Virus record (IMG/VR): IMGVR_UViG_3300010403_000011
Coordinates: 1-48,444 of that record
Source: a virus
DNA: 48,444 nucleotides
Strand: one strand, 5' to 3'
Shown here: positions 1-48,444 of the stretch, one piece after another
Numbering within the stretch: the stretch's first letter is position 1
How the letters are laid out: each line of letters opens with the position of its first letter
The notes under the pieces: model-generated
Seen by the model: only the letters and a program-made list of their open reading frames with translations
What the model was told of the DNA's origin: nothing
Databases searched by the model: none
Translations under genes and position numbers: made by a program

Positions 1-123
1 CCGAGGGCACGACCCAAGGTAGTCGAAATCTTGGGTCCCGCCTCCAAAAAAGCGGGCGAAGCTGGGACGAGCCACTTCGTCCCCTCGGAATACGAGGCCA
101 CTCTGCTCCGTCGTTAGTAAACC
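1..123. repeat. Terminal direct repeat, left copy
   Basis: Bases 1-123 are identical to 48322-48444. This is the signature of a circular assembly or a terminally redundant molecule. A length near a typical assembler k-mer makes an assembly overlap the simplest explanation, but a short true terminal repeat cannot be excluded. The repeat lies inside a non-coding structured region and cuts through the four-way-junction fold described at 48314-48417. Confidence 0.95.
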
Positions 124-225
124 CTAGGGCAGCTTACTCGATGGGAGAAGGAAATGGATTTATGAAAACACGATAACACAAAGAGGTATTAAACACAGTG
201 GTTTGTCTCAGAGGTTATCCCCATA
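124..225. other. Non-coding stretch after the terminal repeat
   Basis: No open frame of note. With 1-123 and 226-261 it completes the non-coding region that follows the CHAP gene. A purine-rich segment GGGAGAAGGAAATGG is visible near 142-157. Nothing else recognised. Confidence 0.4.
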
Positions 226-234
226 ATTATAACA
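226..234 (-). promoter_or_regulatory. Extended -10-like box TGTTATAAT
   Basis: On the minus strand this reads TGTTATAAT, the same extended -10 form found just before several late genes. No gene starts within about 600 nt downstream; transcription would run through the structured non-coding region (bases 225-1, then 48321-47912) towards the right-arm minus-strand genes. It could drive a non-coding RNA or a long-leader transcript. This is inference from sequence match only. Confidence 0.4.
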
Positions 235-261
235 GAACCACGGAACCGTGCAAGGGGAAAA

Positions 262-720
262 CTAGAAGCGGAAGTACCCTCGTATCTTCGGGCTTCCTCT
301 CTCTATCCGACGGCCATAGGTTACTCGCTCGTCGAATCTCAAGTTACTTTCGAGGAGGGTGAGATACTTCTCGTCCATCCCCACGATAAGGGCGGTGTGC
401 CCCACCTTCCCTGTGAGTAGTACAGCCTCTCCTATGGCCGCTATTTGGCTATTAGACTGGATATCCCCTGCGTACCCTCTGAAGCTAGGGTCTTTGAAAT
501 ACGACCCGTAGAATCGCTGTATAAAGGCCACACACTGTCCGCCATAAGTACCCTGTAAACTTCGACCTAACTCTATCCAGTTTTGCTGAGCAAACGAAGT
601 CTGGATTAAAACTGTCTGATTAGAACCCACCTCTCCCTCTATAAGACCCTGACTTAAGGCTAAACTTGGAGCAAAACATATCATCACTACCGCTACAAAG
701 AACGATAAAGGTATTTTCAT
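262..720 (-). CDS. Secreted CHAP/NlpC-like cysteine peptidase or amidase, candidate endolysin or virion lysin
   Basis: 152 residues from the ATG at 720. Residues 1-24 form a signal peptide or anchor (MK, hydrophobic FFVAVVMICFAPSLALS). The rest matches the CHAP pattern: Cys63 in GGQCVAFIQ, His108 in GHTALIVG and Glu near 120 in LLESN, the expected Cys-His-Glu arrangement. Such enzymes cut peptidoglycan amide bonds. A longer reading from an ATG at 738 is possible, but that ATG lies inside a hairpin stem, and a TGGTATACT box ends 8 nt before the ATG at 720, which favours 720. It is the last gene of the minus-strand late block, separate from the M23 lysis gene. Confidence 0.75.
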   Translation of the reverse strand: MKIPLSFFVAVVMICFAPSLALSQGLIEGEVGSNQTVLIQTSFAQQNWIELGRSLQGTYGGQCVAFIQRFYGSYFKDPSFRGYAGDIQSNSQIAAIGEAVLLTGKVGHTALIVGMDEKYLTLLESNLRFDERVTYGRRIERGSPKIRGYFRF

Positions 721-745
721 ACCCCCTAAGTATACCATAGGGGGT
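721..745 (-). promoter_or_regulatory. Hairpin and -10-like box at the CHAP gene start
   Basis: ACCCCCTA (721-728) pairs with TAGGGGGT (738-745) around a 9-nt loop. On the minus strand the loop and its closing base hold TGGTATACT, an extended -10 form. One candidate start codon (736-738) is inside the structure and the other (718-720) follows it directly. This could couple promoter and translation control. Confidence 0.45.
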
Positions 746-792
746 CGAGGGGCTCGGTCGTTTGGACTTCGCCCCCCTTGCTCGTCAGTGCC

Positions 793-1047
793 TCAGCACT
801 CCGACTCTTCGTCGGCGCAGGGCTTCGACAACAGGTCATGGATGGAGGGAAGATGAAGAGACCTCGTGACTCTCGTGCCCTTCTTGTGACGGTAGGGCAG
901 GATGCAGTTCGGGTGGAACCAACTTCCGTCCTCGTACTCGCCCCGTTCCTGCTCTCCGAGTTGGAGATTGCACCAGTTGCACCACCTCACAGACTCCTCC
1001 TTCTTGAACGCCAACGCCACTTCTTGCCCTTTCTGTGGAGCTTCCAT
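793..1047 (-). CDS. Small zinc-binding protein, unknown function
   Basis: 84 residues. Cys23-x2-Cys26 (WCNWC) and His45-x2-Cys48 (FHPNC) form a treble-clef or LIM-like zinc site; the C-terminus has two further Cys. It lies between the holin-like genes and the CHAP gene. A GGAGG sequence occurs about 25 nt upstream, too far for an ordinary ribosome site. The overlapping plus-strand reading at 778-1164 has no recognisable features, so this strand was chosen. No function can be assigned. Confidence 0.5.
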   Translation of the reverse strand: MEAPQKGQEVALAFKKEESVRWCNWCNLQLGEQERGEYEDGSWFHPNCILPYRHKKGTRVTRSLHLPSIHDLLSKPCADEESEC

Positions 1048-1170
1048 CGTTTCTTTCCCATCGGCCTACCTCCTAACGGACTGACGCCAAGGTCTGTACA
1101 GGCCCTGGACTCAGACCACTATTTATGTTATGATAGTAGTATCAATCTCCTCCCCAGGTATTGATAACCC

Positions 1171-1212
1171 AACCCCCGAAATTAAATTTTAGTCGGGGGT
1201 TTTGTTTTGTCT
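1171..1212 (+). terminator. Rho-independent-type terminator hairpin
   Basis: AACCCCCGA (1171-1179) pairs with TCGGGGGTT (1193-1201) and is followed on the plus strand by TTTGTTTTGTCTTT. The T tract faces the plus strand; on the minus strand the stem is not followed by T residues, though it sits directly after the minus-strand gene ending at 1213 and may also slow that transcript. Confidence 0.7.
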
Positions 1213-1488
1213 TTACTTCAACTGTCCCAAGATAGCTTCAAGCTGGGCGATTTGCTCAGTTGTTATCTCCTTTGTTGTAGGTTCAGGAAGTGGGTCCGGA
1301 CCCCCCCCTATCTGATTCATGGCTTTGTCTATAGTCCCTATAAGGACAGACCCTCCGAACCAAATCCCAACAGCCATTGATAATCCTTGAATCCAAGGGT
1401 TATTGGGGAAAGGAACGTTAAGTCCTGCGGTCAGACCGATAAAGAAGAGCTTCCAGAATCTAACCGAAGTTAAGAACGAGAAGTCCAT
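1213..1488 (-). CDS. Small membrane protein, holin-like
   Basis: 91 residues from the ATG at 1488, chosen because the upstream gene's TAG ends one base earlier (TAGCATG); a longer reading to 1503 would overlap that gene. Two hydrophobic stretches (about residues 12-25 and 35-54) flank a PNNPW turn, followed by a charged C-terminal helix. Together with the adjacent 44-residue membrane peptide and the M23 peptidase this is a typical lysis cassette. Holin identity is inferred from size, topology and position. Confidence 0.6.
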   Translation of the reverse strand: MDFSFLTSVRFWKLFFIGLTAGLNVPFPNNPWIQGLSMAVGIWFGGSVLIGTIDKAMNQIGGGPDPLPEPTTKEITTEQIAQLEAILGQLK

Positions 1489-1489
1489 G

Positions 1490-1624
1490 CTAGTTATTGG
1501 CAATCATAGCTACACCGATAATGAGGGCCAGGACACCGAGGACCTTCGGGGCATACTTAAGGGTCATGAACTTCGAGATACCATACACTAGGAAGAAGGC
1601 GATTGTTGCGTAAGTTGTAATCAT
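1490..1624 (-). CDS. Very small two-helix membrane peptide, holin or antiholin candidate
   Basis: 44 residues. Hydrophobic segments at about 5-18 and 28-42 are separated by a positively charged turn (KFMTLKYAPK). The stop overlaps the spacing to the next gene by a single base, so the two are probably translated together. It lies 11 nt downstream of the M23 peptidase gene. Function is inferred from topology and lysis-cassette context. Confidence 0.55.
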   Translation of the reverse strand: MITTYATIAFFLVYGISKFMTLKYAPKVLGVLALIIGVAMIANN

Positions 1625-1635
1625 AGTTTTAATGG

Positions 1636-2208
1636 TTAAGTTTTTGATGCCGACCTTTGTAGCAGGGCGAGAAGCTGTTTGTAAAGCTCAAGAAGCTTAG
1701 CCCATAGAGGGTAGTCTTGAGCGAATTTATCTATGAGGTAAGGAGCAGGGTCAACGGCTCCCAAGAATCCATTGGTTTGTTCGGGGTTGTACCAGGAGAA
1801 ATCATTCTCATTATAGGCCTGGGGCTTTAACCCAAAGTGCAGGTGGTCTCCTGTCGAAAGCCCTGTGCTATCTGCGTACCCTACAAGGTCGCCAGTCTTT
1901 ACAACTTGTCCTGTCTTCACTACGGCATTGGCATTGATGAGATGCCAGTAAATTGTTTTGAAGTAGACCTGTTGGCCGTTGTAATCAAAGGTTTGGAGGG
2001 TTCGAATGACTACTCCGTTTCCACCCCTATCATCTATTTCGGGATAACATACCCCGTCATGGGAAGCATACACAGGCTGGCCGTGAATAGCCTGGAAGTC
2101 TATTCCGTTATGTCCCACCATACCTAAGGCGGTGTACTTCGGGTCTGGATTCCCGAAGGGTTGGTTCACTTCGTAAGGTTTTACTGGCCGCCAAAGAATC
2201 AGCTTCAT
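1636..2208 (-). CDS. M23/LytM-family zinc peptidase, endolysin
   Basis: 190 residues. The M23 metal site is complete: His33-x3-Asp37 (GHNGID), catalytic His89 (YWHL) and His122-x-His124 (GDHLHFG). The family cleaves peptide cross-links in peptidoglycan. There is no signal peptide, so export would need the neighbouring holins. The C-terminal 50 residues (PYLIDKF... LLALLQ) form an amphipathic tail that could bind wall or membrane. The start lies one base after the stop of the preceding small gene (TAACATG). Confidence 0.85.
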   Translation of the reverse strand: MKLILWRPVKPYEVNQPFGNPDPKYTALGMVGHNGIDFQAIHGQPVYASHDGVCYPEIDDRGGNGVVIRTLQTFDYNGQQVYFKTIYWHLINANAVVKTGQVVKTGDLVGYADSTGLSTGDHLHFGLKPQAYNENDFSWYNPEQTNGFLGAVDPAPYLIDKFAQDYPLWAKLLELYKQLLALLQRSASKT

Positions 2209-2209
2209 G

Positions 2210-2335
2210 TTAATCCAGGTCTAAGATAGAAGTCTTATCTTCCTGTGCTTCACTGATAGGGTCGATTGTTTCCTCAGTATCTTCCTCTTCATCGTCTAAC
2301 AATTCTTCATCGTCTAATGGAATCATGTTCGTCAT
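2210..2335 (-). CDS. Acidic 41-residue peptide, unknown
   Basis: Begins in an ATGA overlap with the stop of the ATP-grasp gene and ends one base before the M23 gene, so it fits the operon exactly. Nearly half the residues are Asp or Glu (LDDEELLDDEEEDTEE). No domain is recognisable. Acidic miniproteins can mimic DNA or bind basic partners, or could be a substrate for the adjacent ligase; these are only suggestions. Confidence 0.55.
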   Translation of the reverse strand: MTNMIPLDDEELLDDEEEDTEETIDPISEAQEDKTSILDLD

Positions 2336-3708
2336 ATGATTTTATTATCGGTTAAGTATTTATTGCGGTTCATCAGTGCGGTAGGGTAATCCGTCGCAAG
2401 GAAATCCCCTTTGTACCTGTAGCCTGGTCCGTTAAAAGCCACCATGTCGACGTACTGATACATCCTGTCACAGGACTCCTGTACCGAAGTATCAGAGTAC
2501 CCAGTAACCACTGCCAGGTCGGTGTAGTATTCGGCTGAGATGATTTTATCTTCTTCTTTCTTTGCTTCATAGAGATAGACGTCAGGCTCAGCTTTCTTAT
2601 CGACCTCAATTATATCACCTCCCTTTAACTTCCCAAAGGAATCGTGGTGCTCGTTGAAGAGTCTCACGGTAGTTCCAAACTTATGAACCAGAGGATTCTT
2701 ACCAGCGACAATGGCTTCGAAGAAGGTAGTGCACATCTTCTCTCCACTCTCAGGTCCTGACATGGCAATCTCCCCAAAGATAGCATCCCATCCAAACCTA
2801 TTAGGACAATACTCTCCGAAGAACTTATCGCCTGTCTTGGGGTCGATAAGGATAGAGGAGTCCCAGATAAAGAGACCTGTTTGCTTAGCCGCCATTTCGT
2901 GGATGGCGGGAGGAAAAGCTATTTGATTTATTGGATTGTCTATCTCCGTTCTAAAGATTACGGAGGTTCCACAGCCTACCTGGATTCCTTTGTCTCCCGC
3001 TTCCCTGTACTTAGTTTCGATATCGATGTCAGAGAACAGGGGGACGCCGTTCCAGAACACCATCTCAGGGGTTATCTCTATAGGGTTTAGGATTTTCTCT
3101 TCGAGGATGAAGCCTTCGTCTTCGTAGTCTTTCTGGCCTGAGTCGAGAGCTGAGGAGATAAGAACCTTAGCTTGCTCAGGGTCCTCCATATTCGGGACAA
3201 CAGTTTTTGCATTGTCCGAATTTCCTTTGAGTACCCAGATTTTTTCTGACTCTTCGATGAATTTTTTCCCATCTTCTATTGTTTTAAATTCCTTCTTCTC
3301 GGCGACCTTTAAATCTTTATAGTTTTCTTGTACGAATTTCTTAGCTTTGTCCCTGTCTCTTTCAAATTGAAATTGCTCTTCGGTAGGGAAGAGTCCGTTC
3401 TTAAATCCCATTGCTAGGAGTTGCTCAGCAAACTTATAGAGGTTATTAAAATCACAGAAAACAAAGTACTCATCCTTGTTCTGAATGTCCGGCAGGACCT
3501 TCATTACCTTATCGGCTGGGGTCTTAGTCAACATCCCCTCATAGAGGGATAGCCGACGTTCTTTCATCTCTGGTTCTTCCTTATCGCCCTCGATGCCCAG
3601 CTCCTTGATGTCCTGTATCTGGGCAACCGTAACATCCTGACCCTCCCGTTGAAGAGCGTAGGCTATCGGTAATGAAAGACCCTCGAATGTTATGAAAAGA
3701 TATTTCAA
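2332..3708 (-). CDS. ATP-grasp ligase, PurD-like
   Basis: 458 residues starting with TTG, one base after the upstream stop (TAA-C-TTG). The N-terminal 110 residues look like a pre-ATP-grasp Rossmann part (YLFITFEGLSLPIAYALQREG). ATP-grasp features follow: a Lys-rich strand near WVLKGNSDN, FILEEKI, the glycine-rich GDKGIQVGCGT resembling the PurD GDKGPNTGGMG loop, and GEYCPNRFG resembling the metal-binding E-x-N-x-R-x-G segment. The family activates a carboxylate as acyl phosphate and joins it to an amine. Substrate is unknown. It sits in the late operon between the large internal protein and lysis genes, which is odd for purine synthesis. Confidence 0.75.
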   Translation of the reverse strand: MKYLFITFEGLSLPIAYALQREGQDVTVAQIQDIKELGIEGDKEEPEMKERRLSLYEGMLTKTPADKVMKVLPDIQNKDEYFVFCDFNNLYKFAEQLLAMGFKNGLFPTEEQFQFERDRDKAKKFVQENYKDLKVAEKKEFKTIEDGKKFIEESEKIWVLKGNSDNAKTVVPNMEDPEQAKVLISSALDSGQKDYEDEGFILEEKILNPIEITPEMVFWNGVPLFSDIDIETKYREAGDKGIQVGCGTSVIFRTEIDNPINQIAFPPAIHEMAAKQTGLFIWDSSILIDPKTGDKFFGEYCPNRFGWDAIFGEIAMSGPESGEKMCTTFFEAIVAGKNPLVHKFGTTVRLFNEHHDSFGKLKGGDIIEVDKKAEPDVYLYEAKKEEDKIISAEYYTDLAVVTGYSDTSVQESCDRMYQYVDMVAFNGPGYRYKGDFLATDYPTALMNRNKYLTDNKII

Positions 3709-3709
3709 G

Positions 3710-4033
3710 TTAATCCACTAATTTAATAATCATAGCCACAGGCGGTAGGGGAACCTCACCATCCACTATCCGTGGGGTCTTCCTGTTTGATTCCATGGCG
3801 TAGATGTTGTTCACGAATATTTTAAGGGCGGTGGCATTTAGTTTCTCCAGTGTGCCCTCCGAATTTACAATAGATTTCTTGCCGAATAGAAACCCTATCC
3901 CTCTCCCCTTATTGTTCCTGGAAATCTTCACCGAGATTACAAACTGGTCTTCGTCCATCGAAGTCTTGATATCAAAGTATCGTATGTGGAGAAGCTCCAA
4001 GTAATACCGTATGAATTGTTCTGTTTTGGTCAT
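3710..4033 (-). CDS. Hypothetical protein coupled to the ATP-grasp gene
   Basis: 107 residues, alpha/beta by appearance, with a central basic loop (SRNNKGRGIGFLFGKKS). Its stop is one base from the TTG start of the ATP-grasp ligase, suggesting linked translation. A fully GC hairpin lies just upstream of its start. No family recognised; a partner or carrier for the ligase is possible but unsupported. Confidence 0.6.
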   Translation of the reverse strand: MTKTEQFIRYYLELLHIRYFDIKTSMDEDQFVISVKISRNNKGRGIGFLFGKKSIVNSEGTLEKLNATALKIFVNNIYAMESNRKTPRIVDGEVPLPPVAMIIKLVD

Positions 4034-4042
4034 GTGTTTATA

Positions 4043-4064
4043 GGGCCCGCCCTCTAACGGGCCC
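4043..4064. other. Strong GC-only hairpin
   Basis: GGGCCCG (4043-4049) pairs with CGGGCCC (4058-4064) around an 8-nt loop. There is no T tract on either side, so it is not a standard intrinsic terminator. It separates the small basic peptide gene from the ATP-grasp pair and may be a processing or pausing site. Confidence 0.5.
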
Positions 4065-4072
4065 GCTTAAGA

Positions 4073-4150
4073 CTAATACTTTTTAGACTTCTTCGCTCCC
4101 TTCTTCCCCTTACTGGCTTTCATTTTGATTCGATTGCGTTTCATCGGCAT
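4073..4150 (-). CDS. 25-residue basic peptide
   Basis: Half of the 25 residues are Lys or Arg (MPMKRNRIKMKASKGKKG...). Support for a real gene: an AAAGGTCGTTAATATT element, the same type found before many other genes of this phage, ends 14 nt upstream, with GGTCGT 21 nt before the ATG. It follows the 1,856-residue gene. Likely to bind nucleic acid or be packaged; not proven. Confidence 0.5.
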   Translation of the reverse strand: MPMKRNRIKMKASKGKKGAKKSKKY

Positions 4151-4164
4151 AGTAGTGTGTGGTT

Positions 4165-4180
4165 AATATTAACGACCTTT
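4165..4180 (-). promoter_or_regulatory. AAAGGTCG-type element before the basic peptide gene
   Basis: Minus-strand AAAGGTCGTTAATATT, overlapping the stop codon of the large internal protein gene. It is the only late-arm copy of the motif that precedes many early genes, and keeps the same 21-nt distance to the ATG. Confidence 0.5.
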
Positions 4181-7100
4181 ACTTATTCTCATAGAGGTTG
4201 AGGACCTCATTGGTTGTCTGAGACATCTGAAGAATGTCTGACTTAATCTTGTCGAGCTGACGGGTTCGCTCGTCATCATTCATTCCCTCCTTCTTCTGGA
4301 CCGCACGGTACAGGGCCATCTTATCTTTAAAGGCAGAGTAGAACGCTGCTGCCCTATCGTATCCGATTATCTGAACCTTGTTGTCCTTTAAGAAAGTCAT
4401 GGCCTTCTTAGGGTCCACCTTCGAGAGAGAGTTAAAGGTGTTGTAGTACTCCTGATATGAGGTGTACTTGTCCAACGCCTTCCCTACTTCAAAGGCAGAG
4501 GAGGGTTCGTAGGCATCGTGGATGAAAGTGTTGATGACAGGAAGGTTCGTTACCTTGAGCTGTTTGTGTAAGTCGTTCGCTGAGATACCAAGCTTCTGGG
4601 CGGTGTAGTCTGTTACACCAGCAGCCACCGTATAGGCCGAGAAGAGAGTTTCACGAAGGAAGTTATCAACCTTAATCGGATTGTCGAATATTCCTAAGGT
4701 CGGAAGATGGGAAGCAGCGAACAGGTCAGCCGTCTTCTTAGCGATGTCTGAGGTGTAGGCGGTGTACTGCTCCGTAGGAATCAAACCCTGCAAGGATTTA
4801 GGAATGAGAACATTTCCAGTGAACGAACTCTTGTTAGCCCACGACTCCATAAAGGGTTGTAGAGGGTCAGGAAGAACAGAGGTGATGAGCTGTCCTGGGT
4901 CATCGAACTGATTCGGAGCCGCAGGGATTGTCTGCTGAACCATCTGAGAGACGAATTGTTTAGCTAGCTCAGGGTCTTGCTTCTGGAACTGGGAGAATAT
5001 CATCTGAGGCAGAGACCAGAACAACATGAAGTAGGGGTTGCCCACTATAGGAATCGGAACAAACGCCCCGCTCTTTCCTACGGGAATGTTGATACTCATA
5101 AGTCTTCGGAACACAGGCATCTCCTGGAAATCTTTATTGTCCTTTTGCTGGTAGGCCTGAGCCAGGGAGAGAAGCACTATAGGGATAGCCCTCTTAAATG
5201 TTCTTGCTTTACCAAAGGTTTCTAAGGTCTTGTCGAAAGCTACAAGTCTGCTCTTAAAGAAAGCTACGTATTTGTTTGCGGAAGAAATCGCAGAGTCTGA
5301 TAATCCTCTCTGACTCCAGTTCATCGTAGACTGCTGGGCATCCAGGATTCCCTTTAGCATCTGTTCAGAATTAGAGAGGTCGTATTTTCCAAGGACACCG
5401 AGTCGAGACATCATTTCAGAACCCTTAGAGAGGTTCGTCATGGCGTTCTTGAACTTCGTAACATAAGAACCCATGCCTTCCTTCTCATTAAACTTCACGA
5501 GGTTCTCTCTCATCACGTCTGAAGACTCACCCATGATTCGTTCGTTGTTTAAACCATAACGGTTTCCAATCGTCCAAACATTATCCTTTTGAATAAAATG
5601 CTGAAGTCCCTTAAAGGAATCCATCACAGGGATGAATCCTGAATCAGCCTGGAAGTAGGCATCAAAGGAGTCTCTAATTGGGTTCTTAAGGATGAAGGAC
5701 GGAGAGAAAGTAGTGGCCAAAGACTTCTTAAAGTTCGTGAACTTCTGTAATCCTTTCTGCAACCAGTTCGCCGAAGCGTTCTTGTTGAGGGCATCAAAAG
5801 AATCCCTAACCTTAGGGTCGAGCCTCATAAACTTATTCTCTCCGTTCACTCGAACCTTAACGAGTCCCTCTTCTCCCCCGTCATACGGTCTCCAAAACTC
5901 TGGAAGTAAATCTTCATTGGCCTTAAGAGTCAGTAACATTTCTTCTCGCTGGGCGGGTTTGAATTCGTGGTACAACTCCAGGGTTTTCATCACCTCTTCT
6001 GGCGTGGGTTTAAAAGGTTTGATGGGCGGAGTGTTCTCAACGATTGCGAGCTTGCCAATCTTATCTCCGTGCTGGGAAGCCACATCGTAAATCTGTTTGT
6101 AGATGTGGTCTGTAACCAAACGCTTGCTCATGGAATACACTTCACCCGTGGCAGAGAGAAAGGGGTCTACTAAGTCAGGACGCTCGGAACCAAAGAACTT
6201 CTTCTGTACGGACGAAGATTTTTTATTCCATTCGAAGTCATTATCAAAGACACCACCCTGACGGACAAAGGAAGCGAAGTATTCGGACTCGTTCATCTTG
6301 TTAAACGCCTCCTGAGAAATCCAACCACGGTCCAAGTACACCTGCCTAAGGGCGGAGTTGAATCCCTTTATCTCCTCAGCGATTTGTCTGGCCTGAGGGA
6401 ACTTAGATTCCATATAACTCTTCACCGCAAGAATCTTATCGGGCGTGAGGTTCTCAGGGAAAATCATCTTCCTTCCTTCGGTAGCCGCACTCTTCGCCCT
6501 AACCTCCGCCTGGGTAGCCAGGAGATAACCACCGAACTGTTTACGAATCGCCTGCGGAACGTCGTTCCATATTTCTGTAAGTCCACGGGTCGCTCTTACG
6601 GGTTCTTCAGTCTTCCAGTTAAGGACGTGGTCCTGGTCTTTGTAGATTCCTTTGTTTATCTGGTCTTCAAAGAACCCCGAAATTCTCTGGGAACCCGTTG
6701 TCACTAAGTTATAAATCTGTTTGGTGAGCTGTGTGTTCCCTGCCGCTTCATCTAAAGGTTTAACATATTGGGCGACGTTAAGCTGGTCCCTATAAAGATT
6801 GGTTAAGGCCTCCTTCATCTTCGGGACAAAGGTTTTATCCTTTAGGGATTCAGTAAACTGAGAAATGATTTGACCCTCGTTCTGGTTGTACACATCAGTC
6901 ACGAGGTTAGCCATCGGGTCTGACTCATCTCTAGCGATGTAATCCTCACGAGTCTGTTCAAGGAGGTCGAGGAGGTTCGGTTCCTGGGTTTTCAAGATTG
7001 AACGAGTGTAATCTAAAGTCAGTGGGAACTTATCTTCCACGTTCTGTCCAGTCATATACTGCCTCATCATCTCAGCGAAGGACTCCGAGAGGTGTTTAGA

Positions 7101-9749
7101 GGGGTCGTACTTCTCCTTCCTGGCAGGGTCTAGGTTGTCCTTTAATTCCGTTTCTAAGGCCTTAAATGAGCCATTAGACAGGTTTTCCTTGATGGACTGG
7201 GTAATGTTATACCTGGCGTCTATGATGTGTCCTGCGGTCTCGTGGAGGAAAGTCCCTGTAGAGAAGTCCCTCATCTTAACTTGCTGGTCTCCTGTCGCCG
7301 CTCCTTTTACGCCACGGGGGAGTCGTCCCTTAATAAAGTTGGGGTCAAGGAACTCCACTAACTTGAGAGCGATATCGGTGGCGGGTTTCAAATCAGAACC
7401 TTCTCCGCTCTTCTGTTCGATGCTTGCCATTTGTTCAGGGGAGTCTCCTAGGTTAGAAGATTCAGTGATGATAGCGTTGCTGTCGAACTCAGGCGTGCTC
7501 TTACCCTTCACCTTCTTGATGAGTTCGGTATCTGAAGTGGACATATCAATCGGCTTACCCAAATCAAAGTCAAAGTTCACGGTGTCACGGAGTTTCTGTT
7601 TCACTACGTCCCTAGAGATTTCAAGTTTGTTAACCCCGTTAAAAGTATCAGGGGCGTTCACTCTCATCCAGTTATTCAGGTGGTCGATGGAATCAAATCC
7701 GAACTCCTTAACTAAACGGTTCGCTGTCTGGACAGGGGTAGAACCTTCTCCCTTCTTTCCGTAGGCATCTAAGACAGACTGGGCGAGAGAAGTTCGGGAG
7801 CCATCGGTCTGTTTGAAGTTATCGAATATCTTTTGGAATCTCTCCTGGTCAAAGTTCGGTACAAACTTCTTCTCTGCGAGTGCCTTAAAGTTCTCCTGGT
7901 TAGAAAGAGTTAAGAGTTTATCCGTATGGGCGTTCACCGTTCTCTCGATAACCTTTAGAAGGGTCTCCGCATTGTCTGACTTGTCTATTAAATTACGGAG
8001 GGCGGTTCGCTGTTCGGGACTCATGTCTCCGAAGGAGGTGACGAGCTTCGCCATCTGTTTCTGTTCGATGGTAGGACGCTGGTCCTTTTGGAAACCAGTA
8101 AGGTCAACGTTCGGAGAGAAGGAGATTTCAAGAAGCTGGGCAAGTCTTCGACGGGTCTCTGAACTTATATCTTCTCCTGATTTACCCTGGGCAGCGAACG
8201 CCTTTTCACTCTCAGCAGCGGTAGGAGATTCTATAGGACGAGTCTTATAAATATCCTGGCCCTTAAACTTCCCAGCGAAGGCGGTCTCCACCATCTCAGT
8301 CTGAGGCTGAGCGTTCACTTCATTCTGAAACTTTTTCTCTAACTCAGTGAGAGACCCAACACCCGCATCGGAGAGCATCTGGTTTAAATCCACCGTGTTC
8401 TCAGTAACGAGTTTCTTATAAAGAGATTCGGGGTCCAGGGTTTGGAGGTTCCTGTTTATTTCTTTCCCTACGGTGGCGTCTATTTTCTTTACACTCTCTA
8501 CAACAGGAGTGAGGACGTGCTCAGGAGCTTTCTCCTGGGTCTGACCACCGAGATTGATTGCGTGGTCGATAAGCCTCATGTCTCCCTTTAACTCAGGCAG
8601 AGAGGAAAGGTTTTCAGAAGCCTGCTTATAAATAGCGTCGTTGTTTAACGCCCCAGTAATACCACCAGGCATCGCACCGAGCACCGCTCCAATGGTTCCG
8701 TTGATGGTGGCTCCCTCGATGTCTCCATTTGAAAGCATAGACTGGGTAAAGAAGTACGCCCCGTGGCTAGAGATTCGGAGATACGGATTATCAATAAGAC
8801 CCATCCTGGCGAACGGAAGGGCTATCAAAGAAGTTTTCACAATGTCTTCTAGTCTTGTTCTTAGAGGGGTGTTAAGAGGTTTAGTGAGCTGGGATACGGC
8901 ATTTAAAGTGCCAGCAAGTTTAATAGTCTCATCAATGTATTTACCTAGTCCTTCAGACCCAGCGATGAGAGAGGTGATTTTAGGAAAGGTAGTTTCAAAA
9001 GATTGGATTGCTTTCGCTGTCGCTCCCTTCTGCAAGAATTCAAAAGCCGTAGAACCAAAGAGCTTGGCTCCTATAGAACCAAAGAGACTGAACGCTTTCT
9101 TTAACATGCCAGCTCCCGCAAAGAAACCGAGGGTTGTTCCTGTGTAGTATCCTATCTTTTCATCGAGGGTCTTTGGTCGGAAGGTGACGTACTTACTCTT
9201 CTGGTCGAAGGCTACTCCAGGAATTTGAGTAAGAAGTGCTGCGGCAAATCCTCCACCTGAACCCTGTACGGGTTCATTAGCACTAGCCTTCTGGCCAGCC
9301 AACCTCTTGTTCGTTGTAGCGTTTCTATTATCCTGCGCTCCCTGAAGAGCATCGCCTATAGGCTGGGCAAGAGAAGTAAAGTAATTCTGAAGAGTATCTC
9401 CTAGATTAGTGGAGGTAATAGCCTGCGACATTGTGTTCGCTTTTGCCAAGGGAGATTGCTGAGCAAACTGTAATGGCTGCACAGGCTGAGGAGTTTCTTT
9501 GCTCATTCCACCCGCAGGCTTCTCCACGGTACTCGAACTCATTTCCTCTGTAGGAGGAACTGGTACAGGAGCAGGAGCCTGTTGCGTGGGGGCGGAAGTG
9601 AACCAGCTCTTTATCTTACCCCAAAGACCCACGCTAGGGTGGGTGGTAAGAGCGTTACCCATCTGCATATCTCCAAGCTTCCTGTTGCCTTCCTGGAAAT
9701 CCTGATATGTGAACGGGACTTTGGGTTGTACCAGTCCTGTTGGTTCCAT
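4179..9749 (-). CDS. 1,856-residue internal virion/ejection protein with zincin-like motif
   Basis: By size and by position next to the LysM protein and tail hub this is a podovirus-type internal (ejection) protein. The first 110 residues are Pro/Gln rich. Glycine-rich hydrophobic stretches at about 200-235 and 345-365 could insert in membranes. Near residues 836-841 is HETAGHIIDARY, and about 50 residues later SESFAEM, an arrangement like the metal site and third Glu ligand of toxin-type zinc peptidases. The spacing is HExxxH rather than HExxH, so activity is uncertain. The remainder is mostly helical. These proteins usually leave the virion with DNA and help cross the cell wall. Confidence 0.75.
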   Translation of the reverse strand: MEPTGLVQPKVPFTYQDFQEGNRKLGDMQMGNALTTHPSVGLWGKIKSWFTSAPTQQAPAPVPVPPTEEMSSSTVEKPAGGMSKETPQPVQPLQFAQQSPLAKANTMSQAITSTNLGDTLQNYFTSLAQPIGDALQGAQDNRNATTNKRLAGQKASANEPVQGSGGGFAAALLTQIPGVAFDQKSKYVTFRPKTLDEKIGYYTGTTLGFFAGAGMLKKAFSLFGSIGAKLFGSTAFEFLQKGATAKAIQSFETTFPKITSLIAGSEGLGKYIDETIKLAGTLNAVSQLTKPLNTPLRTRLEDIVKTSLIALPFARMGLIDNPYLRISSHGAYFFTQSMLSNGDIEGATINGTIGAVLGAMPGGITGALNNDAIYKQASENLSSLPELKGDMRLIDHAINLGGQTQEKAPEHVLTPVVESVKKIDATVGKEINRNLQTLDPESLYKKLVTENTVDLNQMLSDAGVGSLTELEKKFQNEVNAQPQTEMVETAFAGKFKGQDIYKTRPIESPTAAESEKAFAAQGKSGEDISSETRRRLAQLLEISFSPNVDLTGFQKDQRPTIEQKQMAKLVTSFGDMSPEQRTALRNLIDKSDNAETLLKVIERTVNAHTDKLLTLSNQENFKALAEKKFVPNFDQERFQKIFDNFKQTDGSRTSLAQSVLDAYGKKGEGSTPVQTANRLVKEFGFDSIDHLNNWMRVNAPDTFNGVNKLEISRDVVKQKLRDTVNFDFDLGKPIDMSTSDTELIKKVKGKSTPEFDSNAIITESSNLGDSPEQMASIEQKSGEGSDLKPATDIALKLVEFLDPNFIKGRLPRGVKGAATGDQQVKMRDFSTGTFLHETAGHIIDARYNITQSIKENLSNGSFKALETELKDNLDPARKEKYDPSKHLSESFAEMMRQYMTGQNVEDKFPLTLDYTRSILKTQEPNLLDLLEQTREDYIARDESDPMANLVTDVYNQNEGQIISQFTESLKDKTFVPKMKEALTNLYRDQLNVAQYVKPLDEAAGNTQLTKQIYNLVTTGSQRISGFFEDQINKGIYKDQDHVLNWKTEEPVRATRGLTEIWNDVPQAIRKQFGGYLLATQAEVRAKSAATEGRKMIFPENLTPDKILAVKSYMESKFPQARQIAEEIKGFNSALRQVYLDRGWISQEAFNKMNESEYFASFVRQGGVFDNDFEWNKKSSSVQKKFFGSERPDLVDPFLSATGEVYSMSKRLVTDHIYKQIYDVASQHGDKIGKLAIVENTPPIKPFKPTPEEVMKTLELYHEFKPAQREEMLLTLKANEDLLPEFWRPYDGGEEGLVKVRVNGENKFMRLDPKVRDSFDALNKNASANWLQKGLQKFTNFKKSLATTFSPSFILKNPIRDSFDAYFQADSGFIPVMDSFKGLQHFIQKDNVWTIGNRYGLNNERIMGESSDVMRENLVKFNEKEGMGSYVTKFKNAMTNLSKGSEMMSRLGVLGKYDLSNSEQMLKGILDAQQSTMNWSQRGLSDSAISSANKYVAFFKSRLVAFDKTLETFGKARTFKRAIPIVLLSLAQAYQQKDNKDFQEMPVFRRLMSINIPVGKSGAFVPIPIVGNPYFMLFWSLPQMIFSQFQKQDPELAKQFVSQMVQQTIPAAPNQFDDPGQLITSVLPDPLQPFMESWANKSSFTGNVLIPKSLQGLIPTEQYTAYTSDIAKKTADLFAASHLPTLGIFDNPIKVDNFLRETLFSAYTVAAGVTDYTAQKLGISANDLHKQLKVTNLPVINTFIHDAYEPSSAFEVGKALDKYTSYQEYYNTFNSLSKVDPKKAMTFLKDNKVQIIGYDRAAAFYSAFKDKMALYRAVQKKEGMNDDERTRQLDKIKSDILQMSQTTNEVLNLYENK

Positions 9750-9751
9750 GT

Positions 9752-11269
9752 TTATTGATTACTTGGCTGAGCGTCTGAGGCGGTAACGTCTGCGGGACTT
9801 GCGAACAAACTGCCAAACGGATTCTTCCCCTGGCTTCCGTACATGTTAGCCAAGAACGTATCAGGCAAAACCATCTCCGCATCCTGCCTCACGATATCTT
9901 CTAACTGTTTTTTCATCTCTTCACTCACATTCAAAACAGTTCCATTCAAAGTATCCTGGGTAAACATTCGAGGGTCGATGCCAAGATAAGAACCTATAGC
10001 CACGGGGTTCGAAGCAATCTTCTCAACCGTATTCTTAATCGCAGTTTCCTTCTGGGCCACGAGAGTGGGGTAATCTACCTGCTTATCATTACGAATTCCC
10101 TGGGCGATGTTCTGTCGTTCAGTCCAGAGAAGTCCACCGATAGGGTCTTTCTGAATCGCTTCCAAACCTGAAGTCACATCAGTACGAGTTGCCGACGGGA
10201 TAGAAGTAATGTTCCCTTTAAGGTAGGAACTCAGGTCCTGCGCTCCGCTCCCTGTAGAACCTGAAGGGGTATAAACCTTATTAAGTACATTCCCATTCTG
10301 GTCCATGAAGTAGGTGTAGTCTCCCTTGCTCACGTGATACTTCGCACCTGGACTCCTCAGAGCCTGGGCAACGGTGTCCATCGGAAGGCCTAAGTCGGTA
10401 GCAATCTTTCCAAGCTGCGCCTGAATCTCTGGAGGAAGTTTCGAAACATCCTGTCCGGAGTAGGACTGCATGAAAATATTTAACTTGTTCGACGCCTCTG
10501 TCTGAGTGTCTAACTTTTCCTGACGAGCTTCCTGCTTTCCAGAAAGCATCATGTTGAAAGCCGAAGACATGAAGCTCAACTTATCCTGCATGGCCTGCCT
10601 CTGCATGTTATAAAAATCTAACTTCTGCTGGCGCACCTGGCTCGCATAGGTTGCGTCCTCGTTAGCTAGAGCGGTGTTCTCTTCGTTCGTAAGTCTCTCA
10701 ATCGCAGAAGCAACTCCTTTGTCAAAGGCATTGGAGTTAATCATGTAAGACTCGATGTTGTTCTTGATGGCCGCAGGAGCTAAACCTAAAAGTTCTCCAG
10801 CTCTCTGACGAGAGAACTCTCCCTGCTGGCGAGCGGACTCAATATCCGAGAGTCCTGTCTGATATGTAGTTTGTATATTCTGCCTACGAGCTTGAGAAGA
10901 TATGTACTCAGGTGAAGCCTTCTCAGCGGCAGAACCAGGAGCAGGAGGCGGAGGGAACAAGTCAGAAAGTCCTGCCGTAGCCGCATCTAAATCCTTCTGC
11001 ATGGTAGAGAAAGAAGCTGACATACCTGAGTCAGGCATCACATTCGGAGGAACCGCAGCTCCCGTAGTCGTAGGAGCGGGTCCGGACGTAGGACTTGGTC
11101 TGGTTACAGCGTTCTCAGGGATGTTTAAAGAACCCCCCTGTATGATTAAATCCTTACTCTTGAGCGAAGGGTTATTAGGATTGAGAGCCATCAAAGCATC
11201 AGGAGTTGTCCCATACTGGGAGGCGATAGTTCCTAATGTATCTCCAGGCTTGATAGTACGTGTAGCCAT
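9752..11269 (-). CDS. LysM-domain internal virion protein
   Basis: 505 residues. Residues 1-52 form a LysM domain (TIKPGDTLGTIASQYGTTPDALMALNP...), a peptidoglycan-binding module. The next 60 are Pro/Ala rich, then about 120-260 is charged helix or coiled coil rich in Gln and Arg. It ends 2 nt before the giant internal protein starts and overlaps the adaptor gene by one base. A likely role is a core or ejection protein that holds the wall during DNA entry. Confidence 0.65.
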   Translation of the reverse strand: MATRTIKPGDTLGTIASQYGTTPDALMALNPNNPSLKSKDLIIQGGSLNIPENAVTRPSPTSGPAPTTTGAAVPPNVMPDSGMSASFSTMQKDLDAATAGLSDLFPPPPAPGSAAEKASPEYISSQARRQNIQTTYQTGLSDIESARQQGEFSRQRAGELLGLAPAAIKNNIESYMINSNAFDKGVASAIERLTNEENTALANEDATYASQVRQQKLDFYNMQRQAMQDKLSFMSSAFNMMLSGKQEARQEKLDTQTEASNKLNIFMQSYSGQDVSKLPPEIQAQLGKIATDLGLPMDTVAQALRSPGAKYHVSKGDYTYFMDQNGNVLNKVYTPSGSTGSGAQDLSSYLKGNITSIPSATRTDVTSGLEAIQKDPIGGLLWTERQNIAQGIRNDKQVDYPTLVAQKETAIKNTVEKIASNPVAIGSYLGIDPRMFTQDTLNGTVLNVSEEMKKQLEDIVRQDAEMVLPDTFLANMYGSQGKNPFGSLFASPADVTASDAQPSNQ

Positions 11270-12450
11270 TATCGTGAAGTACGGGCGACCTGCGGGTCGG
11301 CTATTAAGTTATTTGTTTTCTTCTTCGGGTAGCGACGCTTAAAGGTCGTGAGGTAACTATCATACGCTCTCCTCGCCTCCGTGTTATCTATAAGGAATGT
11401 GGGGTCTATAAGAATAGCAGCCTGTAAAGCAATGAGTTCAAGCAGAGAGGGGTCAAAGGAACCAAACGAGAAGAGGTCAGTGGTCGCCGTAAAGGTTTCC
11501 AAGGCCGTGCCGCCTGAAGTGGTTCCGATGTTCGTAGTGTAATACGTCATTATCATCGTGTCAGGAAGTTCGAACCTAAGGAAGTCATAACGGAATCCGT
11601 TAGTAGAAATCAAAGAGCCTGTGTAGTCTAAGTCTAATTTAAAGTATGCGATGTTGGTAACGGTCGGAGAGCCTACGGTGGAAGCACCATTCCATGCGAA
11701 GTCTAACTGGTTCCATCCGACGGCGAGAGCTGAACCATCCACCTGAGTTGTCACTGTAACCTTGTAATAGTTTGAAGAGTCGGTCCCCCAAGAGAGAGAC
11801 GCCGAAGTTAAATTAGTTACGGTGGCTAGATAGGCCCAAATCTTCCCGTGACCAAGGTTGTTCATGGTCGTGAGGTCGTACCCGTTAGAGAAGGTTCTAG
11901 TTAAGGAGGCACGGTTATCCACCGAGAGAGCGGTGTTGATATCAAACTTCAGGGAAGCCTGACCTTCTTTCTTTGTGACTTGGTCGTCTTGGATATTAGT
12001 GGCATCCGAACCTACTGACCAGTTCGTAGAGTTGTTCGCATCAAAGGTATCAATGTCTATCGAAGCTACGGAATTAAGAGCAAGAATATAAGCCGTCCAC
12101 GTACCCGTGGCCTGATAGATACCCCATAAGGAAGTCATTGATTGAACGGAATTAACTCTTTCAAATAACCACTCTGGTAATTTGTAAGAGAACCTCATGC
12201 CCTGGTTTAACTGGTCATCCTGGAATCTCAAAGAGAGAGGCTCGCCAAAATCAGAAGGCAGAGAATAAGTCGGTTGGTCTTCGAAGAAGTTAAACGAGTA
12301 CTCCTTCTCCTGTCCTGGGAGTCCTATCTGGGAAGCAACGTAACGAACGGCAGAATTTATAGCACGAATCCCACGGGCATCCGTGAGGTTCTGGTTGCGA
12401 ACGTAGTCACGAATTGTTGGGAGTACGTCGGAAACAGCGATGGTTGCCAT
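11269..12450 (-). CDS. Head-tail adaptor with inserted jelly-roll-like domain
   Basis: 393 residues. The N-terminal part (DVLPTIRDYVRNQN... AINSAVRYVASQ...) and the C-terminal part (LLELIALQAAILIDP... RAYDSYLTTFKRRYP) resemble the helical head-tail connector of P22- and T7-like phages. Between about 125 and 275 lies a beta-rich stretch (SIDIDTFDANNSTNWSV... GHGKIWAYLAT... FRYDFLRFELPD) with the look of a carbohydrate-binding jelly roll. It follows the tail hub gene and has a TGTTATAAT box 12 nt before the ATG. Confidence 0.6.
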   Translation of the reverse strand: MATIAVSDVLPTIRDYVRNQNLTDARGIRAINSAVRYVASQIGLPGQEKEYSFNFFEDQPTYSLPSDFGEPLSLRFQDDQLNQGMRFSYKLPEWLFERVNSVQSMTSLWGIYQATGTWTAYILALNSVASIDIDTFDANNSTNWSVGSDATNIQDDQVTKKEGQASLKFDINTALSVDNRASLTRTFSNGYDLTTMNNLGHGKIWAYLATVTNLTSASLSWGTDSSNYYKVTVTTQVDGSALAVGWNQLDFAWNGASTVGSPTVTNIAYFKLDLDYTGSLISTNGFRYDFLRFELPDTMIMTYYTTNIGTTSGGTALETFTATTDLFSFGSFDPSLLELIALQAAILIDPTFLIDNTEARRAYDSYLTTFKRRYPKKKTNNLIADPQVARTSR

Positions 12451-12462
12451 AGAATAAGCTTA

Positions 12463-12471
12463 ATTATAACA
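12463..12471 (-). promoter_or_regulatory. Extended -10-like box TGTTATAAT before the adaptor gene
   Basis: Minus-strand TGTTATAAT separated by 12 nt from the ATG at 12450. It lies in the 24-nt gap after the tail hub gene, one of the few gaps in the late operon. A transcript starting about 7 nt after the box would have a leader of only a few bases. Confidence 0.55.
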
Positions 12472-12474
12472 CGA

Positions 12475-14505
12475 TTATCGTTCGACAGGAAGATTAATCT
12501 GGAAGCCAAACTGCAATTCTTCTATTTCAAATCCCGCACGGAGCTCAATCTTAAACTGAATCCAATCATTCGAGGTCTCTGGGAGGTCTATGAGTTCGTA
12601 ACCTTTCGAGTTACTTGTTATCGAAGGCGTGAGTTTCTTCCAGTTCTCTACGGTGAAAGAGAAGTCTCCCGAAGGAGAAGCTAAGATAGCTTCGTCTATG
12701 GTCACTGTCTTCGTACTTGAGCCAGTGATGGAAACAATATGAGCGGTGGCGTTTGAACCTTGGCCAGACCAGATATTCACCTCATCTCCCACCGAGATAT
12801 TAGTCAGGGCGGAAACTACAGTGAAGGTAGTTGAAGAAGCCCACGTTCCTAAAAATCCAATGGCTGAGTTAACTTTATCTGTACTGCGGTACTTCACGAC
12901 TATCGAACCTGTATACGCTCCTCCAGTTATTTGATACCCTGAATATTTTACAAGGATGTTTCTCCAGAAATTATCAATCTCTTCGGAGTTTAATTTAGAT
13001 GTCACGAAACGTCCTCGTGGAGTGGTGTCTCCTGAGAAGTCATTCGAAGAAGTTCCCACTACGAAGATACCAGCAATCTGAGCACCGGCATAAAACTTAT
13101 CCATACTCAGTCCAGCGAAAAGAATATCCGTTCCTGAAAGAGAGAACAGAACTCCTGTACTGTTAAAGGTTCCAGCACCGAAATCTTTTAAAGAAGTCTT
13201 GCTCTGGGAGAAAGATGTGTACTCGTATAATCTCTGAAGTTCCTTTTCGTATATCCAGACGCCTGCCGAAATCCTAAAGCTGGAATCATTAATCAAAAGA
13301 TAAATGTTCTTATCCGAGACAGCGATTCCATTACGGTGAGGCAGAGTGATAGAGCTTCCTGTAAAGAAGGCGTAGGGGAAGAAGGCGTAGGGGTTGAAGG
13401 TAGAGCCTGAGTACTCTCTAAGCTGCCCCTTGATATCTATAATGTGGATGTTTCCGTTACTCACAAATCCAATGGTGGTGCCCTCCTCTATTCGAATCTC
13501 CCTTACTACCTCGTTTAGGATGTCATACTCCGCTACGATGCTAGGAAAGTTATCTCCTCGGTCGTTCTTGAGACCGACATATATCTTATCGTTCGCTGTT
13601 CTAATCCAGTTGATAGTGTAGTCGGGTTTGAATATGACACGAGAGTTTCTCACGTCTACATCACTAGCAGGAAGAGCCGCAGTCCCTGGAGTGTTGATAG
13701 AGTGGAGGAGGTTCTTGTCTCCGATGATTAAGAAAGGAGAGTTACCAAAGGAAATCATGGGGTGAGCCACGCTATTAAGCGGAAGCTGACCGAGATAGTA
13801 GAGAGTGTTTGAAGTGTCAAAGGTTCGGTTCACCGTTCCTCCGCTGCCAGCTCCTCCTCCTGTAGCCGTAGAGCCGTCTAAACTAAAGTGAGTTGAGTCT
13901 GTCACCGTGATAGTCCAGTCGCCATTAGCGTTGATATTCGTTGCGTGGTTGCGAATAACAACCTTATCACCGCTCGAATATCCATGGGCTCCGCTTGTTA
14001 GAACAACGATAGGAGTGGCATCTGTTGAAGAGGTTATAGTTTTCTGAAGTCCAGTCCACCAGTTCGTAACCCACGTCGTCGAAGATAACTCGTAGTTGAA
14101 ACGGTTCAGATTGGTCCCTTTAGAAACTACAAGAATATCAGAACCAGCGGCGGTCTTTCCGTGAACCACAATCTCGTCATCGCTTAAAGAAGTAGGAGAA
14201 CCAGTAAGAGAATCGGCGGCGAATTGAGCACCACTACCAGAAGTCTTATAAACCTTCTCGCATACCGTAACGTGCTTGTAAGTGCTCGCCACATTATCAT
14301 AGTTTGAATATACCATTCCTGTGCCCTTGGTCATGTTGGCCACATCATCACTCGTAGTGTAGGGAACTCCTTTAGGAGACAGGCTAATGAACCCCTGCCT
14401 GGAGTTCAGGCGGATATTAGAAGAGTTTATAATATGCCCGTAGAACTCACCGAGGTAATTAGGAACCCACTTCTTATCTTTTCCTGGGAATGTAATCTTA
14501 GGCAT
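12475..14505 (-). CDS. Tail hub/stabilisation protein, beta-propeller-like
   Basis: 676 residues, beta-rich throughout. The opening (ITFPGKDKKWVPNYLGEFYG... LNSRQGFISLSPKG) and repeated blade-like strands (DILVVSKGTNLNRF, FLIIGDKNLLHSI, NIHIIDIKGQLREY, NIYLLINDSSF) fit the P22 gp10/T7 gp12-type tail proteins that sit under the adaptor. Residues 165-220 resemble an inserted Ig- or SH3-like domain. Order with the adaptor and internal proteins matches podovirus tail modules. Confidence 0.65.
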   Translation of the reverse strand: MPKITFPGKDKKWVPNYLGEFYGHIINSSNIRLNSRQGFISLSPKGVPYTTSDDVANMTKGTGMVYSNYDNVASTYKHVTVCEKVYKTSGSGAQFAADSLTGSPTSLSDDEIVVHGKTAAGSDILVVSKGTNLNRFNYELSSTTWVTNWWTGLQKTITSSTDATPIVVLTSGAHGYSSGDKVVIRNHATNINANGDWTITVTDSTHFSLDGSTATGGGAGSGGTVNRTFDTSNTLYYLGQLPLNSVAHPMISFGNSPFLIIGDKNLLHSINTPGTAALPASDVDVRNSRVIFKPDYTINWIRTANDKIYVGLKNDRGDNFPSIVAEYDILNEVVREIRIEEGTTIGFVSNGNIHIIDIKGQLREYSGSTFNPYAFFPYAFFTGSSITLPHRNGIAVSDKNIYLLINDSSFRISAGVWIYEKELQRLYEYTSFSQSKTSLKDFGAGTFNSTGVLFSLSGTDILFAGLSMDKFYAGAQIAGIFVVGTSSNDFSGDTTPRGRFVTSKLNSEEIDNFWRNILVKYSGYQITGGAYTGSIVVKYRSTDKVNSAIGFLGTWASSTTFTVVSALTNISVGDEVNIWSGQGSNATAHIVSITGSSTKTVTIDEAILASPSGDFSFTVENWKKLTPSITSNSKGYELIDLPETSNDWIQFKIELRAGFEIEELQFGFQINLPVER

Positions 14506-15307
14506 TAGTAGATTGGAAACTCCGCTTACTTATAAATTCGAAGTACGAAAGAAGGATGGTATGCGAAGCAGCAGTCTTGGACTCTACTTCATACAAGATA
14601 AAATTATTATATAAAGAATCGGGAAATGTTTTCTGAGACGGAAGGTTGTTTGCAATCAGTCCGCTCTCTACTCCATCCACTATGAAGATACACTTCGTAG
14701 GATACAGTTGAGCCTCTAATTCGTATACGGTTCCAAGAGTGGGGACCACATCAAGTTTAACCATAGATTGTGTAGTGCCGTTGCCAACAGTTCCGTAAAG
14801 GAACCCATTCTCGATTTTAAATCCATAGTGTTCTCCTGGACCTTCTACTCCGATAGTACAACGGACAATCAGATTAGCAGGAGCTCCTGTGTAGATGGCT
14901 GTCCTGAACTTCTGCTCCTGGCTCCAGTCCAATAAACCATTCTGGTAGACTGGCTGTTTCCCTATAGAGGTTACGTTCCCTGCTACGTTGCCGCTCGTAA
15001 GGTTAACTGACTGAAAAGAAAAGGTGACAGAGCCAGTACCATCAGCTCCTGAACCCCAACCTCCTGTGCTGTCTGTCGGTTCAAAGAAGGTCAAATAGTG
15101 GAAGAAACCTTTCCATTGGAGGTCCATGACCTTATCCAATAAGAAGGTATCCGTAGCCCGCTCTATGGATTTAATCGTCTGGGTATCCAAGGTATAGGGA
15201 AGTATAGGCTTGGAAGCCTGAGTTTGCTGAGCAAGTTCTATCTTAGATACTTTGTCCTGTAGATTTTTAAACTCCTGGTCGGATATCATTTCTTTGGTCT
15301 TCCCCAT
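14498..15307 (-). CDS. Tail-associated protein with coiled coil and lectin-like domain
   Basis: 269 residues. A short coiled coil (about 7-30) precedes a beta sandwich (about 85-265: FEPTDSTGGWGSGADG... IVRCTIGVEGPGEHYGFKI... YELEAQLYPTKCIFIVDG) typical of concanavalin-like folds. It may be a receptor-binding or fibre-attachment protein. Start is ambiguous: the ATG at 15307 overlaps the homing endonuclease gene by 22 nt, while the in-frame ATG at 15289 forms an ATGA overlap with that gene's stop. Confidence 0.6.
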   Translation of the reverse strand: MGKTKEMISDQEFKNLQDKVSKIELAQQTQASKPILPYTLDTQTIKSIERATDTFLLDKVMDLQWKGFFHYLTFFEPTDSTGGWGSGADGTGSVTFSFQSVNLTSGNVAGNVTSIGKQPVYQNGLLDWSQEQKFRTAIYTGAPANLIVRCTIGVEGPGEHYGFKIENGFLYGTVGNGTTQSMVKLDVVPTLGTVYELEAQLYPTKCIFIVDGVESGLIANNLPSQKTFPDSLYNNFILYEVESKTAASHTILLSYFEFISKRSFQSTNA

Positions 15308-15792
15308 GTCTCTGTAGTCCTATGACAGGGTACACATAATGTTCGACCATTATCTATTGCAAAGCGAAGTTCAGGGTAGTCACGGAATGGTTTGATATGG
15401 TCGGCGTTCAAGTTACCACCACTATTATCTCCACACCAGACACAGGTATAATTGTCTCTCTTAAATACTGATTCACGCCAAAGACGATATTCAAGAGACA
15501 TTCTAATAAGGAGATGTTTTTGAGTCTTACCTCCTTCCCACATTGGATTTTTCTCTCCTTTACGTGACTCGCTCATCTTCTTAATAGTTTCTAAGGAATG
15601 TCTGAAACCTAAAGAGGCTAAACCGATTTTCCTTTTCTGCTCTTCTGGCATGACATAACCCTTATGAGATTCACTCAATTTTTTTCGAGTTTGCTCAGAA
15701 GCCTTCTTCCCTTTGTTTGGACTAGGCTTCCCTTTCTTTGCAAGACTCATTTTCAATCTACTTTCTGCCGACATCTTTTGACCTTGTAACAT
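15286..15792 (-). CDS. NUMOD3-HNH homing endonuclease
   Basis: 168 residues. The N-terminal 85 residues contain three NUMOD3-like repeats (SAESRLKMSLAKKGKPSPNKGKK, ASEQTRKKLSESHKG, SLETIKKMSESRKGEKNPMW). The C-terminus is an HNH site: RDNYTCVWCG, NADHIKPF, FAIDNGRTLCVPCH. Such enzymes are free-standing mobile genes that cleave intron- or gene-less alleles. It interrupts the tail gene order and carries its own TGTTATAAT box 6 nt before the ATG. Confidence 0.9.
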   Translation of the reverse strand: MLQGQKMSAESRLKMSLAKKGKPSPNKGKKASEQTRKKLSESHKGYVMPEEQKRKIGLASLGFRHSLETIKKMSESRKGEKNPMWEGGKTQKHLLIRMSLEYRLWRESVFKRDNYTCVWCGDNSGGNLNADHIKPFRDYPELRFAIDNGRTLCVPCHRTTETWGRPKK

Positions 15793-15798
15793 ACTGAT

Positions 15799-15807
15799 AT
15801 TATAACA
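15799..15807 (-). promoter_or_regulatory. Extended -10-like box before the homing endonuclease
   Basis: Minus-strand TGTTATAAT, 6 nt before the ATG at 15792, overlapping the 3' end of the membrane coiled-coil gene. Confidence 0.5.
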
Positions 15808-16135
15808 TCTTTCTGGGTAATCTTTCTTCTAAAATAGTTCCTAACTTAGCAATACTTACATTCATTTCATTAACATTTTTGGATAGCACCTCAACATGTT
15901 CTTGAATAGTATGTATGTGATTGTTACTCTGAAGTAGAAGAGCCTGGAAGCTATCCTGAACGTCCTTAAAACGGAGGGCAGTTGCCTCCCGTTCGTATTG
16001 GATTCGCTGTTCAGCAAGAGCACCTGACAACTCATTCTTCTCTTGGGGTACACGAAAGTGAAGATAAGTAGCAAATATAGAGGACATTATAGCTATGACG
16101 GCCATAATGTTCGGTAGTGTCAGATATTGTTCCAT
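15800..16135 (-). CDS. Membrane-anchored coiled-coil protein
   Basis: 111 residues from the ATG at 16135, preferred over a longer reading to 16192 because a TGTTAAAAT box ends 11 nt before it and the extra N-terminus overlaps the upstream gene. Residues 8-27 form a transmembrane helix, followed by a long helical coiled coil (KNELSGALAEQRIQYERE... VLSKNVNEMNVSIAKL). This resembles the XhlA-type holin-associated or tail-anchoring proteins. Function remains open. Confidence 0.55.
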   Translation of the reverse strand: MEQYLTLPNIMAVIAIMSSIFATYLHFRVPQEKNELSGALAEQRIQYEREATALRFKDVQDSFQALLLQSNNHIHTIQEHVEVLSKNVNEMNVSIAKLGTILEERLPRKML

Positions 16136-16148
16136 AAAGAGTAACTTA

Positions 16149-16157
16149 ATTTTAACA
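16149..16157 (-). promoter_or_regulatory. Extended -10-like box TGTTAAAAT
   Basis: Minus-strand TGTTAAAAT in the gap after the Ser-rich gene, 11 nt before the ATG at 16135. It decides the start choice for the membrane coiled-coil gene. Confidence 0.5.
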
Positions 16158-16160
16158 TAT

Positions 16161-17228
16161 TTAACCCGAAGTGTCGACTGTAATCCAGTCAACTCCGTTC
16201 CATAATTTCAACACAGCGAGGTTAAAACCAGGTCCTACTGAGGGTGAGGAAGAGATAGATGAACTCGGTGACGAAGAAGGAGAACTCGAAGGCGAATGAC
16301 TGGGAGAACTTGATACTGAACTCGATGGAGACGAGGAAGGAGAAGAGCTTATAGAACTTGAAACACTTGAACTGGGTGAGGAAGAAATGCTAGAACTCGG
16401 AGAAGATGAAATACTCGAAGACACCGAAGAACTCGGTGATGAAGAGATTGAACTGCTCGGCGAACTCGAAATCGAACTACTAGGAGAGGGTGAAGAGGAC
16501 GGGGAAGAACTTATAGAGGAACTGGGAGATGAACTAGGCGAAGATGAAATCGAATGTGAGGGGGAAGAAGATGGGGAACTAGAAATAGAGGAGGACGGGG
16601 AAGAGGAAGGGCTGCTCGTGTTAGGAGCAAAGGACGCCATGATAACGCTTCTGGCGGTAGATGAACCAATGTTTATAGTCATACTGTGGGAGCCAGCAGG
16701 AGTTATCGCCGCATTGGAATCATAGATACCGTCGTTGTTGGTTCCCGTAACGATACGAGAAGTAGACCCAGTACCTCCGCTTGCCACTCCTAAACCATTG
16801 GTATACAAAAGTGTCCAACAATTGTTTGCCACCGTAGTGACGCTTGTCGTAATTGAAGTCGCTGGGTTAACCGTGTTAGTGGTCTGGGCATCTGGAACAC
16901 CTGTCTGCTGCGCCCCTGTGTAAGAGGCGTTCGTGGCAGCGATAACGTCTACAGTACTAGAGGCAGTCACCACTACGTTGTGAGTCCCAGAAGCTGGTGC
17001 GACTAGGTAAAATAAATATGTCCAGCGGTCGGTAGGAGTCTGGACCTTGTTGATTAAGGTCATCGCTACTCCATTGAATGTAGCACCCGATATTAAATCA
17101 GTCGTAGCTGAAGTAACTCCAGCGAAAAGAATAGTGTTCGTGCCAGTAATCGTATGAGCGACTGTCAGGCTTGTAACACTCCCTGTGACTACTCCTGTGC
17201 TTGTTGCGTCTGTAGCTATTGATGCCAT
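16161..17228 (-). CDS. Ser/Pro-rich virion surface protein, shorter paralogue
   Basis: 355 residues. Residues 1-200 are a beta-rich, Thr/Ala-rich domain (TIVVATGVTS-like strands). About 205-330 is a low-complexity linker of SSSPSSSPSSSISSS units. The last 20 residues (FNLAVLKLWNGVDWITVDTSG) are a small conserved-looking cap similar to that of the next gene. It starts one base after that gene's stop. Probably a fibre or spike with a flexible stalk. Confidence 0.6.
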   Translation of the reverse strand: MASIATDATSTGVVTGSVTSLTVAHTITGTNTILFAGVTSATTDLISGATFNGVAMTLINKVQTPTDRWTYLFYLVAPASGTHNVVVTASSTVDVIAATNASYTGAQQTGVPDAQTTNTVNPATSITTSVTTVANNCWTLLYTNGLGVASGGTGSTSRIVTGTNNDGIYDSNAAITPAGSHSMTINIGSSTARSVIMASFAPNTSSPSSSPSSSISSSPSSSPSHSISSSPSSSPSSSISSSPSSSPSPSSSISSSPSSSISSSPSSSVSSSISSSPSSSISSSPSSSVSSSISSSPSSSPSSSVSSSPSHSPSSSPSSSPSSSISSSPSVGPGFNLAVLKLWNGVDWITVDTSG

Positions 17229-17229
17229 G

Positions 17230-19401
17230 TTATTCGAATACTTTTAACTTAGCTTTTACCCATGCCGAACCTGTCCATCTGTATAGCACAATACTCCCCA
17301 CGGAAGGACTGGAGCTGATAGAAGAACTGGGTGACGGTGAAGAACTCGGTGATGAAGAAATTGAATGGGATGGAGAGGATGAAGGACTCGAACTAACAGA
17401 AGAGGAGGGACTTGAACTAATCGAAGATGATGGGGAACTAGAAATTGAAGAGGACGGGGAACTCGAAATCGAGGAAGACGGAGAGGAGGAAGGAGAGGAA
17501 CTTATCGAGGAGGAAGGAGAAGAGCTTATAGAGGACGAGGGAGAACTACTAACACTCGAAGAGGGAGAGCTTGAAATCGAAGAGCTGGGAGACGGAGAAG
17601 AGGATGGACTTGAAGATATCGAACTAGAAGGGGAGGAGGAAATACTTGAAGAGGGACTGGGAGAGGAAGAGGGTGAAGAGGAAACTGAACTGGAAGGGGA
17701 GCTGCTTATACTAGAACTAGGACTTGAGGAAATTGAGGAAGACGGGGAACTACTAATACTGGAACTTGGAGAAGGAGAGGAAGAGGGTGAAGAACTCACC
17801 GACGAGCTGGGAGAGGAAGAGACTGATGAAGAGGGACTGCTAGAAATTGAACTCGATGGTGAAGAGCTTCCTCCCGATGCTGTATTCGGCCGTAACCCAA
17901 TTGCGGCAATTGACCACGTTGCAAGGGCACCGACGTTTGACCAGCTCATCGTAACCGAACCAGCCGGAGTTTTTGGGCCTTCGTAGGAGCTGGCTGCTGT
18001 GCCCCCTGCCCCGCTGACGTTGCCAAGTTCTGTTTGACCGGCTCCGGCACTAATGGCTGTGTCATCAGTCGCCACGATGTCTACCACGAAATCATTGTCG
18101 GCTACGGTCGTAACATTCACAGTGGCATCAGCCGCTCCCACGTTAGTAGCCTGGGCAGAATTAAATGCTTCGGTTGGCGTTGTCTGGTGGACGTGGAAGA
18201 ATGAGCCAGCAACAGCGGCACTTGCTATACTTCCTGAAAGCGTAACTGCCACGGTATGTGAACCTGTTGCGGGGGCTATTAGTCCCCATAGCTCAACACG
18301 ACAAGCACCGCTTACGGAGTTCTTACTGCCAAGAAAAGTCATTGCCACACTGTTATACGTGATACCAGTGACTGTTTGTGCAAGCGATAACATTCCTACT
18401 CCGACCGTGAGATAGTCTCCATAGTTAGTGTGGCTCCATGAATAAGAAGACTGTGCGGCTTGGTAACCAGAATTAGAACCGGCCATTGGAACGATGCCGG
18501 GATTCTCCCAACATCCAGCATCAGCTTGTCCAACTGGTCGGGTCGTTCCCGCAATGTCGGTATCGGTGTCAGAGGGAAAGCCAGAGCGGTTGACTATGGC
18601 GTAGGTAACGGCAGAGGTGAGGGTAAGGTCTTCCGTGCCTGCCGAAGTGTTAGCGAAAACTCCTGCTTGAGATATCAGGCTGTTTGCGCCGTGAGCAGAG
18701 GTGTCAGAGGATACGTTGTAGTTGCCAGTCATCACTCCATTCTGCAAGAAATCGCTTCCGCCGAAGCCTGTGGCGATACAGCCCGAAACGGGATACGATG
18801 AGTCGTCGCTACCAGCAAGAAAGCCACGTCCCGAACCTCCGACTGCGGAGCATTGGTACGCTACTGCGCTTGAACCACGGATAGCCGCGATGCCTGTAGC
18901 TCCAGCAGTCGTAATTGCGGCAATGTTTATCTGCGTCATAATACAGCCGAGGTCGCAGGTAACTTGGCAGTTCACCGTGTCGGAGCCACCGCTAACTATG
19001 ACAATGTTGCGGACGGTAACACCGTTGTTAGATGCAAACGCATTATAAATTGACCCCCCGACGATACCTATTTTTTCAACCGTCCAGTTCCTGCCGTTGA
19101 AATCTACTGCTGTGCCAGAGGACACGCTAATTCTCGCCCGACTGGTAGCGGCGGCGTAAGTAGGGGCATTGACGTAGGCCAAAGCGTGAGCGGTCAGGAG
19201 CAACTGATAGCTCGTGGTGTCCTTGTTCAAATCTACTTTTGTGGTGTCGGTCGCCGCCTGAATATAAATACTTGTTCCCGTTTCATCGTCATTCGGGGTT
19301 GAGGGGATTGAGGAAATCCACGAGTTAAAAGTCGTGTAGTCTGCGGCTACGCCTGTTACGTTGTTTCCTCCTGTTGCCGAACCGATAGTTTTGCTTCTCA
19401 T
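17230..19401 (-). CDS. Ser/Pro-rich virion surface protein, longer paralogue
   Basis: 723 residues. Residues 1-300 look like a parallel beta-helix or pectate-lyase-like fold (repeated short strands such as VTVRNIVIVSGGS, NCQVTCDLGCI). About 300-500 is a second beta domain resembling the N-terminal domain of its shorter neighbour. About 510-695 is SSSPSSSVSSS/ISSS/PSPSSS repeats. The tail VLYRWTGSAWVKAKLKVF matches the neighbour's cap in style. Likely a host-interaction fibre. Confidence 0.6.
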   Translation of the reverse strand: MRSKTIGSATGGNNVTGVAADYTTFNSWISSIPSTPNDDETGTSIYIQAATDTTKVDLNKDTTSYQLLLTAHALAYVNAPTYAAATSRARISVSSGTAVDFNGRNWTVEKIGIVGGSIYNAFASNNGVTVRNIVIVSGGSDTVNCQVTCDLGCIMTQINIAAITTAGATGIAAIRGSSAVAYQCSAVGGSGRGFLAGSDDSSYPVSGCIATGFGGSDFLQNGVMTGNYNVSSDTSAHGANSLISQAGVFANTSAGTEDLTLTSAVTYAIVNRSGFPSDTDTDIAGTTRPVGQADAGCWENPGIVPMAGSNSGYQAAQSSYSWSHTNYGDYLTVGVGMLSLAQTVTGITYNSVAMTFLGSKNSVSGACRVELWGLIAPATGSHTVAVTLSGSIASAAVAGSFFHVHQTTPTEAFNSAQATNVGAADATVNVTTVADNDFVVDIVATDDTAISAGAGQTELGNVSGAGGTAASSYEGPKTPAGSVTMSWSNVGALATWSIAAIGLRPNTASGGSSSPSSSISSSPSSSVSSSPSSSVSSSPSSSPSPSSSISSSPSSSISSSPSSSISSSPSSSVSSSPSSSPSPSSSISSSPSSSISSSPSSSPSPSSSISSSPSSSVSSSPSSSISSSPSSSISSSPSSSPSSSISSSPSSSISSSPSSSISSSPSSSVSSSPSSSPSHSISSSPSSSPSPSSSISSSPSVGSIVLYRWTGSAWVKAKLKVFE

Positions 19402-20111
19402 AGTTCAATGATTGGGTGAGGGGTTATGGAAGCAAGCAAGGGCTTTTCAACGGCGTCAGCTCCGTATTTTGATGCTTCAAGTAAGGCAGTCCCGAAATCG
19501 TCAACGTGCGCCATTTTGAGTTGGGTAGCCTGTAAGCCCGTGAGTTCCCCTTTCTTAACTCGCTCGTCTATAATTTCGGTCAAAGAGGTTCGCTGGGCGT
19601 TTTCGTACATTTGACGCGTGGTTAAGTCGGCAAGGGCTGGTTCGCCAGTAAGCTCAAGGTGTTTCGCCTCTACCGCAGAACGGGCGGCGGCTTTAATAGC
19701 TGGTTGATTGTCGGTCAAGATTTGTCGGGTAGCGAGCACCACGTCCACGGCTTTCTGCGGTACAAGGGACATATCAAAGTATTCTGCCCGTGAAGGGTAG
19801 TCTGCTTTCTTATATCCTGTGGCACGAGCGGTCGCCTCAACCTCCTGCCGTGTAACGGGGTCGGTATTCTCGTCTAATGCCAGAAGTGCGTCTACGGCTT
19901 CAGCGTCCGCCTTTTTCATTTCATCAGGTATTCCGTCTTTGAGGTATTTAGCCTCCGCCTCCTCTACGGAAAGCGGAACACGAACTACGACAAAGAGTTT
20001 CCGCTCCAATTCGCTCCATGCGTGTCCATCGGGCATCACAACGACAACCTGCCCCGCCTGTTCATTAGCAGTGAGGCACGCTGGGTCTACTTTGAGGAGG
20101 AGTTCAGCCAT
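19398..20111 (-). CDS. Hypothetical helical protein
   Basis: 237 residues. Residues 1-48 are beta-like (LLLKVDPACLT... VVVMPDGHAWSELERKLFVVVRVP); the rest is helical and Ala/Glu/Lys rich. It overlaps the beta-helix fibre gene by 4 nt (ATGA) and starts two bases after the glycosyltransferase stop. A virion assembly or chaperone role for the fibre is plausible from position only. Confidence 0.55.
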   Translation of the reverse strand: MAELLLKVDPACLTANEQAGQVVVVMPDGHAWSELERKLFVVVRVPLSVEEAEAKYLKDGIPDEMKKADAEAVDALLALDENTDPVTRQEVEATARATGYKKADYPSRAEYFDMSLVPQKAVDVVLATRQILTDNQPAIKAAARSAVEAKHLELTGEPALADLTTRQMYENAQRTSLTEIIDERVKKGELTGLQATQLKMAHVDDFGTALLEASKYGADAVEKPLLASITPHPIIEL

Positions 20112-20112
20112 A

Positions 20113-21006
20113 TTATTTCCACTCAGGAGGATTAAATTTATGAATCAACCAGCCGAGATTATAAATAGCCTTGGGCCACTTTCCGTTAAGCCAGAGGTCC
20201 TGAGAATACTGCCGAGCCTTGTCTTGGTCAGAAGCCTTTATCTCATAAGGGAAACCAAAATCCCCTCCCTGGGTTCGAAACATATGAGAGAACCAAGTCT
20301 TCTTGTTGCAGATTAAACGTCCTCCTGAGAGCCAGGTCTTGCAGGCGATTTCAGTTCCCTGCTGTCCCCAGGAACCGTGCGCTTCGTCTGAACCTCCTAA
20401 CTCGAAATACCATTCACGGTCTAAGAACCAGCAGGCTCCGAGAAGACTCATGGTTTCCACGTAGTCCTCGGTGTGTTTCTTTTCATACTCGTGCCAGTAT
20501 TGGAACTTCAGTTCCTTGTCGAACCTCCAAGCCCAGGTCTTTCGAGACTCCCGTTTCTTCCAGACGAGTTCCTTCGTGGTTTCCTTTCCGCACTCTATAC
20601 ACGGTCCGGAGGGGCTTTGGTATCTCCTGTGTCCTAAAATACAGACCCAATCAAAAGCATGGAGATTATACTGAAGAGGAACCTGGGTAACTTTCCTTCC
20701 GAGTTCTCTGGCGGTCTCTAATAGTTTCAAATCATAACCCTCGTCCAGAGTACAGTGGGCGTCTAACTTCATAATGTACTTTGCCCTAGAGACACGAGCA
20801 GCTTCGTTGATACCCGCCCTCTGCCCGACGGATTTGACGTGATGGATTATAGTGAGACGGGGGTCTTGAGGAATAGGTTCATACGGCCAGTAACCATCTA
20901 AAATAACAATGCACTCGGTATTCCCACGAGACTTGGAAAGAACCTCAGAGATAGTGAGGTTCAAGAACTCTTCGTTACGTGATGGGATGATTACGCTGAG
21001 GTCCAT
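20113..21006 (-). CDS. Family 2-type glycosyltransferase
   Basis: 297 residues from the ATG at 21006, where MDLSVIIPSRNE begins the GT-A fold; the upstream in-frame extension is unrelated to the family. Hallmarks: VIIPSRNE, IVILDGYWPY, YIMKLDAHC (the DxD-like D-A-H motif), LLGACWFLDR. It contains an inserted CxxC (CIECG). Such enzymes move sugars from nucleotide donors. It overlaps the upstream gene by 16 nt and is paralogous to 22153-22920. Confidence 0.85.
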   Translation of the reverse strand: MDLSVIIPSRNEEFLNLTISEVLSKSRGNTECIVILDGYWPYEPIPQDPRLTIIHHVKSVGQRAGINEAARVSRAKYIMKLDAHCTLDEGYDLKLLETARELGRKVTQVPLQYNLHAFDWVCILGHRRYQSPSGPCIECGKETTKELVWKKRESRKTWAWRFDKELKFQYWHEYEKKHTEDYVETMSLLGACWFLDREWYFELGGSDEAHGSWGQQGTEIACKTWLSGGRLICNKKTWFSHMFRTQGGDFGFPYEIKASDQDKARQYSQDLWLNGKWPKAIYNLGWLIHKFNPPEWK

Positions 21007-21629
21007 AGCATGGTTAATAAATCTTCGGCCTTGCCCCAACGGGGTATATCAAAAGCCTTAATAGGACCCAGTGTCTTGCGCTGTCTCTTTTGTCTGTCCT
21101 CTGTGGCATCCTTATGGTTGATTTGAACCAGGCCGATTTCAGAATACCACTCTGTAGACTTCCGAGGAGTGACTCCTAAACCCTTCTCTACACGTTCACG
21201 TCCCAGCTCTCCTGTGAATTCGGGGGGCATCCCAGTAGGGTACTTAGCGAATCTCTCTTCTAATGCCTCTATAAGAAGATTACGGGGGGCTATAAGGGAG
21301 CAGTTGCTCTTCCGATTCCTGATAGAATAAATAGGTTTCCCCCAAGTAAAGAGAGCCCAGCGGTGCTGGTTATATGCAAAGGTATCCAGGGGCGGTCGGT
21401 ATTCAAAGTGTTCCTTGGAATACAGGACATCATCTTCTATAACGGCAACGTAGTCTGTGGTGGCGAGTTTTGCTCCCTCTAACATCTTACGGTAGATTTG
21501 TTCGTAGCCCATCTTCTTATCATCCCGTAAAATTATCATCGGGTAATCCTGGAGTTGCTTCAAATGAAACTCAGCCCACCTCTTGGGAAGTTGTCCTGCG
21601 GTGATGAAAAGTAAAGTAATGTCGTTCAT
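20991..21629 (-). CDS. Glycosyltransferase-like protein
   Basis: 212 residues. ITLLFITAG at the start, YVAVIEDDVLYSKEHF (a DxD-type motif), and SLIAPRNLL later suggest a GT-A-like fold, more divergent than its neighbours. Its ATG overlaps the stop of the methyltransferase (ATGA). Together with two other transferases and a methyltransferase it forms a four-gene glycosylation cassette. Confidence 0.6.
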   Translation of the reverse strand: MNDITLLFITAGQLPKRWAEFHLKQLQDYPMIILRDDKKMGYEQIYRKMLEGAKLATTDYVAVIEDDVLYSKEHFEYRPPLDTFAYNQHRWALFTWGKPIYSIRNRKSNCSLIAPRNLLIEALEERFAKYPTGMPPEFTGELGRERVEKGLGVTPRKSTEWYSEIGLVQINHKDATEDRQKRQRKTLGPIKAFDIPRWGKAEDLLTMLWTSA

Positions 21630-22156
21630 ACTTTTTTAAATTTGGCGTACATAGACTTTCCTTCGGTTACAATCTCCCCCTCTAGTTCGAAGTCTGCGGA
21701 TTCTACAATTTCCTGTAAGCCCTCGGCAGTCCACTCCTGGTAGTGGAACTTATCAGTGAGGGTCCCGTCCGCTTTCTTGGGAGGGGTCACGATGTAAAGA
21801 TATTTCTTAAGAATTCGGCGAGCCTCTCTTAGAGCCTCTCTAGGGAATTCAAAGTGTTCGAGGACATCAATCATCAGGGCGGAATCGAATTGTTCTGTCT
21901 CAAAATCCAGAGCGTAGGCATCTCCTAAAACAACTAGGGCTCCCTTCTCTTGGGCGAGTTGTACAGCTTTGGGTTCGTTATCAACTCCTACAATGCCCAA
22001 AAGGACTGTGATGAGTCCGTCTCCCGCTCCGATATCTAGTACCTTTCTCTCCTTCACCCAGTCTTTAATACGGTCAGCGTGGCGTTTATATCTTCCACCC
22101 TTAGCGTACTGCTTGTGGTGATAGGCTCCGTATTTATCGTACTTGGTGAACTTCAT
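21626..22156 (-). CDS. SAM-dependent methyltransferase, class I
   Basis: 176 residues. VLDIGAGDGLITVLL is the SAM-binding motif I, VGVDNEP is motif II, FDSALMIDVLEHF is motif IV and LKKYLYIVTPP follows. The fold matches small-molecule or sugar methyltransferases (Methyltransf_11-like) rather than DNA methylases; no DPPY or PC motif is present. Overlaps both neighbours by ATGA. It may methylate the sugar added by the flanking transferases. Confidence 0.8.
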   Translation of the reverse strand: MKFTKYDKYGAYHHKQYAKGGRYKRHADRIKDWVKERKVLDIGAGDGLITVLLGIVGVDNEPKAVQLAQEKGALVVLGDAYALDFETEQFDSALMIDVLEHFEFPREALREARRILKKYLYIVTPPKKADGTLTDKFHYQEWTAEGLQEIVESADFELEGEIVTEGKSMYAKFKKV

Positions 22157-22920
22157 AGTCTGAAATATTCCTTGAGTTTAAGATATTCATTCATCCACAA
22201 ACCAAGGGAGTAGGTATCACCAGCGTCCGCTTCTTCTCGTGTGATGTTGTGGGTTCTCTTAAACTTGCGGTCCTTGTGGGCGTACCAAGTGTTCTTGTTT
22301 ACCATCAGCTTCCCACCCGACTGGAATGTTTTCATTCCGATTTCCACAGCCTCCTGTACGAATCTTCCATAGCCCGCTTCCTGGAGTTCTTTGATGACGG
22401 AGTCCCAGTGCTTGCGGGTCATCACCCAACACGAACCTTGGAAGGACATAGTTTCATCCACCATCTTTCCTTTTCGTTCCTTACGTCGGCTTATCCATTC
22501 CTGGGCGTGGAACTTATGGCGGGACTCCATGATGATTAACTTGTCGTAATCAACATACTGGTCCGGCATGACCTCCCATTTCTCGACATCCAACTTGTAA
22601 CGGCGGGGGACAACGACCCAGTTATCTTTTAAATCCTTAGTGAGAATCTGGTCGAAGCCTTTTCCCACGGTACAGTGGGCATCTATCTTCATCAGGTACT
22701 CTCCCTTGGCAAGTGCTATTCCTGCGTTTATAGCGGCTCGTAGGCCCTTATTCTGTCCGAAGTGGATAATGTGTACCCTAGGGTCCTCCTTCATCGTAGG
22801 AGGCCAATAGCCATCAAAGACAGCGATTATCTCTATCTCACCTGTGGCGTTGGCGAGGAGGTTATCAATCGTCTTGTTGAGGTACGGTTCTTTGAAGCTG
22901 GGGATTATAATTGAAAGCAT
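22153..22920 (-). CDS. Family 2-type glycosyltransferase
   Basis: 255 residues with IIIPSFKE, IIAVFDGYWPP, YLMKIDAHC and SFQGSCWVMTRKHW, the same pattern as 20113-21006, so the two are paralogues. The GYWPP and DAHC signatures are shared between them. First gene of the glycosylation cassette; translation linked to the methyltransferase. Possible targets are the Ser-rich fibres encoded downstream or host surface glycans. Confidence 0.85.
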   Translation of the reverse strand: MLSIIIPSFKEPYLNKTIDNLLANATGEIEIIAVFDGYWPPTMKEDPRVHIIHFGQNKGLRAAINAGIALAKGEYLMKIDAHCTVGKGFDQILTKDLKDNWVVVPRRYKLDVEKWEVMPDQYVDYDKLIIMESRHKFHAQEWISRRKERKGKMVDETMSFQGSCWVMTRKHWDSVIKELQEAGYGRFVQEAVEIGMKTFQSGGKLMVNKNTWYAHKDRKFKRTHNITREEADAGDTYSLGLWMNEYLKLKEYFRL

Positions 22921-22921
22921 A

Positions 22922-23248
22922 TTATTTGAAAGTCCTTATCTCTCCTAGCTTACCCCGTCTCATATTCTCTACATGAGTTACAGCTTCAAGATGTTCTGGA
23001 TTCACACAGAGAGTATTGTGACAAAGATGGTCAAGCTCAAAACCTTCTGGAATCTGACCAACAAAGTATTCATACGAAATCCTATGAGCCTTTTTAACCT
23101 TGCCTCCCCTACCCCCCATTCTTAACTGTCCGTAGTTCCCACCATATTCTTTAACGAACACCGCCCCTGTCCAAACCCAACACTTAGTTTCTATATCTAT
23201 TCGAACCTTATTTTTTATTCTACTAGCGATATCTCTTGGCTGTTTCAT
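22922..23248 (-). CDS. HNH homing-type endonuclease
   Basis: 108 residues. CWVWTG, YGQLRMGG, AHRISYEYFVGQIPEG, LDHLCHN and CVNPEHLEAVT are the standard blocks of the zinc-bound HNH_3 family (Cys-Cys-Cys plus catalytic His). It is a free-standing mobile gene placed between a small virion gene and the glycosylation cassette. Confidence 0.9.
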   Translation of the reverse strand: MKQPRDIASRIKNKVRIDIETKCWVWTGAVFVKEYGGNYGQLRMGGRGGKVKKAHRISYEYFVGQIPEGFELDHLCHNTLCVNPEHLEAVTHVENMRRGKLGEIRTFK

Positions 23249-23287
23249 AGCTATAAATATATCCTAGTTTGTTGATTGTGTCTACCC

Positions 23288-23443
23288 CTAGGAGGTATCA
23301 CACCAAAGGGTATTCACGGGTGGGTTAGACGGCGGTGTCGGACCCACGAAAATATAAGGGACAGTAGCCGCCGTAAGCTGTACAAAGAGAACCTCGGTGG
23401 GGGTTAGTTGAACTGTAGATACGTGTCTGTTCTCGAAGGCCAT
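23288..23443 (-). CDS. 51-residue small protein, possible virion component
   Basis: Overlaps the 3' end of the coiled-coil gene by 9 nt. Sequence TPTEVLFVQLTAATVPYIFV then PTPPSNPPVNTLWCDTS. The final P..P..NTLWxDTS pattern is common at the end of phage structural proteins. Too short for a confident family. Confidence 0.5.
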   Translation of the reverse strand: MAFENRHVSTVQLTPTEVLFVQLTAATVPYIFVGPTPPSNPPVNTLWCDTS

Positions 23444-23450
23444 TGCTTTA

Positions 23451-24122
23451 TTATAAGTTTGCGTACATACCGAAGACCTTTCTATATTCAGGAGTAAGAC
23501 GTTCCTTCATTAGGTTCACTTCGTCCATAGCCTGGTAGAGGTCCTGCTCCTTCTCTTCTACCGTCTGACGATAATCTGCTAACGCTTGTTCTCTCTTCTC
23601 TAACTCTTTCTTCTTAGATTCAAGTATGGATATTTCAATTTTAAGAGTTTCCTTATTGGAAGAAAGAACCTTTATCTCCTCTATGATTTTATGCTTACCA
23701 AGAATCTCTTCATCAAGTTTTCGGATGGTGGTCCTGTAAGTTTCAGCGGCGTTACTGAGGTTCAACATCTGTTGCTCCATATCTTCCTGAGCCTCATCCA
23801 TTCCTCTGAGGAGGAGGCGACGGTCTTCGATGGACTTTTTTAATCCATCTAAAAAAGATACACCGGATTTCTTTTGTTCCGACAGGCTCTTCTCAGAAAA
23901 GGATATTTCAGATTCTAACTTGAGAAGCTCCTTTGTCTTATCCGCAATCTTCTGGTCAAGGGATTTTACGTTAGGCTCCTTAAGAGAAAGGATATGGGAA
24001 AGCTCTTCACGAGCAATAGTCTTTTGGCGTTCGATTTCCTTGAGCTCTTTCTTTCCTTTATCGATGTCGCTGACTAACTGCTTCTGAAAGATAATGAAAT
24101 CTTTTTGAAGAGCTGCATCCAT
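23451..24122 (-). CDS. Long coiled-coil protein
   Basis: 223 residues from the ATG at 24122 (MDAALQKDF), chosen because a separate 28-residue gene ends one base upstream and a longer reading would overlap it. Almost entirely heptad helix, rich in Lys/Glu/Leu. Could be a whisker, tail or assembly protein; no family assigned. Confidence 0.6.
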   Translation of the reverse strand: MDAALQKDFIIFQKQLVSDIDKGKKELKEIERQKTIAREELSHILSLKEPNVKSLDQKIADKTKELLKLESEISFSEKSLSEQKKSGVSFLDGLKKSIEDRRLLLRGMDEAQEDMEQQMLNLSNAAETYRTTIRKLDEEILGKHKIIEEIKVLSSNKETLKIEISILESKKKELEKREQALADYRQTVEEKEQDLYQAMDEVNLMKERLTPEYRKVFGMYANL

Positions 24123-24123
24123 G

Positions 24124-24210
24124 TTATTGGTTCTTACGAGTCTTGCGGCGGTTGTCTCGATTGTAGAACTGCTTGGCCCTACCCCTACTCCCACGGTTAG
24201 CGAAAGCCAT
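24124..24210 (-). CDS. 28-residue Arg-rich peptide
   Basis: MAFANRGSRGRAKQFYNRDN and eight more residues, with nine Arg/Lys. It starts in a TAATG overlap with the preceding gene and ends one base before the coiled-coil gene, which fits an operon gene well. Probably a nucleic-acid-binding miniprotein. Confidence 0.5.
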   Translation of the reverse strand: MAFANRGSRGRAKQFYNRDNRRKTRKNQ

Positions 24211-24659
24211 TAGTTTGTTCTAAGACCGACGTTAAGAGTGATGGCGGAGTTCGTAATAGTTCCTGTTGAAGCTACGGTAATCTTCAGAGCTTTGTAGGCT
24301 CCAATCGGAAAATGATAGGCAATCTGAGCCGTGGATGATATGACAATACTGAACGGGTCAAGGGTGGCGACTCCAGTGGAATCAGTCTCTACTACCTCCT
24401 GGTACCAATCCGCAGAGGTTGGGATTCGAAGATAGGAACCGTAGATACGAATAGTAGTACTCGTAAGAGAACCCTTAGTAAACTTGATGTACATGGTCGC
24501 CTGAGTATTACTACCAATCGAAGCTACTGTAGTCTGGTCAGCATCCAGATTCAGTATCGTAATGGCATCCGTTTCGGTGTTCGCTATACCAGTAGCGGCT
24601 GCTACCACATACGGTGTAGCTACCTCAGTGGACTCTGGGAAACTTACAATTGTGTGCAT
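24210..24659 (-). CDS. Beta-rich small virion protein candidate
   Basis: 149 residues, beta strands with Thr/Ser/Ala bias (ATMYIKFTKGSLTSTTIRIYGSY... AYHFPIGAYKALKITVAST). Resembles phage decoration or minor head proteins in composition. Its stop overlaps the next start; its own ATG abuts the zinc-finger gene stop. Confidence 0.5.
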   Translation of the reverse strand: MHTIVSFPESTEVATPYVVAAATGIANTETDAITILNLDADQTTVASIGSNTQATMYIKFTKGSLTSTTIRIYGSYLRIPTSADWYQEVVETDSTGVATLDPFSIVISSTAQIAYHFPIGAYKALKITVASTGTITNSAITLNVGLRTN

Positions 24660-25013
24660 TTAGGTAATATTTTCTTTATGAGCGTGAGCCTGGTGTCGAC
24701 GCATACCAGACTGCTTTGGAAACTTCTTATCGCATTTATCACAGGCAAACTCTTCAGGTTGTTCAATAGGAGTCTGCTCTACTGTCTCAGTTTGCTCAGC
24801 AACATCTGATGCCACAACATTCGCAATAGCCTCAGGAGAAACCATATTAGGTATCTCAGGGTCATCTATAGGCATCAGATGGGAGTTGTAATACAGAGCC
24901 ATGATTCTCTGGTAGACCTCTAGGGTCAGAGGCTTAGAGATTTCCTGCGGAGCGAGTACCAAACCTTCAAAGGAGAACTCTTCGTCCTTGATGTTTTTAA
25001 CTTTGTATATCAT
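24660..25013 (-). CDS. Protein with C-terminal C2H2 zinc finger
   Basis: 117 residues. Residues 1-55 are an alpha/beta part, 60-88 an acidic Gln/Glu/Pro linker, and 91-112 a textbook C2H2 finger: Cys91-x2-Cys94-x12-His107-x4-His112, with Phe98 and Met104 in hydrophobic core positions. Such fingers are uncommon in a phage structural cluster. It may bind DNA or another virion protein. Confidence 0.6.
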   Translation of the reverse strand: MIYKVKNIKDEEFSFEGLVLAPQEISKPLTLEVYQRIMALYYNSHLMPIDDPEIPNMVSPEAIANVVASDVAEQTETVEQTPIEQPEEFACDKCDKKFPKQSGMRRHQAHAHKENIT

Positions 25014-25015
25014 GG

Positions 25016-25315
25016 CTAGTTTTCAAACTGCTTATAAAACTCAACGAAGACAAGACCGAGTTTGAGGAAAGGTTCGTACTTGCTTACCAGCCCTTTCACT
25101 ACTGCGTAGTCAGCATCTTCTAGCTCGAACTTCCCTTTGATTTCTTTGAGACCTCCGAGTATTTTACTCGCCTGCAAGATGCCAGCGGAGTTCTCATACT
25201 GGGAGTTCATCAGAACCGTTTGAACCAGAGAAAGAGTGGTGAACTGTTTCTTGTTCTCATCCTGAATCGGTAGACCTTCGGCGGTAGTGAGCTTTTTGTT
25301 TTCAAGAGTTTTCAT
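25016..25315 (-). CDS. Hypothetical helical protein
   Basis: 99 residues. A short N-terminal strand region (LTTAEGLPIQDENKKQFTTLSL) leads into helices (SAGILQASKILGGLKE... LVSKYEPFLKLGLVFVEFYKQF). Length and pattern recall small tail- or head-assembly helpers. Lies between the fibre-like gene and the zinc-finger gene. Confidence 0.5.
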   Translation of the reverse strand: MKTLENKKLTTAEGLPIQDENKKQFTTLSLVQTVLMNSQYENSAGILQASKILGGLKEIKGKFELEDADYAVVKGLVSKYEPFLKLGLVFVEFYKQFEN

Positions 25316-25342
25316 ATAAGTGTTTATTTATTTAGGGGACCA

Positions 25343-25368
25343 GGCCGTCTTCTTGTGAAGAGACGGCC
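25343..25368 (-). other. Strong hairpin after the fibre-like gene
   Basis: GGCCGTCT (25343-25350) pairs with AGACGGCC (25361-25368). It lies 15 nt after the stop of the 655-residue gene, but no T tract follows on the minus strand. Probably a partial terminator or RNA-processing/stability hairpin at the end of the highly expressed capsid-fibre transcript. Confidence 0.55.
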
Positions 25369-25382
25369 AGAGAATTCTCAGT

Positions 25383-27350
25383 TTATGTAGCTGAGTAGTA
25401 AGGAACCCACTGGTCGGTACCTCCTATACCGATTTTAAAGAATCCAGTTGGGGCGTTGGTCTGCGGAGCAGCAGTAGAACCCGTTGAAGAGTTCATGTTG
25501 AAGTTCTGCTTGGTCGCAGCGATACCCGTGGTATCTATGGCAGCACCCGTGGTGAGCGCAGCCAAGGTAATCTTGAGTCCGATACCGCTCGTAAGAGAGG
25601 CTGAAGTCAAACTCATCACCGTACCGGCAGTCGTCGCAGAGGCGTTGATGTTTACGAATCCAACCGCAGTTGAAGTATAAACACCAGTGTGCAAGAAGCT
25701 GACGATACCGTTTCCAGAGACCGCTCCAGTTCCACCAGCCTGCACTAAGAGAAGTGAACCAGTAGTAGTAGCGGCAGTTCCGTTTGAGATACCGAGGGCA
25801 ACTCCAGTAGTGAGAGCTGAGCTGACAATGTTCACAACCGTTCCGGCAGTCGTTGAGTTGGCTTTCACTTCAACGAATCCACCGTTGACGTTCGAGGTGC
25901 TGGTAAATGCGCCAGTCGCCGTGAAGGAGATTGCGCCGTTAGTAGCCAGGGCACCGGCAGTCGAGCTAGTCGCACGGATGAGAGAACCAGAAGTCAGTCC
26001 AGTGGTTGAGACAATTGAGAGGACGATACCTGTCGTCATCGCACCAGCAGTCAGCAAGACCAAACCAGTTCCAGTGTAAACACCAGAAGAGGTCACGGTG
26101 ATACCGTTGCCTGCGGTGTTCGCTCCAAGAGCAAGTTCCAAGGCCTTTCCGCCCGCAGCCATCGTAGCACCTGAACCAGTAATCAAGACGGCAGAACCAG
26201 AGGTAATGCCAGTACCTGAAACCTGTACGAGGCCAGTTGTGTCAGTCGCCGAGTTCGCTGTGACGTTAAGGAGTCCAGAAGAACCAGTACCGTAGACGCC
26301 GGTGGTAGAAATCTTTAAACCGTTACCGCCAGTAGCCGCACCCATCTGAAGGTCGGCGAGAATACCTGAGGTAATACTTGAACCTCCACCGAGGACAGTA
26401 ACCAAGGTTCCTGAAGTCTGGGCAGTCGCCGAGATGTTGATGACCTTACCCGTAGTAAGGGCAGCCGCAGGCATGTAGAGAACAGTACCTGTGGTAAGAC
26501 CGGAAGCGGTCAGGGTCATAAACGAACCAGTAGTGTTACCTGTGTGAGTTCCAGAACCAGCGATTACTACGCAGGAGACAGAAGTTGTTGAGTTATTGGT
26601 AACCGTGAAAGCGTTGGCGTTATCTCCCGTTCGGGTCACGTTGAGCTGACCATCGCTCATTACCAGGTCACCAGCGGTCATCGCAAGAGCCGTAGTTCCT
26701 GAGGCAGAACCAGTCACCGTAAGAACCTTAGCTGAAGCTACCGTGACGGCGGCTCCCAGAGTGATGGTTCCTGTTCCAGTTCCGTTGATAGTCACTCCGC
26801 CTGAACCGTTGGCATCTATCGTGACCGTGGTGTTGGTAGCAGTACCAGTCAGGGAAATACCCTGAATAGCACCAGTAGAAGAAACAGACCAGGTAGAAGA
26901 AGTTCCGTTGATATCCTTTCCAGTACCTGTATTAGTAATCTGGATAAGGTCTCCTGAACCTGCGGCTGAATCAGTGATGGTCAATACATCATTCGATGCG
27001 TGAGTACCATCAAACGTAAGAGTCGTTGAGCTTATTGCCAGAGACTTATCCGCACCGTAAATCTGGTCCCAGGTCGGGATAGAGCCCGAAGAGGTTCCAA
27101 CGGCAGCGAACGAAGCGGAAGTATTCGAACCCTCGTTGATATAGAGAGTCGTACCGGCACCTCCAGCCGTATACATAAAGATACAGCCGTGGCCGTATCC
27201 AGCATCTGCGGCTGAAGGAAGGGTGGCTCCACGAGCCAACATGACCATCCCATCAGGGTCGCGAGTTAAGACAGTGACGGTAGGCGTACCTACCACTTCG
27301 CTGCTTCCGTCTAATGCCAAGACGTTTAGGTTTGTAGTTTTAGCAGACAT
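25383..27350 (-). CDS. Large repetitive beta protein, head or tail fibre candidate
   Basis: 655 residues dominated by Gly, Ser, Thr, Ala and Val. From about residue 130 to 620 it is built from repeated short strands such as ALTTGKVINISA, GNGLKISTTGVY, TTGIVLSIVST, resembling a parallel beta-helix or tandem strand repeats. The C-terminal NAPTGFFKIGIGGTDQWVPYY looks like a cap. It follows the capsid gene directly, so a head fibre is as likely as a tail fibre. Confidence 0.55.
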   Translation of the reverse strand: MSAKTTNLNVLALDGSSEVVGTPTVTVLTRDPDGMVMLARGATLPSAADAGYGHGCIFMYTAGGAGTTLYINEGSNTSASFAAVGTSSGSIPTWDQIYGADKSLAISSTTLTFDGTHASNDVLTITDSAAGSGDLIQITNTGTGKDINGTSSTWSVSSTGAIQGISLTGTATNTTVTIDANGSGGVTINGTGTGTITLGAAVTVASAKVLTVTGSASGTTALAMTAGDLVMSDGQLNVTRTGDNANAFTVTNNSTTSVSCVVIAGSGTHTGNTTGSFMTLTASGLTTGTVLYMPAAALTTGKVINISATAQTSGTLVTVLGGGSSITSGILADLQMGAATGGNGLKISTTGVYGTGSSGLLNVTANSATDTTGLVQVSGTGITSGSAVLITGSGATMAAGGKALELALGANTAGNGITVTSSGVYTGTGLVLLTAGAMTTGIVLSIVSTTGLTSGSLIRATSSTAGALATNGAISFTATGAFTSTSNVNGGFVEVKANSTTAGTVVNIVSSALTTGVALGISNGTAATTTGSLLLVQAGGTGAVSGNGIVSFLHTGVYTSTAVGFVNINASATTAGTVMSLTSASLTSGIGLKITLAALTTGAAIDTTGIAATKQNFNMNSSTGSTAAPQTNAPTGFFKIGIGGTDQWVPYYSAT

Positions 27351-27613
27351 AGAATTATATCAGAATCATTTACTTCTTCGTTTCTAATGTGAAGTATGTC
27401 GTACCCAGCTTCGAGAACCTTTTTGTTCTTGTCTGCGTTCTGTGTATGACCGTCGATTTCTATGATGGTTTTACCAACTAAGAAATCTACTTCGTGACCG
27501 CAAATCTCGACCTTAGTCTTAAACGGTATCCTCATTCGTTTGAGAATCTCCATGAACCTTCGTTCGTACTTGGTGGAGTTCCGTTTAGATAGTTTTTGGA
27601 TTTGCGCTCTCAT
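27326..27613 (-). CDS. VSR/DUF559-type endonuclease, PD-(D/E)xK fold
   Basis: 95 residues. KYERRFMEILKRMRIPFKTKVEICG, HEVDFLVGKTIIEIDGH and YDILHIRNEEV match the DUF559/VSR nuclease pattern with Asp in VDFL and Glu in IEID as metal ligands. It sits between the capsid gene and the fibre-like gene and overlaps the latter's start by 25 nt. Its position in the most conserved gene block suggests a mobile, homing-type origin. Confidence 0.75.
   Translation of the reverse strand: MRAQIQKLSKRNSTKYERRFMEILKRMRIPFKTKVEICGHEVDFLVGKTIIEIDGHTQNADKNKKVLEAGYDILHIRNEEVNDSDIILCLLKLQT
27354..27362 (-). promoter_or_regulatory. Extended -10-like box TGATATAAT
   Basis: Minus-strand TGATATAAT ending 3 nt before the ATG at 27350, within the 3' end of the endonuclease gene. 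If used, the transcript would begin at or after the ATG, so it might instead be an AT-rich leader. Confidence 0.35.
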
Positions 27614-27713
27614 TATGCTTTACAGGTCTGCTCGGAGAGGAGAGCGAGACTTATCGTTGCAAGCCCGTAAGGTGGGCCAATCCAGTAGGTTAAGTACCCA
27701 CCAGACTCTGGGA
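27614..27713 (-). other. 100-nt non-coding spacer after the capsid gene
   Basis: No reading frame. On the minus strand GGTGGG and CCCACC pair across about 20 nt, and GTCT/AGAC flanks a CTC-rich stretch. It lies exactly between the capsid gene and the mobile-type endonuclease, so it may be a 3' end, a processing site or debris from insertion. Confidence 0.4.
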
Positions 27714-28697
27714 CTAGGCCCCAGCGTTGTAAGCCAAACCTCTCCAGTCCTTCACACCAACCTTGTGTTCAAAGCTGATGTCGTGAGCGAAGACTTTGGT
27801 GTTCTCGTCGAACCATGTTTCGTTCGTTATCGGGCGGAACATGATATCAACTAACGGGGAGAACATACCGTCCACAACGAACCAGCGGCTGTTGCTACCT
27901 CCAGGCACCAAGGTAGAAAGGAACGGAGAAGTGACGAGTGTCCATCCTACCGCCTTCCATACGTTGATGTTGTTGTTAGCAGAATCCACAATCCATTCTG
28001 AATCGATATTCTCTTTGGCCTGTTTCACTTTGGCCGGAGGAACAATGATGTACTTCTGACCTCCACCCATCGGCATCGGCTCACCAATGTCATCGAGCTG
28101 GTTCTGCAAAGTGAGAACCATGTTTTCAATGGAAGTCGGACTGATAGCGGAAGCGGTTACAATGTTGCTCTGTACCGCAGTACCATCTTTACGAGGGTGA
28201 GAAGCGGAAGCGAGAGCCACACCATCACCGTAGTCAAACAATTCCCTGGCGGTGACTACAGAGGCGGCGGTGTTAAATCGGTTGAAGCGGTGGCGAGCCT
28301 TCGTATTTTCGGCCGCTACCTGAAGCTTGGAAGCTTCGTTAAGGGCTTTCTGATACTTGGAGTCACGGCGTTCAGCGGCTTCACGGGTTACTTTAATGCG
28401 GCGAGTGAACTTGAACGGCTCGACAGCAGTAATGAAAGACGGCACGTAATCGGCGGCGATGAATTCCTGAGCCTCACCAGTCGGCTGGAGTTCAGAGACA
28501 CCTGTTACGGAAACCATTTCAGTACGCTGTTTACCGCTAGCGTTCATCTCTTCGAAAAGACCACCTGTCTTATTGGCGGCATCCAGATAGACGTTGGAAT
28601 TATAGGCAGCAAGCTGTTTACCAGCCTGGTCAATAATGTCAGCGAACTCTGCACGCACACCACGCAACAGGATATCAATAGTTCTTGTATTTATCAT
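27714..28697 (-). CDS. Major capsid protein, HK97 fold
   Basis: 327 residues. RGVRAEFADII at the N-terminus, the strand-rich E-loop region (EMVSVTGVSELQPTGEAQEF), FTRRIKVTREAAERR (spine helix), LFDYGDGVALASASHPRKDG, and the C-terminal P-domain block (KYIIVPPAKVKQAKE... DIMFRPITNETWFDEN... GVKDWRGLAYNAG) are characteristic of HK97-fold capsid proteins of Mu/T7-like size. Preceded by the decoration-like and scaffold genes. Confidence 0.9.
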   Translation of the reverse strand: MINTRTIDILLRGVRAEFADIIDQAGKQLAAYNSNVYLDAANKTGGLFEEMNASGKQRTEMVSVTGVSELQPTGEAQEFIAADYVPSFITAVEPFKFTRRIKVTREAAERRDSKYQKALNEASKLQVAAENTKARHRFNRFNTAASVVTARELFDYGDGVALASASHPRKDGTAVQSNIVTASAISPTSIENMVLTLQNQLDDIGEPMPMGGGQKYIIVPPAKVKQAKENIDSEWIVDSANNNINVWKAVGWTLVTSPFLSTLVPGGSNSRWFVVDGMFSPLVDIMFRPITNETWFDENTKVFAHDISFEHKVGVKDWRGLAYNAGA

Positions 28698-28713
28698 ATG
28701 TTGTTAGGTTAGT

Positions 28714-29259
28714 TTAAGCGTGAGAGATGTTAAATCCAGTCTTTGCAACACGGCAGTAAATGGTGAAGTTGGTTGCATCTCCTTCATACAAACCAAGAGA
28801 CATAATCTGCTTTGGTGTAGCCGCTCCAGTCGCATAAGCAGTTGAATCTGATTCATGGATAGTGCGGGCATCTGCAAGGTTAAACCACGAGAAAGCGATA
28901 TCAGAGAGTGACGTTGTACCTGCGACAGCGTCGAGCGTACCAATGAGAACCATATCCGCTTTAAGCGGGATGTAGTTCACGTAGTACTTTGCGTTAGTCA
29001 GGTTGTCAGAGGCAGTCGTAAGGGAGGCGGGAGTGTTGAGCGGGTCAGAACCCGTACCAATCACTTCACCGTTCACTCTTGAGAAGCCTACAACCAAACC
29101 AACAGGGTAATAGTCGCCAGCGATGGAACCCGTAGCGTTGGTGAACGAAGCGTCCGTACCAACAGGGATTACCAAGTCGCCAACTTTAACCGTGAGAGAA
29201 TTGGCGAGTATAGCTCGCTTTACTTCCTCCTCACGATAGCTTCTTACTAATTGGAACAT
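28714..29259 (-). CDS. Capsid decoration/stabilisation protein candidate
   Basis: 181 residues, beta-rich (VKVGDLVIPVGTDASF... YYPVGLVVGFSRVNGEVIG... MVLIGTLDAVAGTTSL), directly upstream of the capsid gene. Composition and place suit a head decoration or auxiliary capsid protein. No signature residues are visible. Confidence 0.55.
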   Translation of the reverse strand: MFQLVRSYREEEVKRAILANSLTVKVGDLVIPVGTDASFTNATGSIAGDYYPVGLVVGFSRVNGEVIGTGSDPLNTPASLTTASDNLTNAKYYVNYIPLKADMVLIGTLDAVAGTTSLSDIAFSWFNLADARTIHESDSTAYATGAATPKQIMSLGLYEGDATNFTIYCRVAKTGFNISHA

Positions 29260-29290
29260 GAGTTGTACTTGGGTTAAATGAATAATTGAA

Positions 29291-29887
29291 CTAGTCTACT
29301 TTGCCTTCTGCTTTGAGTTTCTTGTAACGTTCAAGAGGTATTCCAGCCCAACCTGCGGCCTGGATATCTTCCTTTGATAAACCGTTATCTTCCGTTTTAA
29401 CTCCCATGCTGGCTCCAGAGAAACCAGTAGAGGAAGCAAGACGGTTGAACTCTTCTGAGTTGCTTCGCAGACGGTTCATGTCCTCCTCTAACTTCAGATA
29501 CTTTTCTGTGTTGAGGGCGACGTGAGTCCTGCGGAAGTCATTCAGAATAAGGTCGGGGTTAACGGAACCACTATCGTGTTTCTTAAACTCTTCAAGCAGC
29601 TTGGCTTGTTCGGCCGGTTCGTACTTGTGTTCGGCAAAAAATTTTGTCTTCGCTACCTCAAGGTTCTCCGTTCGGAGCCTGTCTTGAAATGTCGAATCCT
29701 TCTGGCGGCGTTCATCCTTTGCCCTGGCGATGTCTGAATTTACTCTATCCAACTCTGCCTTTAAAGCAGCAGACTTAGATTCGTAATCAGCCGTATCAGC
29801 CTTTACTTTATCTAACGCCATCGTTTTCTCCTGGATTTCTTTCTGTGTCGCCTCCAGCTTGGCGACGTTTTGCTCTAGCTCCGTCAT
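29291..29887 (-). CDS. Scaffold protein candidate
   Basis: 198 residues. Residues 1-85 are a charged coiled coil, 85-140 helical, followed by a Ser/Gly linker and a short helix-turn with Gly-Trp (AAGWAGIPLERYKKLKAEGKVD). Position two genes before the capsid and the coiled-coil build are typical of phage scaffolds. Its leader includes GGAGGTGCAG and TTATAAACAAACC, 20-25 nt before the ATG. Confidence 0.7.
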   Translation of the reverse strand: MTELEQNVAKLEATQKEIQEKTMALDKVKADTADYESKSAALKAELDRVNSDIARAKDERRQKDSTFQDRLRTENLEVAKTKFFAEHKYEPAEQAKLLEEFKKHDSGSVNPDLILNDFRRTHVALNTEKYLKLEEDMNRLRSNSEEFNRLASSTGFSGASMGVKTEDNGLSKEDIQAAGWAGIPLERYKKLKAEGKVD

Positions 29888-29943
29888 ATGGTTTGTTTAT
29901 AACTGCACCTCCGTTAATGGCCGAGGACGCCTTAATTACAATA

Positions 29944-29952
29944 AGTATAACA
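29944..29952 (-). promoter_or_regulatory. Extended -10-like box TGTTATACT before the scaffold gene
   Basis: Minus-strand TGTTATACT just after the 52-residue basic gene. The leader to the ATG at 29887 is about 56 nt and contains a GGAGG sequence, unlike the other boxes that nearly touch their start codons. It would boost expression of scaffold, decoration and capsid genes. Confidence 0.5.
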
Positions 29953-29955
29953 CAT

Positions 29956-30114
29956 TTAGTAACTCTTGCCAAAGCGAGTCTTGATGCCTGAAGCGTAGTT
30001 TCGCTTGGACATCGCCTTCACCTTCGGAACTTTGGAAAGTTTCAATTTAGGGAGCTTCGGGGCCTTTGATTTCTTCACGTACACGGTACGTGGTCTTTTA
30101 AAAGCTACTTTCAT
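29956..30114 (-). CDS. 52-residue Lys/Arg-rich protein
   Basis: FKRPRTVYVKKSKAPKLPKL and further repeats of KL/KVPK; about a third of residues are basic. It begins in an ATGA overlap with the preceding basic gene. Likely a packaged DNA-binding or internal head protein. Confidence 0.55.
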   Translation of the reverse strand: MKVAFKRPRTVYVKKSKAPKLPKLKLSKVPKVKAMSKRNYASGIKTRFGKSY

Positions 30115-30290
30115 TTTCCAAATTGATTCTTAGGTTTCTTCTTACTGAGACCTGCTTTGCTTAGAGCAATCGCTACGGCTTGTTTCTTAGCCTGCTTTAC
30201 TCCTTTCTTCTTCCTTGTCTTGGCTAGAATCTTCGGAGGGTTGTGCTTTACCTCGTGGAAGGCCTCAGCTTTTGACAGTTTCTTTTTCAT
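30111..30290 (-). CDS. 59-residue basic protein, DUF6496-like
   Basis: The segment VKQAKKQAVAIALSKAGLSKKK matches the Lys-rich motif found in many small phage and bacterial proteins of the DUF6496 type, located here between portal and scaffold. Function of that group is unknown. It overlaps the upstream gene by 26 nt and the next one by 4 nt. Confidence 0.6.
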   Translation of the reverse strand: MKKKLSKAEAFHEVKHNPPKILAKTRKKKGVKQAKKQAVAIALSKAGLSKKKPKNQFGK

Positions 30291-30636
30291 CTTTCTTTAA
30301 CCAACGCTTTAAAAATTCATCCCTGGTCTTCGGCAACTTCGCCTCAACTGGGGTCTCGACCTTTGGTGTTGCGTCCATAGGGACGTCAAAGCGTTGCCAT
30401 AATCTGTTTTCCGCTATCTGACCGAGAATAAATTCATTAGGTTTATCCGCTAGGGTGGAAGACTTCAGGAGCCCTATCTCTCTGCGCTGAAGGAACGCTT
30501 TGAGTTCAGGGACACGGTGGAAGACATTCGGCCAGACCATTCGAGCTTCTACTTCGCTCTCCGGAGTGAAGGACTCCCGTTCTAAAATAACTTTCCAAAT
30601 AATTTCCGTGGAGAATAGTTTGAGTAAGAACTTCAT
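30265..30636 (-). CDS. Hypothetical protein between portal and scaffold
   Basis: 123 residues, mostly helical, with Trp-containing patches (MVWPNVFHRVPELKAF, ENRLWQRFDVPMD) and a Lys/Glu-rich C-terminus. Overlaps its neighbours at both ends, indicating a tight operon. No family recognised. Confidence 0.55.
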   Translation of the reverse strand: MKFLLKLFSTEIIWKVILERESFTPESEVEARMVWPNVFHRVPELKAFLQRREIGLLKSSTLADKPNEFILGQIAENRLWQRFDVPMDATPKVETPVEAKLPKTRDEFLKRWLKKDEKETVKS

Positions 30637-30926
30637 TTGTTTAAACCAATCTTAATGTTTGTCTTTGCTGTTAGGGCATCGAACTCATCCCACTTGCTCT
30701 TCACTTGTTTCCGTAGCTCATCTCTCTGGTCGAGGAGTTGGTTCCTGGTCTTCGTGAGCTTCTCTCGTTCCTTAGCGATGGCGTCTAACCTTAAATTCTG
30801 GGGGGATTCGGGACCAGTAAACAAGGGAACAGAACCCGCATCTAACCAGGGGTCGGAGCTGGGTTTTGGAATCGCCCGCTTGTTCTTCGGGTCGACCGTT
30901 GGTTTTGTGAATTCCCAAGTAGGCAT
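30633..30926 (-). CDS. Small coiled-coil protein next to the portal gene
   Basis: 97 residues. An N-terminal Pro-rich stretch (KPTVDPKNKRAIPKPSSDPW) precedes a coiled coil (AIAKEREKLTKTRNQLLDQRDELRKQVK). Starts 10 nt after the portal stop. May assist head assembly; unassigned. Confidence 0.55.
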   Translation of the reverse strand: MPTWEFTKPTVDPKNKRAIPKPSSDPWLDAGSVPLFTGPESPQNLRLDAIAKEREKLTKTRNQLLDQRDELRKQVKSKWDEFDALTAKTNIKIGLNK

Positions 30927-30936
30927 GAGATGAGTT

Positions 30937-32952
30937 CTAAAATTTCTGTAATATATTTCCTTCAGCCATTTGTTTGGCGGGGCCCTGGGCTCCGAACATC
31001 TGGCCTCTCATCTGCTGGTTCACGTCCCCCACTCCTGGCATACCGTTAGGGTTCGGGGTTCCTTGGGCTCCTGGTTGGGCGGCCTGCATCTTCCCTCCGC
31101 CGAATCTATCTGATTCGTAGTCCGCTACCACCTCGTCGTTCACTACATCCCCAATGGATTCGCCGAATTTTTCCACAGTCCTGTAAAGCATTTTCTTCGG
31201 GTTTAAAAGATTAGTCTGGCCAAAGAGACGCATGAGGGTCATGACGTAATCTAAGTACAAAGCCCTCTCAGTTTCAGGAGAGTTCTCAATCTCAAAGTTT
31301 ATCTTGATATCAAAACGAATCTCCCTAAGAGACTTCGGGGTCACCTCTATAATTTCAACCTTCTCTTTCTTAAGAAGAGAGCGGAGATAAGATTCTTTCT
31401 TCAGTTCTTCGGGAGGGTTTGGACTATCCGTGATACGGATTTCGTGGTTCCCCATTCCACCGCCGAAGAGTCGGGTCTCTGTAAGAGAGATAATCTTTTT
31501 AAACTTACGTGCGCCGAGAATCTTCTCAGTCTTCATGCTGGTATAGAACTGAATCATGTTCATTATCGTGAGCCACACCTTCTGTTCTAGAAGGTCCTGG
31601 TAGAACATGAAGTAGAGTCCAGAGGCCTCCTTCTTCTCCTGCGAGACCTGGGAATTCTCTGTCGCACTTCGTGGCTGTCGAGACATTGAAGTAGGTCCGA
31701 TACCCCCTGAACCTGTCTTCGTAATGATTCCCTGTAATGTATTTATAGCGTTCCAAGTCGAATTAGAAGTCGGGGAGACCGTTAACTCTTTGTACTGGGA
31801 GGGGTCAGCCTGTACCTGATAAATCCTACCTGCTTTGAATTCAAGTCCCATCTCTACGGAGGGGTCCGTAGTGATTATAGGGGCTGCCACTGAACGCTCT
31901 TCACGCTCTAACATGAGAGAGAACATACGGTTCAGGGCTTCCTGCGGGCTCTTCACCTTCTGAGCGAGAGGCATCCCGTAGAAGAAGTTGGCATCTATAG
32001 GTTCGTAAATAGTTTTAGAGAATGGTAACTTTTTGTGGTTCCACGGAAGGGGGGCGATTTCTTCTCCCTTCTTGGTCTTCATCGGATTGAGAAGAACCCC
32101 GTTCGCTATGATGGCGAACTGGTCCTTGGGGACGTTGTAATATCTAATCACTTCTACGAAGTCCGCACCCCGAATATCGTAGGAAAGAAAATCGGCGAAT
32201 ATTGAGGAGTCGGAGAACTGGGAACCAGGGATGACAAAAGACTCCTGGGAGTAACCTTTGAAGGCGTTTTTAAAGTCACTCCACTTCATGAGAACCCTGT
32301 GGATAAGTTCGTCCTGCTCCTGGATATCAGGCTCCCAAATCTTGGGGATGTACAGGTCTTCGAGGTTTACGGTGAGGTCCTCGATTTCACTGTCATCCAA
32401 TTTTTCTTCCTTGTACTGGGTCTCTCCGCTTGCAGGGTCATATTCTGTTATGGTCTTCACGGTTCTCTCCTTAGAATTGTACGCCGTGAAAACAACCACC
32501 GTCCCGTTTATTATGTTGTACAGGAACTGCCAGAAGTTCGCTATCTTCTTGTTCGAACCCCTTCTCCAATATTCGAACAAGTCCTTAAGAACAGTGGCCT
32601 TTATAATATCAAAACCCTCAACCCCATCGAAGGAGGGCTTCATCTTCATCCCCGCTATCTTCGCTAGGATGGCAATTATCTGGTTCCTTGTTTCAGGAAA
32701 GAAAAACTGCGGAGTATCTGTATCATAGTTTATAGGGAGGTAGCCCCAGAACTTCTTACGGGAATCATCTAAATAAGTCTGAAGGGTTGTATTGTTGAAC
32801 TGCTTATACGGTTGTTCCCTGAGAGACCGCCACTTAATGAACTTATCATACACGGAGTAAATAAACTCCATGGTCTCCTGCGGAGGTTTGTAGAACTCCT
32901 CTAAGAGGATTTTCTTTTTCTCCCCCTTCTCGTACTCATTTCCGTTCGCCAT
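30937..32952 (-). CDS. Portal protein
   Basis: 671 residues. Early part ends in a loop containing YDTDTPQFFFPETRNQIIAILAKIAG, mid-part has HRVLMKWSDF and YYNVPKDQFAIIANG, then FFYGMPLAQKVKSPQEALNRMFSLMLEREER, a helix-stem pattern shared by P22/T7-type portals. The C-terminal 70 residues are Gln/Gly/Met rich. The portal forms the dodecameric DNA channel. Starts in a TAATG overlap with the preceding gene. Confidence 0.85.
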   Translation of the reverse strand: MANGNEYEKGEKKKILLEEFYKPPQETMEFIYSVYDKFIKWRSLREQPYKQFNNTTLQTYLDDSRKKFWGYLPINYDTDTPQFFFPETRNQIIAILAKIAGMKMKPSFDGVEGFDIIKATVLKDLFEYWRRGSNKKIANFWQFLYNIINGTVVVFTAYNSKERTVKTITEYDPASGETQYKEEKLDDSEIEDLTVNLEDLYIPKIWEPDIQEQDELIHRVLMKWSDFKNAFKGYSQESFVIPGSQFSDSSIFADFLSYDIRGADFVEVIRYYNVPKDQFAIIANGVLLNPMKTKKGEEIAPLPWNHKKLPFSKTIYEPIDANFFYGMPLAQKVKSPQEALNRMFSLMLEREERSVAAPIITTDPSVEMGLEFKAGRIYQVQADPSQYKELTVSPTSNSTWNAINTLQGIITKTGSGGIGPTSMSRQPRSATENSQVSQEKKEASGLYFMFYQDLLEQKVWLTIMNMIQFYTSMKTEKILGARKFKKIISLTETRLFGGGMGNHEIRITDSPNPPEELKKESYLRSLLKKEKVEIIEVTPKSLREIRFDIKINFEIENSPETERALYLDYVMTLMRLFGQTNLLNPKKMLYRTVEKFGESIGDVVNDEVVADYESDRFGGGKMQAAQPGAQGTPNPNGMPGVGDVNQQMRGQMFGAQGPAKQMAEGNILQKF

Positions 32953-33317
32953 TATAATAGTTTTCCGGTTTTATTCTTATTGAAATTCTTCGCCGAGTTC
33001 CGTAGTTCCTTAAGGGGAATCATGTTTAACTTCAACATCCGAACGACTTTCTCCACCTGTTCCTTGTGATATTTTATAGAAACTTCCGAGGTGTTGAACT
33101 CATCGAGGAGAACCTTGTAGATTATAATTCTATTCCAGAACAGAACGAGAATATTCTTTCCGAACAGAACACCACCTATTCCAGGGTCCACATCCTGGCA
33201 GTCCTTAATAAAGTGACGAACCCAGACCCCGTCGTAATAGGTGTCCGGTTTCTTATCGGCCATCGCCTCCCTGCTTAACTGGAGTCTTGGAACCTCTTGT
33301 TTATTGGGATTGCTCAT
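32952..33317 (-). CDS. Hypothetical protein upstream of portal
   Basis: 121 residues. TYYDGVWVRHFIKDCQD... ILVLFWNRIIIYKVLLDEF is a hydrophobic core, followed by helices (KYHKEQVEKVVRML). It shares its last base with the portal start. A TGTTATAAT sequence lies immediately before its ATG. Function unknown. Confidence 0.6.
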   Translation of the reverse strand: MSNPNKQEVPRLQLSREAMADKKPDTYYDGVWVRHFIKDCQDVDPGIGGVLFGKNILVLFWNRIIIYKVLLDEFNTSEVSIKYHKEQVEKVVRMLKLNMIPLKELRNSAKNFNKNKTGKLL

Positions 33318-33318
33318 A

Positions 33319-33327
33319 ATTATAACA
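33319..33327 (-). promoter_or_regulatory. TGTTATAAT sequence touching a start codon
   Basis: Minus-strand TGTTATAAT only one base before the ATG at 33317. As a -10 box it would place the transcription start inside the gene, so this copy is ambiguous. The 49-nt gap also holds a one-mismatch copy of the 13-bp palindrome at 33355-33367. Confidence 0.35.
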
Positions 33328-33366
33328 CGTTATATATTTTTTTACTAACACTAATTTGCTCAGCAA

Positions 33367-34116
33367 CTAAGAGGACTCCCTGTTCTTTTGAATGTACTGA
33401 TTAAACGCTCCCAACTTTGCTGGGGCGTCTGAGCTGTTCAAGTTTATATTAACCAGAGCGACATTCGGATTCTTTTGCTGGAGCCTTGCCATATGTAACA
33501 TCGAATATAAATCTCTCACCGCTTTACTTTTATTTCCTAGTGTAGCTTTCTTAATATCATTCGGAGAGATGCTCTGCAATATAAGTTGAATCTTGTCCAG
33601 AGATATGCTCTGTATATCCCATAACATAGTCTCGAACTTGGCAAGTGGGACGGCTTTCTTTTCCGTAGTCTGGTCCAAGAGTCTAGGACGAACATTACCT
33701 TCAGGGTCTATAACAAGAACGAACTGATTAGAAACACTTTCATACCCACAGGTCTTTAAGGCCTTATAAATCGCTGTGGTGACGAAAGCAGGTCGAGACC
33801 TAAGGAAGTCCATAATAGTCTTGAAGTGCGATGTAATGGCCAAATAGGAGGCTTTAAACTCATTCTGCTGAAGACCGAACCAAGGGATGAAGTCTTTCAT
33901 GCAAAGGAGTTCACCGTTCGTAAAGTTCTCAGTAGCCAGAGCTCCTCGCCTCGCCTTCTTAGAAGCTTCGACAGTTAACCTTCTCCCTCCAAAGAAGTAT
34001 ATAAGACGAACAATCTGCTCTTCCGTCAAGGAGAAAGGATAAGATGTAGCATTTTTTAGAGAGCGTCTAAGCGAAGTTGAGTTCTCAACAATGATATCTG
34101 TTTCTCTAGTTGGCAT
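33367..34116 (-). CDS. Hypothetical protein, first gene of the late operon
   Basis: 249 residues, helical, with RRSLKNATSYPFSLTEEQIVRLIYFF and GELLCMKDFIPWFGLQQ. Position before the portal could suit a packaging factor but no helix-turn-helix or terminase signature is evident. A TGTTATAAT box lies 7 nt before the ATG. Confidence 0.55.
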   Translation of the reverse strand: MPTRETDIIVENSTSLRRSLKNATSYPFSLTEEQIVRLIYFFGGRRLTVEASKKARRGALATENFTNGELLCMKDFIPWFGLQQNEFKASYLAITSHFKTIMDFLRSRPAFVTTAIYKALKTCGYESVSNQFVLVIDPEGNVRPRLLDQTTEKKAVPLAKFETMLWDIQSISLDKIQLILQSISPNDIKKATLGNKSKAVRDLYSMLHMARLQQKNPNVALVNINLNSSDAPAKLGAFNQYIQKNRESS

Positions 34117-34590
34117 GTAAACAATTATAACACATCGTCAAGAAGCAGAACAGGGCGATAATGTCATATAGGATTTTGGGGGACTAGCATTATACCTGGC
34201 CCAGAACCCCAGAAGATGGTCGCCCCCCTGTTTGTGAGGACAAGTGTCGTCCATCCTATATTGTGCGACACATTTTAAGCTCAATTGCCATGGCATTGCC
34301 TCTCCCTGAGCGAATAGATAAGCTAATTTACAACGCCGATAGACTAGCTTGCATATGCTCTTCTTGTCTGCTCTTTCATGCGTATGCCTTTACGCCTATC
34401 ATCTTGGCCTTTCCTTGTCGCTTTCCTTGTCTGGCAATAGGGGTGAGAGTGGGAAGGCAGAAGCTCAGTCGCCTAGCGACAATACTTATAGCCTCGTACC
34501 CTTCCCCCCTCGCCTTTAGTTCTTTGCTGGGATTAAAGGTGAGGGTAGCTAGTCTCTATCCTCTTGGTTTAATTTAATAATCTTAAAGCT
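34117..34590. other. Divergent non-coding region with nested hairpins
   Basis: 474 bp between divergently read blocks. TGTTATAAT (34124-34132, minus) serves the late operon. On the plus side GGGAAGG (34451-34457) pairs with CCTTCCC (34500-34506) and encloses GTCGC-CTA-GCGAC (34468-34480). CTCGCCTTTA (34509-34518) pairs with TAAAGGTGAG (34534-34543), which competes with GAGGGTAG/CTATCCTC (34541-34563). The alternative pairings recall an attenuator. A plus-strand frame at 34263-34577 has no protein-like character. Confidence 0.55.
34124..34132 (-). promoter_or_regulatory. Extended -10-like box of the late operon
   Basis: Minus-strand TGTTATAAT, 7 nt before the ATG at 34116. This is the clearest candidate for the main late promoter because no minus-strand gene lies upstream for several kilobases. 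The predicted transcript would be leaderless or nearly so. Confidence 0.6.
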
Positions 34591-34917
34591 ATGGCTAAAG
34601 CTGTAGCAGGTTCGGTTAGGGAGGTTCTGGATTACTTTGCTGGGAGTAAGAAGGGCAGGTCAAACAAGTTTGTATCGTCGCAGGATACCTTGGATGGCCG
34701 GTTATACTTCTACACGAAAGAGGTTCACCCGTTCATAGTTCGTAAGGGTATTAGAGATGGGAAATTTCATATCGTGCAGCTTAGTGATTCAGGCAAGCCT
34801 TACTTTTACCGTTCTCTGCTTAAGTTAAGATTCGAGAAGGCTACGCTACCGCCTTGTACAGTGAATGGCTTGGCGTGTACTTCCGAGTTTGTTCAGCCTA
34901 AGCCTATTGAGAAATAG
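34591..34917 (+). CDS. Hypothetical early protein
   Basis: 108 residues, basic, with REVLDYFAGSKKGRSNKF and beta strands (GRLYFYTKEVHPFIVRKGIRDGKFHIVQL). First gene of the plus-strand block, preceded by a structured leader. Stop is followed 3 bases later by the next ATG. Function unknown. Confidence 0.6.
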   Translation: MAKAVAGSVREVLDYFAGSKKGRSNKFVSSQDTLDGRLYFYTKEVHPFIVRKGIRDGKFHIVQLSDSGKPYFYRSLLKLRFEKATLPPCTVNGLACTSEFVQPKPIEK

Positions 34918-34920
34918 TGT

Positions 34921-35043
34921 ATGACTAACTATCAATGGGCTAAGGCGAGGCGTGCCATTCTCTTAGAGCGTATAGAGCTCTGGGTGATGGTCCTGGGGAG
35001 CATAGTGATTGCGTTAGTTGTCGGTTTTCTATCGTGGGTATAG
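34921..35043 (+). CDS. 40-residue single-pass membrane peptide
   Basis: A basic N-terminus (AKARRAILLERIE) precedes one strong transmembrane helix (WVMVLGSIVIALVVGFLSWV). It follows the previous gene by three bases. Early phage membrane peptides often inhibit superinfection or host functions; that is only a suggestion. Confidence 0.5.
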   Translation: MTNYQWAKARRAILLERIELWVMVLGSIVIALVVGFLSWV

Positions 35044-35118
35044 TGGTGAGAGTGGGTTTAGGTTGATTGATTGCAGGGCGGTTGCTTAACTGCTCTGCGG
35101 TCAGCAGGCCTAGTCGAG

Positions 35119-35131
35119 TTTGCTGAGCAAA
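35119..35131. promoter_or_regulatory. 13-bp palindrome TTTGCTGAGCAAA, copy upstream of gene 35153
   Basis: Exact copy in the gap between two early genes, ending 21 nt before the ATG at 35153. This is the distance at which GGTCGA elements are found before other genes. Possible operator for a dimeric regulator. Confidence 0.6.
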
Positions 35132-35152
35132 TCATTATTAACTATTAAAGCT

Positions 35153-35374
35153 ATGACGAAAAAGTCTAAATCCTCAGTCTCCAAGACGCAGGTGCTTGCT
35201 ATCAGGGAAGCGATTCCTGCTCTGGCGAATATGCAGGACGCTCTGCGTATAGAGCGGTGTGAGTTAAAGCTCTGCAAGTCTTTTACGGAGTCTCAGGCGA
35301 GGAATATCGTGAAGTATCTTCGGGAAGCTCAGGGCGAGGTGTTACCAGTAGTGGCGGAGCCAGTGAAAGCCTAG
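35153..35374 (+). CDS. Hypothetical early protein
   Basis: 73 residues from the ATG at 35153 rather than an upstream in-frame TTG inside the palindrome. Basic start (TKKSKSSVSKT) then helix with LRIERCELKLCKSF. No family. Its stop lies inside the hairpin at 35369-35387. Confidence 0.55.
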   Translation: MTKKSKSSVSKTQVLAIREAIPALANMQDALRIERCELKLCKSFTESQARNIVKYLREAQGEVLPVVAEPVKA

Positions 35375-35387
35375 TCTTTTACTAGGC
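35369..35387 (+). terminator. Hairpin over a stop codon, weak terminator or attenuator
   Basis: GCCTAGT (35369-35375) pairs with ACTAGGC (35381-35387) around CTTTT. Only TTAGG follows, so termination would be weak. It separates gene 35153 from the GGTCGG element at 35396. Confidence 0.45.
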
Positions 35388-35392
35388 TTAGG

Positions 35393-35409
35393 AAAGGTCG
35401 GAATTAAGT
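35393..35409 (+). promoter_or_regulatory. AAAGGTCG-type element
   Basis: AAAGGTCGGAATTAAGT, with GGTCGG ending 17 nt before the ATG at 35419. Member of the motif family described in the findings. Confidence 0.5.
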
Positions 35410-35418
35410 TAAACACCT

Positions 35419-35598
35419 ATGAATCAAGCTTTGAAACTAGCGTGTGAGAGTAAGGAGTATCTTGAGTATAAGCATTTATACTTACGGATATTCGGAAATC
35501 TGGTGGGGTGTGCAGACTTCTTGGCTCAGGTCAAGCCTCAGAAGGCTCAGATAGAGCAGGCGGTTCAGCTTCTTAGGGTGTATCAGGCGAGTCTATGA
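35419..35598 (+). CDS. 59-residue hypothetical protein
   Basis: Helical: ALKLACESKEYLEYKHLYLRIFGN then KAQIEQAVQLLRVYQASL. Overlaps the next gene by ATGA. Preceded by an AAAGGTCG element at the usual distance, which supports it as a real gene. Confidence 0.55.
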   Translation: MNQALKLACESKEYLEYKHLYLRIFGNLVGCADFLAQVKPQKAQIEQAVQLLRVYQASL

Positions 35599-35747
35599 AA
35601 CCATCGGAATTAAAGAGTTCTTTTGAGTCTATGGACTTGAAAGACCAAATAGAGTGTCTTTGGGAGTATATCGCAAGCCAAGCTCAGAACTCAGATGTTA
35701 TGTTCTGGCATTGGTTCAGCGAGAATTACGAAGTTGTAGAATCTTAG
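35595..35747 (+). CDS. 50-residue hypothetical protein
   Basis: Acidic, with DLKDQIECLWEYIASQ and FWHWFSENYEVVES. Translation linked to the gene before it. No family recognised. Confidence 0.5.
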   Translation: MKPSELKSSFESMDLKDQIECLWEYIASQAQNSDVMFWHWFSENYEVVES

Positions 35748-35754
35748 CTACCTC

Positions 35755-35871
35755 TATTGCCCTTGAACGTGGTCTGCTGGTTTAAGCGGTCAACTCCTTC
35801 GGGTAGTTTCAAAGACTAGCTAGAAGAATCATCCCGTAATTCTAAGTAAGAGCGTTTAATCGAGGGCAATA
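35755..35871 (+). ncRNA. Structured non-coding element with long closing stem
   Basis: TATTGCCCT (35755-35763) pairs with AGGGCAATA (35863-35871), continued inside by TGAACG (35764-35769) with CGTTTA (35853-35858). An inner hairpin AGAAT/ATTCT lies near 35824-35842. No reading frame of note. The 117-nt span lies between two early genes. Could be a small RNA, a leader or a processing unit. Confidence 0.45.
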
Positions 35872-35890
35872 TGGACTAGTTAAAACGGTC

Positions 35891-35907
35891 TAGGTCGAAT
35901 ATAATAC
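35891..35907 (+). promoter_or_regulatory. AGGTCGA element followed by TATAAT
   Basis: TAGGTCGAATATAATAC: GGTCGA at 35893-35898 followed directly by a perfect TATAAT, 20 nt before the ATG at 35919. The best single example showing how the motif could form a promoter. Confidence 0.6.
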
Positions 35908-35918
35908 AATTAAAGATT

Positions 35919-36047
35919 ATGATTAAAAAACTGATGGGCTGGCTGTTTACTAAGAAAAAGGATTACTCTAAGTGCTCATGCGGACTTTGCAGGTTCATTC
36001 AGAGTAAGGCTAGGCAGGAGTGGGCTGGTCAGTGGGATAGGGTATAG
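35919..36047 (+). CDS. 42-residue Cys-rich peptide
   Basis: MIKKLMGWLFTKKKDYSK then CSCGLC, a close set of three Cys that could hold metal, and a basic/aromatic tail. The GGTCGA element at standard spacing supports it. Its stop abuts an exact copy of the 13-bp palindrome. Confidence 0.5.
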   Translation: MIKKLMGWLFTKKKDYSKCSCGLCRFIQSKARQEWAGQWDRV

Positions 36048-36060
36048 TTTGCTGAGCAAA
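36048..36060. promoter_or_regulatory. 13-bp palindrome TTTGCTGAGCAAA
   Basis: Exact copy starting directly after the stop codon of the 42-residue gene and opening a 196-nt non-coding stretch with four hairpins. Confidence 0.6.
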
Positions 36061-36256
36061 TAGGTTACCTCTTCAGTCCATTTGGTAGGTAACACAAGTG
36101 GATTGAATGGGATAACGTATCCCAGGTCGAAAAACTAAATAATCTTTCTACGTGTATCGGGTCTGAAGCTCCTTAGGAGCGAGTAGTTTAGAAACTACCT
36201 TACTGACGGAACGTTCAAGGAAAGACTTTAGAAATTATAAATAATAAACAAACCAC
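36061..36256 (+). other. Structured leader region before gene 36257
   Basis: Four hairpins follow one another: GTTACCT/AGGTAAC (about 36064-36093), GGGATA-ACG-TATCCC (about 36109-36123), GCTCC-TTA-GGAGC (about 36169-36182) and GTAGTT-TAGA-AACTAC (about 36185-36201). A GGTCGA lies at 36125-36130 between the second and third. No coding frame. Looks like a long regulatory 5' leader or a small RNA. Confidence 0.45.
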
Positions 36257-36457
36257 ATGAGATTTCTTACTCGTTTGTTGATGGGTGCTGACCACCGCCT
36301 TCTTTTGAAGCATGGTCACATCGCTCTCAACGGAAGCGAAGTGGAGTTGACTGCAAAAGGTGAAAGGCTCTTGCTCGGTATTCTGTTTGAACAGAATCAG
36401 GCGAAGTTAGTTGAGGTCGTAAAGGCTCAACTCGCAGAGCAGGCTCAGAACGCCTAG
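36257..36457 (+). CDS. 66-residue hypothetical protein
   Basis: MRFLTRLLMGADHRLLLKHGHI, then GSEVELTAKGERLLLGILFEQNQAKLVEVV. Winged-helix-like pattern is possible. Preceded by AATAATAAACAAACC, the A-rich leader common in this phage, and followed by a strong terminator, so it ends a transcription unit. Confidence 0.6.
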   Translation: MRFLTRLLMGADHRLLLKHGHIALNGSEVELTAKGERLLLGILFEQNQAKLVEVVKAQLAEQAQNA

Positions 36458-36471
36458 TTCCACGTAGCATT

Positions 36472-36505
36472 GGGCGTGTGAGTTCGCTTGCACGCCCTTT
36501 TGCTT
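36472..36505 (+). terminator. Rho-independent terminator with TTCG loop
   Basis: GGGCGTG (36472-36478) pairs with CACGCCC (36491-36497); the stem continues with wobble pairs to a TTCG tetraloop and is followed by TTTTGCTTT. The best intrinsic terminator in the window. Confidence 0.85.
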
Positions 36506-36577
36506 TCCAATTGTCGGTTTTGAGTTCTGGATATACTGGTATGTAGACGATTGGCAGGGTCTACAAGTCAGCAAACA

Positions 36578-36596
36578 AAGGTCGAATAATATAAAC
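36578..36596 (+). promoter_or_regulatory. AAAGGTCGA-ATAATATAAAC element
   Basis: Follows the terminator. GGTCGA ends 20 nt before the ATG at 36606. The preceding AGCAAAC matches the right half of the 13-bp palindrome, so operator and promoter elements may abut. Confidence 0.6.
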
Positions 36597-36605
36597 AAAT
36601 CTGTT

Positions 36606-37328
36606 ATGAGAAAATTCAAAGTTGGAGATATCGTGAAGCTCAAACGGGGAGATGAGTATGAGTGTGGTACGACGAATGGACTTATAGATGATGGTCAGAT
36701 TGAAAGGGAGCAAGTCCGTTTTAAGATTACCAGCATACCTAGCGATGATAACCGTATCGAATACAATATCCTGAGTCCAAAAAACAAGGTATTAGACTGG
36801 TGCGATTGCGTAACGTTCTCTCAAATTGAGCTCGTAGCTGCTGACAAGAAAGAAGGCATAACAGAATCTAAGAAAAGAATCCGCATGGATACACCAATGA
36901 AGAAAGAGGAGGATAAAATCTCCTTTAAGTTGTACAGGAAGGGCGGTTCAACCTTCTTTGCGTTTCAAATCGCTCCGAAGATTGAGAAGGTCTACTCAGA
37001 CCAACCGCATGAGATAAAGGAGTCTACTTCGTGGACGGGTTTAAAGTTCTACTCGATTCCTAAGACCTTGCAGGACGCTGCTTACAAACGGATGTTGCAA
37101 GACTTCCGATTGTTCGATGACTACGGGCAGGGTTTGTATCGGGATGGAATGTTAAACATCGCTTGGATACGAACGGTGGGCGGAAGCGGAGAGATTAAGA
37201 TTACCGAACCGCTTTCTTTCGCTGAACTCAGCTCGTTAGTGCGTAATGCCACTCAGTTCTTGAAGGAGTACTATCAGGAACACTTCCGTGAATTTGTTTT
37301 GCACGGGAAGGTCTCGATTGAAGTGTAA
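36606..37328 (+). CDS. Protein with N-terminal KOW/SH3-like domain
   Basis: 240 residues. The first 80 resemble an SH3-type barrel (FKVGDIVKLKRGDEYECG... VRFKITSIPSDDNRIEYNIL). Residues 105-240 form a second alpha/beta domain (FKLYRKGGSTFFAFQIAP... TQFLKEYYQEHFREFVLHGKV). First gene of the amidotransferase operon. Could be an accessory or substrate protein; no family assigned. Confidence 0.55.
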   Translation: MRKFKVGDIVKLKRGDEYECGTTNGLIDDGQIEREQVRFKITSIPSDDNRIEYNILSPKNKVLDWCDCVTFSQIELVAADKKEGITESKKRIRMDTPMKKEEDKISFKLYRKGGSTFFAFQIAPKIEKVYSDQPHEIKESTSWTGLKFYSIPKTLQDAAYKRMLQDFRLFDDYGQGLYRDGMLNIAWIRTVGGSGEIKITEPLSFAELSSLVRNATQFLKEYYQEHFREFVLHGKVSIEV

Positions 37329-37329
37329 A

Positions 37330-37361
37330 TTTGCTGAGCAAACAAAGGTCGATAATATAAA
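37330..37361 (+). promoter_or_regulatory. Palindrome abutting an AAAGGTCGA element
   Basis: An exact TTTGCTGAGCAAA (37330-37342) is followed after two bases by AAAGGTCGATAATATAA; GGTCGA ends 24 nt before the ATG of the glutamine amidotransferase gene. This is the clearest operator-promoter arrangement in the window. Confidence 0.65.
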
Positions 37362-37376
37362 CCAATAAATAAATAG

Positions 37377-38648
37377 ATGTGTAAATTAGTAGTAGGAATC
37401 AAAAAAGCTGGTAAGAATCAGCAGTTCAATGAGCTTATCTACGCTCAGGAGGTGGGTTTAAAATCCCAGCCCGATGGCATAGGAGCCGTCACCGTTTCTA
37501 AGGACGGAACCGTTGAGGTTTTCAGGGAGTTTAAAGACTACAATGCGGTCTTCGAGAAGGTCTACGAACGCCTGAACGATTCGGTGTTCGTTTCTATCCA
37601 CACACGGATAGGAACCTCAGGAAATAAAGATATAACGAATGTCCATTTCTTTGAGGATAAGAATTACCTGTTCGCTCATAACGGGTTTGTATCTATGTAC
37701 CATCAGGCTCAGTGGAACCTTGGAAGTTCTTCGAGCCACAACCCTCATTCGTGGAATAAAATAGACAGGGATGACTATGATGGCTACGGATACATTAGCA
37801 ACGGTTACGATTATGACCATGGCCACTGGGATGAAGAGAAAAGAGAGTGGGTCAATCCTAAGACCGTTATCATCAACGATATCGAAGAACCGATAGGCGA
37901 AGGGTCAGTTCCTCTCGATGAGAAAAAATTTCTCGCCGAAAAGAACTACATTAACGCCTCCGATGTCTTAGAGAACTGCTATGCCTGTTGTTATTCTCTA
38001 AAGCTTTGTCAGAAGCACTTGGATGTCACCCTGTACTTAAAGGATGACACTCAGGACTTCTTTAGGGCGGTTCTCATTGAGAAGGAGAAGATAATGGCTA
38101 CCAAAGACAAAGAGAAGATATCCAAGATGACTCCTACCTCGATGATTAAGGTGGCGGAATACCTCGTAGCCCTGAGGGAAAAGGAGGGACGGGGACAACC
38201 CCTACTCTTAGAAGGTGTTAAAAAGCTCTCTAAGAAAGAGCGGAAAGCTCAGAAACGAAAGTGGGCGGAGGAAAACACTTCGCCGTTCTGCGATTCATTC
38301 CAGTTTCTTAAGAACATTAAGAAGCCTGTAACCAAAGAGATAATCGAGAGCGAAGTCGAGAGAACCAAGTTCTCTGGCATGGGAATCATCATCAATAAGG
38401 TGACGTTAGAAGCCTCCTTGATGTGCTTTAAGCCCTGTAAAGGCGTGACGGATGGAACCAGCTTCGGCATGTTCTTCTCGTATGACCCAGAGATGGAGTT
38501 CGATGAGGAACGGGATATTGAAACTGAGGTCTGCGGTGTTCCGATGATAGGAGAGGTAAAAGATGAGTTCAAAATCAACCTCCCTGTCTTTGATGTAGTG
38601 GAGGGTGTGCACGAATTAAAAAGGTCGAAAATAAGCAACGACACATAA
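37377..38648 (+). CDS. Class II glutamine amidotransferase (Ntn-type)
   Basis: 423 residues. Met is followed by Cys2, the N-terminal nucleophile of class II amidotransferases. Family blocks: His75-Thr-Arg77 in SIHTRIGTSG, NVHFF, and FAHNG with Asn102-Gly103 in the oxyanion site. These release ammonia from glutamine and channel it to a partner. The C-terminal 200 residues (LSKKERKAQKRKWAEE... ) are a separate charged domain. The adjacent amidoligase is the natural partner. Confidence 0.85.
   Translation: MCKLVVGIKKAGKNQQFNELIYAQEVGLKSQPDGIGAVTVSKDGTVEVFREFKDYNAVFEKVYERLNDSVFVSIHTRIGTSGNKDITNVHFFEDKNYLFAHNGFVSMYHQAQWNLGSSSSHNPHSWNKIDRDDYDGYGYISNGYDYDHGHWDEEKREWVNPKTVIINDIEEPIGEGSVPLDEKKFLAEKNYINASDVLENCYACCYSLKLCQKHLDVTLYLKDDTQDFFRAVLIEKEKIMATKDKEKISKMTPTSMIKVAEYLVALREKEGRGQPLLLEGVKKLSKKERKAQKRKWAEENTSPFCDSFQFLKNIKKPVTKEIIESEVERTKFSGMGIIINKVTLEASLMCFKPCKGVTDGTSFGMFFSYDPEMEFDEERDIETEVCGVPMIGEVKDEFKINLPVFDVVEGVHELKRSKISNDT
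38621..38636 (+). promoter_or_regulatory. AAGGTCGA element inside the 3' end of the amidotransferase gene
   Basis: AAGGTCGAAAATAAGC; GGTCGA (38623-38628) ends 21 nt before the amidoligase ATG. The motif is kept although it lies within coding sequence. Confidence 0.5.
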
Positions 38649-38649
38649 C

Positions 38650-39717
38650 ATGACTAAACTGTTAAAGTTTGGTTTCGAGATTGAAGGAGAGTTCTCGTAT
38701 GACGCTAGGGACTGGCTGGAGACTGAGGGAGTCATCAAATCAGATGGCTCCGTGAAGCTCTGCCGAGAGTCCGAGTATGTTGGAGACTGGCACAAGAATC
38801 ATAGAGGTGCGGACCTTGAGCCAGCCGAATACAACAGCCCCGTCTACACTATCTCCAGTCTTGAAAATGCGAAGGCGTTCTTTGAAGCTCTGCAAAAGAC
38901 TTCAGACAACGGCGGATATCACTGGAACAAGTCTTCTGGGTTCCATATCCACACCTCGTACAGTCCTAAGAAACCGCCTGAGATTATGAGCGAAGAGTTC
39001 GTAACCCTGTTCCTTACCAAGCTTAAGGAGAAATTCCCTACGGAATACGCTCTGCGAGAGGGGAATCGGTTCTGCGAGCCTCATATGACCGAGGATGAAA
39101 TCTATCAGAACAACGGCAACAGATACCACGCCGTTAACATCATGCCTGCTTTAGATAGGCACGGAACTATAGAGTTCCGAATCTTCCCTACGGCTGAACC
39201 CATGAAGATGTTTGAGTTCCTTGAGTTCACTCTTTCACTTATCTTAGAGTGGATTAAAGACCCTAAGTTAGATAAGGACTTCGAGACTAAGCTGCCGAAG
39301 TATCTCCGTCCTGAATACAAAACCTTTGAAGGGAAGGTGTTAAAGAAAGAGCCGACCATTCAAATCATCGAAAGAATTAAGGTGATACGGAGGGACGGAA
39401 AGTCAGAGTGGAAAGAACAGCTCGTGGAGTTCCCTATCTCAGATGTGGATATAGATAAAGCTCCCGAAGGGATATTCAGGGATAGCTTTAAAGTAGGACG
39501 AGGGATTAGGAACAACGACCCCTTCCGATTTCCTATACCGTTTTTCTCCTATAATCCAGGGAAGGAACGGGGGACGTTTGAGAAAACCGATAGCTTCACG
39601 GGTATAGGAGTGTCAGGGGAGTGGATTGGAATATTCCAGCGAGAAGAAATAGAGCACCGATTAAAGGTCGAAGCAGGAGATGAAATCTACGCTCCTGAGA
39701 ATCCGTTCAACCTGTAG
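38650..39717 (+). CDS. Amidoligase (COOH-NH2 ligase, glutamine-synthetase-like fold)
   Basis: 355 residues. Glu10 and Glu12 in FGFEIEGEF, Glu60 in AEYNSPV, His99 and His101 in GFHIHTSYS, and RYHAVNIMP... HGTIEFRIF match the Amidoligase_2 family, which joins carboxylates to amines with ATP. Comparative work on this family has noted links with class II amidotransferases and ATP-grasp ligases. It starts two bases after the amidotransferase stop. Residues 235-355 are a variable C-terminal domain. Substrate unknown. Confidence 0.85.
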   Translation: MTKLLKFGFEIEGEFSYDARDWLETEGVIKSDGSVKLCRESEYVGDWHKNHRGADLEPAEYNSPVYTISSLENAKAFFEALQKTSDNGGYHWNKSSGFHIHTSYSPKKPPEIMSEEFVTLFLTKLKEKFPTEYALREGNRFCEPHMTEDEIYQNNGNRYHAVNIMPALDRHGTIEFRIFPTAEPMKMFEFLEFTLSLILEWIKDPKLDKDFETKLPKYLRPEYKTFEGKVLKKEPTIQIIERIKVIRRDGKSEWKEQLVEFPISDVDIDKAPEGIFRDSFKVGRGIRNNDPFRFPIPFFSYNPGKERGTFEKTDSFTGIGVSGEWIGIFQREEIEHRLKVEAGDEIYAPENPFNL

Positions 39718-39718
39718 T

Positions 39719-40135
39719 ATGTACTACTCAAGAAAAGAATTTGTAGAAAAACTTGCAGGTGCTTTGTCCAGTCAACCAAAGACCGCTCTTAAGAGCCTGG
39801 ATAATCTCGTGAACGAAACTACGGCGAAACAATTAGTGCAGGAAGCTGCTGCTTTGCTGACGATTTTCCAGAAGAACCGAAATATTGTTTTAGATTCTCC
39901 TATTCCGAAAAAAGAATTCAGTCTTAGAGATAGAGTGGTGTTAGCGTCAGACCGCTACACGGATGATAAAACAAATCCTTGGTGGGGAGGTCGTTACGGT
40001 TTCATTATGGGCACTATAATTGAAAGTAATTCAGGAGACTATAGAGTTAGATGGGACAACGGAAAAACTAATGGATACGACATAGGAGACCTGCGGACTC
40101 TAAAAGTTCTCGATAAGAAAGCCAAAAAGCCATGA
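39719..40135 (+). CDS. Protein with C-terminal MIB/HERC2-like SH3 domain
   Basis: 138 residues from the ATG at 39719, one base after the amidoligase stop; an in-frame ATG at 39680 lies inside that gene. Residues 1-60 are helical; 68-130 (LRDRVVLASDRYTDDKTNPWWGGRYGFIMGTI... YRVRWDNGKTNGYDIGDL) match the MIB/HERC2 barrel pattern of W-G-G and VRWDNG. Such barrels bind peptides or proteins, so it may present a substrate to the ligase. Confidence 0.6.
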   Translation: MYYSRKEFVEKLAGALSSQPKTALKSLDNLVNETTAKQLVQEAAALLTIFQKNRNIVLDSPIPKKEFSLRDRVVLASDRYTDDKTNPWWGGRYGFIMGTIIESNSGDYRVRWDNGKTNGYDIGDLRTLKVLDKKAKKP

Positions 40136-40446
40136 TGACATACTACACAGTGACATGGTGGAAGAGAGAGGCCATGTATATATACATGAGCTACGAACCC
40201 CTCGTCAGGGATGAGGCTGCTTCCAAGATATTTCTAGCGTGTAAGAAATACTGCACGCCGAAGGTCTACGATGAAATCTTCACTGAACTCTCCGAGATGT
40301 TCAAGAAGTATAAGACTGTTAAATACTCTGATTGGAGGAAGGAGATGAAGGATAAGGAGTCGCAACAGGACCTTAAAGCAAAACTAAATAGGTCGATAAA
40401 CTTACCAGAAAATTTCTGGGATGATAACACAGCAGGAACACAATGA
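40132..40446 (+). CDS. Hypothetical protein in the amidoligase operon
   Basis: 104 residues. YYTVTWWKREAMYIYMSYEP followed by helices (VYDEIFTELSEMFKKYKTVKYSDWRKEM). Its ATG overlaps the preceding stop. No family recognised. Confidence 0.55.
   Translation: MMTYYTVTWWKREAMYIYMSYEPLVRDEAASKIFLACKKYCTPKVYDEIFTELSEMFKKYKTVKYSDWRKEMKDKESQQDLKAKLNRSINLPENFWDDNTAGTQ
40389..40404 (+). promoter_or_regulatory. AGGTCGA element before the zinc-ribbon gene
   Basis: TAGGTCGATAAACTTA; GGTCGA (40391-40396) ends 24 nt before the ATG at 40421, within the previous gene. Confidence 0.45.
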
Positions 40447-41131
40447 TATGCCAAGCAGCACACCGAATAATCTAGGTGCTCAAGATAATCGAAGGTTTCA
40501 AGTAACCTGTTGGCACTGTAATACAAGAAATGACTTCTACACGGTTCAAATCCGTTGTCCAAGCTGTGGTGACTGTGTCCTTTATAGTGATGGAAGTCAA
40601 CAGAGAGACATTCAACATATAGAGCCTGTTACCAGCACTAGTTCAACGGATACACTAGGTTCTGGTGGTCATTTCCAATGGCAAGCTAGTCAGGAGCAAT
40701 GGACAATCGCTCCGCCAATTCCAACCTATCAACCCTATCAAGGACTTGCGGGAGGCTCAGGAAGTGTTGCTCCTTCTCATACTATATTGAGAGTTGATTG
40801 TCTTAACTGTTCGCATAATCAGATATATCTTGAAGGTCAATCAAGTCAGACGTGTCGACAATGTGGTTTAGCTTGGACTCCGCTTTCACAAGACTTAAGA
40901 CGTGAAGACGGCTCCTTTATCTATCCACAAAACATACGTATTGATAGAGCTCCCACAGGACAGCAGGTGGTGGATAAGAAGGACATCGCACGGGTCTTAC
41001 ATGAGGTCTTCGACTTCTACTTCCAGTCGAATAGGACGAAGGACTTAGAGGATGAAGTAATTAAAAAGCTGGAGCAGTTCAGCGAGGTCGAGAAGTTTAT
41101 AGAAAGTTATTTCGAGATACCAAAGGAATGA
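40421..41131 (+). CDS. Double zinc-ribbon protein
   Basis: 236 residues. Two ribbons: CWHC...CPSC at about 30-50 and CLNC...CRQC at about 127-148, with a Gln/Pro/Ser linker between. The C-terminal 60 residues are helical (DIARVLHEVFDFYFQSN... IKKLEQFSEVEKF). The start at 40421 overlaps the previous gene and is favoured by the GGTCGA element 24 nt upstream; a shorter start at 40448 is possible. May bind nucleic acid or bridge proteins. Confidence 0.6.
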   Translation: MITQQEHNDMPSSTPNNLGAQDNRRFQVTCWHCNTRNDFYTVQIRCPSCGDCVLYSDGSQQRDIQHIEPVTSTSSTDTLGSGGHFQWQASQEQWTIAPPIPTYQPYQGLAGGSGSVAPSHTILRVDCLNCSHNQIYLEGQSSQTCRQCGLAWTPLSQDLRREDGSFIYPQNIRIDRAPTGQQVVDKKDIARVLHEVFDFYFQSNRTKDLEDEVIKKLEQFSEVEKFIESYFEIPKE

Positions 41132-41553
41132 AAATTCTCTTCTTAGACATCGACGGCGTGGTGAACTGCGAATTTACACACACGAATAACCCTGACTCCT
41201 ACTTCCCCATAGACCCGATGATGGCTTTCCTTGTGGGTCGAATCGTCATAGCTACTGAGTGCGAGGTCGTGCTCAGTTCTTCGTGGCGATACAACGAAGA
41301 GAGTAAGGAAGTGGTCAGGAAGAAAGTATATCCGTTCATAGACATCACACCAATGTTATTGGGTGGAGCCTCACGAGGCACAGAGATTAAAGTCTGGCTG
41401 GACGCTCACCCTGAGGTCACGAAGTATGCCATTCTAGATGACAACCGAGATTTTAGGCTAGAACAAATGCCGAACTTTTTTCACTGTCCCTGGGACACTG
41501 GTCTGACTGAAGAGATAGCTAATAAAGTAATCGAACACCTCAATGCCTCTTAA
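41128..41553 (+). CDS. HAD-superfamily phosphatase
   Basis: 141 residues. Asp7-x-Asp9 in FLDIDGVVN (nucleophile and acid), LSSSWR (motif II), and YAILDDNRDF (acidic motif) with RGTEIKVWL between them resemble the HAD group tied to nucleic-acid end repair and nucleotide phosphatases. Starts in an ATGA overlap with the zinc-ribbon gene. May remove 5'/3' phosphates or act on phage metabolites. Confidence 0.8.
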   Translation: MKILFLDIDGVVNCEFTHTNNPDSYFPIDPMMAFLVGRIVIATECEVVLSSSWRYNEESKEVVRKKVYPFIDITPMLLGGASRGTEIKVWLDAHPEVTKYAILDDNRDFRLEQMPNFFHCPWDTGLTEEIANKVIEHLNAS

Positions 41554-41752
41554 CATAGATGCCTACCTGGATTTGCTGAGCAAATACGATGGCGACTGGT
41601 CGCAAGCAACAGAAGACGAAAGGAGAAAGGCGTCACAATTAAATGGTCGACACGCCCTTCTCGCTTATCGATTAGCAATTAAGTACTGGAATAAATTACC
41701 GCATGAAAAAAATAACCGCCGTCCTCTCGAAGGGGGACAAGGACACGAATAA
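41543..41752 (+). CDS. 69-residue hypothetical protein
   Basis: INIDAYLDLLSKYD-like start and helical body (DERRKASQLNGRHALLAYRLAIKYW). Overlaps the HAD gene by 11 nt. An exact 13-bp palindrome lies within codons 10-14. Function unknown. Confidence 0.5.
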   Translation: MPLNIDAYLDLLSKYDGDWSQATEDERRKASQLNGRHALLAYRLAIKYWNKLPHEKNNRRPLEGGQGHE

Positions 41753-41912
41753 TAATCTCATTCTAATCAGTGACGATTATCCTTTGGGTTCTCGTCTCAT
41801 CCCTTTGGAGGTGGAAGAGTTCGTGGCCATCTACAACCTGATTGTGGAGGGCCTGAAGAACCAGCTTCCTGTCATTGAAATCAATGACGATACGCAAACT
41901 CCCGTATCTTAG
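41703..41912 (+). CDS. 69-residue hypothetical protein, converges with terminase
   Basis: MKKITAVLSKGDKDTNNNLILISDDYPLGSRLIPLEVEEF: a strand-rich start followed by helix. Overlaps the previous gene by 50 nt and its 3' end overlaps the terminase gene on the other strand by 32 nt. No terminator is visible between the convergent units. Confidence 0.5.
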   Translation: MKKITAVLSKGDKDTNNNLILISDDYPLGSRLIPLEVEEFVAIYNLIVEGLKNQLPVIEINDDTQTPVS

Positions 41913-43470
41913 TTCCTCCGAGCTGTATATTTACAGCGAAATTTTCCACGGCACTTCTTAAGTCTGCGAACTCGTCGTGCACCGGCTTGTCCAACCTATC
42001 CGAGTTTGAAGAGTTGTCTCGCTGATTCGGATAGACAGAGTTAAGAAGGGCGTCAAAGACATCCAACGCTCCGTACTTGAGTGAAAAAATAGTTGTCTTG
42101 AGCATAGTTTTAGTTGAAGTCCTACGGATAGGGTGCTGAATCGCCTGGTCATTTACTCGTAAGAAGATTCCTATGGCTGCAAGTTCTGTAGCGATTGAAG
42201 TGTTTGACTTCATCTGTTTCATCTTGTGGGCGGGCTCCCCTGCGTACATGATGGGAGCTTTCCAGGTATTGAACCTTCTGATGAGTTCGAGTTCGGTGGA
42301 AAGATAATCCCTCTTCCGAATGGTCATGTTCTCCTTGGTGAACTTGTTGACAATGATGTACTCATCCTGTTCTAAGAAGGTATAGCCCTGCTTAAGGAAG
42401 GGATAATACCAGGAGAGAGGCTTGTTTCTCTTCTCCATGCCGTCCAGACAGAGAAAATTGGTGCTATTCCTTTGCCAATATACGATAGCCGTCTTATCCT
42501 GGCTCCCGAAGTCTAAAGACACGTATAAGGGGAGATTAGGGGCATAATCAAACTCCTCCGTTTTACAGGAAGATACCTCTGGATAATAAGAACGGGTGGG
42601 GTCTGACACATAAGAAATTTCGAGTTCACCCACTACAGAAAGGGCGTCGGAATCTCTACGCTTGAGTTCGTTTTGAAACCACTCCTCGTCTTTGAATGGA
42701 TTCATCTTCCAGTCCAAGGTTAATAGCCAGTTGTTTCGCTCCATGCTTTCTCTCAACTGTCGGGCGAAGGAGGAGGGCTTGGCTGTTGATACAGCGATAC
42801 GACAAGGTGAAGAGTCCACGCAGGCTCTCCAAGATTCACGGGCGAATTTCCAAAAGAATAGTTCATCTAAAAAGATAAAGGAGGCACGGGAACCACGGGC
42901 GAACTCAGTGTTGGCGGATTCCCCGTCCACATAGGCCTGCTTCTCAGGGTTGATAAGCTTCATGTGAATGTCGTGCTCGCTCTTCCTAAAGTTCTGCGGT
43001 CTCATCCACTGAGGAAGGGAGTAGAGCATGTAGCGGAGCCTGCCAAAGAGGGACTGCGGACTTTTATCATCCACTTCTTCCTCCTTTCTGGACCCGACAA
43101 GTCCGTACCACTTATCTTTGAACCTCCACTTCCAAAGAATGTACCAGAGCACCGTCCAGGTCATCATCATGTCTCTAGTCTTCTCGATGAGTAAGTCGTG
43201 GGCATTGTTCTCTGCATCCAGGATTCTGGTTATCGCTTCCCTCTGGTGGGGGAAAAGGAAGAGAGGAATGTCAGGGCTCTCAGAGAGTCGGGGTTCGTAG
43301 ACGACCCCGAAGAGGTCAACGAATACGAAAAAATCCTCGGAGCAATCGACGAGGATATTCATTCTCTCTATGGGGTTGGTCTCCGCCTGCTGTAATCTAA
43401 GCAGCCTGTGGTTTAGCTTCTGCTCGAAGGTAGGAGAAGAAAGATAAGACCTGAGTAACTTAATGTTCAT
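41881..43470 (-). CDS. terL: Terminase large subunit
   Basis: 529 residues. A degenerate Walker A/arginine segment at 96-105 (EKTRDMMMTW, in place of the usual K-S/T-R-Q-M-G-x-S/T-W), Walker B at 198-203 (FIFLDE) with catalytic Glu203, a coupling segment (AVSTAKP) and nuclease Asp320 in YVSLDFGSQDKTA. The C-terminal FDALLNSVYP fits the last nuclease acidic residue. It powers DNA packaging and cuts concatemers. It lies far from the portal gene. Confidence 0.9.
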   Translation of the reverse strand: MNIKLLRSYLSSPTFEQKLNHRLLRLQQAETNPIERMNILVDCSEDFFVFVDLFGVVYEPRLSESPDIPLFLFPHQREAITRILDAENNAHDLLIEKTRDMMMTWTVLWYILWKWRFKDKWYGLVGSRKEEEVDDKSPQSLFGRLRYMLYSLPQWMRPQNFRKSEHDIHMKLINPEKQAYVDGESANTEFARGSRASFIFLDELFFWKFARESWRACVDSSPCRIAVSTAKPSSFARQLRESMERNNWLLTLDWKMNPFKDEEWFQNELKRRDSDALSVVGELEISYVSDPTRSYYPEVSSCKTEEFDYAPNLPLYVSLDFGSQDKTAIVYWQRNSTNFLCLDGMEKRNKPLSWYYPFLKQGYTFLEQDEYIIVNKFTKENMTIRKRDYLSTELELIRRFNTWKAPIMYAGEPAHKMKQMKSNTSIATELAAIGIFLRVNDQAIQHPIRRTSTKTMLKTTIFSLKYGALDVFDALLNSVYPNQRDNSSNSDRLDKPVHDEFADLRSAVENFAVNIQLGGTKIREFAYRH

Positions 43471-43682
43471 GGGTCTTTTTCTATATCAGGTTCAGGGAGC
43501 TCAGGCATTTCATACTCCATCCAGTGGACTGGTTTGAAGGACATCCCATGGACACCGTAAAAGACGGAAGCTGCTTTTATATTCTCATCGAAGTTACGGA
43601 GGTCCTCGCCTGTGATGACAAAGTTCCTTCCGTCCTTAAACATATAGACAATCGAATCGACTTCTCCTTTAGGTAGTTCCAT
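43467..43682 (-). CDS. Small hypothetical protein before terminase
   Basis: 71 residues from the ATG at 43682, which follows the preceding stop as TAATATG; an upstream TTG at 43691 is also in frame. SIVYMFKDGRNFVITGEDLRNFDENIKA and a Pro/Glu tail (ELPEPDIEKDP). Its stop overlaps the terminase start. Confidence 0.55.
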   Translation of the reverse strand: MELPKGEVDSIVYMFKDGRNFVITGEDLRNFDENIKAASVFYGVHGMSFKPVHWMEYEMPELPEPDIEKDP

Positions 43683-43683
43683 A

Positions 43684-43854
43684 TTATTCAAACCAATAAT
43701 TAATTTCTCCGATTCGTTCTGCCTTGAAACACCGTCTCTTAATACCAGGGGAGTCAGTGTAGAGAGTCACCCAGTCAGAGTTGATGGTGGGGAAGTCCAC
43801 GCACTTATACTTCTCAGACTTATCATCCTTGAATTTCACTTCAACTATTATCAT
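43684..43854 (-). CDS. 56-residue hypothetical protein
   Basis: Beta-rich: IIVEVKFKDDKSEKYKCVDF... RRCFKAERIGEINYWFE. It resembles small phage proteins with a single beta sheet. ATG is preceded by AAAACAAACAC. Overlaps the gene before it by 14 nt. Confidence 0.5.
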   Translation of the reverse strand: MIIVEVKFKDDKSEKYKCVDFPTINSDWVTLYTDSPGIKRRCFKAERIGEINYWFE

Positions 43855-44347
43855 GTGTTTGTTTTATCCACGTCGAGCAGGTGACGCAATGTATAAAATG
43901 TTCTGCTCCCTCATGCGTGCAGGTTGTTTCGTTCACTCCCTTTCTTTCCATCTCTAAGGCCTTGAGGTTCATGGTCTTTACCTTGGCGATGATATCAGGG
44001 AGAGTCGTTGAATTGGCTTGGTCCTTTAAGAAATAAAGCTTTCGGGGGGAGAGGGGGAGGATTTGTTCTTCGGTCATGCCGAGTTCTAAAACATACTTCT
44101 GGTAGACCTTCACGAGTTCGGTGGCCCAGGAGTGGGAGATATCAAGACCTCCCGATTCCTTGGGGGCTTCCATGTAATCCTTGAAGGTATCGAAGCCCAG
44201 GTTTGTTTGGTCATGGTTAATCCACATCTCGTAAATCATCTTCATCTCCATCCATCTGGCTCGGTCCTTTAATCCAAGGAAAGTTTCCCTCCTGGCGTGG
44301 GCTTGGTCCGCTGGGGTGTAGGCGTTGACTCTAATTATTTCAGGCAT
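43841..44347 (-). CDS. Possible terminase small subunit or DNA-binding protein
   Basis: 168 residues. Helical core with TFKDYMEAPKESGGLDISHSWATELVKVYQKYV, reminiscent of a DNA-binding HTH, and a C-terminal metal site C-x-H ... H-C-x2-C (TCTHEGAEHFIHCVTC). Small terminases commonly lie just upstream of terL, hence the suggestion. Not firmly recognised. Confidence 0.45.
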   Translation of the reverse strand: MPEIIRVNAYTPADQAHARRETFLGLKDRARWMEMKMIYEMWINHDQTNLGFDTFKDYMEAPKESGGLDISHSWATELVKVYQKYVLELGMTEEQILPLSPRKLYFLKDQANSTTLPDIIAKVKTMNLKALEMERKGVNETTCTHEGAEHFIHCVTCSTWIKQTHDNS

Positions 44348-44762
44348 CTGTTAGGTTTTTGTTTATTAAAAGGGTTTCGACCTCCTTCTTTAACTGTTCT
44401 TCTAGTTTAAGTAAATCTCGAACGGCGAATTTCCTCATCTTCTTTCTCTCTATTTCAAACCATTCCAGTATCTCCGCTCCTTCGTCTCGTACCAGATGAG
44501 CGACATAGGATGAATAGTTTCCTCTTCGCCACACGTTGCAGTTCATGCACTGTACCTTGGCGTTCTTCTCGTGATAGCGGAGAGAGTTGTACTGACGAGA
44601 AACATAATGTCCACACTGTGCCTGGCCATTCTTCCAAAACATCCTCGCACCGCAGGTATAACAGACTACAAACCCAGCCCCATCAGCGTACAGAAGTCTT
44701 ATCTTCTTGCTGAACCAGTTGTCGCAACGCTTCTTGAGGCTGGAAATTGTAGGCAGACCCAT
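44340..44762 (-). CDS. ninG: NinG-family recombination protein
   Basis: 140 residues. CYTCGARM, QCGHYVSRQYNSLRYHEKNAKVQCMNCN and RRGNYSSYVAHL follow the NinG (Rap) pattern: a Cys4 zinc site with an HNH-like GH and R-x-x-x-R-x-x-x-N block. The family resolves recombination junctions. It is placed with the exonuclease-like gene, forming a recombination module. Confidence 0.85.
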   Translation of the reverse strand: MGLPTISSLKKRCDNWFSKKIRLLYADGAGFVVCYTCGARMFWKNGQAQCGHYVSRQYNSLRYHEKNAKVQCMNCNVWRRGNYSSYVAHLVRDEGAEILEWFEIERKKMRKFAVRDLLKLEEQLKKEVETLLINKNLTDA

Positions 44763-44765
44763 TCT

Positions 44766-45122
44766 CTATTCGATAATTACATTCCCTTCGTTATCCGTAT
44801 TCGGGGCTGACAAGACTATGGAATCAACCTGATTCCCTGTCTTCGGATTGCGTGCCTTCACGATGTTGCAGGCCACCTCCTTATCAATCCAGTCATTAGT
44901 CTCAGGACCATAGAGACGCTTCATCAGCTCTCCATTGGTTTTGTTGAGGCCGAACTTCTTCGTGAATCCGTTCTTTATTATCTGGACCTTGAAGATTATC
45001 TGCTGGTCCTTTGTGCCTTCGTTGACCAGAGTACCCCCATCGAGAAACTTTATGTGGTCGTTCTGTAGGACATGTTGACCGGCCTTCAACCAGTCAGAGT
45101 CCCAGACCTTATTAGTATTCAA
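44766..45122 (-). CDS. OB-fold-like protein of the recombination module
   Basis: 118 residues, TTG start one base after the preceding stop (TAA-C-TTG). Pattern of strands with WLKAGQHVLQNDHIKFLDGG, IFKVQIIKNGFTKKFGLNKTNGELMKRLYG and WIDKEVACNIVKARN is common to small phage proteins that may bind single-stranded DNA. Function inferred from neighbours. Confidence 0.5.
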   Translation of the reverse strand: MNTNKVWDSDWLKAGQHVLQNDHIKFLDGGTLVNEGTKDQQIIFKVQIIKNGFTKKFGLNKTNGELMKRLYGPETNDWIDKEVACNIVKARNPKTGNQVDSIVLSAPNTDNEGNVIIE

Positions 45123-45123
45123 G

Positions 45124-45909
45124 TTATGTTGTATTTAATGTTAATGACTCAGGGTACTCCATCTTCTTAGGAGCCTCTCCCTGGGTCTCGTTCTCCCAGA
45201 TGTCACGGGCCGACATGAACAGGGCGAACTTATCCTGTATCTCCGTAAGCTTAAACTTATTCTTATTCCTACGGTATCCAAGCTGAAGGATGCCCAACCT
45301 TTGAATCGGGCGCACGACCTTTACTTCCTTGGTTCCAACTTTCTTAAGAGTGGGGACTCCAGGGTAGGCATGTTTGTAAGCGGAAACCTGGAGCTCGTAC
45401 TCGGTCCACACCGACTGTCCTGTCTTGAAGTCGATGAGCCATACCTCGCCCGCAATCTCTAGGACTGCGTCTATCGTTCCTGCGTATTTCAGTTCGTCAT
45501 CTATGACCGCTACCTCTCTCGCAAGAACCTTCGGGGAATAAGCCTCAAAGAAATTCTTAAGGGAGAGCAAGCACTCGTATTCTTCGAGGGTCAGCTCCGC
45601 TTCCTTTCCTTCGCCATCAGGGTACTTCGCATCCATTGGAACCGTTTTACCATCTAAGAGGTCAACGGCAGCGAGGTGCACTCTCGTACCCCTCACTCCA
45701 GCAGCCTCCTTAATGGCCTGGCTCTCGTCCCATCCGTGCTCTGCGAGCCACTTATAGAACTGGATTCCTTTCGGATAGAAACCGCAAATCCAAGTAACAG
45801 AAGGGACAAACTCATTATGTTCTCCTGTAGTTTGAATATACCACCGCTCATCCGCCATGGTTATCTGGATGATTCCGGACTCAAGATTCTCCCTGATTAT
45901 TTTCTGCAT
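45124..45909 (-). CDS. RecB/Cas4-like PD-(D/E)xK nuclease
   Basis: 261 residues. RGTRVHLAAVDLL (His in helix), LKYAGTIDAVLEIAGEVWLIDFKTG (Asp and D-x-K of the active site) and YELQVSAYKHAYP (Q-x-x-x-Y motif III) match the PDDEXK_1 family. Likely a 5'-3' exonuclease for recombination and replication ends. Forms a module with the OB-like protein and NinG. Confidence 0.8.
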   Translation of the reverse strand: MQKIIRENLESGIIQITMADERWYIQTTGEHNEFVPSVTWICGFYPKGIQFYKWLAEHGWDESQAIKEAAGVRGTRVHLAAVDLLDGKTVPMDAKYPDGEGKEAELTLEEYECLLSLKNFFEAYSPKVLAREVAVIDDELKYAGTIDAVLEIAGEVWLIDFKTGQSVWTEYELQVSAYKHAYPGVPTLKKVGTKEVKVVRPIQRLGILQLGYRRNKNKFKLTEIQDKFALFMSARDIWENETQGEAPKKMEYPESLTLNTT

Positions 45910-46081
45910 GTGGTTGTTTGATATCGTACTTAGTGTTTGGAGCCTTGAGTGCCCAGTTATGTATGCAGAGGGCGCACTCTTCGTAATCCCATCCTGTCCA
46001 GTGGCCCTTGCTGCACTTCCACCGTATCCCTTCTACCTCCTCAACCCTGTTCTCCTTGAAGGCTGATGCGTTCTGGTTCAT
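45881..46081 (-). CDS. 66-residue zinc-ribbon-like protein
   Basis: WKCSKGHWTGWDYEECALCIHNW provides C-x3-H and C-x2-C ligands with aromatic residues like RanBP2 or rubredoxin-type ribbons. Overlaps the genes on both sides. ATG is preceded by TTAAACAAA. Confidence 0.5.
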   Translation of the reverse strand: MNQNASAFKENRVEEVEGIRWKCSKGHWTGWDYEECALCIHNWALKAPNTKYDIKQPHAENNQGES

Positions 46082-46376
46082 TTTGTTTAACGTTAAAATC
46101 TTTTACCACATCGTTAATGGCAGACGTTAACCTGGTACTTAAGTCCCACATCTCACACCCCTGAGGGCGGTGTTCAAGATGAACCTTGCCCGCCATCTGA
46201 AGAAACTCCATGAAGCCCGAAAGGAAAAGCTCGAACACCTCTTCATCTGCATGTCCTCGCCTTTTTATTATCACCTCCGACATCCTTGGGGCTATTTCTG
46301 AACGGTCTCGTAGTATAATTTTAACATTAAATAGCCGAGACTTCAACCAGGCCCAAGGACTACCTTTGGGGGGCAT
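46041..46376 (-). CDS. Hypothetical protein
   Basis: 111 residues from the ATG at 46376, which forms TAATG with the previous stop. A shorter start at 46283 (MSEVIIKRRGHADEEV) is possible and has an AATTATACT box about 28 nt upstream. The core is helical (VFELFLSGFMEFLQMAGKVHL). Unknown function. Confidence 0.5.
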   Translation of the reverse strand: MPPKGSPWAWLKSRLFNVKIILRDRSEIAPRMSEVIIKRRGHADEEVFELFLSGFMEFLQMAGKVHLEHRPQGCEMWDLSTRLTSAINDVVKDFNVKQNEPERISLQGEQG

Positions 46377-46660
46377 TAGACCTCTTGGCTCGTGGCTTTA
46401 CGAGCTTCCTCTTCTTTTTTCTTGGCCTCCCACTCTGCTCGGTGGGCGAAGGCGAAGTGCTTTTTAACGTGTCGGAACTTCTCTCCGCACAGCTCGCAGG
46501 TCTTGGAGTATGAGTGTTTCTTATAGGTTCGGGGAACACGGACTACTAAAGGAAACGTGCCGTCTGCTCTTACTTGGGACTCGCTGGCTAAAAGTTTCTG
46601 GGCGTCTTCGATTGTCTCTGCTTCGGCGTGAACCTTACCGTCTATCATTGTTATTTTCAT
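46376..46660 (-). CDS. Small zinc-finger protein
   Basis: 94 residues. Residues 1-40 form an alpha/beta domain; 55-73 a finger with Cys55-x2-Cys58-x9-His68-x4-His73 (shorter spacing than classic C2H2), followed by a charged helix (EWEAKKKEEEARK). Possibly DNA- or RNA-binding. Leader has an AAAGGTCGA element 30 nt upstream and AAACAAACAA next to the ATG. Confidence 0.55.
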   Translation of the reverse strand: MKITMIDGKVHAEAETIEDAQKLLASESQVRADGTFPLVVRVPRTYKKHSYSKTCELCGEKFRHVKKHFAFAHRAEWEAKKKEEEARKATSQEV

Positions 46661-46668
46661 TTGTTTGT

Positions 46669-46908
46669 TTATATATTTGTTTGTAATGCTTCGACCTTTT
46701 CTGGTTTATTTGTAACGTAGTAGTGGCAGTTCTTCTTTTTGCTGAGCAAAGTACTGCCCTCCATGGTGGTTCTGAATTCCCAGCCCGCCTTCTTCAACTC
46801 AAAGATGACGGCTCCTAACCTCAAGGTGATGTAGTTATCCACGCACCAGAAGTTATCCACGTAACCTACCTCGTTGATTCGGTCGATGACTTTTTGTTTG
46901 TTCGTCAT
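46669..46908 (-). CDS. HTH-like small regulator
   Basis: 79 residues. KQKVIDRINEVGYVDNFWCVDNYITLRLGAVIFELKKAGWEF has the spacing of small winged-helix domains common in phage early genes. Overlaps the preceding gene by ATGA. An exact 13-bp palindrome lies within its coding sequence (46738-46750). Confidence 0.55.
   Translation of the reverse strand: MTNKQKVIDRINEVGYVDNFWCVDNYITLRLGAVIFELKKAGWEFRTTMEGSTLLSKKKNCHYYVTNKPEKVEALQTNI
46689..46698 (-). promoter_or_regulatory. AAAGGTCGA element before the zinc-finger gene
   Basis: Minus-strand AAAAGGTCGA with GGTCGA ending 30 nt before the ATG at 46660, followed by ACAAACAAATATATAAACAAACAA. The motif lies in the 3' end of the HTH gene. Confidence 0.5.
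46738..46750. promoter_or_regulatory. 13-bp palindrome TTTGCTGAGCAAA, intragenic copy
   Basis: Exact copy inside the HTH-like gene, on the same strand orientation (G centre on plus) as the other five. Confidence 0.5.
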
Positions 46909-47744
46909 ACTTCTAATTTCTTACGTTGATGCCATAACCTTTGTTTCTCCTGATGTTTTTTCCAAAGGACGGGGTTACCTCTGATTTCCCAGTATCTCTT
47001 GCTCTGCTTCACCCTTTGTTTTCTATAGTACTCCTTCCTCCGAACGGGGTCCTCCATCAACTTCTCAAGATATTTTGCCCGCCTATCGTTAATTCCTTTT
47101 CTCCATGCTGCATATCGAACAGGGTCTTTCTTTATTCTCGCAACCATCTTCCTGTAATGAAGACGTTGGCGTTCTACTAACTTATTCCACTTCTCTGGGG
47201 AACTCTTAGCCCTCTGATAGTAGGCATCGGTCGCTCTCTTCTGAATCTCCTTGGCCTTTTCTGGATGCCTAGCAGCCCACGAATTCACAATCTTTTCATG
47301 ACACTCCTTACAGGGAGAGGAATAAAAGATATCGGTCCGGTCTTTGTTCTTGTAGTGCTTATAGAACTCTGAGACTGGCTTCTTGGTCTGACACTTATGG
47401 CAGAACACGACGCCGGATTTTATTAACTTTTCCCTGCCGATTTTATTTAATCGGAGACGGCACTTAGGTTCACAAAACTTTCGGGGAAACTTCCCTATAG
47501 AAACAATGATGTTCTTACATTCGGGGTTCTTACACGAAGCTTCGTACTGCTTTTTTGGTAACTTGTAATGCTGAACGTACTTCCCTGTTTTGTTTAGTAA
47601 CTGACGGATTCTTTCTCTTGAAACTTTAAATCTCTCGCCGATTTTTTCCAGAGTCCAGAGCTCCTCCATGTACAGGTAGAGCATCTCAGCTAGCCTCTTC
47701 TTTTTATCCTTCTCACTTATCCAATATTTGTTTGTATTGTACAC
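46905..47744 (-). CDS. Zinc-binding protein with sigma-region-4-like HTH
   Basis: 279 residues from a GTG. Residues 30-53 (TLEKIGERFKVSRERIRQLLNK) match the region-4 helix-turn-helix of sigma-70 factors, which contacts -35 DNA. Two Cys4 zinc sites follow: 71/76/91/95 and 115/118/145/148. The last 100 residues are basic with repeated Y/W-R-KxP motifs. It may be an atypical transcription or recombination factor. Preceded by a GGTCGA element at 47775-47780. Confidence 0.6.
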   Translation of the reverse strand: MYNTNKYWISEKDKKKRLAEMLYLYMEELWTLEKIGERFKVSRERIRQLLNKTGKYVQHYKLPKKQYEASCKNPECKNIIVSIGKFPRKFCEPKCRLRLNKIGREKLIKSGVVFCHKCQTKKPVSEFYKHYKNKDRTDIFYSSPCKECHEKIVNSWAARHPEKAKEIQKRATDAYYQRAKSSPEKWNKLVERQRLHYRKMVARIKKDPVRYAAWRKGINDRRAKYLEKLMEDPVRRKEYYRKQRVKQSKRYWEIRGNPVLWKKHQEKQRLWHQRKKLEV

Positions 47745-47755
47745 GTGTTTGTTAG

Positions 47756-47911
47756 TTAATTATAATTTGTTTGCTCGACCTTTGCAATCTCTTTATTTTC
47801 TCGTTCACGTATTAACCTTTTACTTTCCTTTCGCCAACACAAAGAACATGTCCCGTAAGGTTCGGGAAAATATTTTTTCTCTTTACATACCATACAAGTT
47901 CTAATCTTCAT
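47756..47911 (-). CDS. 51-residue zinc-ribbon peptide
   Basis: CMVC at 6-9 and CSLC at 22-25 form a minimal Cys4 ribbon, followed by a basic helix (KESKRLIRERENKE). It is the first gene of the right-arm minus-strand block. The GGTCGA element of the next gene lies in its last codons. Confidence 0.5.
   Translation of the reverse strand: MKIRTCMVCKEKKYFPEPYGTCSLCWRKESKRLIRERENKEIAKVEQTNYN
47775..47782 (-). promoter_or_regulatory. AAGGTCGA element before the sigma-like gene
   Basis: Minus-strand AAGGTCGA followed by GCAAACAAATTATAAT; 30 nt from the GTG at 47744. Confidence 0.45.
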
Positions 47912-48313
47912 GTCATTCCTCGTTGTAGTTAAAGAGACTTCCCCACTATTTCAAAAGAAATAGTGGGCGAAGTTCTTCATTCCTCGTTCCCAGTTTAGAG
48001 GTGGGAAACCCCAGTAATGGAGAGAGAGACAACCTGAAAGTATCTAACGATACCCGATGAACGTCGAAGTCTACAAAACGTTCATTCTTTAACGTCGCAA
48101 GTCTCTACTTACCTTCCAACGACGGCTCTTAATAAAAAAAGCACTCTGGGAGGAGAACCATCTTTCGATGGCACTCGCTCCCACAATGCTCTTGGCGAAC
48201 GAGTTACCTCCCCGTTGTTTATACACTAACGAAGTGTCTGCGAACGTCCCCAAAACAGAATCAGTATATCATACCCACAAATAATTGCAAGTACCCCTGT
48301 AAGGATTTCGGAA
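47912..48313. other. Non-coding region rich in hairpins
   Basis: No coding frames. A perfect 11-bp hairpin CCCACTATTTC-AAAA-GAAATAGTGGG (47942-47967) extends further with ACTTC/GAAGT. Others: GTATC-TAAC-GATAC near 48037-48050, GAACGT/ACGTTC (about 48059-48083), TGGGAG/CTCCCA (48147-48183) enclosing CCATC/GATGG, and ACACT-AACGA-AGTGT near 48224-48238. TCATTCCTCGTT occurs twice (47913-47924, 47978-47989). It may carry several small RNAs or an origin; nothing decides which. Confidence 0.5.
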
Positions 48314-48417
48314 CTTGTATTCCGAGGGCACGACCCAAGGTAGTCGAAATCTTGGGTCCCGCCTCCAAAAAAGCGGGCGAAGCTGGGACGAGCCACTTCG
48401 TCCCCTCGGAATACGAG
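48314..48417 (+). ncRNA. Four-way-junction RNA-like fold across the contig junction
   Basis: Closing stem CTTGTATTCCGAG (48314-48326) with CTCGGAATACGAG (48405-48417), one G-T wobble. Inside: GACCCAAG/CTTGGGTC (48332-48339 with 48351-48358), CCCGC/GCGGG (48358-48362 with 48373-48377) and GGGACGA/TCGTCCC (48385-48391 with 48398-48404). The third arm abuts the closing stem exactly. It looks tRNA-like in plan but has no tRNA sequence features. Strand is uncertain. A part copy spans 1-96. Confidence 0.5.
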
Positions 48418-48444
48418 GCCACTCTGCTCCGTCGTTAGTAAACC
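48322..48444. repeat. Terminal direct repeat, right copy
   Basis: Exact copy of bases 1-123, from CCGAGGGCACG to GTTAGTAAACC. It closes the circle; non-redundant length is 48,321 bp. Confidence 0.95.

Follow-up and report, generated by a model that had tools for sequence, protein, structure and literature searches.

A divergent class II amidotransferase gene adjoining an Amidoligase_2 gene in an uncultured phage resembles known phage cassettes

The DNA analysed here, referred to as the window, is a whole linear IMG/VR viral record of 48,444 bases from an uncultured phage. Most genes between 262 and 34116 run leftward and include the recognisable virion genes, and a rightward run of genes extends from about 34.2 to 41.9 kb. 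Inside the rightward run, two open reading frames separated by one base encode proteins of 423 and 355 aa, in that order, for which the sequence-only reading had proposed a class II glutamine amidotransferase and an amidoligase (Table 1). The same rightward operon contains a gene at 41128-41553 (+) with a HAD_SAK_2 phosphatase-like domain (PF18143, E=1.7e-24), a family whose name refers to RNA repair proteins. Among the virion genes, the region 20113-22920 (-) encodes a methyltransferase, two family-2 glycosyltransferases and a weak third, and these glycosyltransferase genes could possibly serve glycosylation of the virion or the host surface.

Table 1. Features of the window discussed in the text
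Feature	Position	Strand or run	Remarks
M23 peptidase	1636-2208	leftward run	adjoins the ATP-grasp candidate
Probable PurD-like ATP-grasp	2332-3708	-	among late virion genes; fold search of single-sequence model
LPD38	4179-9749	leftward run	
LysM	9752-11269	leftward run	
SU10-type adaptor	11269-12450	leftward run	score slightly under cut-off
Capsid protein	27714-28697	leftward run	virion gene
Portal-like	30937-32952	leftward run	virion gene
AAAGGTCGA	36577..36585	+	29 nt before KOW-like gene start
KOW/SH3-like N-terminus with conserved C-terminal domain	36606-37328	+	third gene of conserved block
AAAGGTCGA	37344..37352	+	33 nt before amidotransferase start
Putative divergent class II (Ntn) glutamine amidotransferase	37377-38648	+	independent phage profile and motifs
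AAAGGTCGA	38620..38628	+	30 nt before amidoligase start, inside amidotransferase gene end
Predicted Amidoligase_2, COOH-NH2 ligase of glutamine-synthetase-like group	38650-39717	+	PF12224, PHROG 2443, phage profiles
AAAGGTCGA	39663	+	
Downstream operon gene, barrel-like by eye	39680-40135, probable start 39719	+	PHROG 11307
Large terminase	41881-43470		
AAAGGTCGA	30364, 46699, 47783	-	

The amidoligase gene was placed in the family proposed for it. Its product matched PF12224 (Amidoligase_2) at E=8.2e-10 with 39.4 bits where the cut-off is 22, PHROG 2443, labelled 'amidoligase', at E=7e-7, and profiles of other phage amidoligases. The GxEIE, GxHxH and EFR motifs conserved in Amidoligase_2 are all kept, and in an alignment of seven phage amidoligases the segments FGFEIEGE, GFHIH and EFRIF fall on the invariant G/E/E, G/H/H and EFR columns. 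Judged by its sequence, the protein is a genuine member of this family, for which ligase activity is predicted.

The amidotransferase gene gave sub-threshold Pfam matches to GATase_4 (E=0.039) and GATase_6 (E=0.051), with 13.3 and 14 bits against cut-offs of 23 and 27, and a PF13522 search of the window's own open reading frames left it without a match. Because the Pfam score was under the cut-off, a separate profile was built from ten other phage amidotransferases, leaving out the window and its relative L002 (IMGVR_UViG_3300043540_000468), and was run on the 287 open reading frames of at least 60 residues in these two records. It matched residues 1-109 of the window protein (E=1.1e-12) as well as the L002 gene (E=3.4e-9), and the next-best frame reached E=2.1. 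Alignment with the ten phage amidotransferases showed that Cys2, H75/R77 and H101-N102-G103 are kept, so that the class II assignment made from the Cys2, HTR and HNG motifs is borne out by an independent profile, with Pfam remaining sub-threshold. A half-profile for the second half of the Ntn domain scored at shuffle level. Residues 330-380, which had been read by eye as this second half, received no support from the half-profile test, and a complete canonical domain is not supported, its second half being undetectable by profile. The HNG motif is followed by a long insert or extension with a CxxC..CxxH cluster at residues 201-214; a Tyr/Asp-rich stretch and the cluster are found between the domain halves in both the window and L002 amidotransferases. 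Structure prediction from the two sequences gave a pLDDT of 33. We read the gene as encoding a divergent class II glutamine amidotransferase recognisable only in its N-terminal half (residues 1-109), whose activity is not assured because the C-terminal half is unrecognisable and the structure model is poor.

The gene upstream of the pair had been called KOW/SH3-like. This label is plausible, as the L002 copy matches the SH3-C_UBE2O model at E=0.004, a score under the cut-off. The gene downstream of the pair matched only PHROGs labelled as of unknown function (PHROG 11307, E=1.3e-5), and the MIB/HERC2-like barrel suggested for it was not supported, PF06701 giving no match to 39719-40135. The element AAAGGTCGA occurs in 7 copies in the window, where 0.53 would be expected, a number that none of 100 shuffles attained. 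The majority are placed about 25-56 nt ahead of start codons that belong either to the operon or to two leftward genes, and the element is possibly a promoter or leader element; it was not seen ahead of the same genes in L002. One of the genes that it precedes, 46905-47744 (-), encodes a protein whose sigma-70 region 4 domain scores above the PF04545 cut-off, and such a phage sigma-like factor might read the element.

L002 was the sole relative found by the large terminase of the window, with which its own is 62% identical. It carries a block of the KOW-like gene (38% identical to that of the window), the amidoligase (42%) and the amidotransferase (32%) that is syntenic with the window except that the order of the pair is reversed, and both enzymes of the pair are shorter than those of the window (274 and 341 aa). 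Conservation of the three genes at these identities despite the order swap argues for selection on the set. The 66-aa gene at 36257-36457 also has an L002 homologue near the terminase (phmmer E=1e-4). Upstream of the L002 block, positions 6237-7022 (-) of that record encode a beta-solenoid protein that weakly resembles MinC_C/FapA (E about 1e-5, under cut-off). In wider searches, tblastn of both window proteins against 50,697 phage records gave no match at E<0.01, viral contigs scanned for exact peptides of either protein alone gave none either, the same scans with two-sequence alignments recovered L002 alone, and a scan of genome contigs found none. The L002 amidotransferase had a weak tblastn match (E=0.9) to the gene beside the amidoligase in MW202637.

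The association of the two families was surveyed in 80 viral loci picked by similarity to gut-phage and Porphyromonas-phage amidoligases, blind to their neighbours. In 50 of the 80 loci, and in 35 of the 59 clusters formed at 90% identity, the amidoligase is followed immediately on its own strand by a class II amidotransferase, as counted with a profile that includes the gut-phage neighbour and in loci that come from one amidoligase subgroup and in some cases end at contig ends. The spacing of the two frames ranges from -184 to +635 nt, and the amidotransferases are short, with open frames up to 273 aa. Among the 3864 open reading frames of the surveyed loci, all 50 amidotransferase matches were neighbours of the amidoligase. 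A gamma-glutamyl cyclotransferase was found within 3 kb in 12 of the 80 loci, and a RimK-type ATP-grasp in none (flanks read to about 4 kb). Pfam confirmed all of the neighbours sampled, eight amidotransferases and two cyclotransferases. The linkage of amidoligase and amidotransferase across phages is real and general. Since both window proteins were placed in their families and relatives carry the two genes together, in L002 as well as in the surveyed loci, the amidotransferase-amidoligase part of the sequence-only reading stands.

Amidoligases of the glutamine-synthetase-like group spend ATP to activate a carboxylate, which they then join to an amine; in class II amidotransferases, an N-terminal cysteine frees ammonia from glutamine or cleaves a related amide. 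On balance, the window pair is probably a functional minimal member of the known phage amidoligase-amidotransferase cassette, divergent and with its gene order reversed. The amidoligase would join an ATP-activated carboxylate to an amine, and the N-terminal cysteine of the amidotransferase would hydrolyse glutamine or a gamma-glutamyl amide. The pairing of the genes suggests either that the amidotransferase feeds ammonia to the ligase or that ligase and hydrolase act as a couple, the amidotransferase trimming or recycling the ligase product. We infer in this way that the two proteins work together, and likewise which way the reaction runs and what it acts on. The target would most likely be either a small metabolite or a host-envelope carboxylate of gamma-glutamyl or peptide type. 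To the host envelope as the target, where gamma-glutamyl or stem-peptide carboxylates would be the favoured sites, we give less than half the confidence that we place in the functional pair. Changing the target during infection would hinder competing phages or divert host metabolism. Phage pairs are widespread, as the survey demonstrated, and the idea of peptidoglycan alteration and superinfection exclusion is based on gene context; in the literature, the peptidoglycan proposal is reportedly credited to Iyer et al. 2009 and Hardies et al. 2013. Peptidoglycan or peptide modification by larger related cassettes is a published hypothesis, according to which such phage genes change the peptidoglycan of the host and keep other phages out (PMC5498523, PMC6256558, PMC10580990, PMC11318856).

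Several other readings of the pair were weighed. It could serve scavenging or redox functions, making or recycling a gamma-glutamyl (glutathione-like) compound or freeing amide nitrogen for phage nucleotide synthesis, which we consider unlikely. The cyclotransferases near 12 of the 80 viral amidoligases fit this reading, nitrogen metabolism has been suggested for a similar gene set (PMC10945688), and glutamate-cysteine ligase is a weak match for the L002 amidoligase (E=0.006); however, this match is far under the cut-off and no other gene for glutathione or nitrogen metabolism was identified in the window. It is also unlikely that the pair acts on a protein by amidation or conjugation, with the KOW-like protein as substrate or adaptor of a peptide-tagging or other protein-modifying system. 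The KOW-like gene still adjoins the pair in L002 though the pair order changed, and protein-tagging enzymes exist among glutamine-synthetase-like amidoligases in general, but this gene was present in only two phages and absent from the other loci examined, and the C-terminus of its product has no evident tag motif. That the KOW-like protein, amidotransferase and amidoligase constitute a three-part protein-modification module distinct from the envelope-modifying cassette, with the CxxC..CxxH insert binding a partner, appears highly improbable. The amidotransferase could instead be a degenerate or non-enzymatic relative of the family, as its undetectable second half, large insert or extension and sub-threshold Pfam scores would allow; retention of Cys2, HxR and HNG between the window and L002 proteins at 32% identity speaks against this, and we regard it as improbable.

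A third enzyme, a PurD-like ATP-grasp ligase encoded at 2332-3708, had also been assigned to the system. Its gene is about 34 kb from the pair, on the opposite strand and within the virion-gene run, and the assignment of the pair to early genes and of this gene to late genes was read from strand only. The protein had no match in Pfam, PHROG, NCBIfam or PDB sequences, and no relatives of it were found. A single-sequence AlphaFold model was confident only at about residues 135-206 (about 70 residues); in a PDB fold search with this model, PurD/GAR synthetases came first (best E=3.7e-3, prob 0.97, a local match with TM-scores of about 0.14), and nearly all of the top 50 matches were ATP-grasp or related enzymes. 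Going by the model, the protein is probably a PurD-like ATP-grasp, and the fold proposed for it is likely. ATP-grasps usually carry an E-x-N metal motif, at whose usual position this protein has the segment GEYCPNR (residue 298), so its metal site could be a different one. When compared by profile with the LUZ24 cassette's RimK-type ATP-grasp, the protein showed no detectable relation. A three-enzyme pathway with an early and a late step, to which the clustering of ATP-grasp, amidoligase and amidotransferase in LUZ24, phiEco32, RIO-1 and PA11 and the M23 peptidase gene next to 2332-3708 would lend some weight, is very improbable, since cassette ATP-grasps are RimK-type and adjacent, whereas this candidate is PurD-like by fold, distant, on the other strand and without relatives, and no RimK-type enzyme was found near any of the 80 viral amidoligases; the ATP-grasp was therefore rejected as part of the pair module.

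The preferred reading, a functional two-gene pair, can be set beside the described systems. Phages LUZ24, UFV-P2, phiEco32, PA11 and RIO-1 and their relatives carry an amidoligase, an amidotransferase, a COOH-NH2 ligase and a RimK-type ATP-grasp (PMC3890496). Like the window, the LUZ24/phiEco32/RIO-1/PA11 cassette has Amidoligase_2 and class II amidotransferase genes that share an operon within the rightward or early genes. It adds the COOH-NH2 ligase, the RimK-type ATP-grasp and, in most cases, a gamma-glutamyl cyclotransferase, whereas none of these was recognised adjoining the window pair: a Pfam scan of seven operon genes found no COOH-NH2 ligase (PF14395), RimK-type ATP-grasp or cyclotransferase, and ATP-grasp and cyclotransferase profiles had no match over the window. 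The window amidotransferase also differs from the LUZ24-type protein in its long insert, and both window proteins are too distant from the LUZ24-type ones to be linked by tblastn; in hhalign comparison of the single pair from LUZ24, the amidoligases aligned at E=2.4e-5 and the amidotransferases at E=4.6e-5. Also comparable are the two-gene pairs of uncultured phages (MT835576, L013; MW202637, L011; and the 50 IMG/VR loci), in which the same families are adjacent on the same strand and, as in the window, an ATP-grasp was not found nearby. In these pairs the amidoligase comes first, in contrast to the window, where the amidotransferase does, and the amidotransferases of the 50 loci reach at most 273 aa compared to 423 aa in the window. 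The comparison suggests that amidoligase and amidotransferase form the core, to which the ATP-grasp and second ligase are optional additions, and the two-gene version is the simplest unit for testing the chemistry. The pairing is already common in phages and published, and the window contributes one small, divergent example of it.
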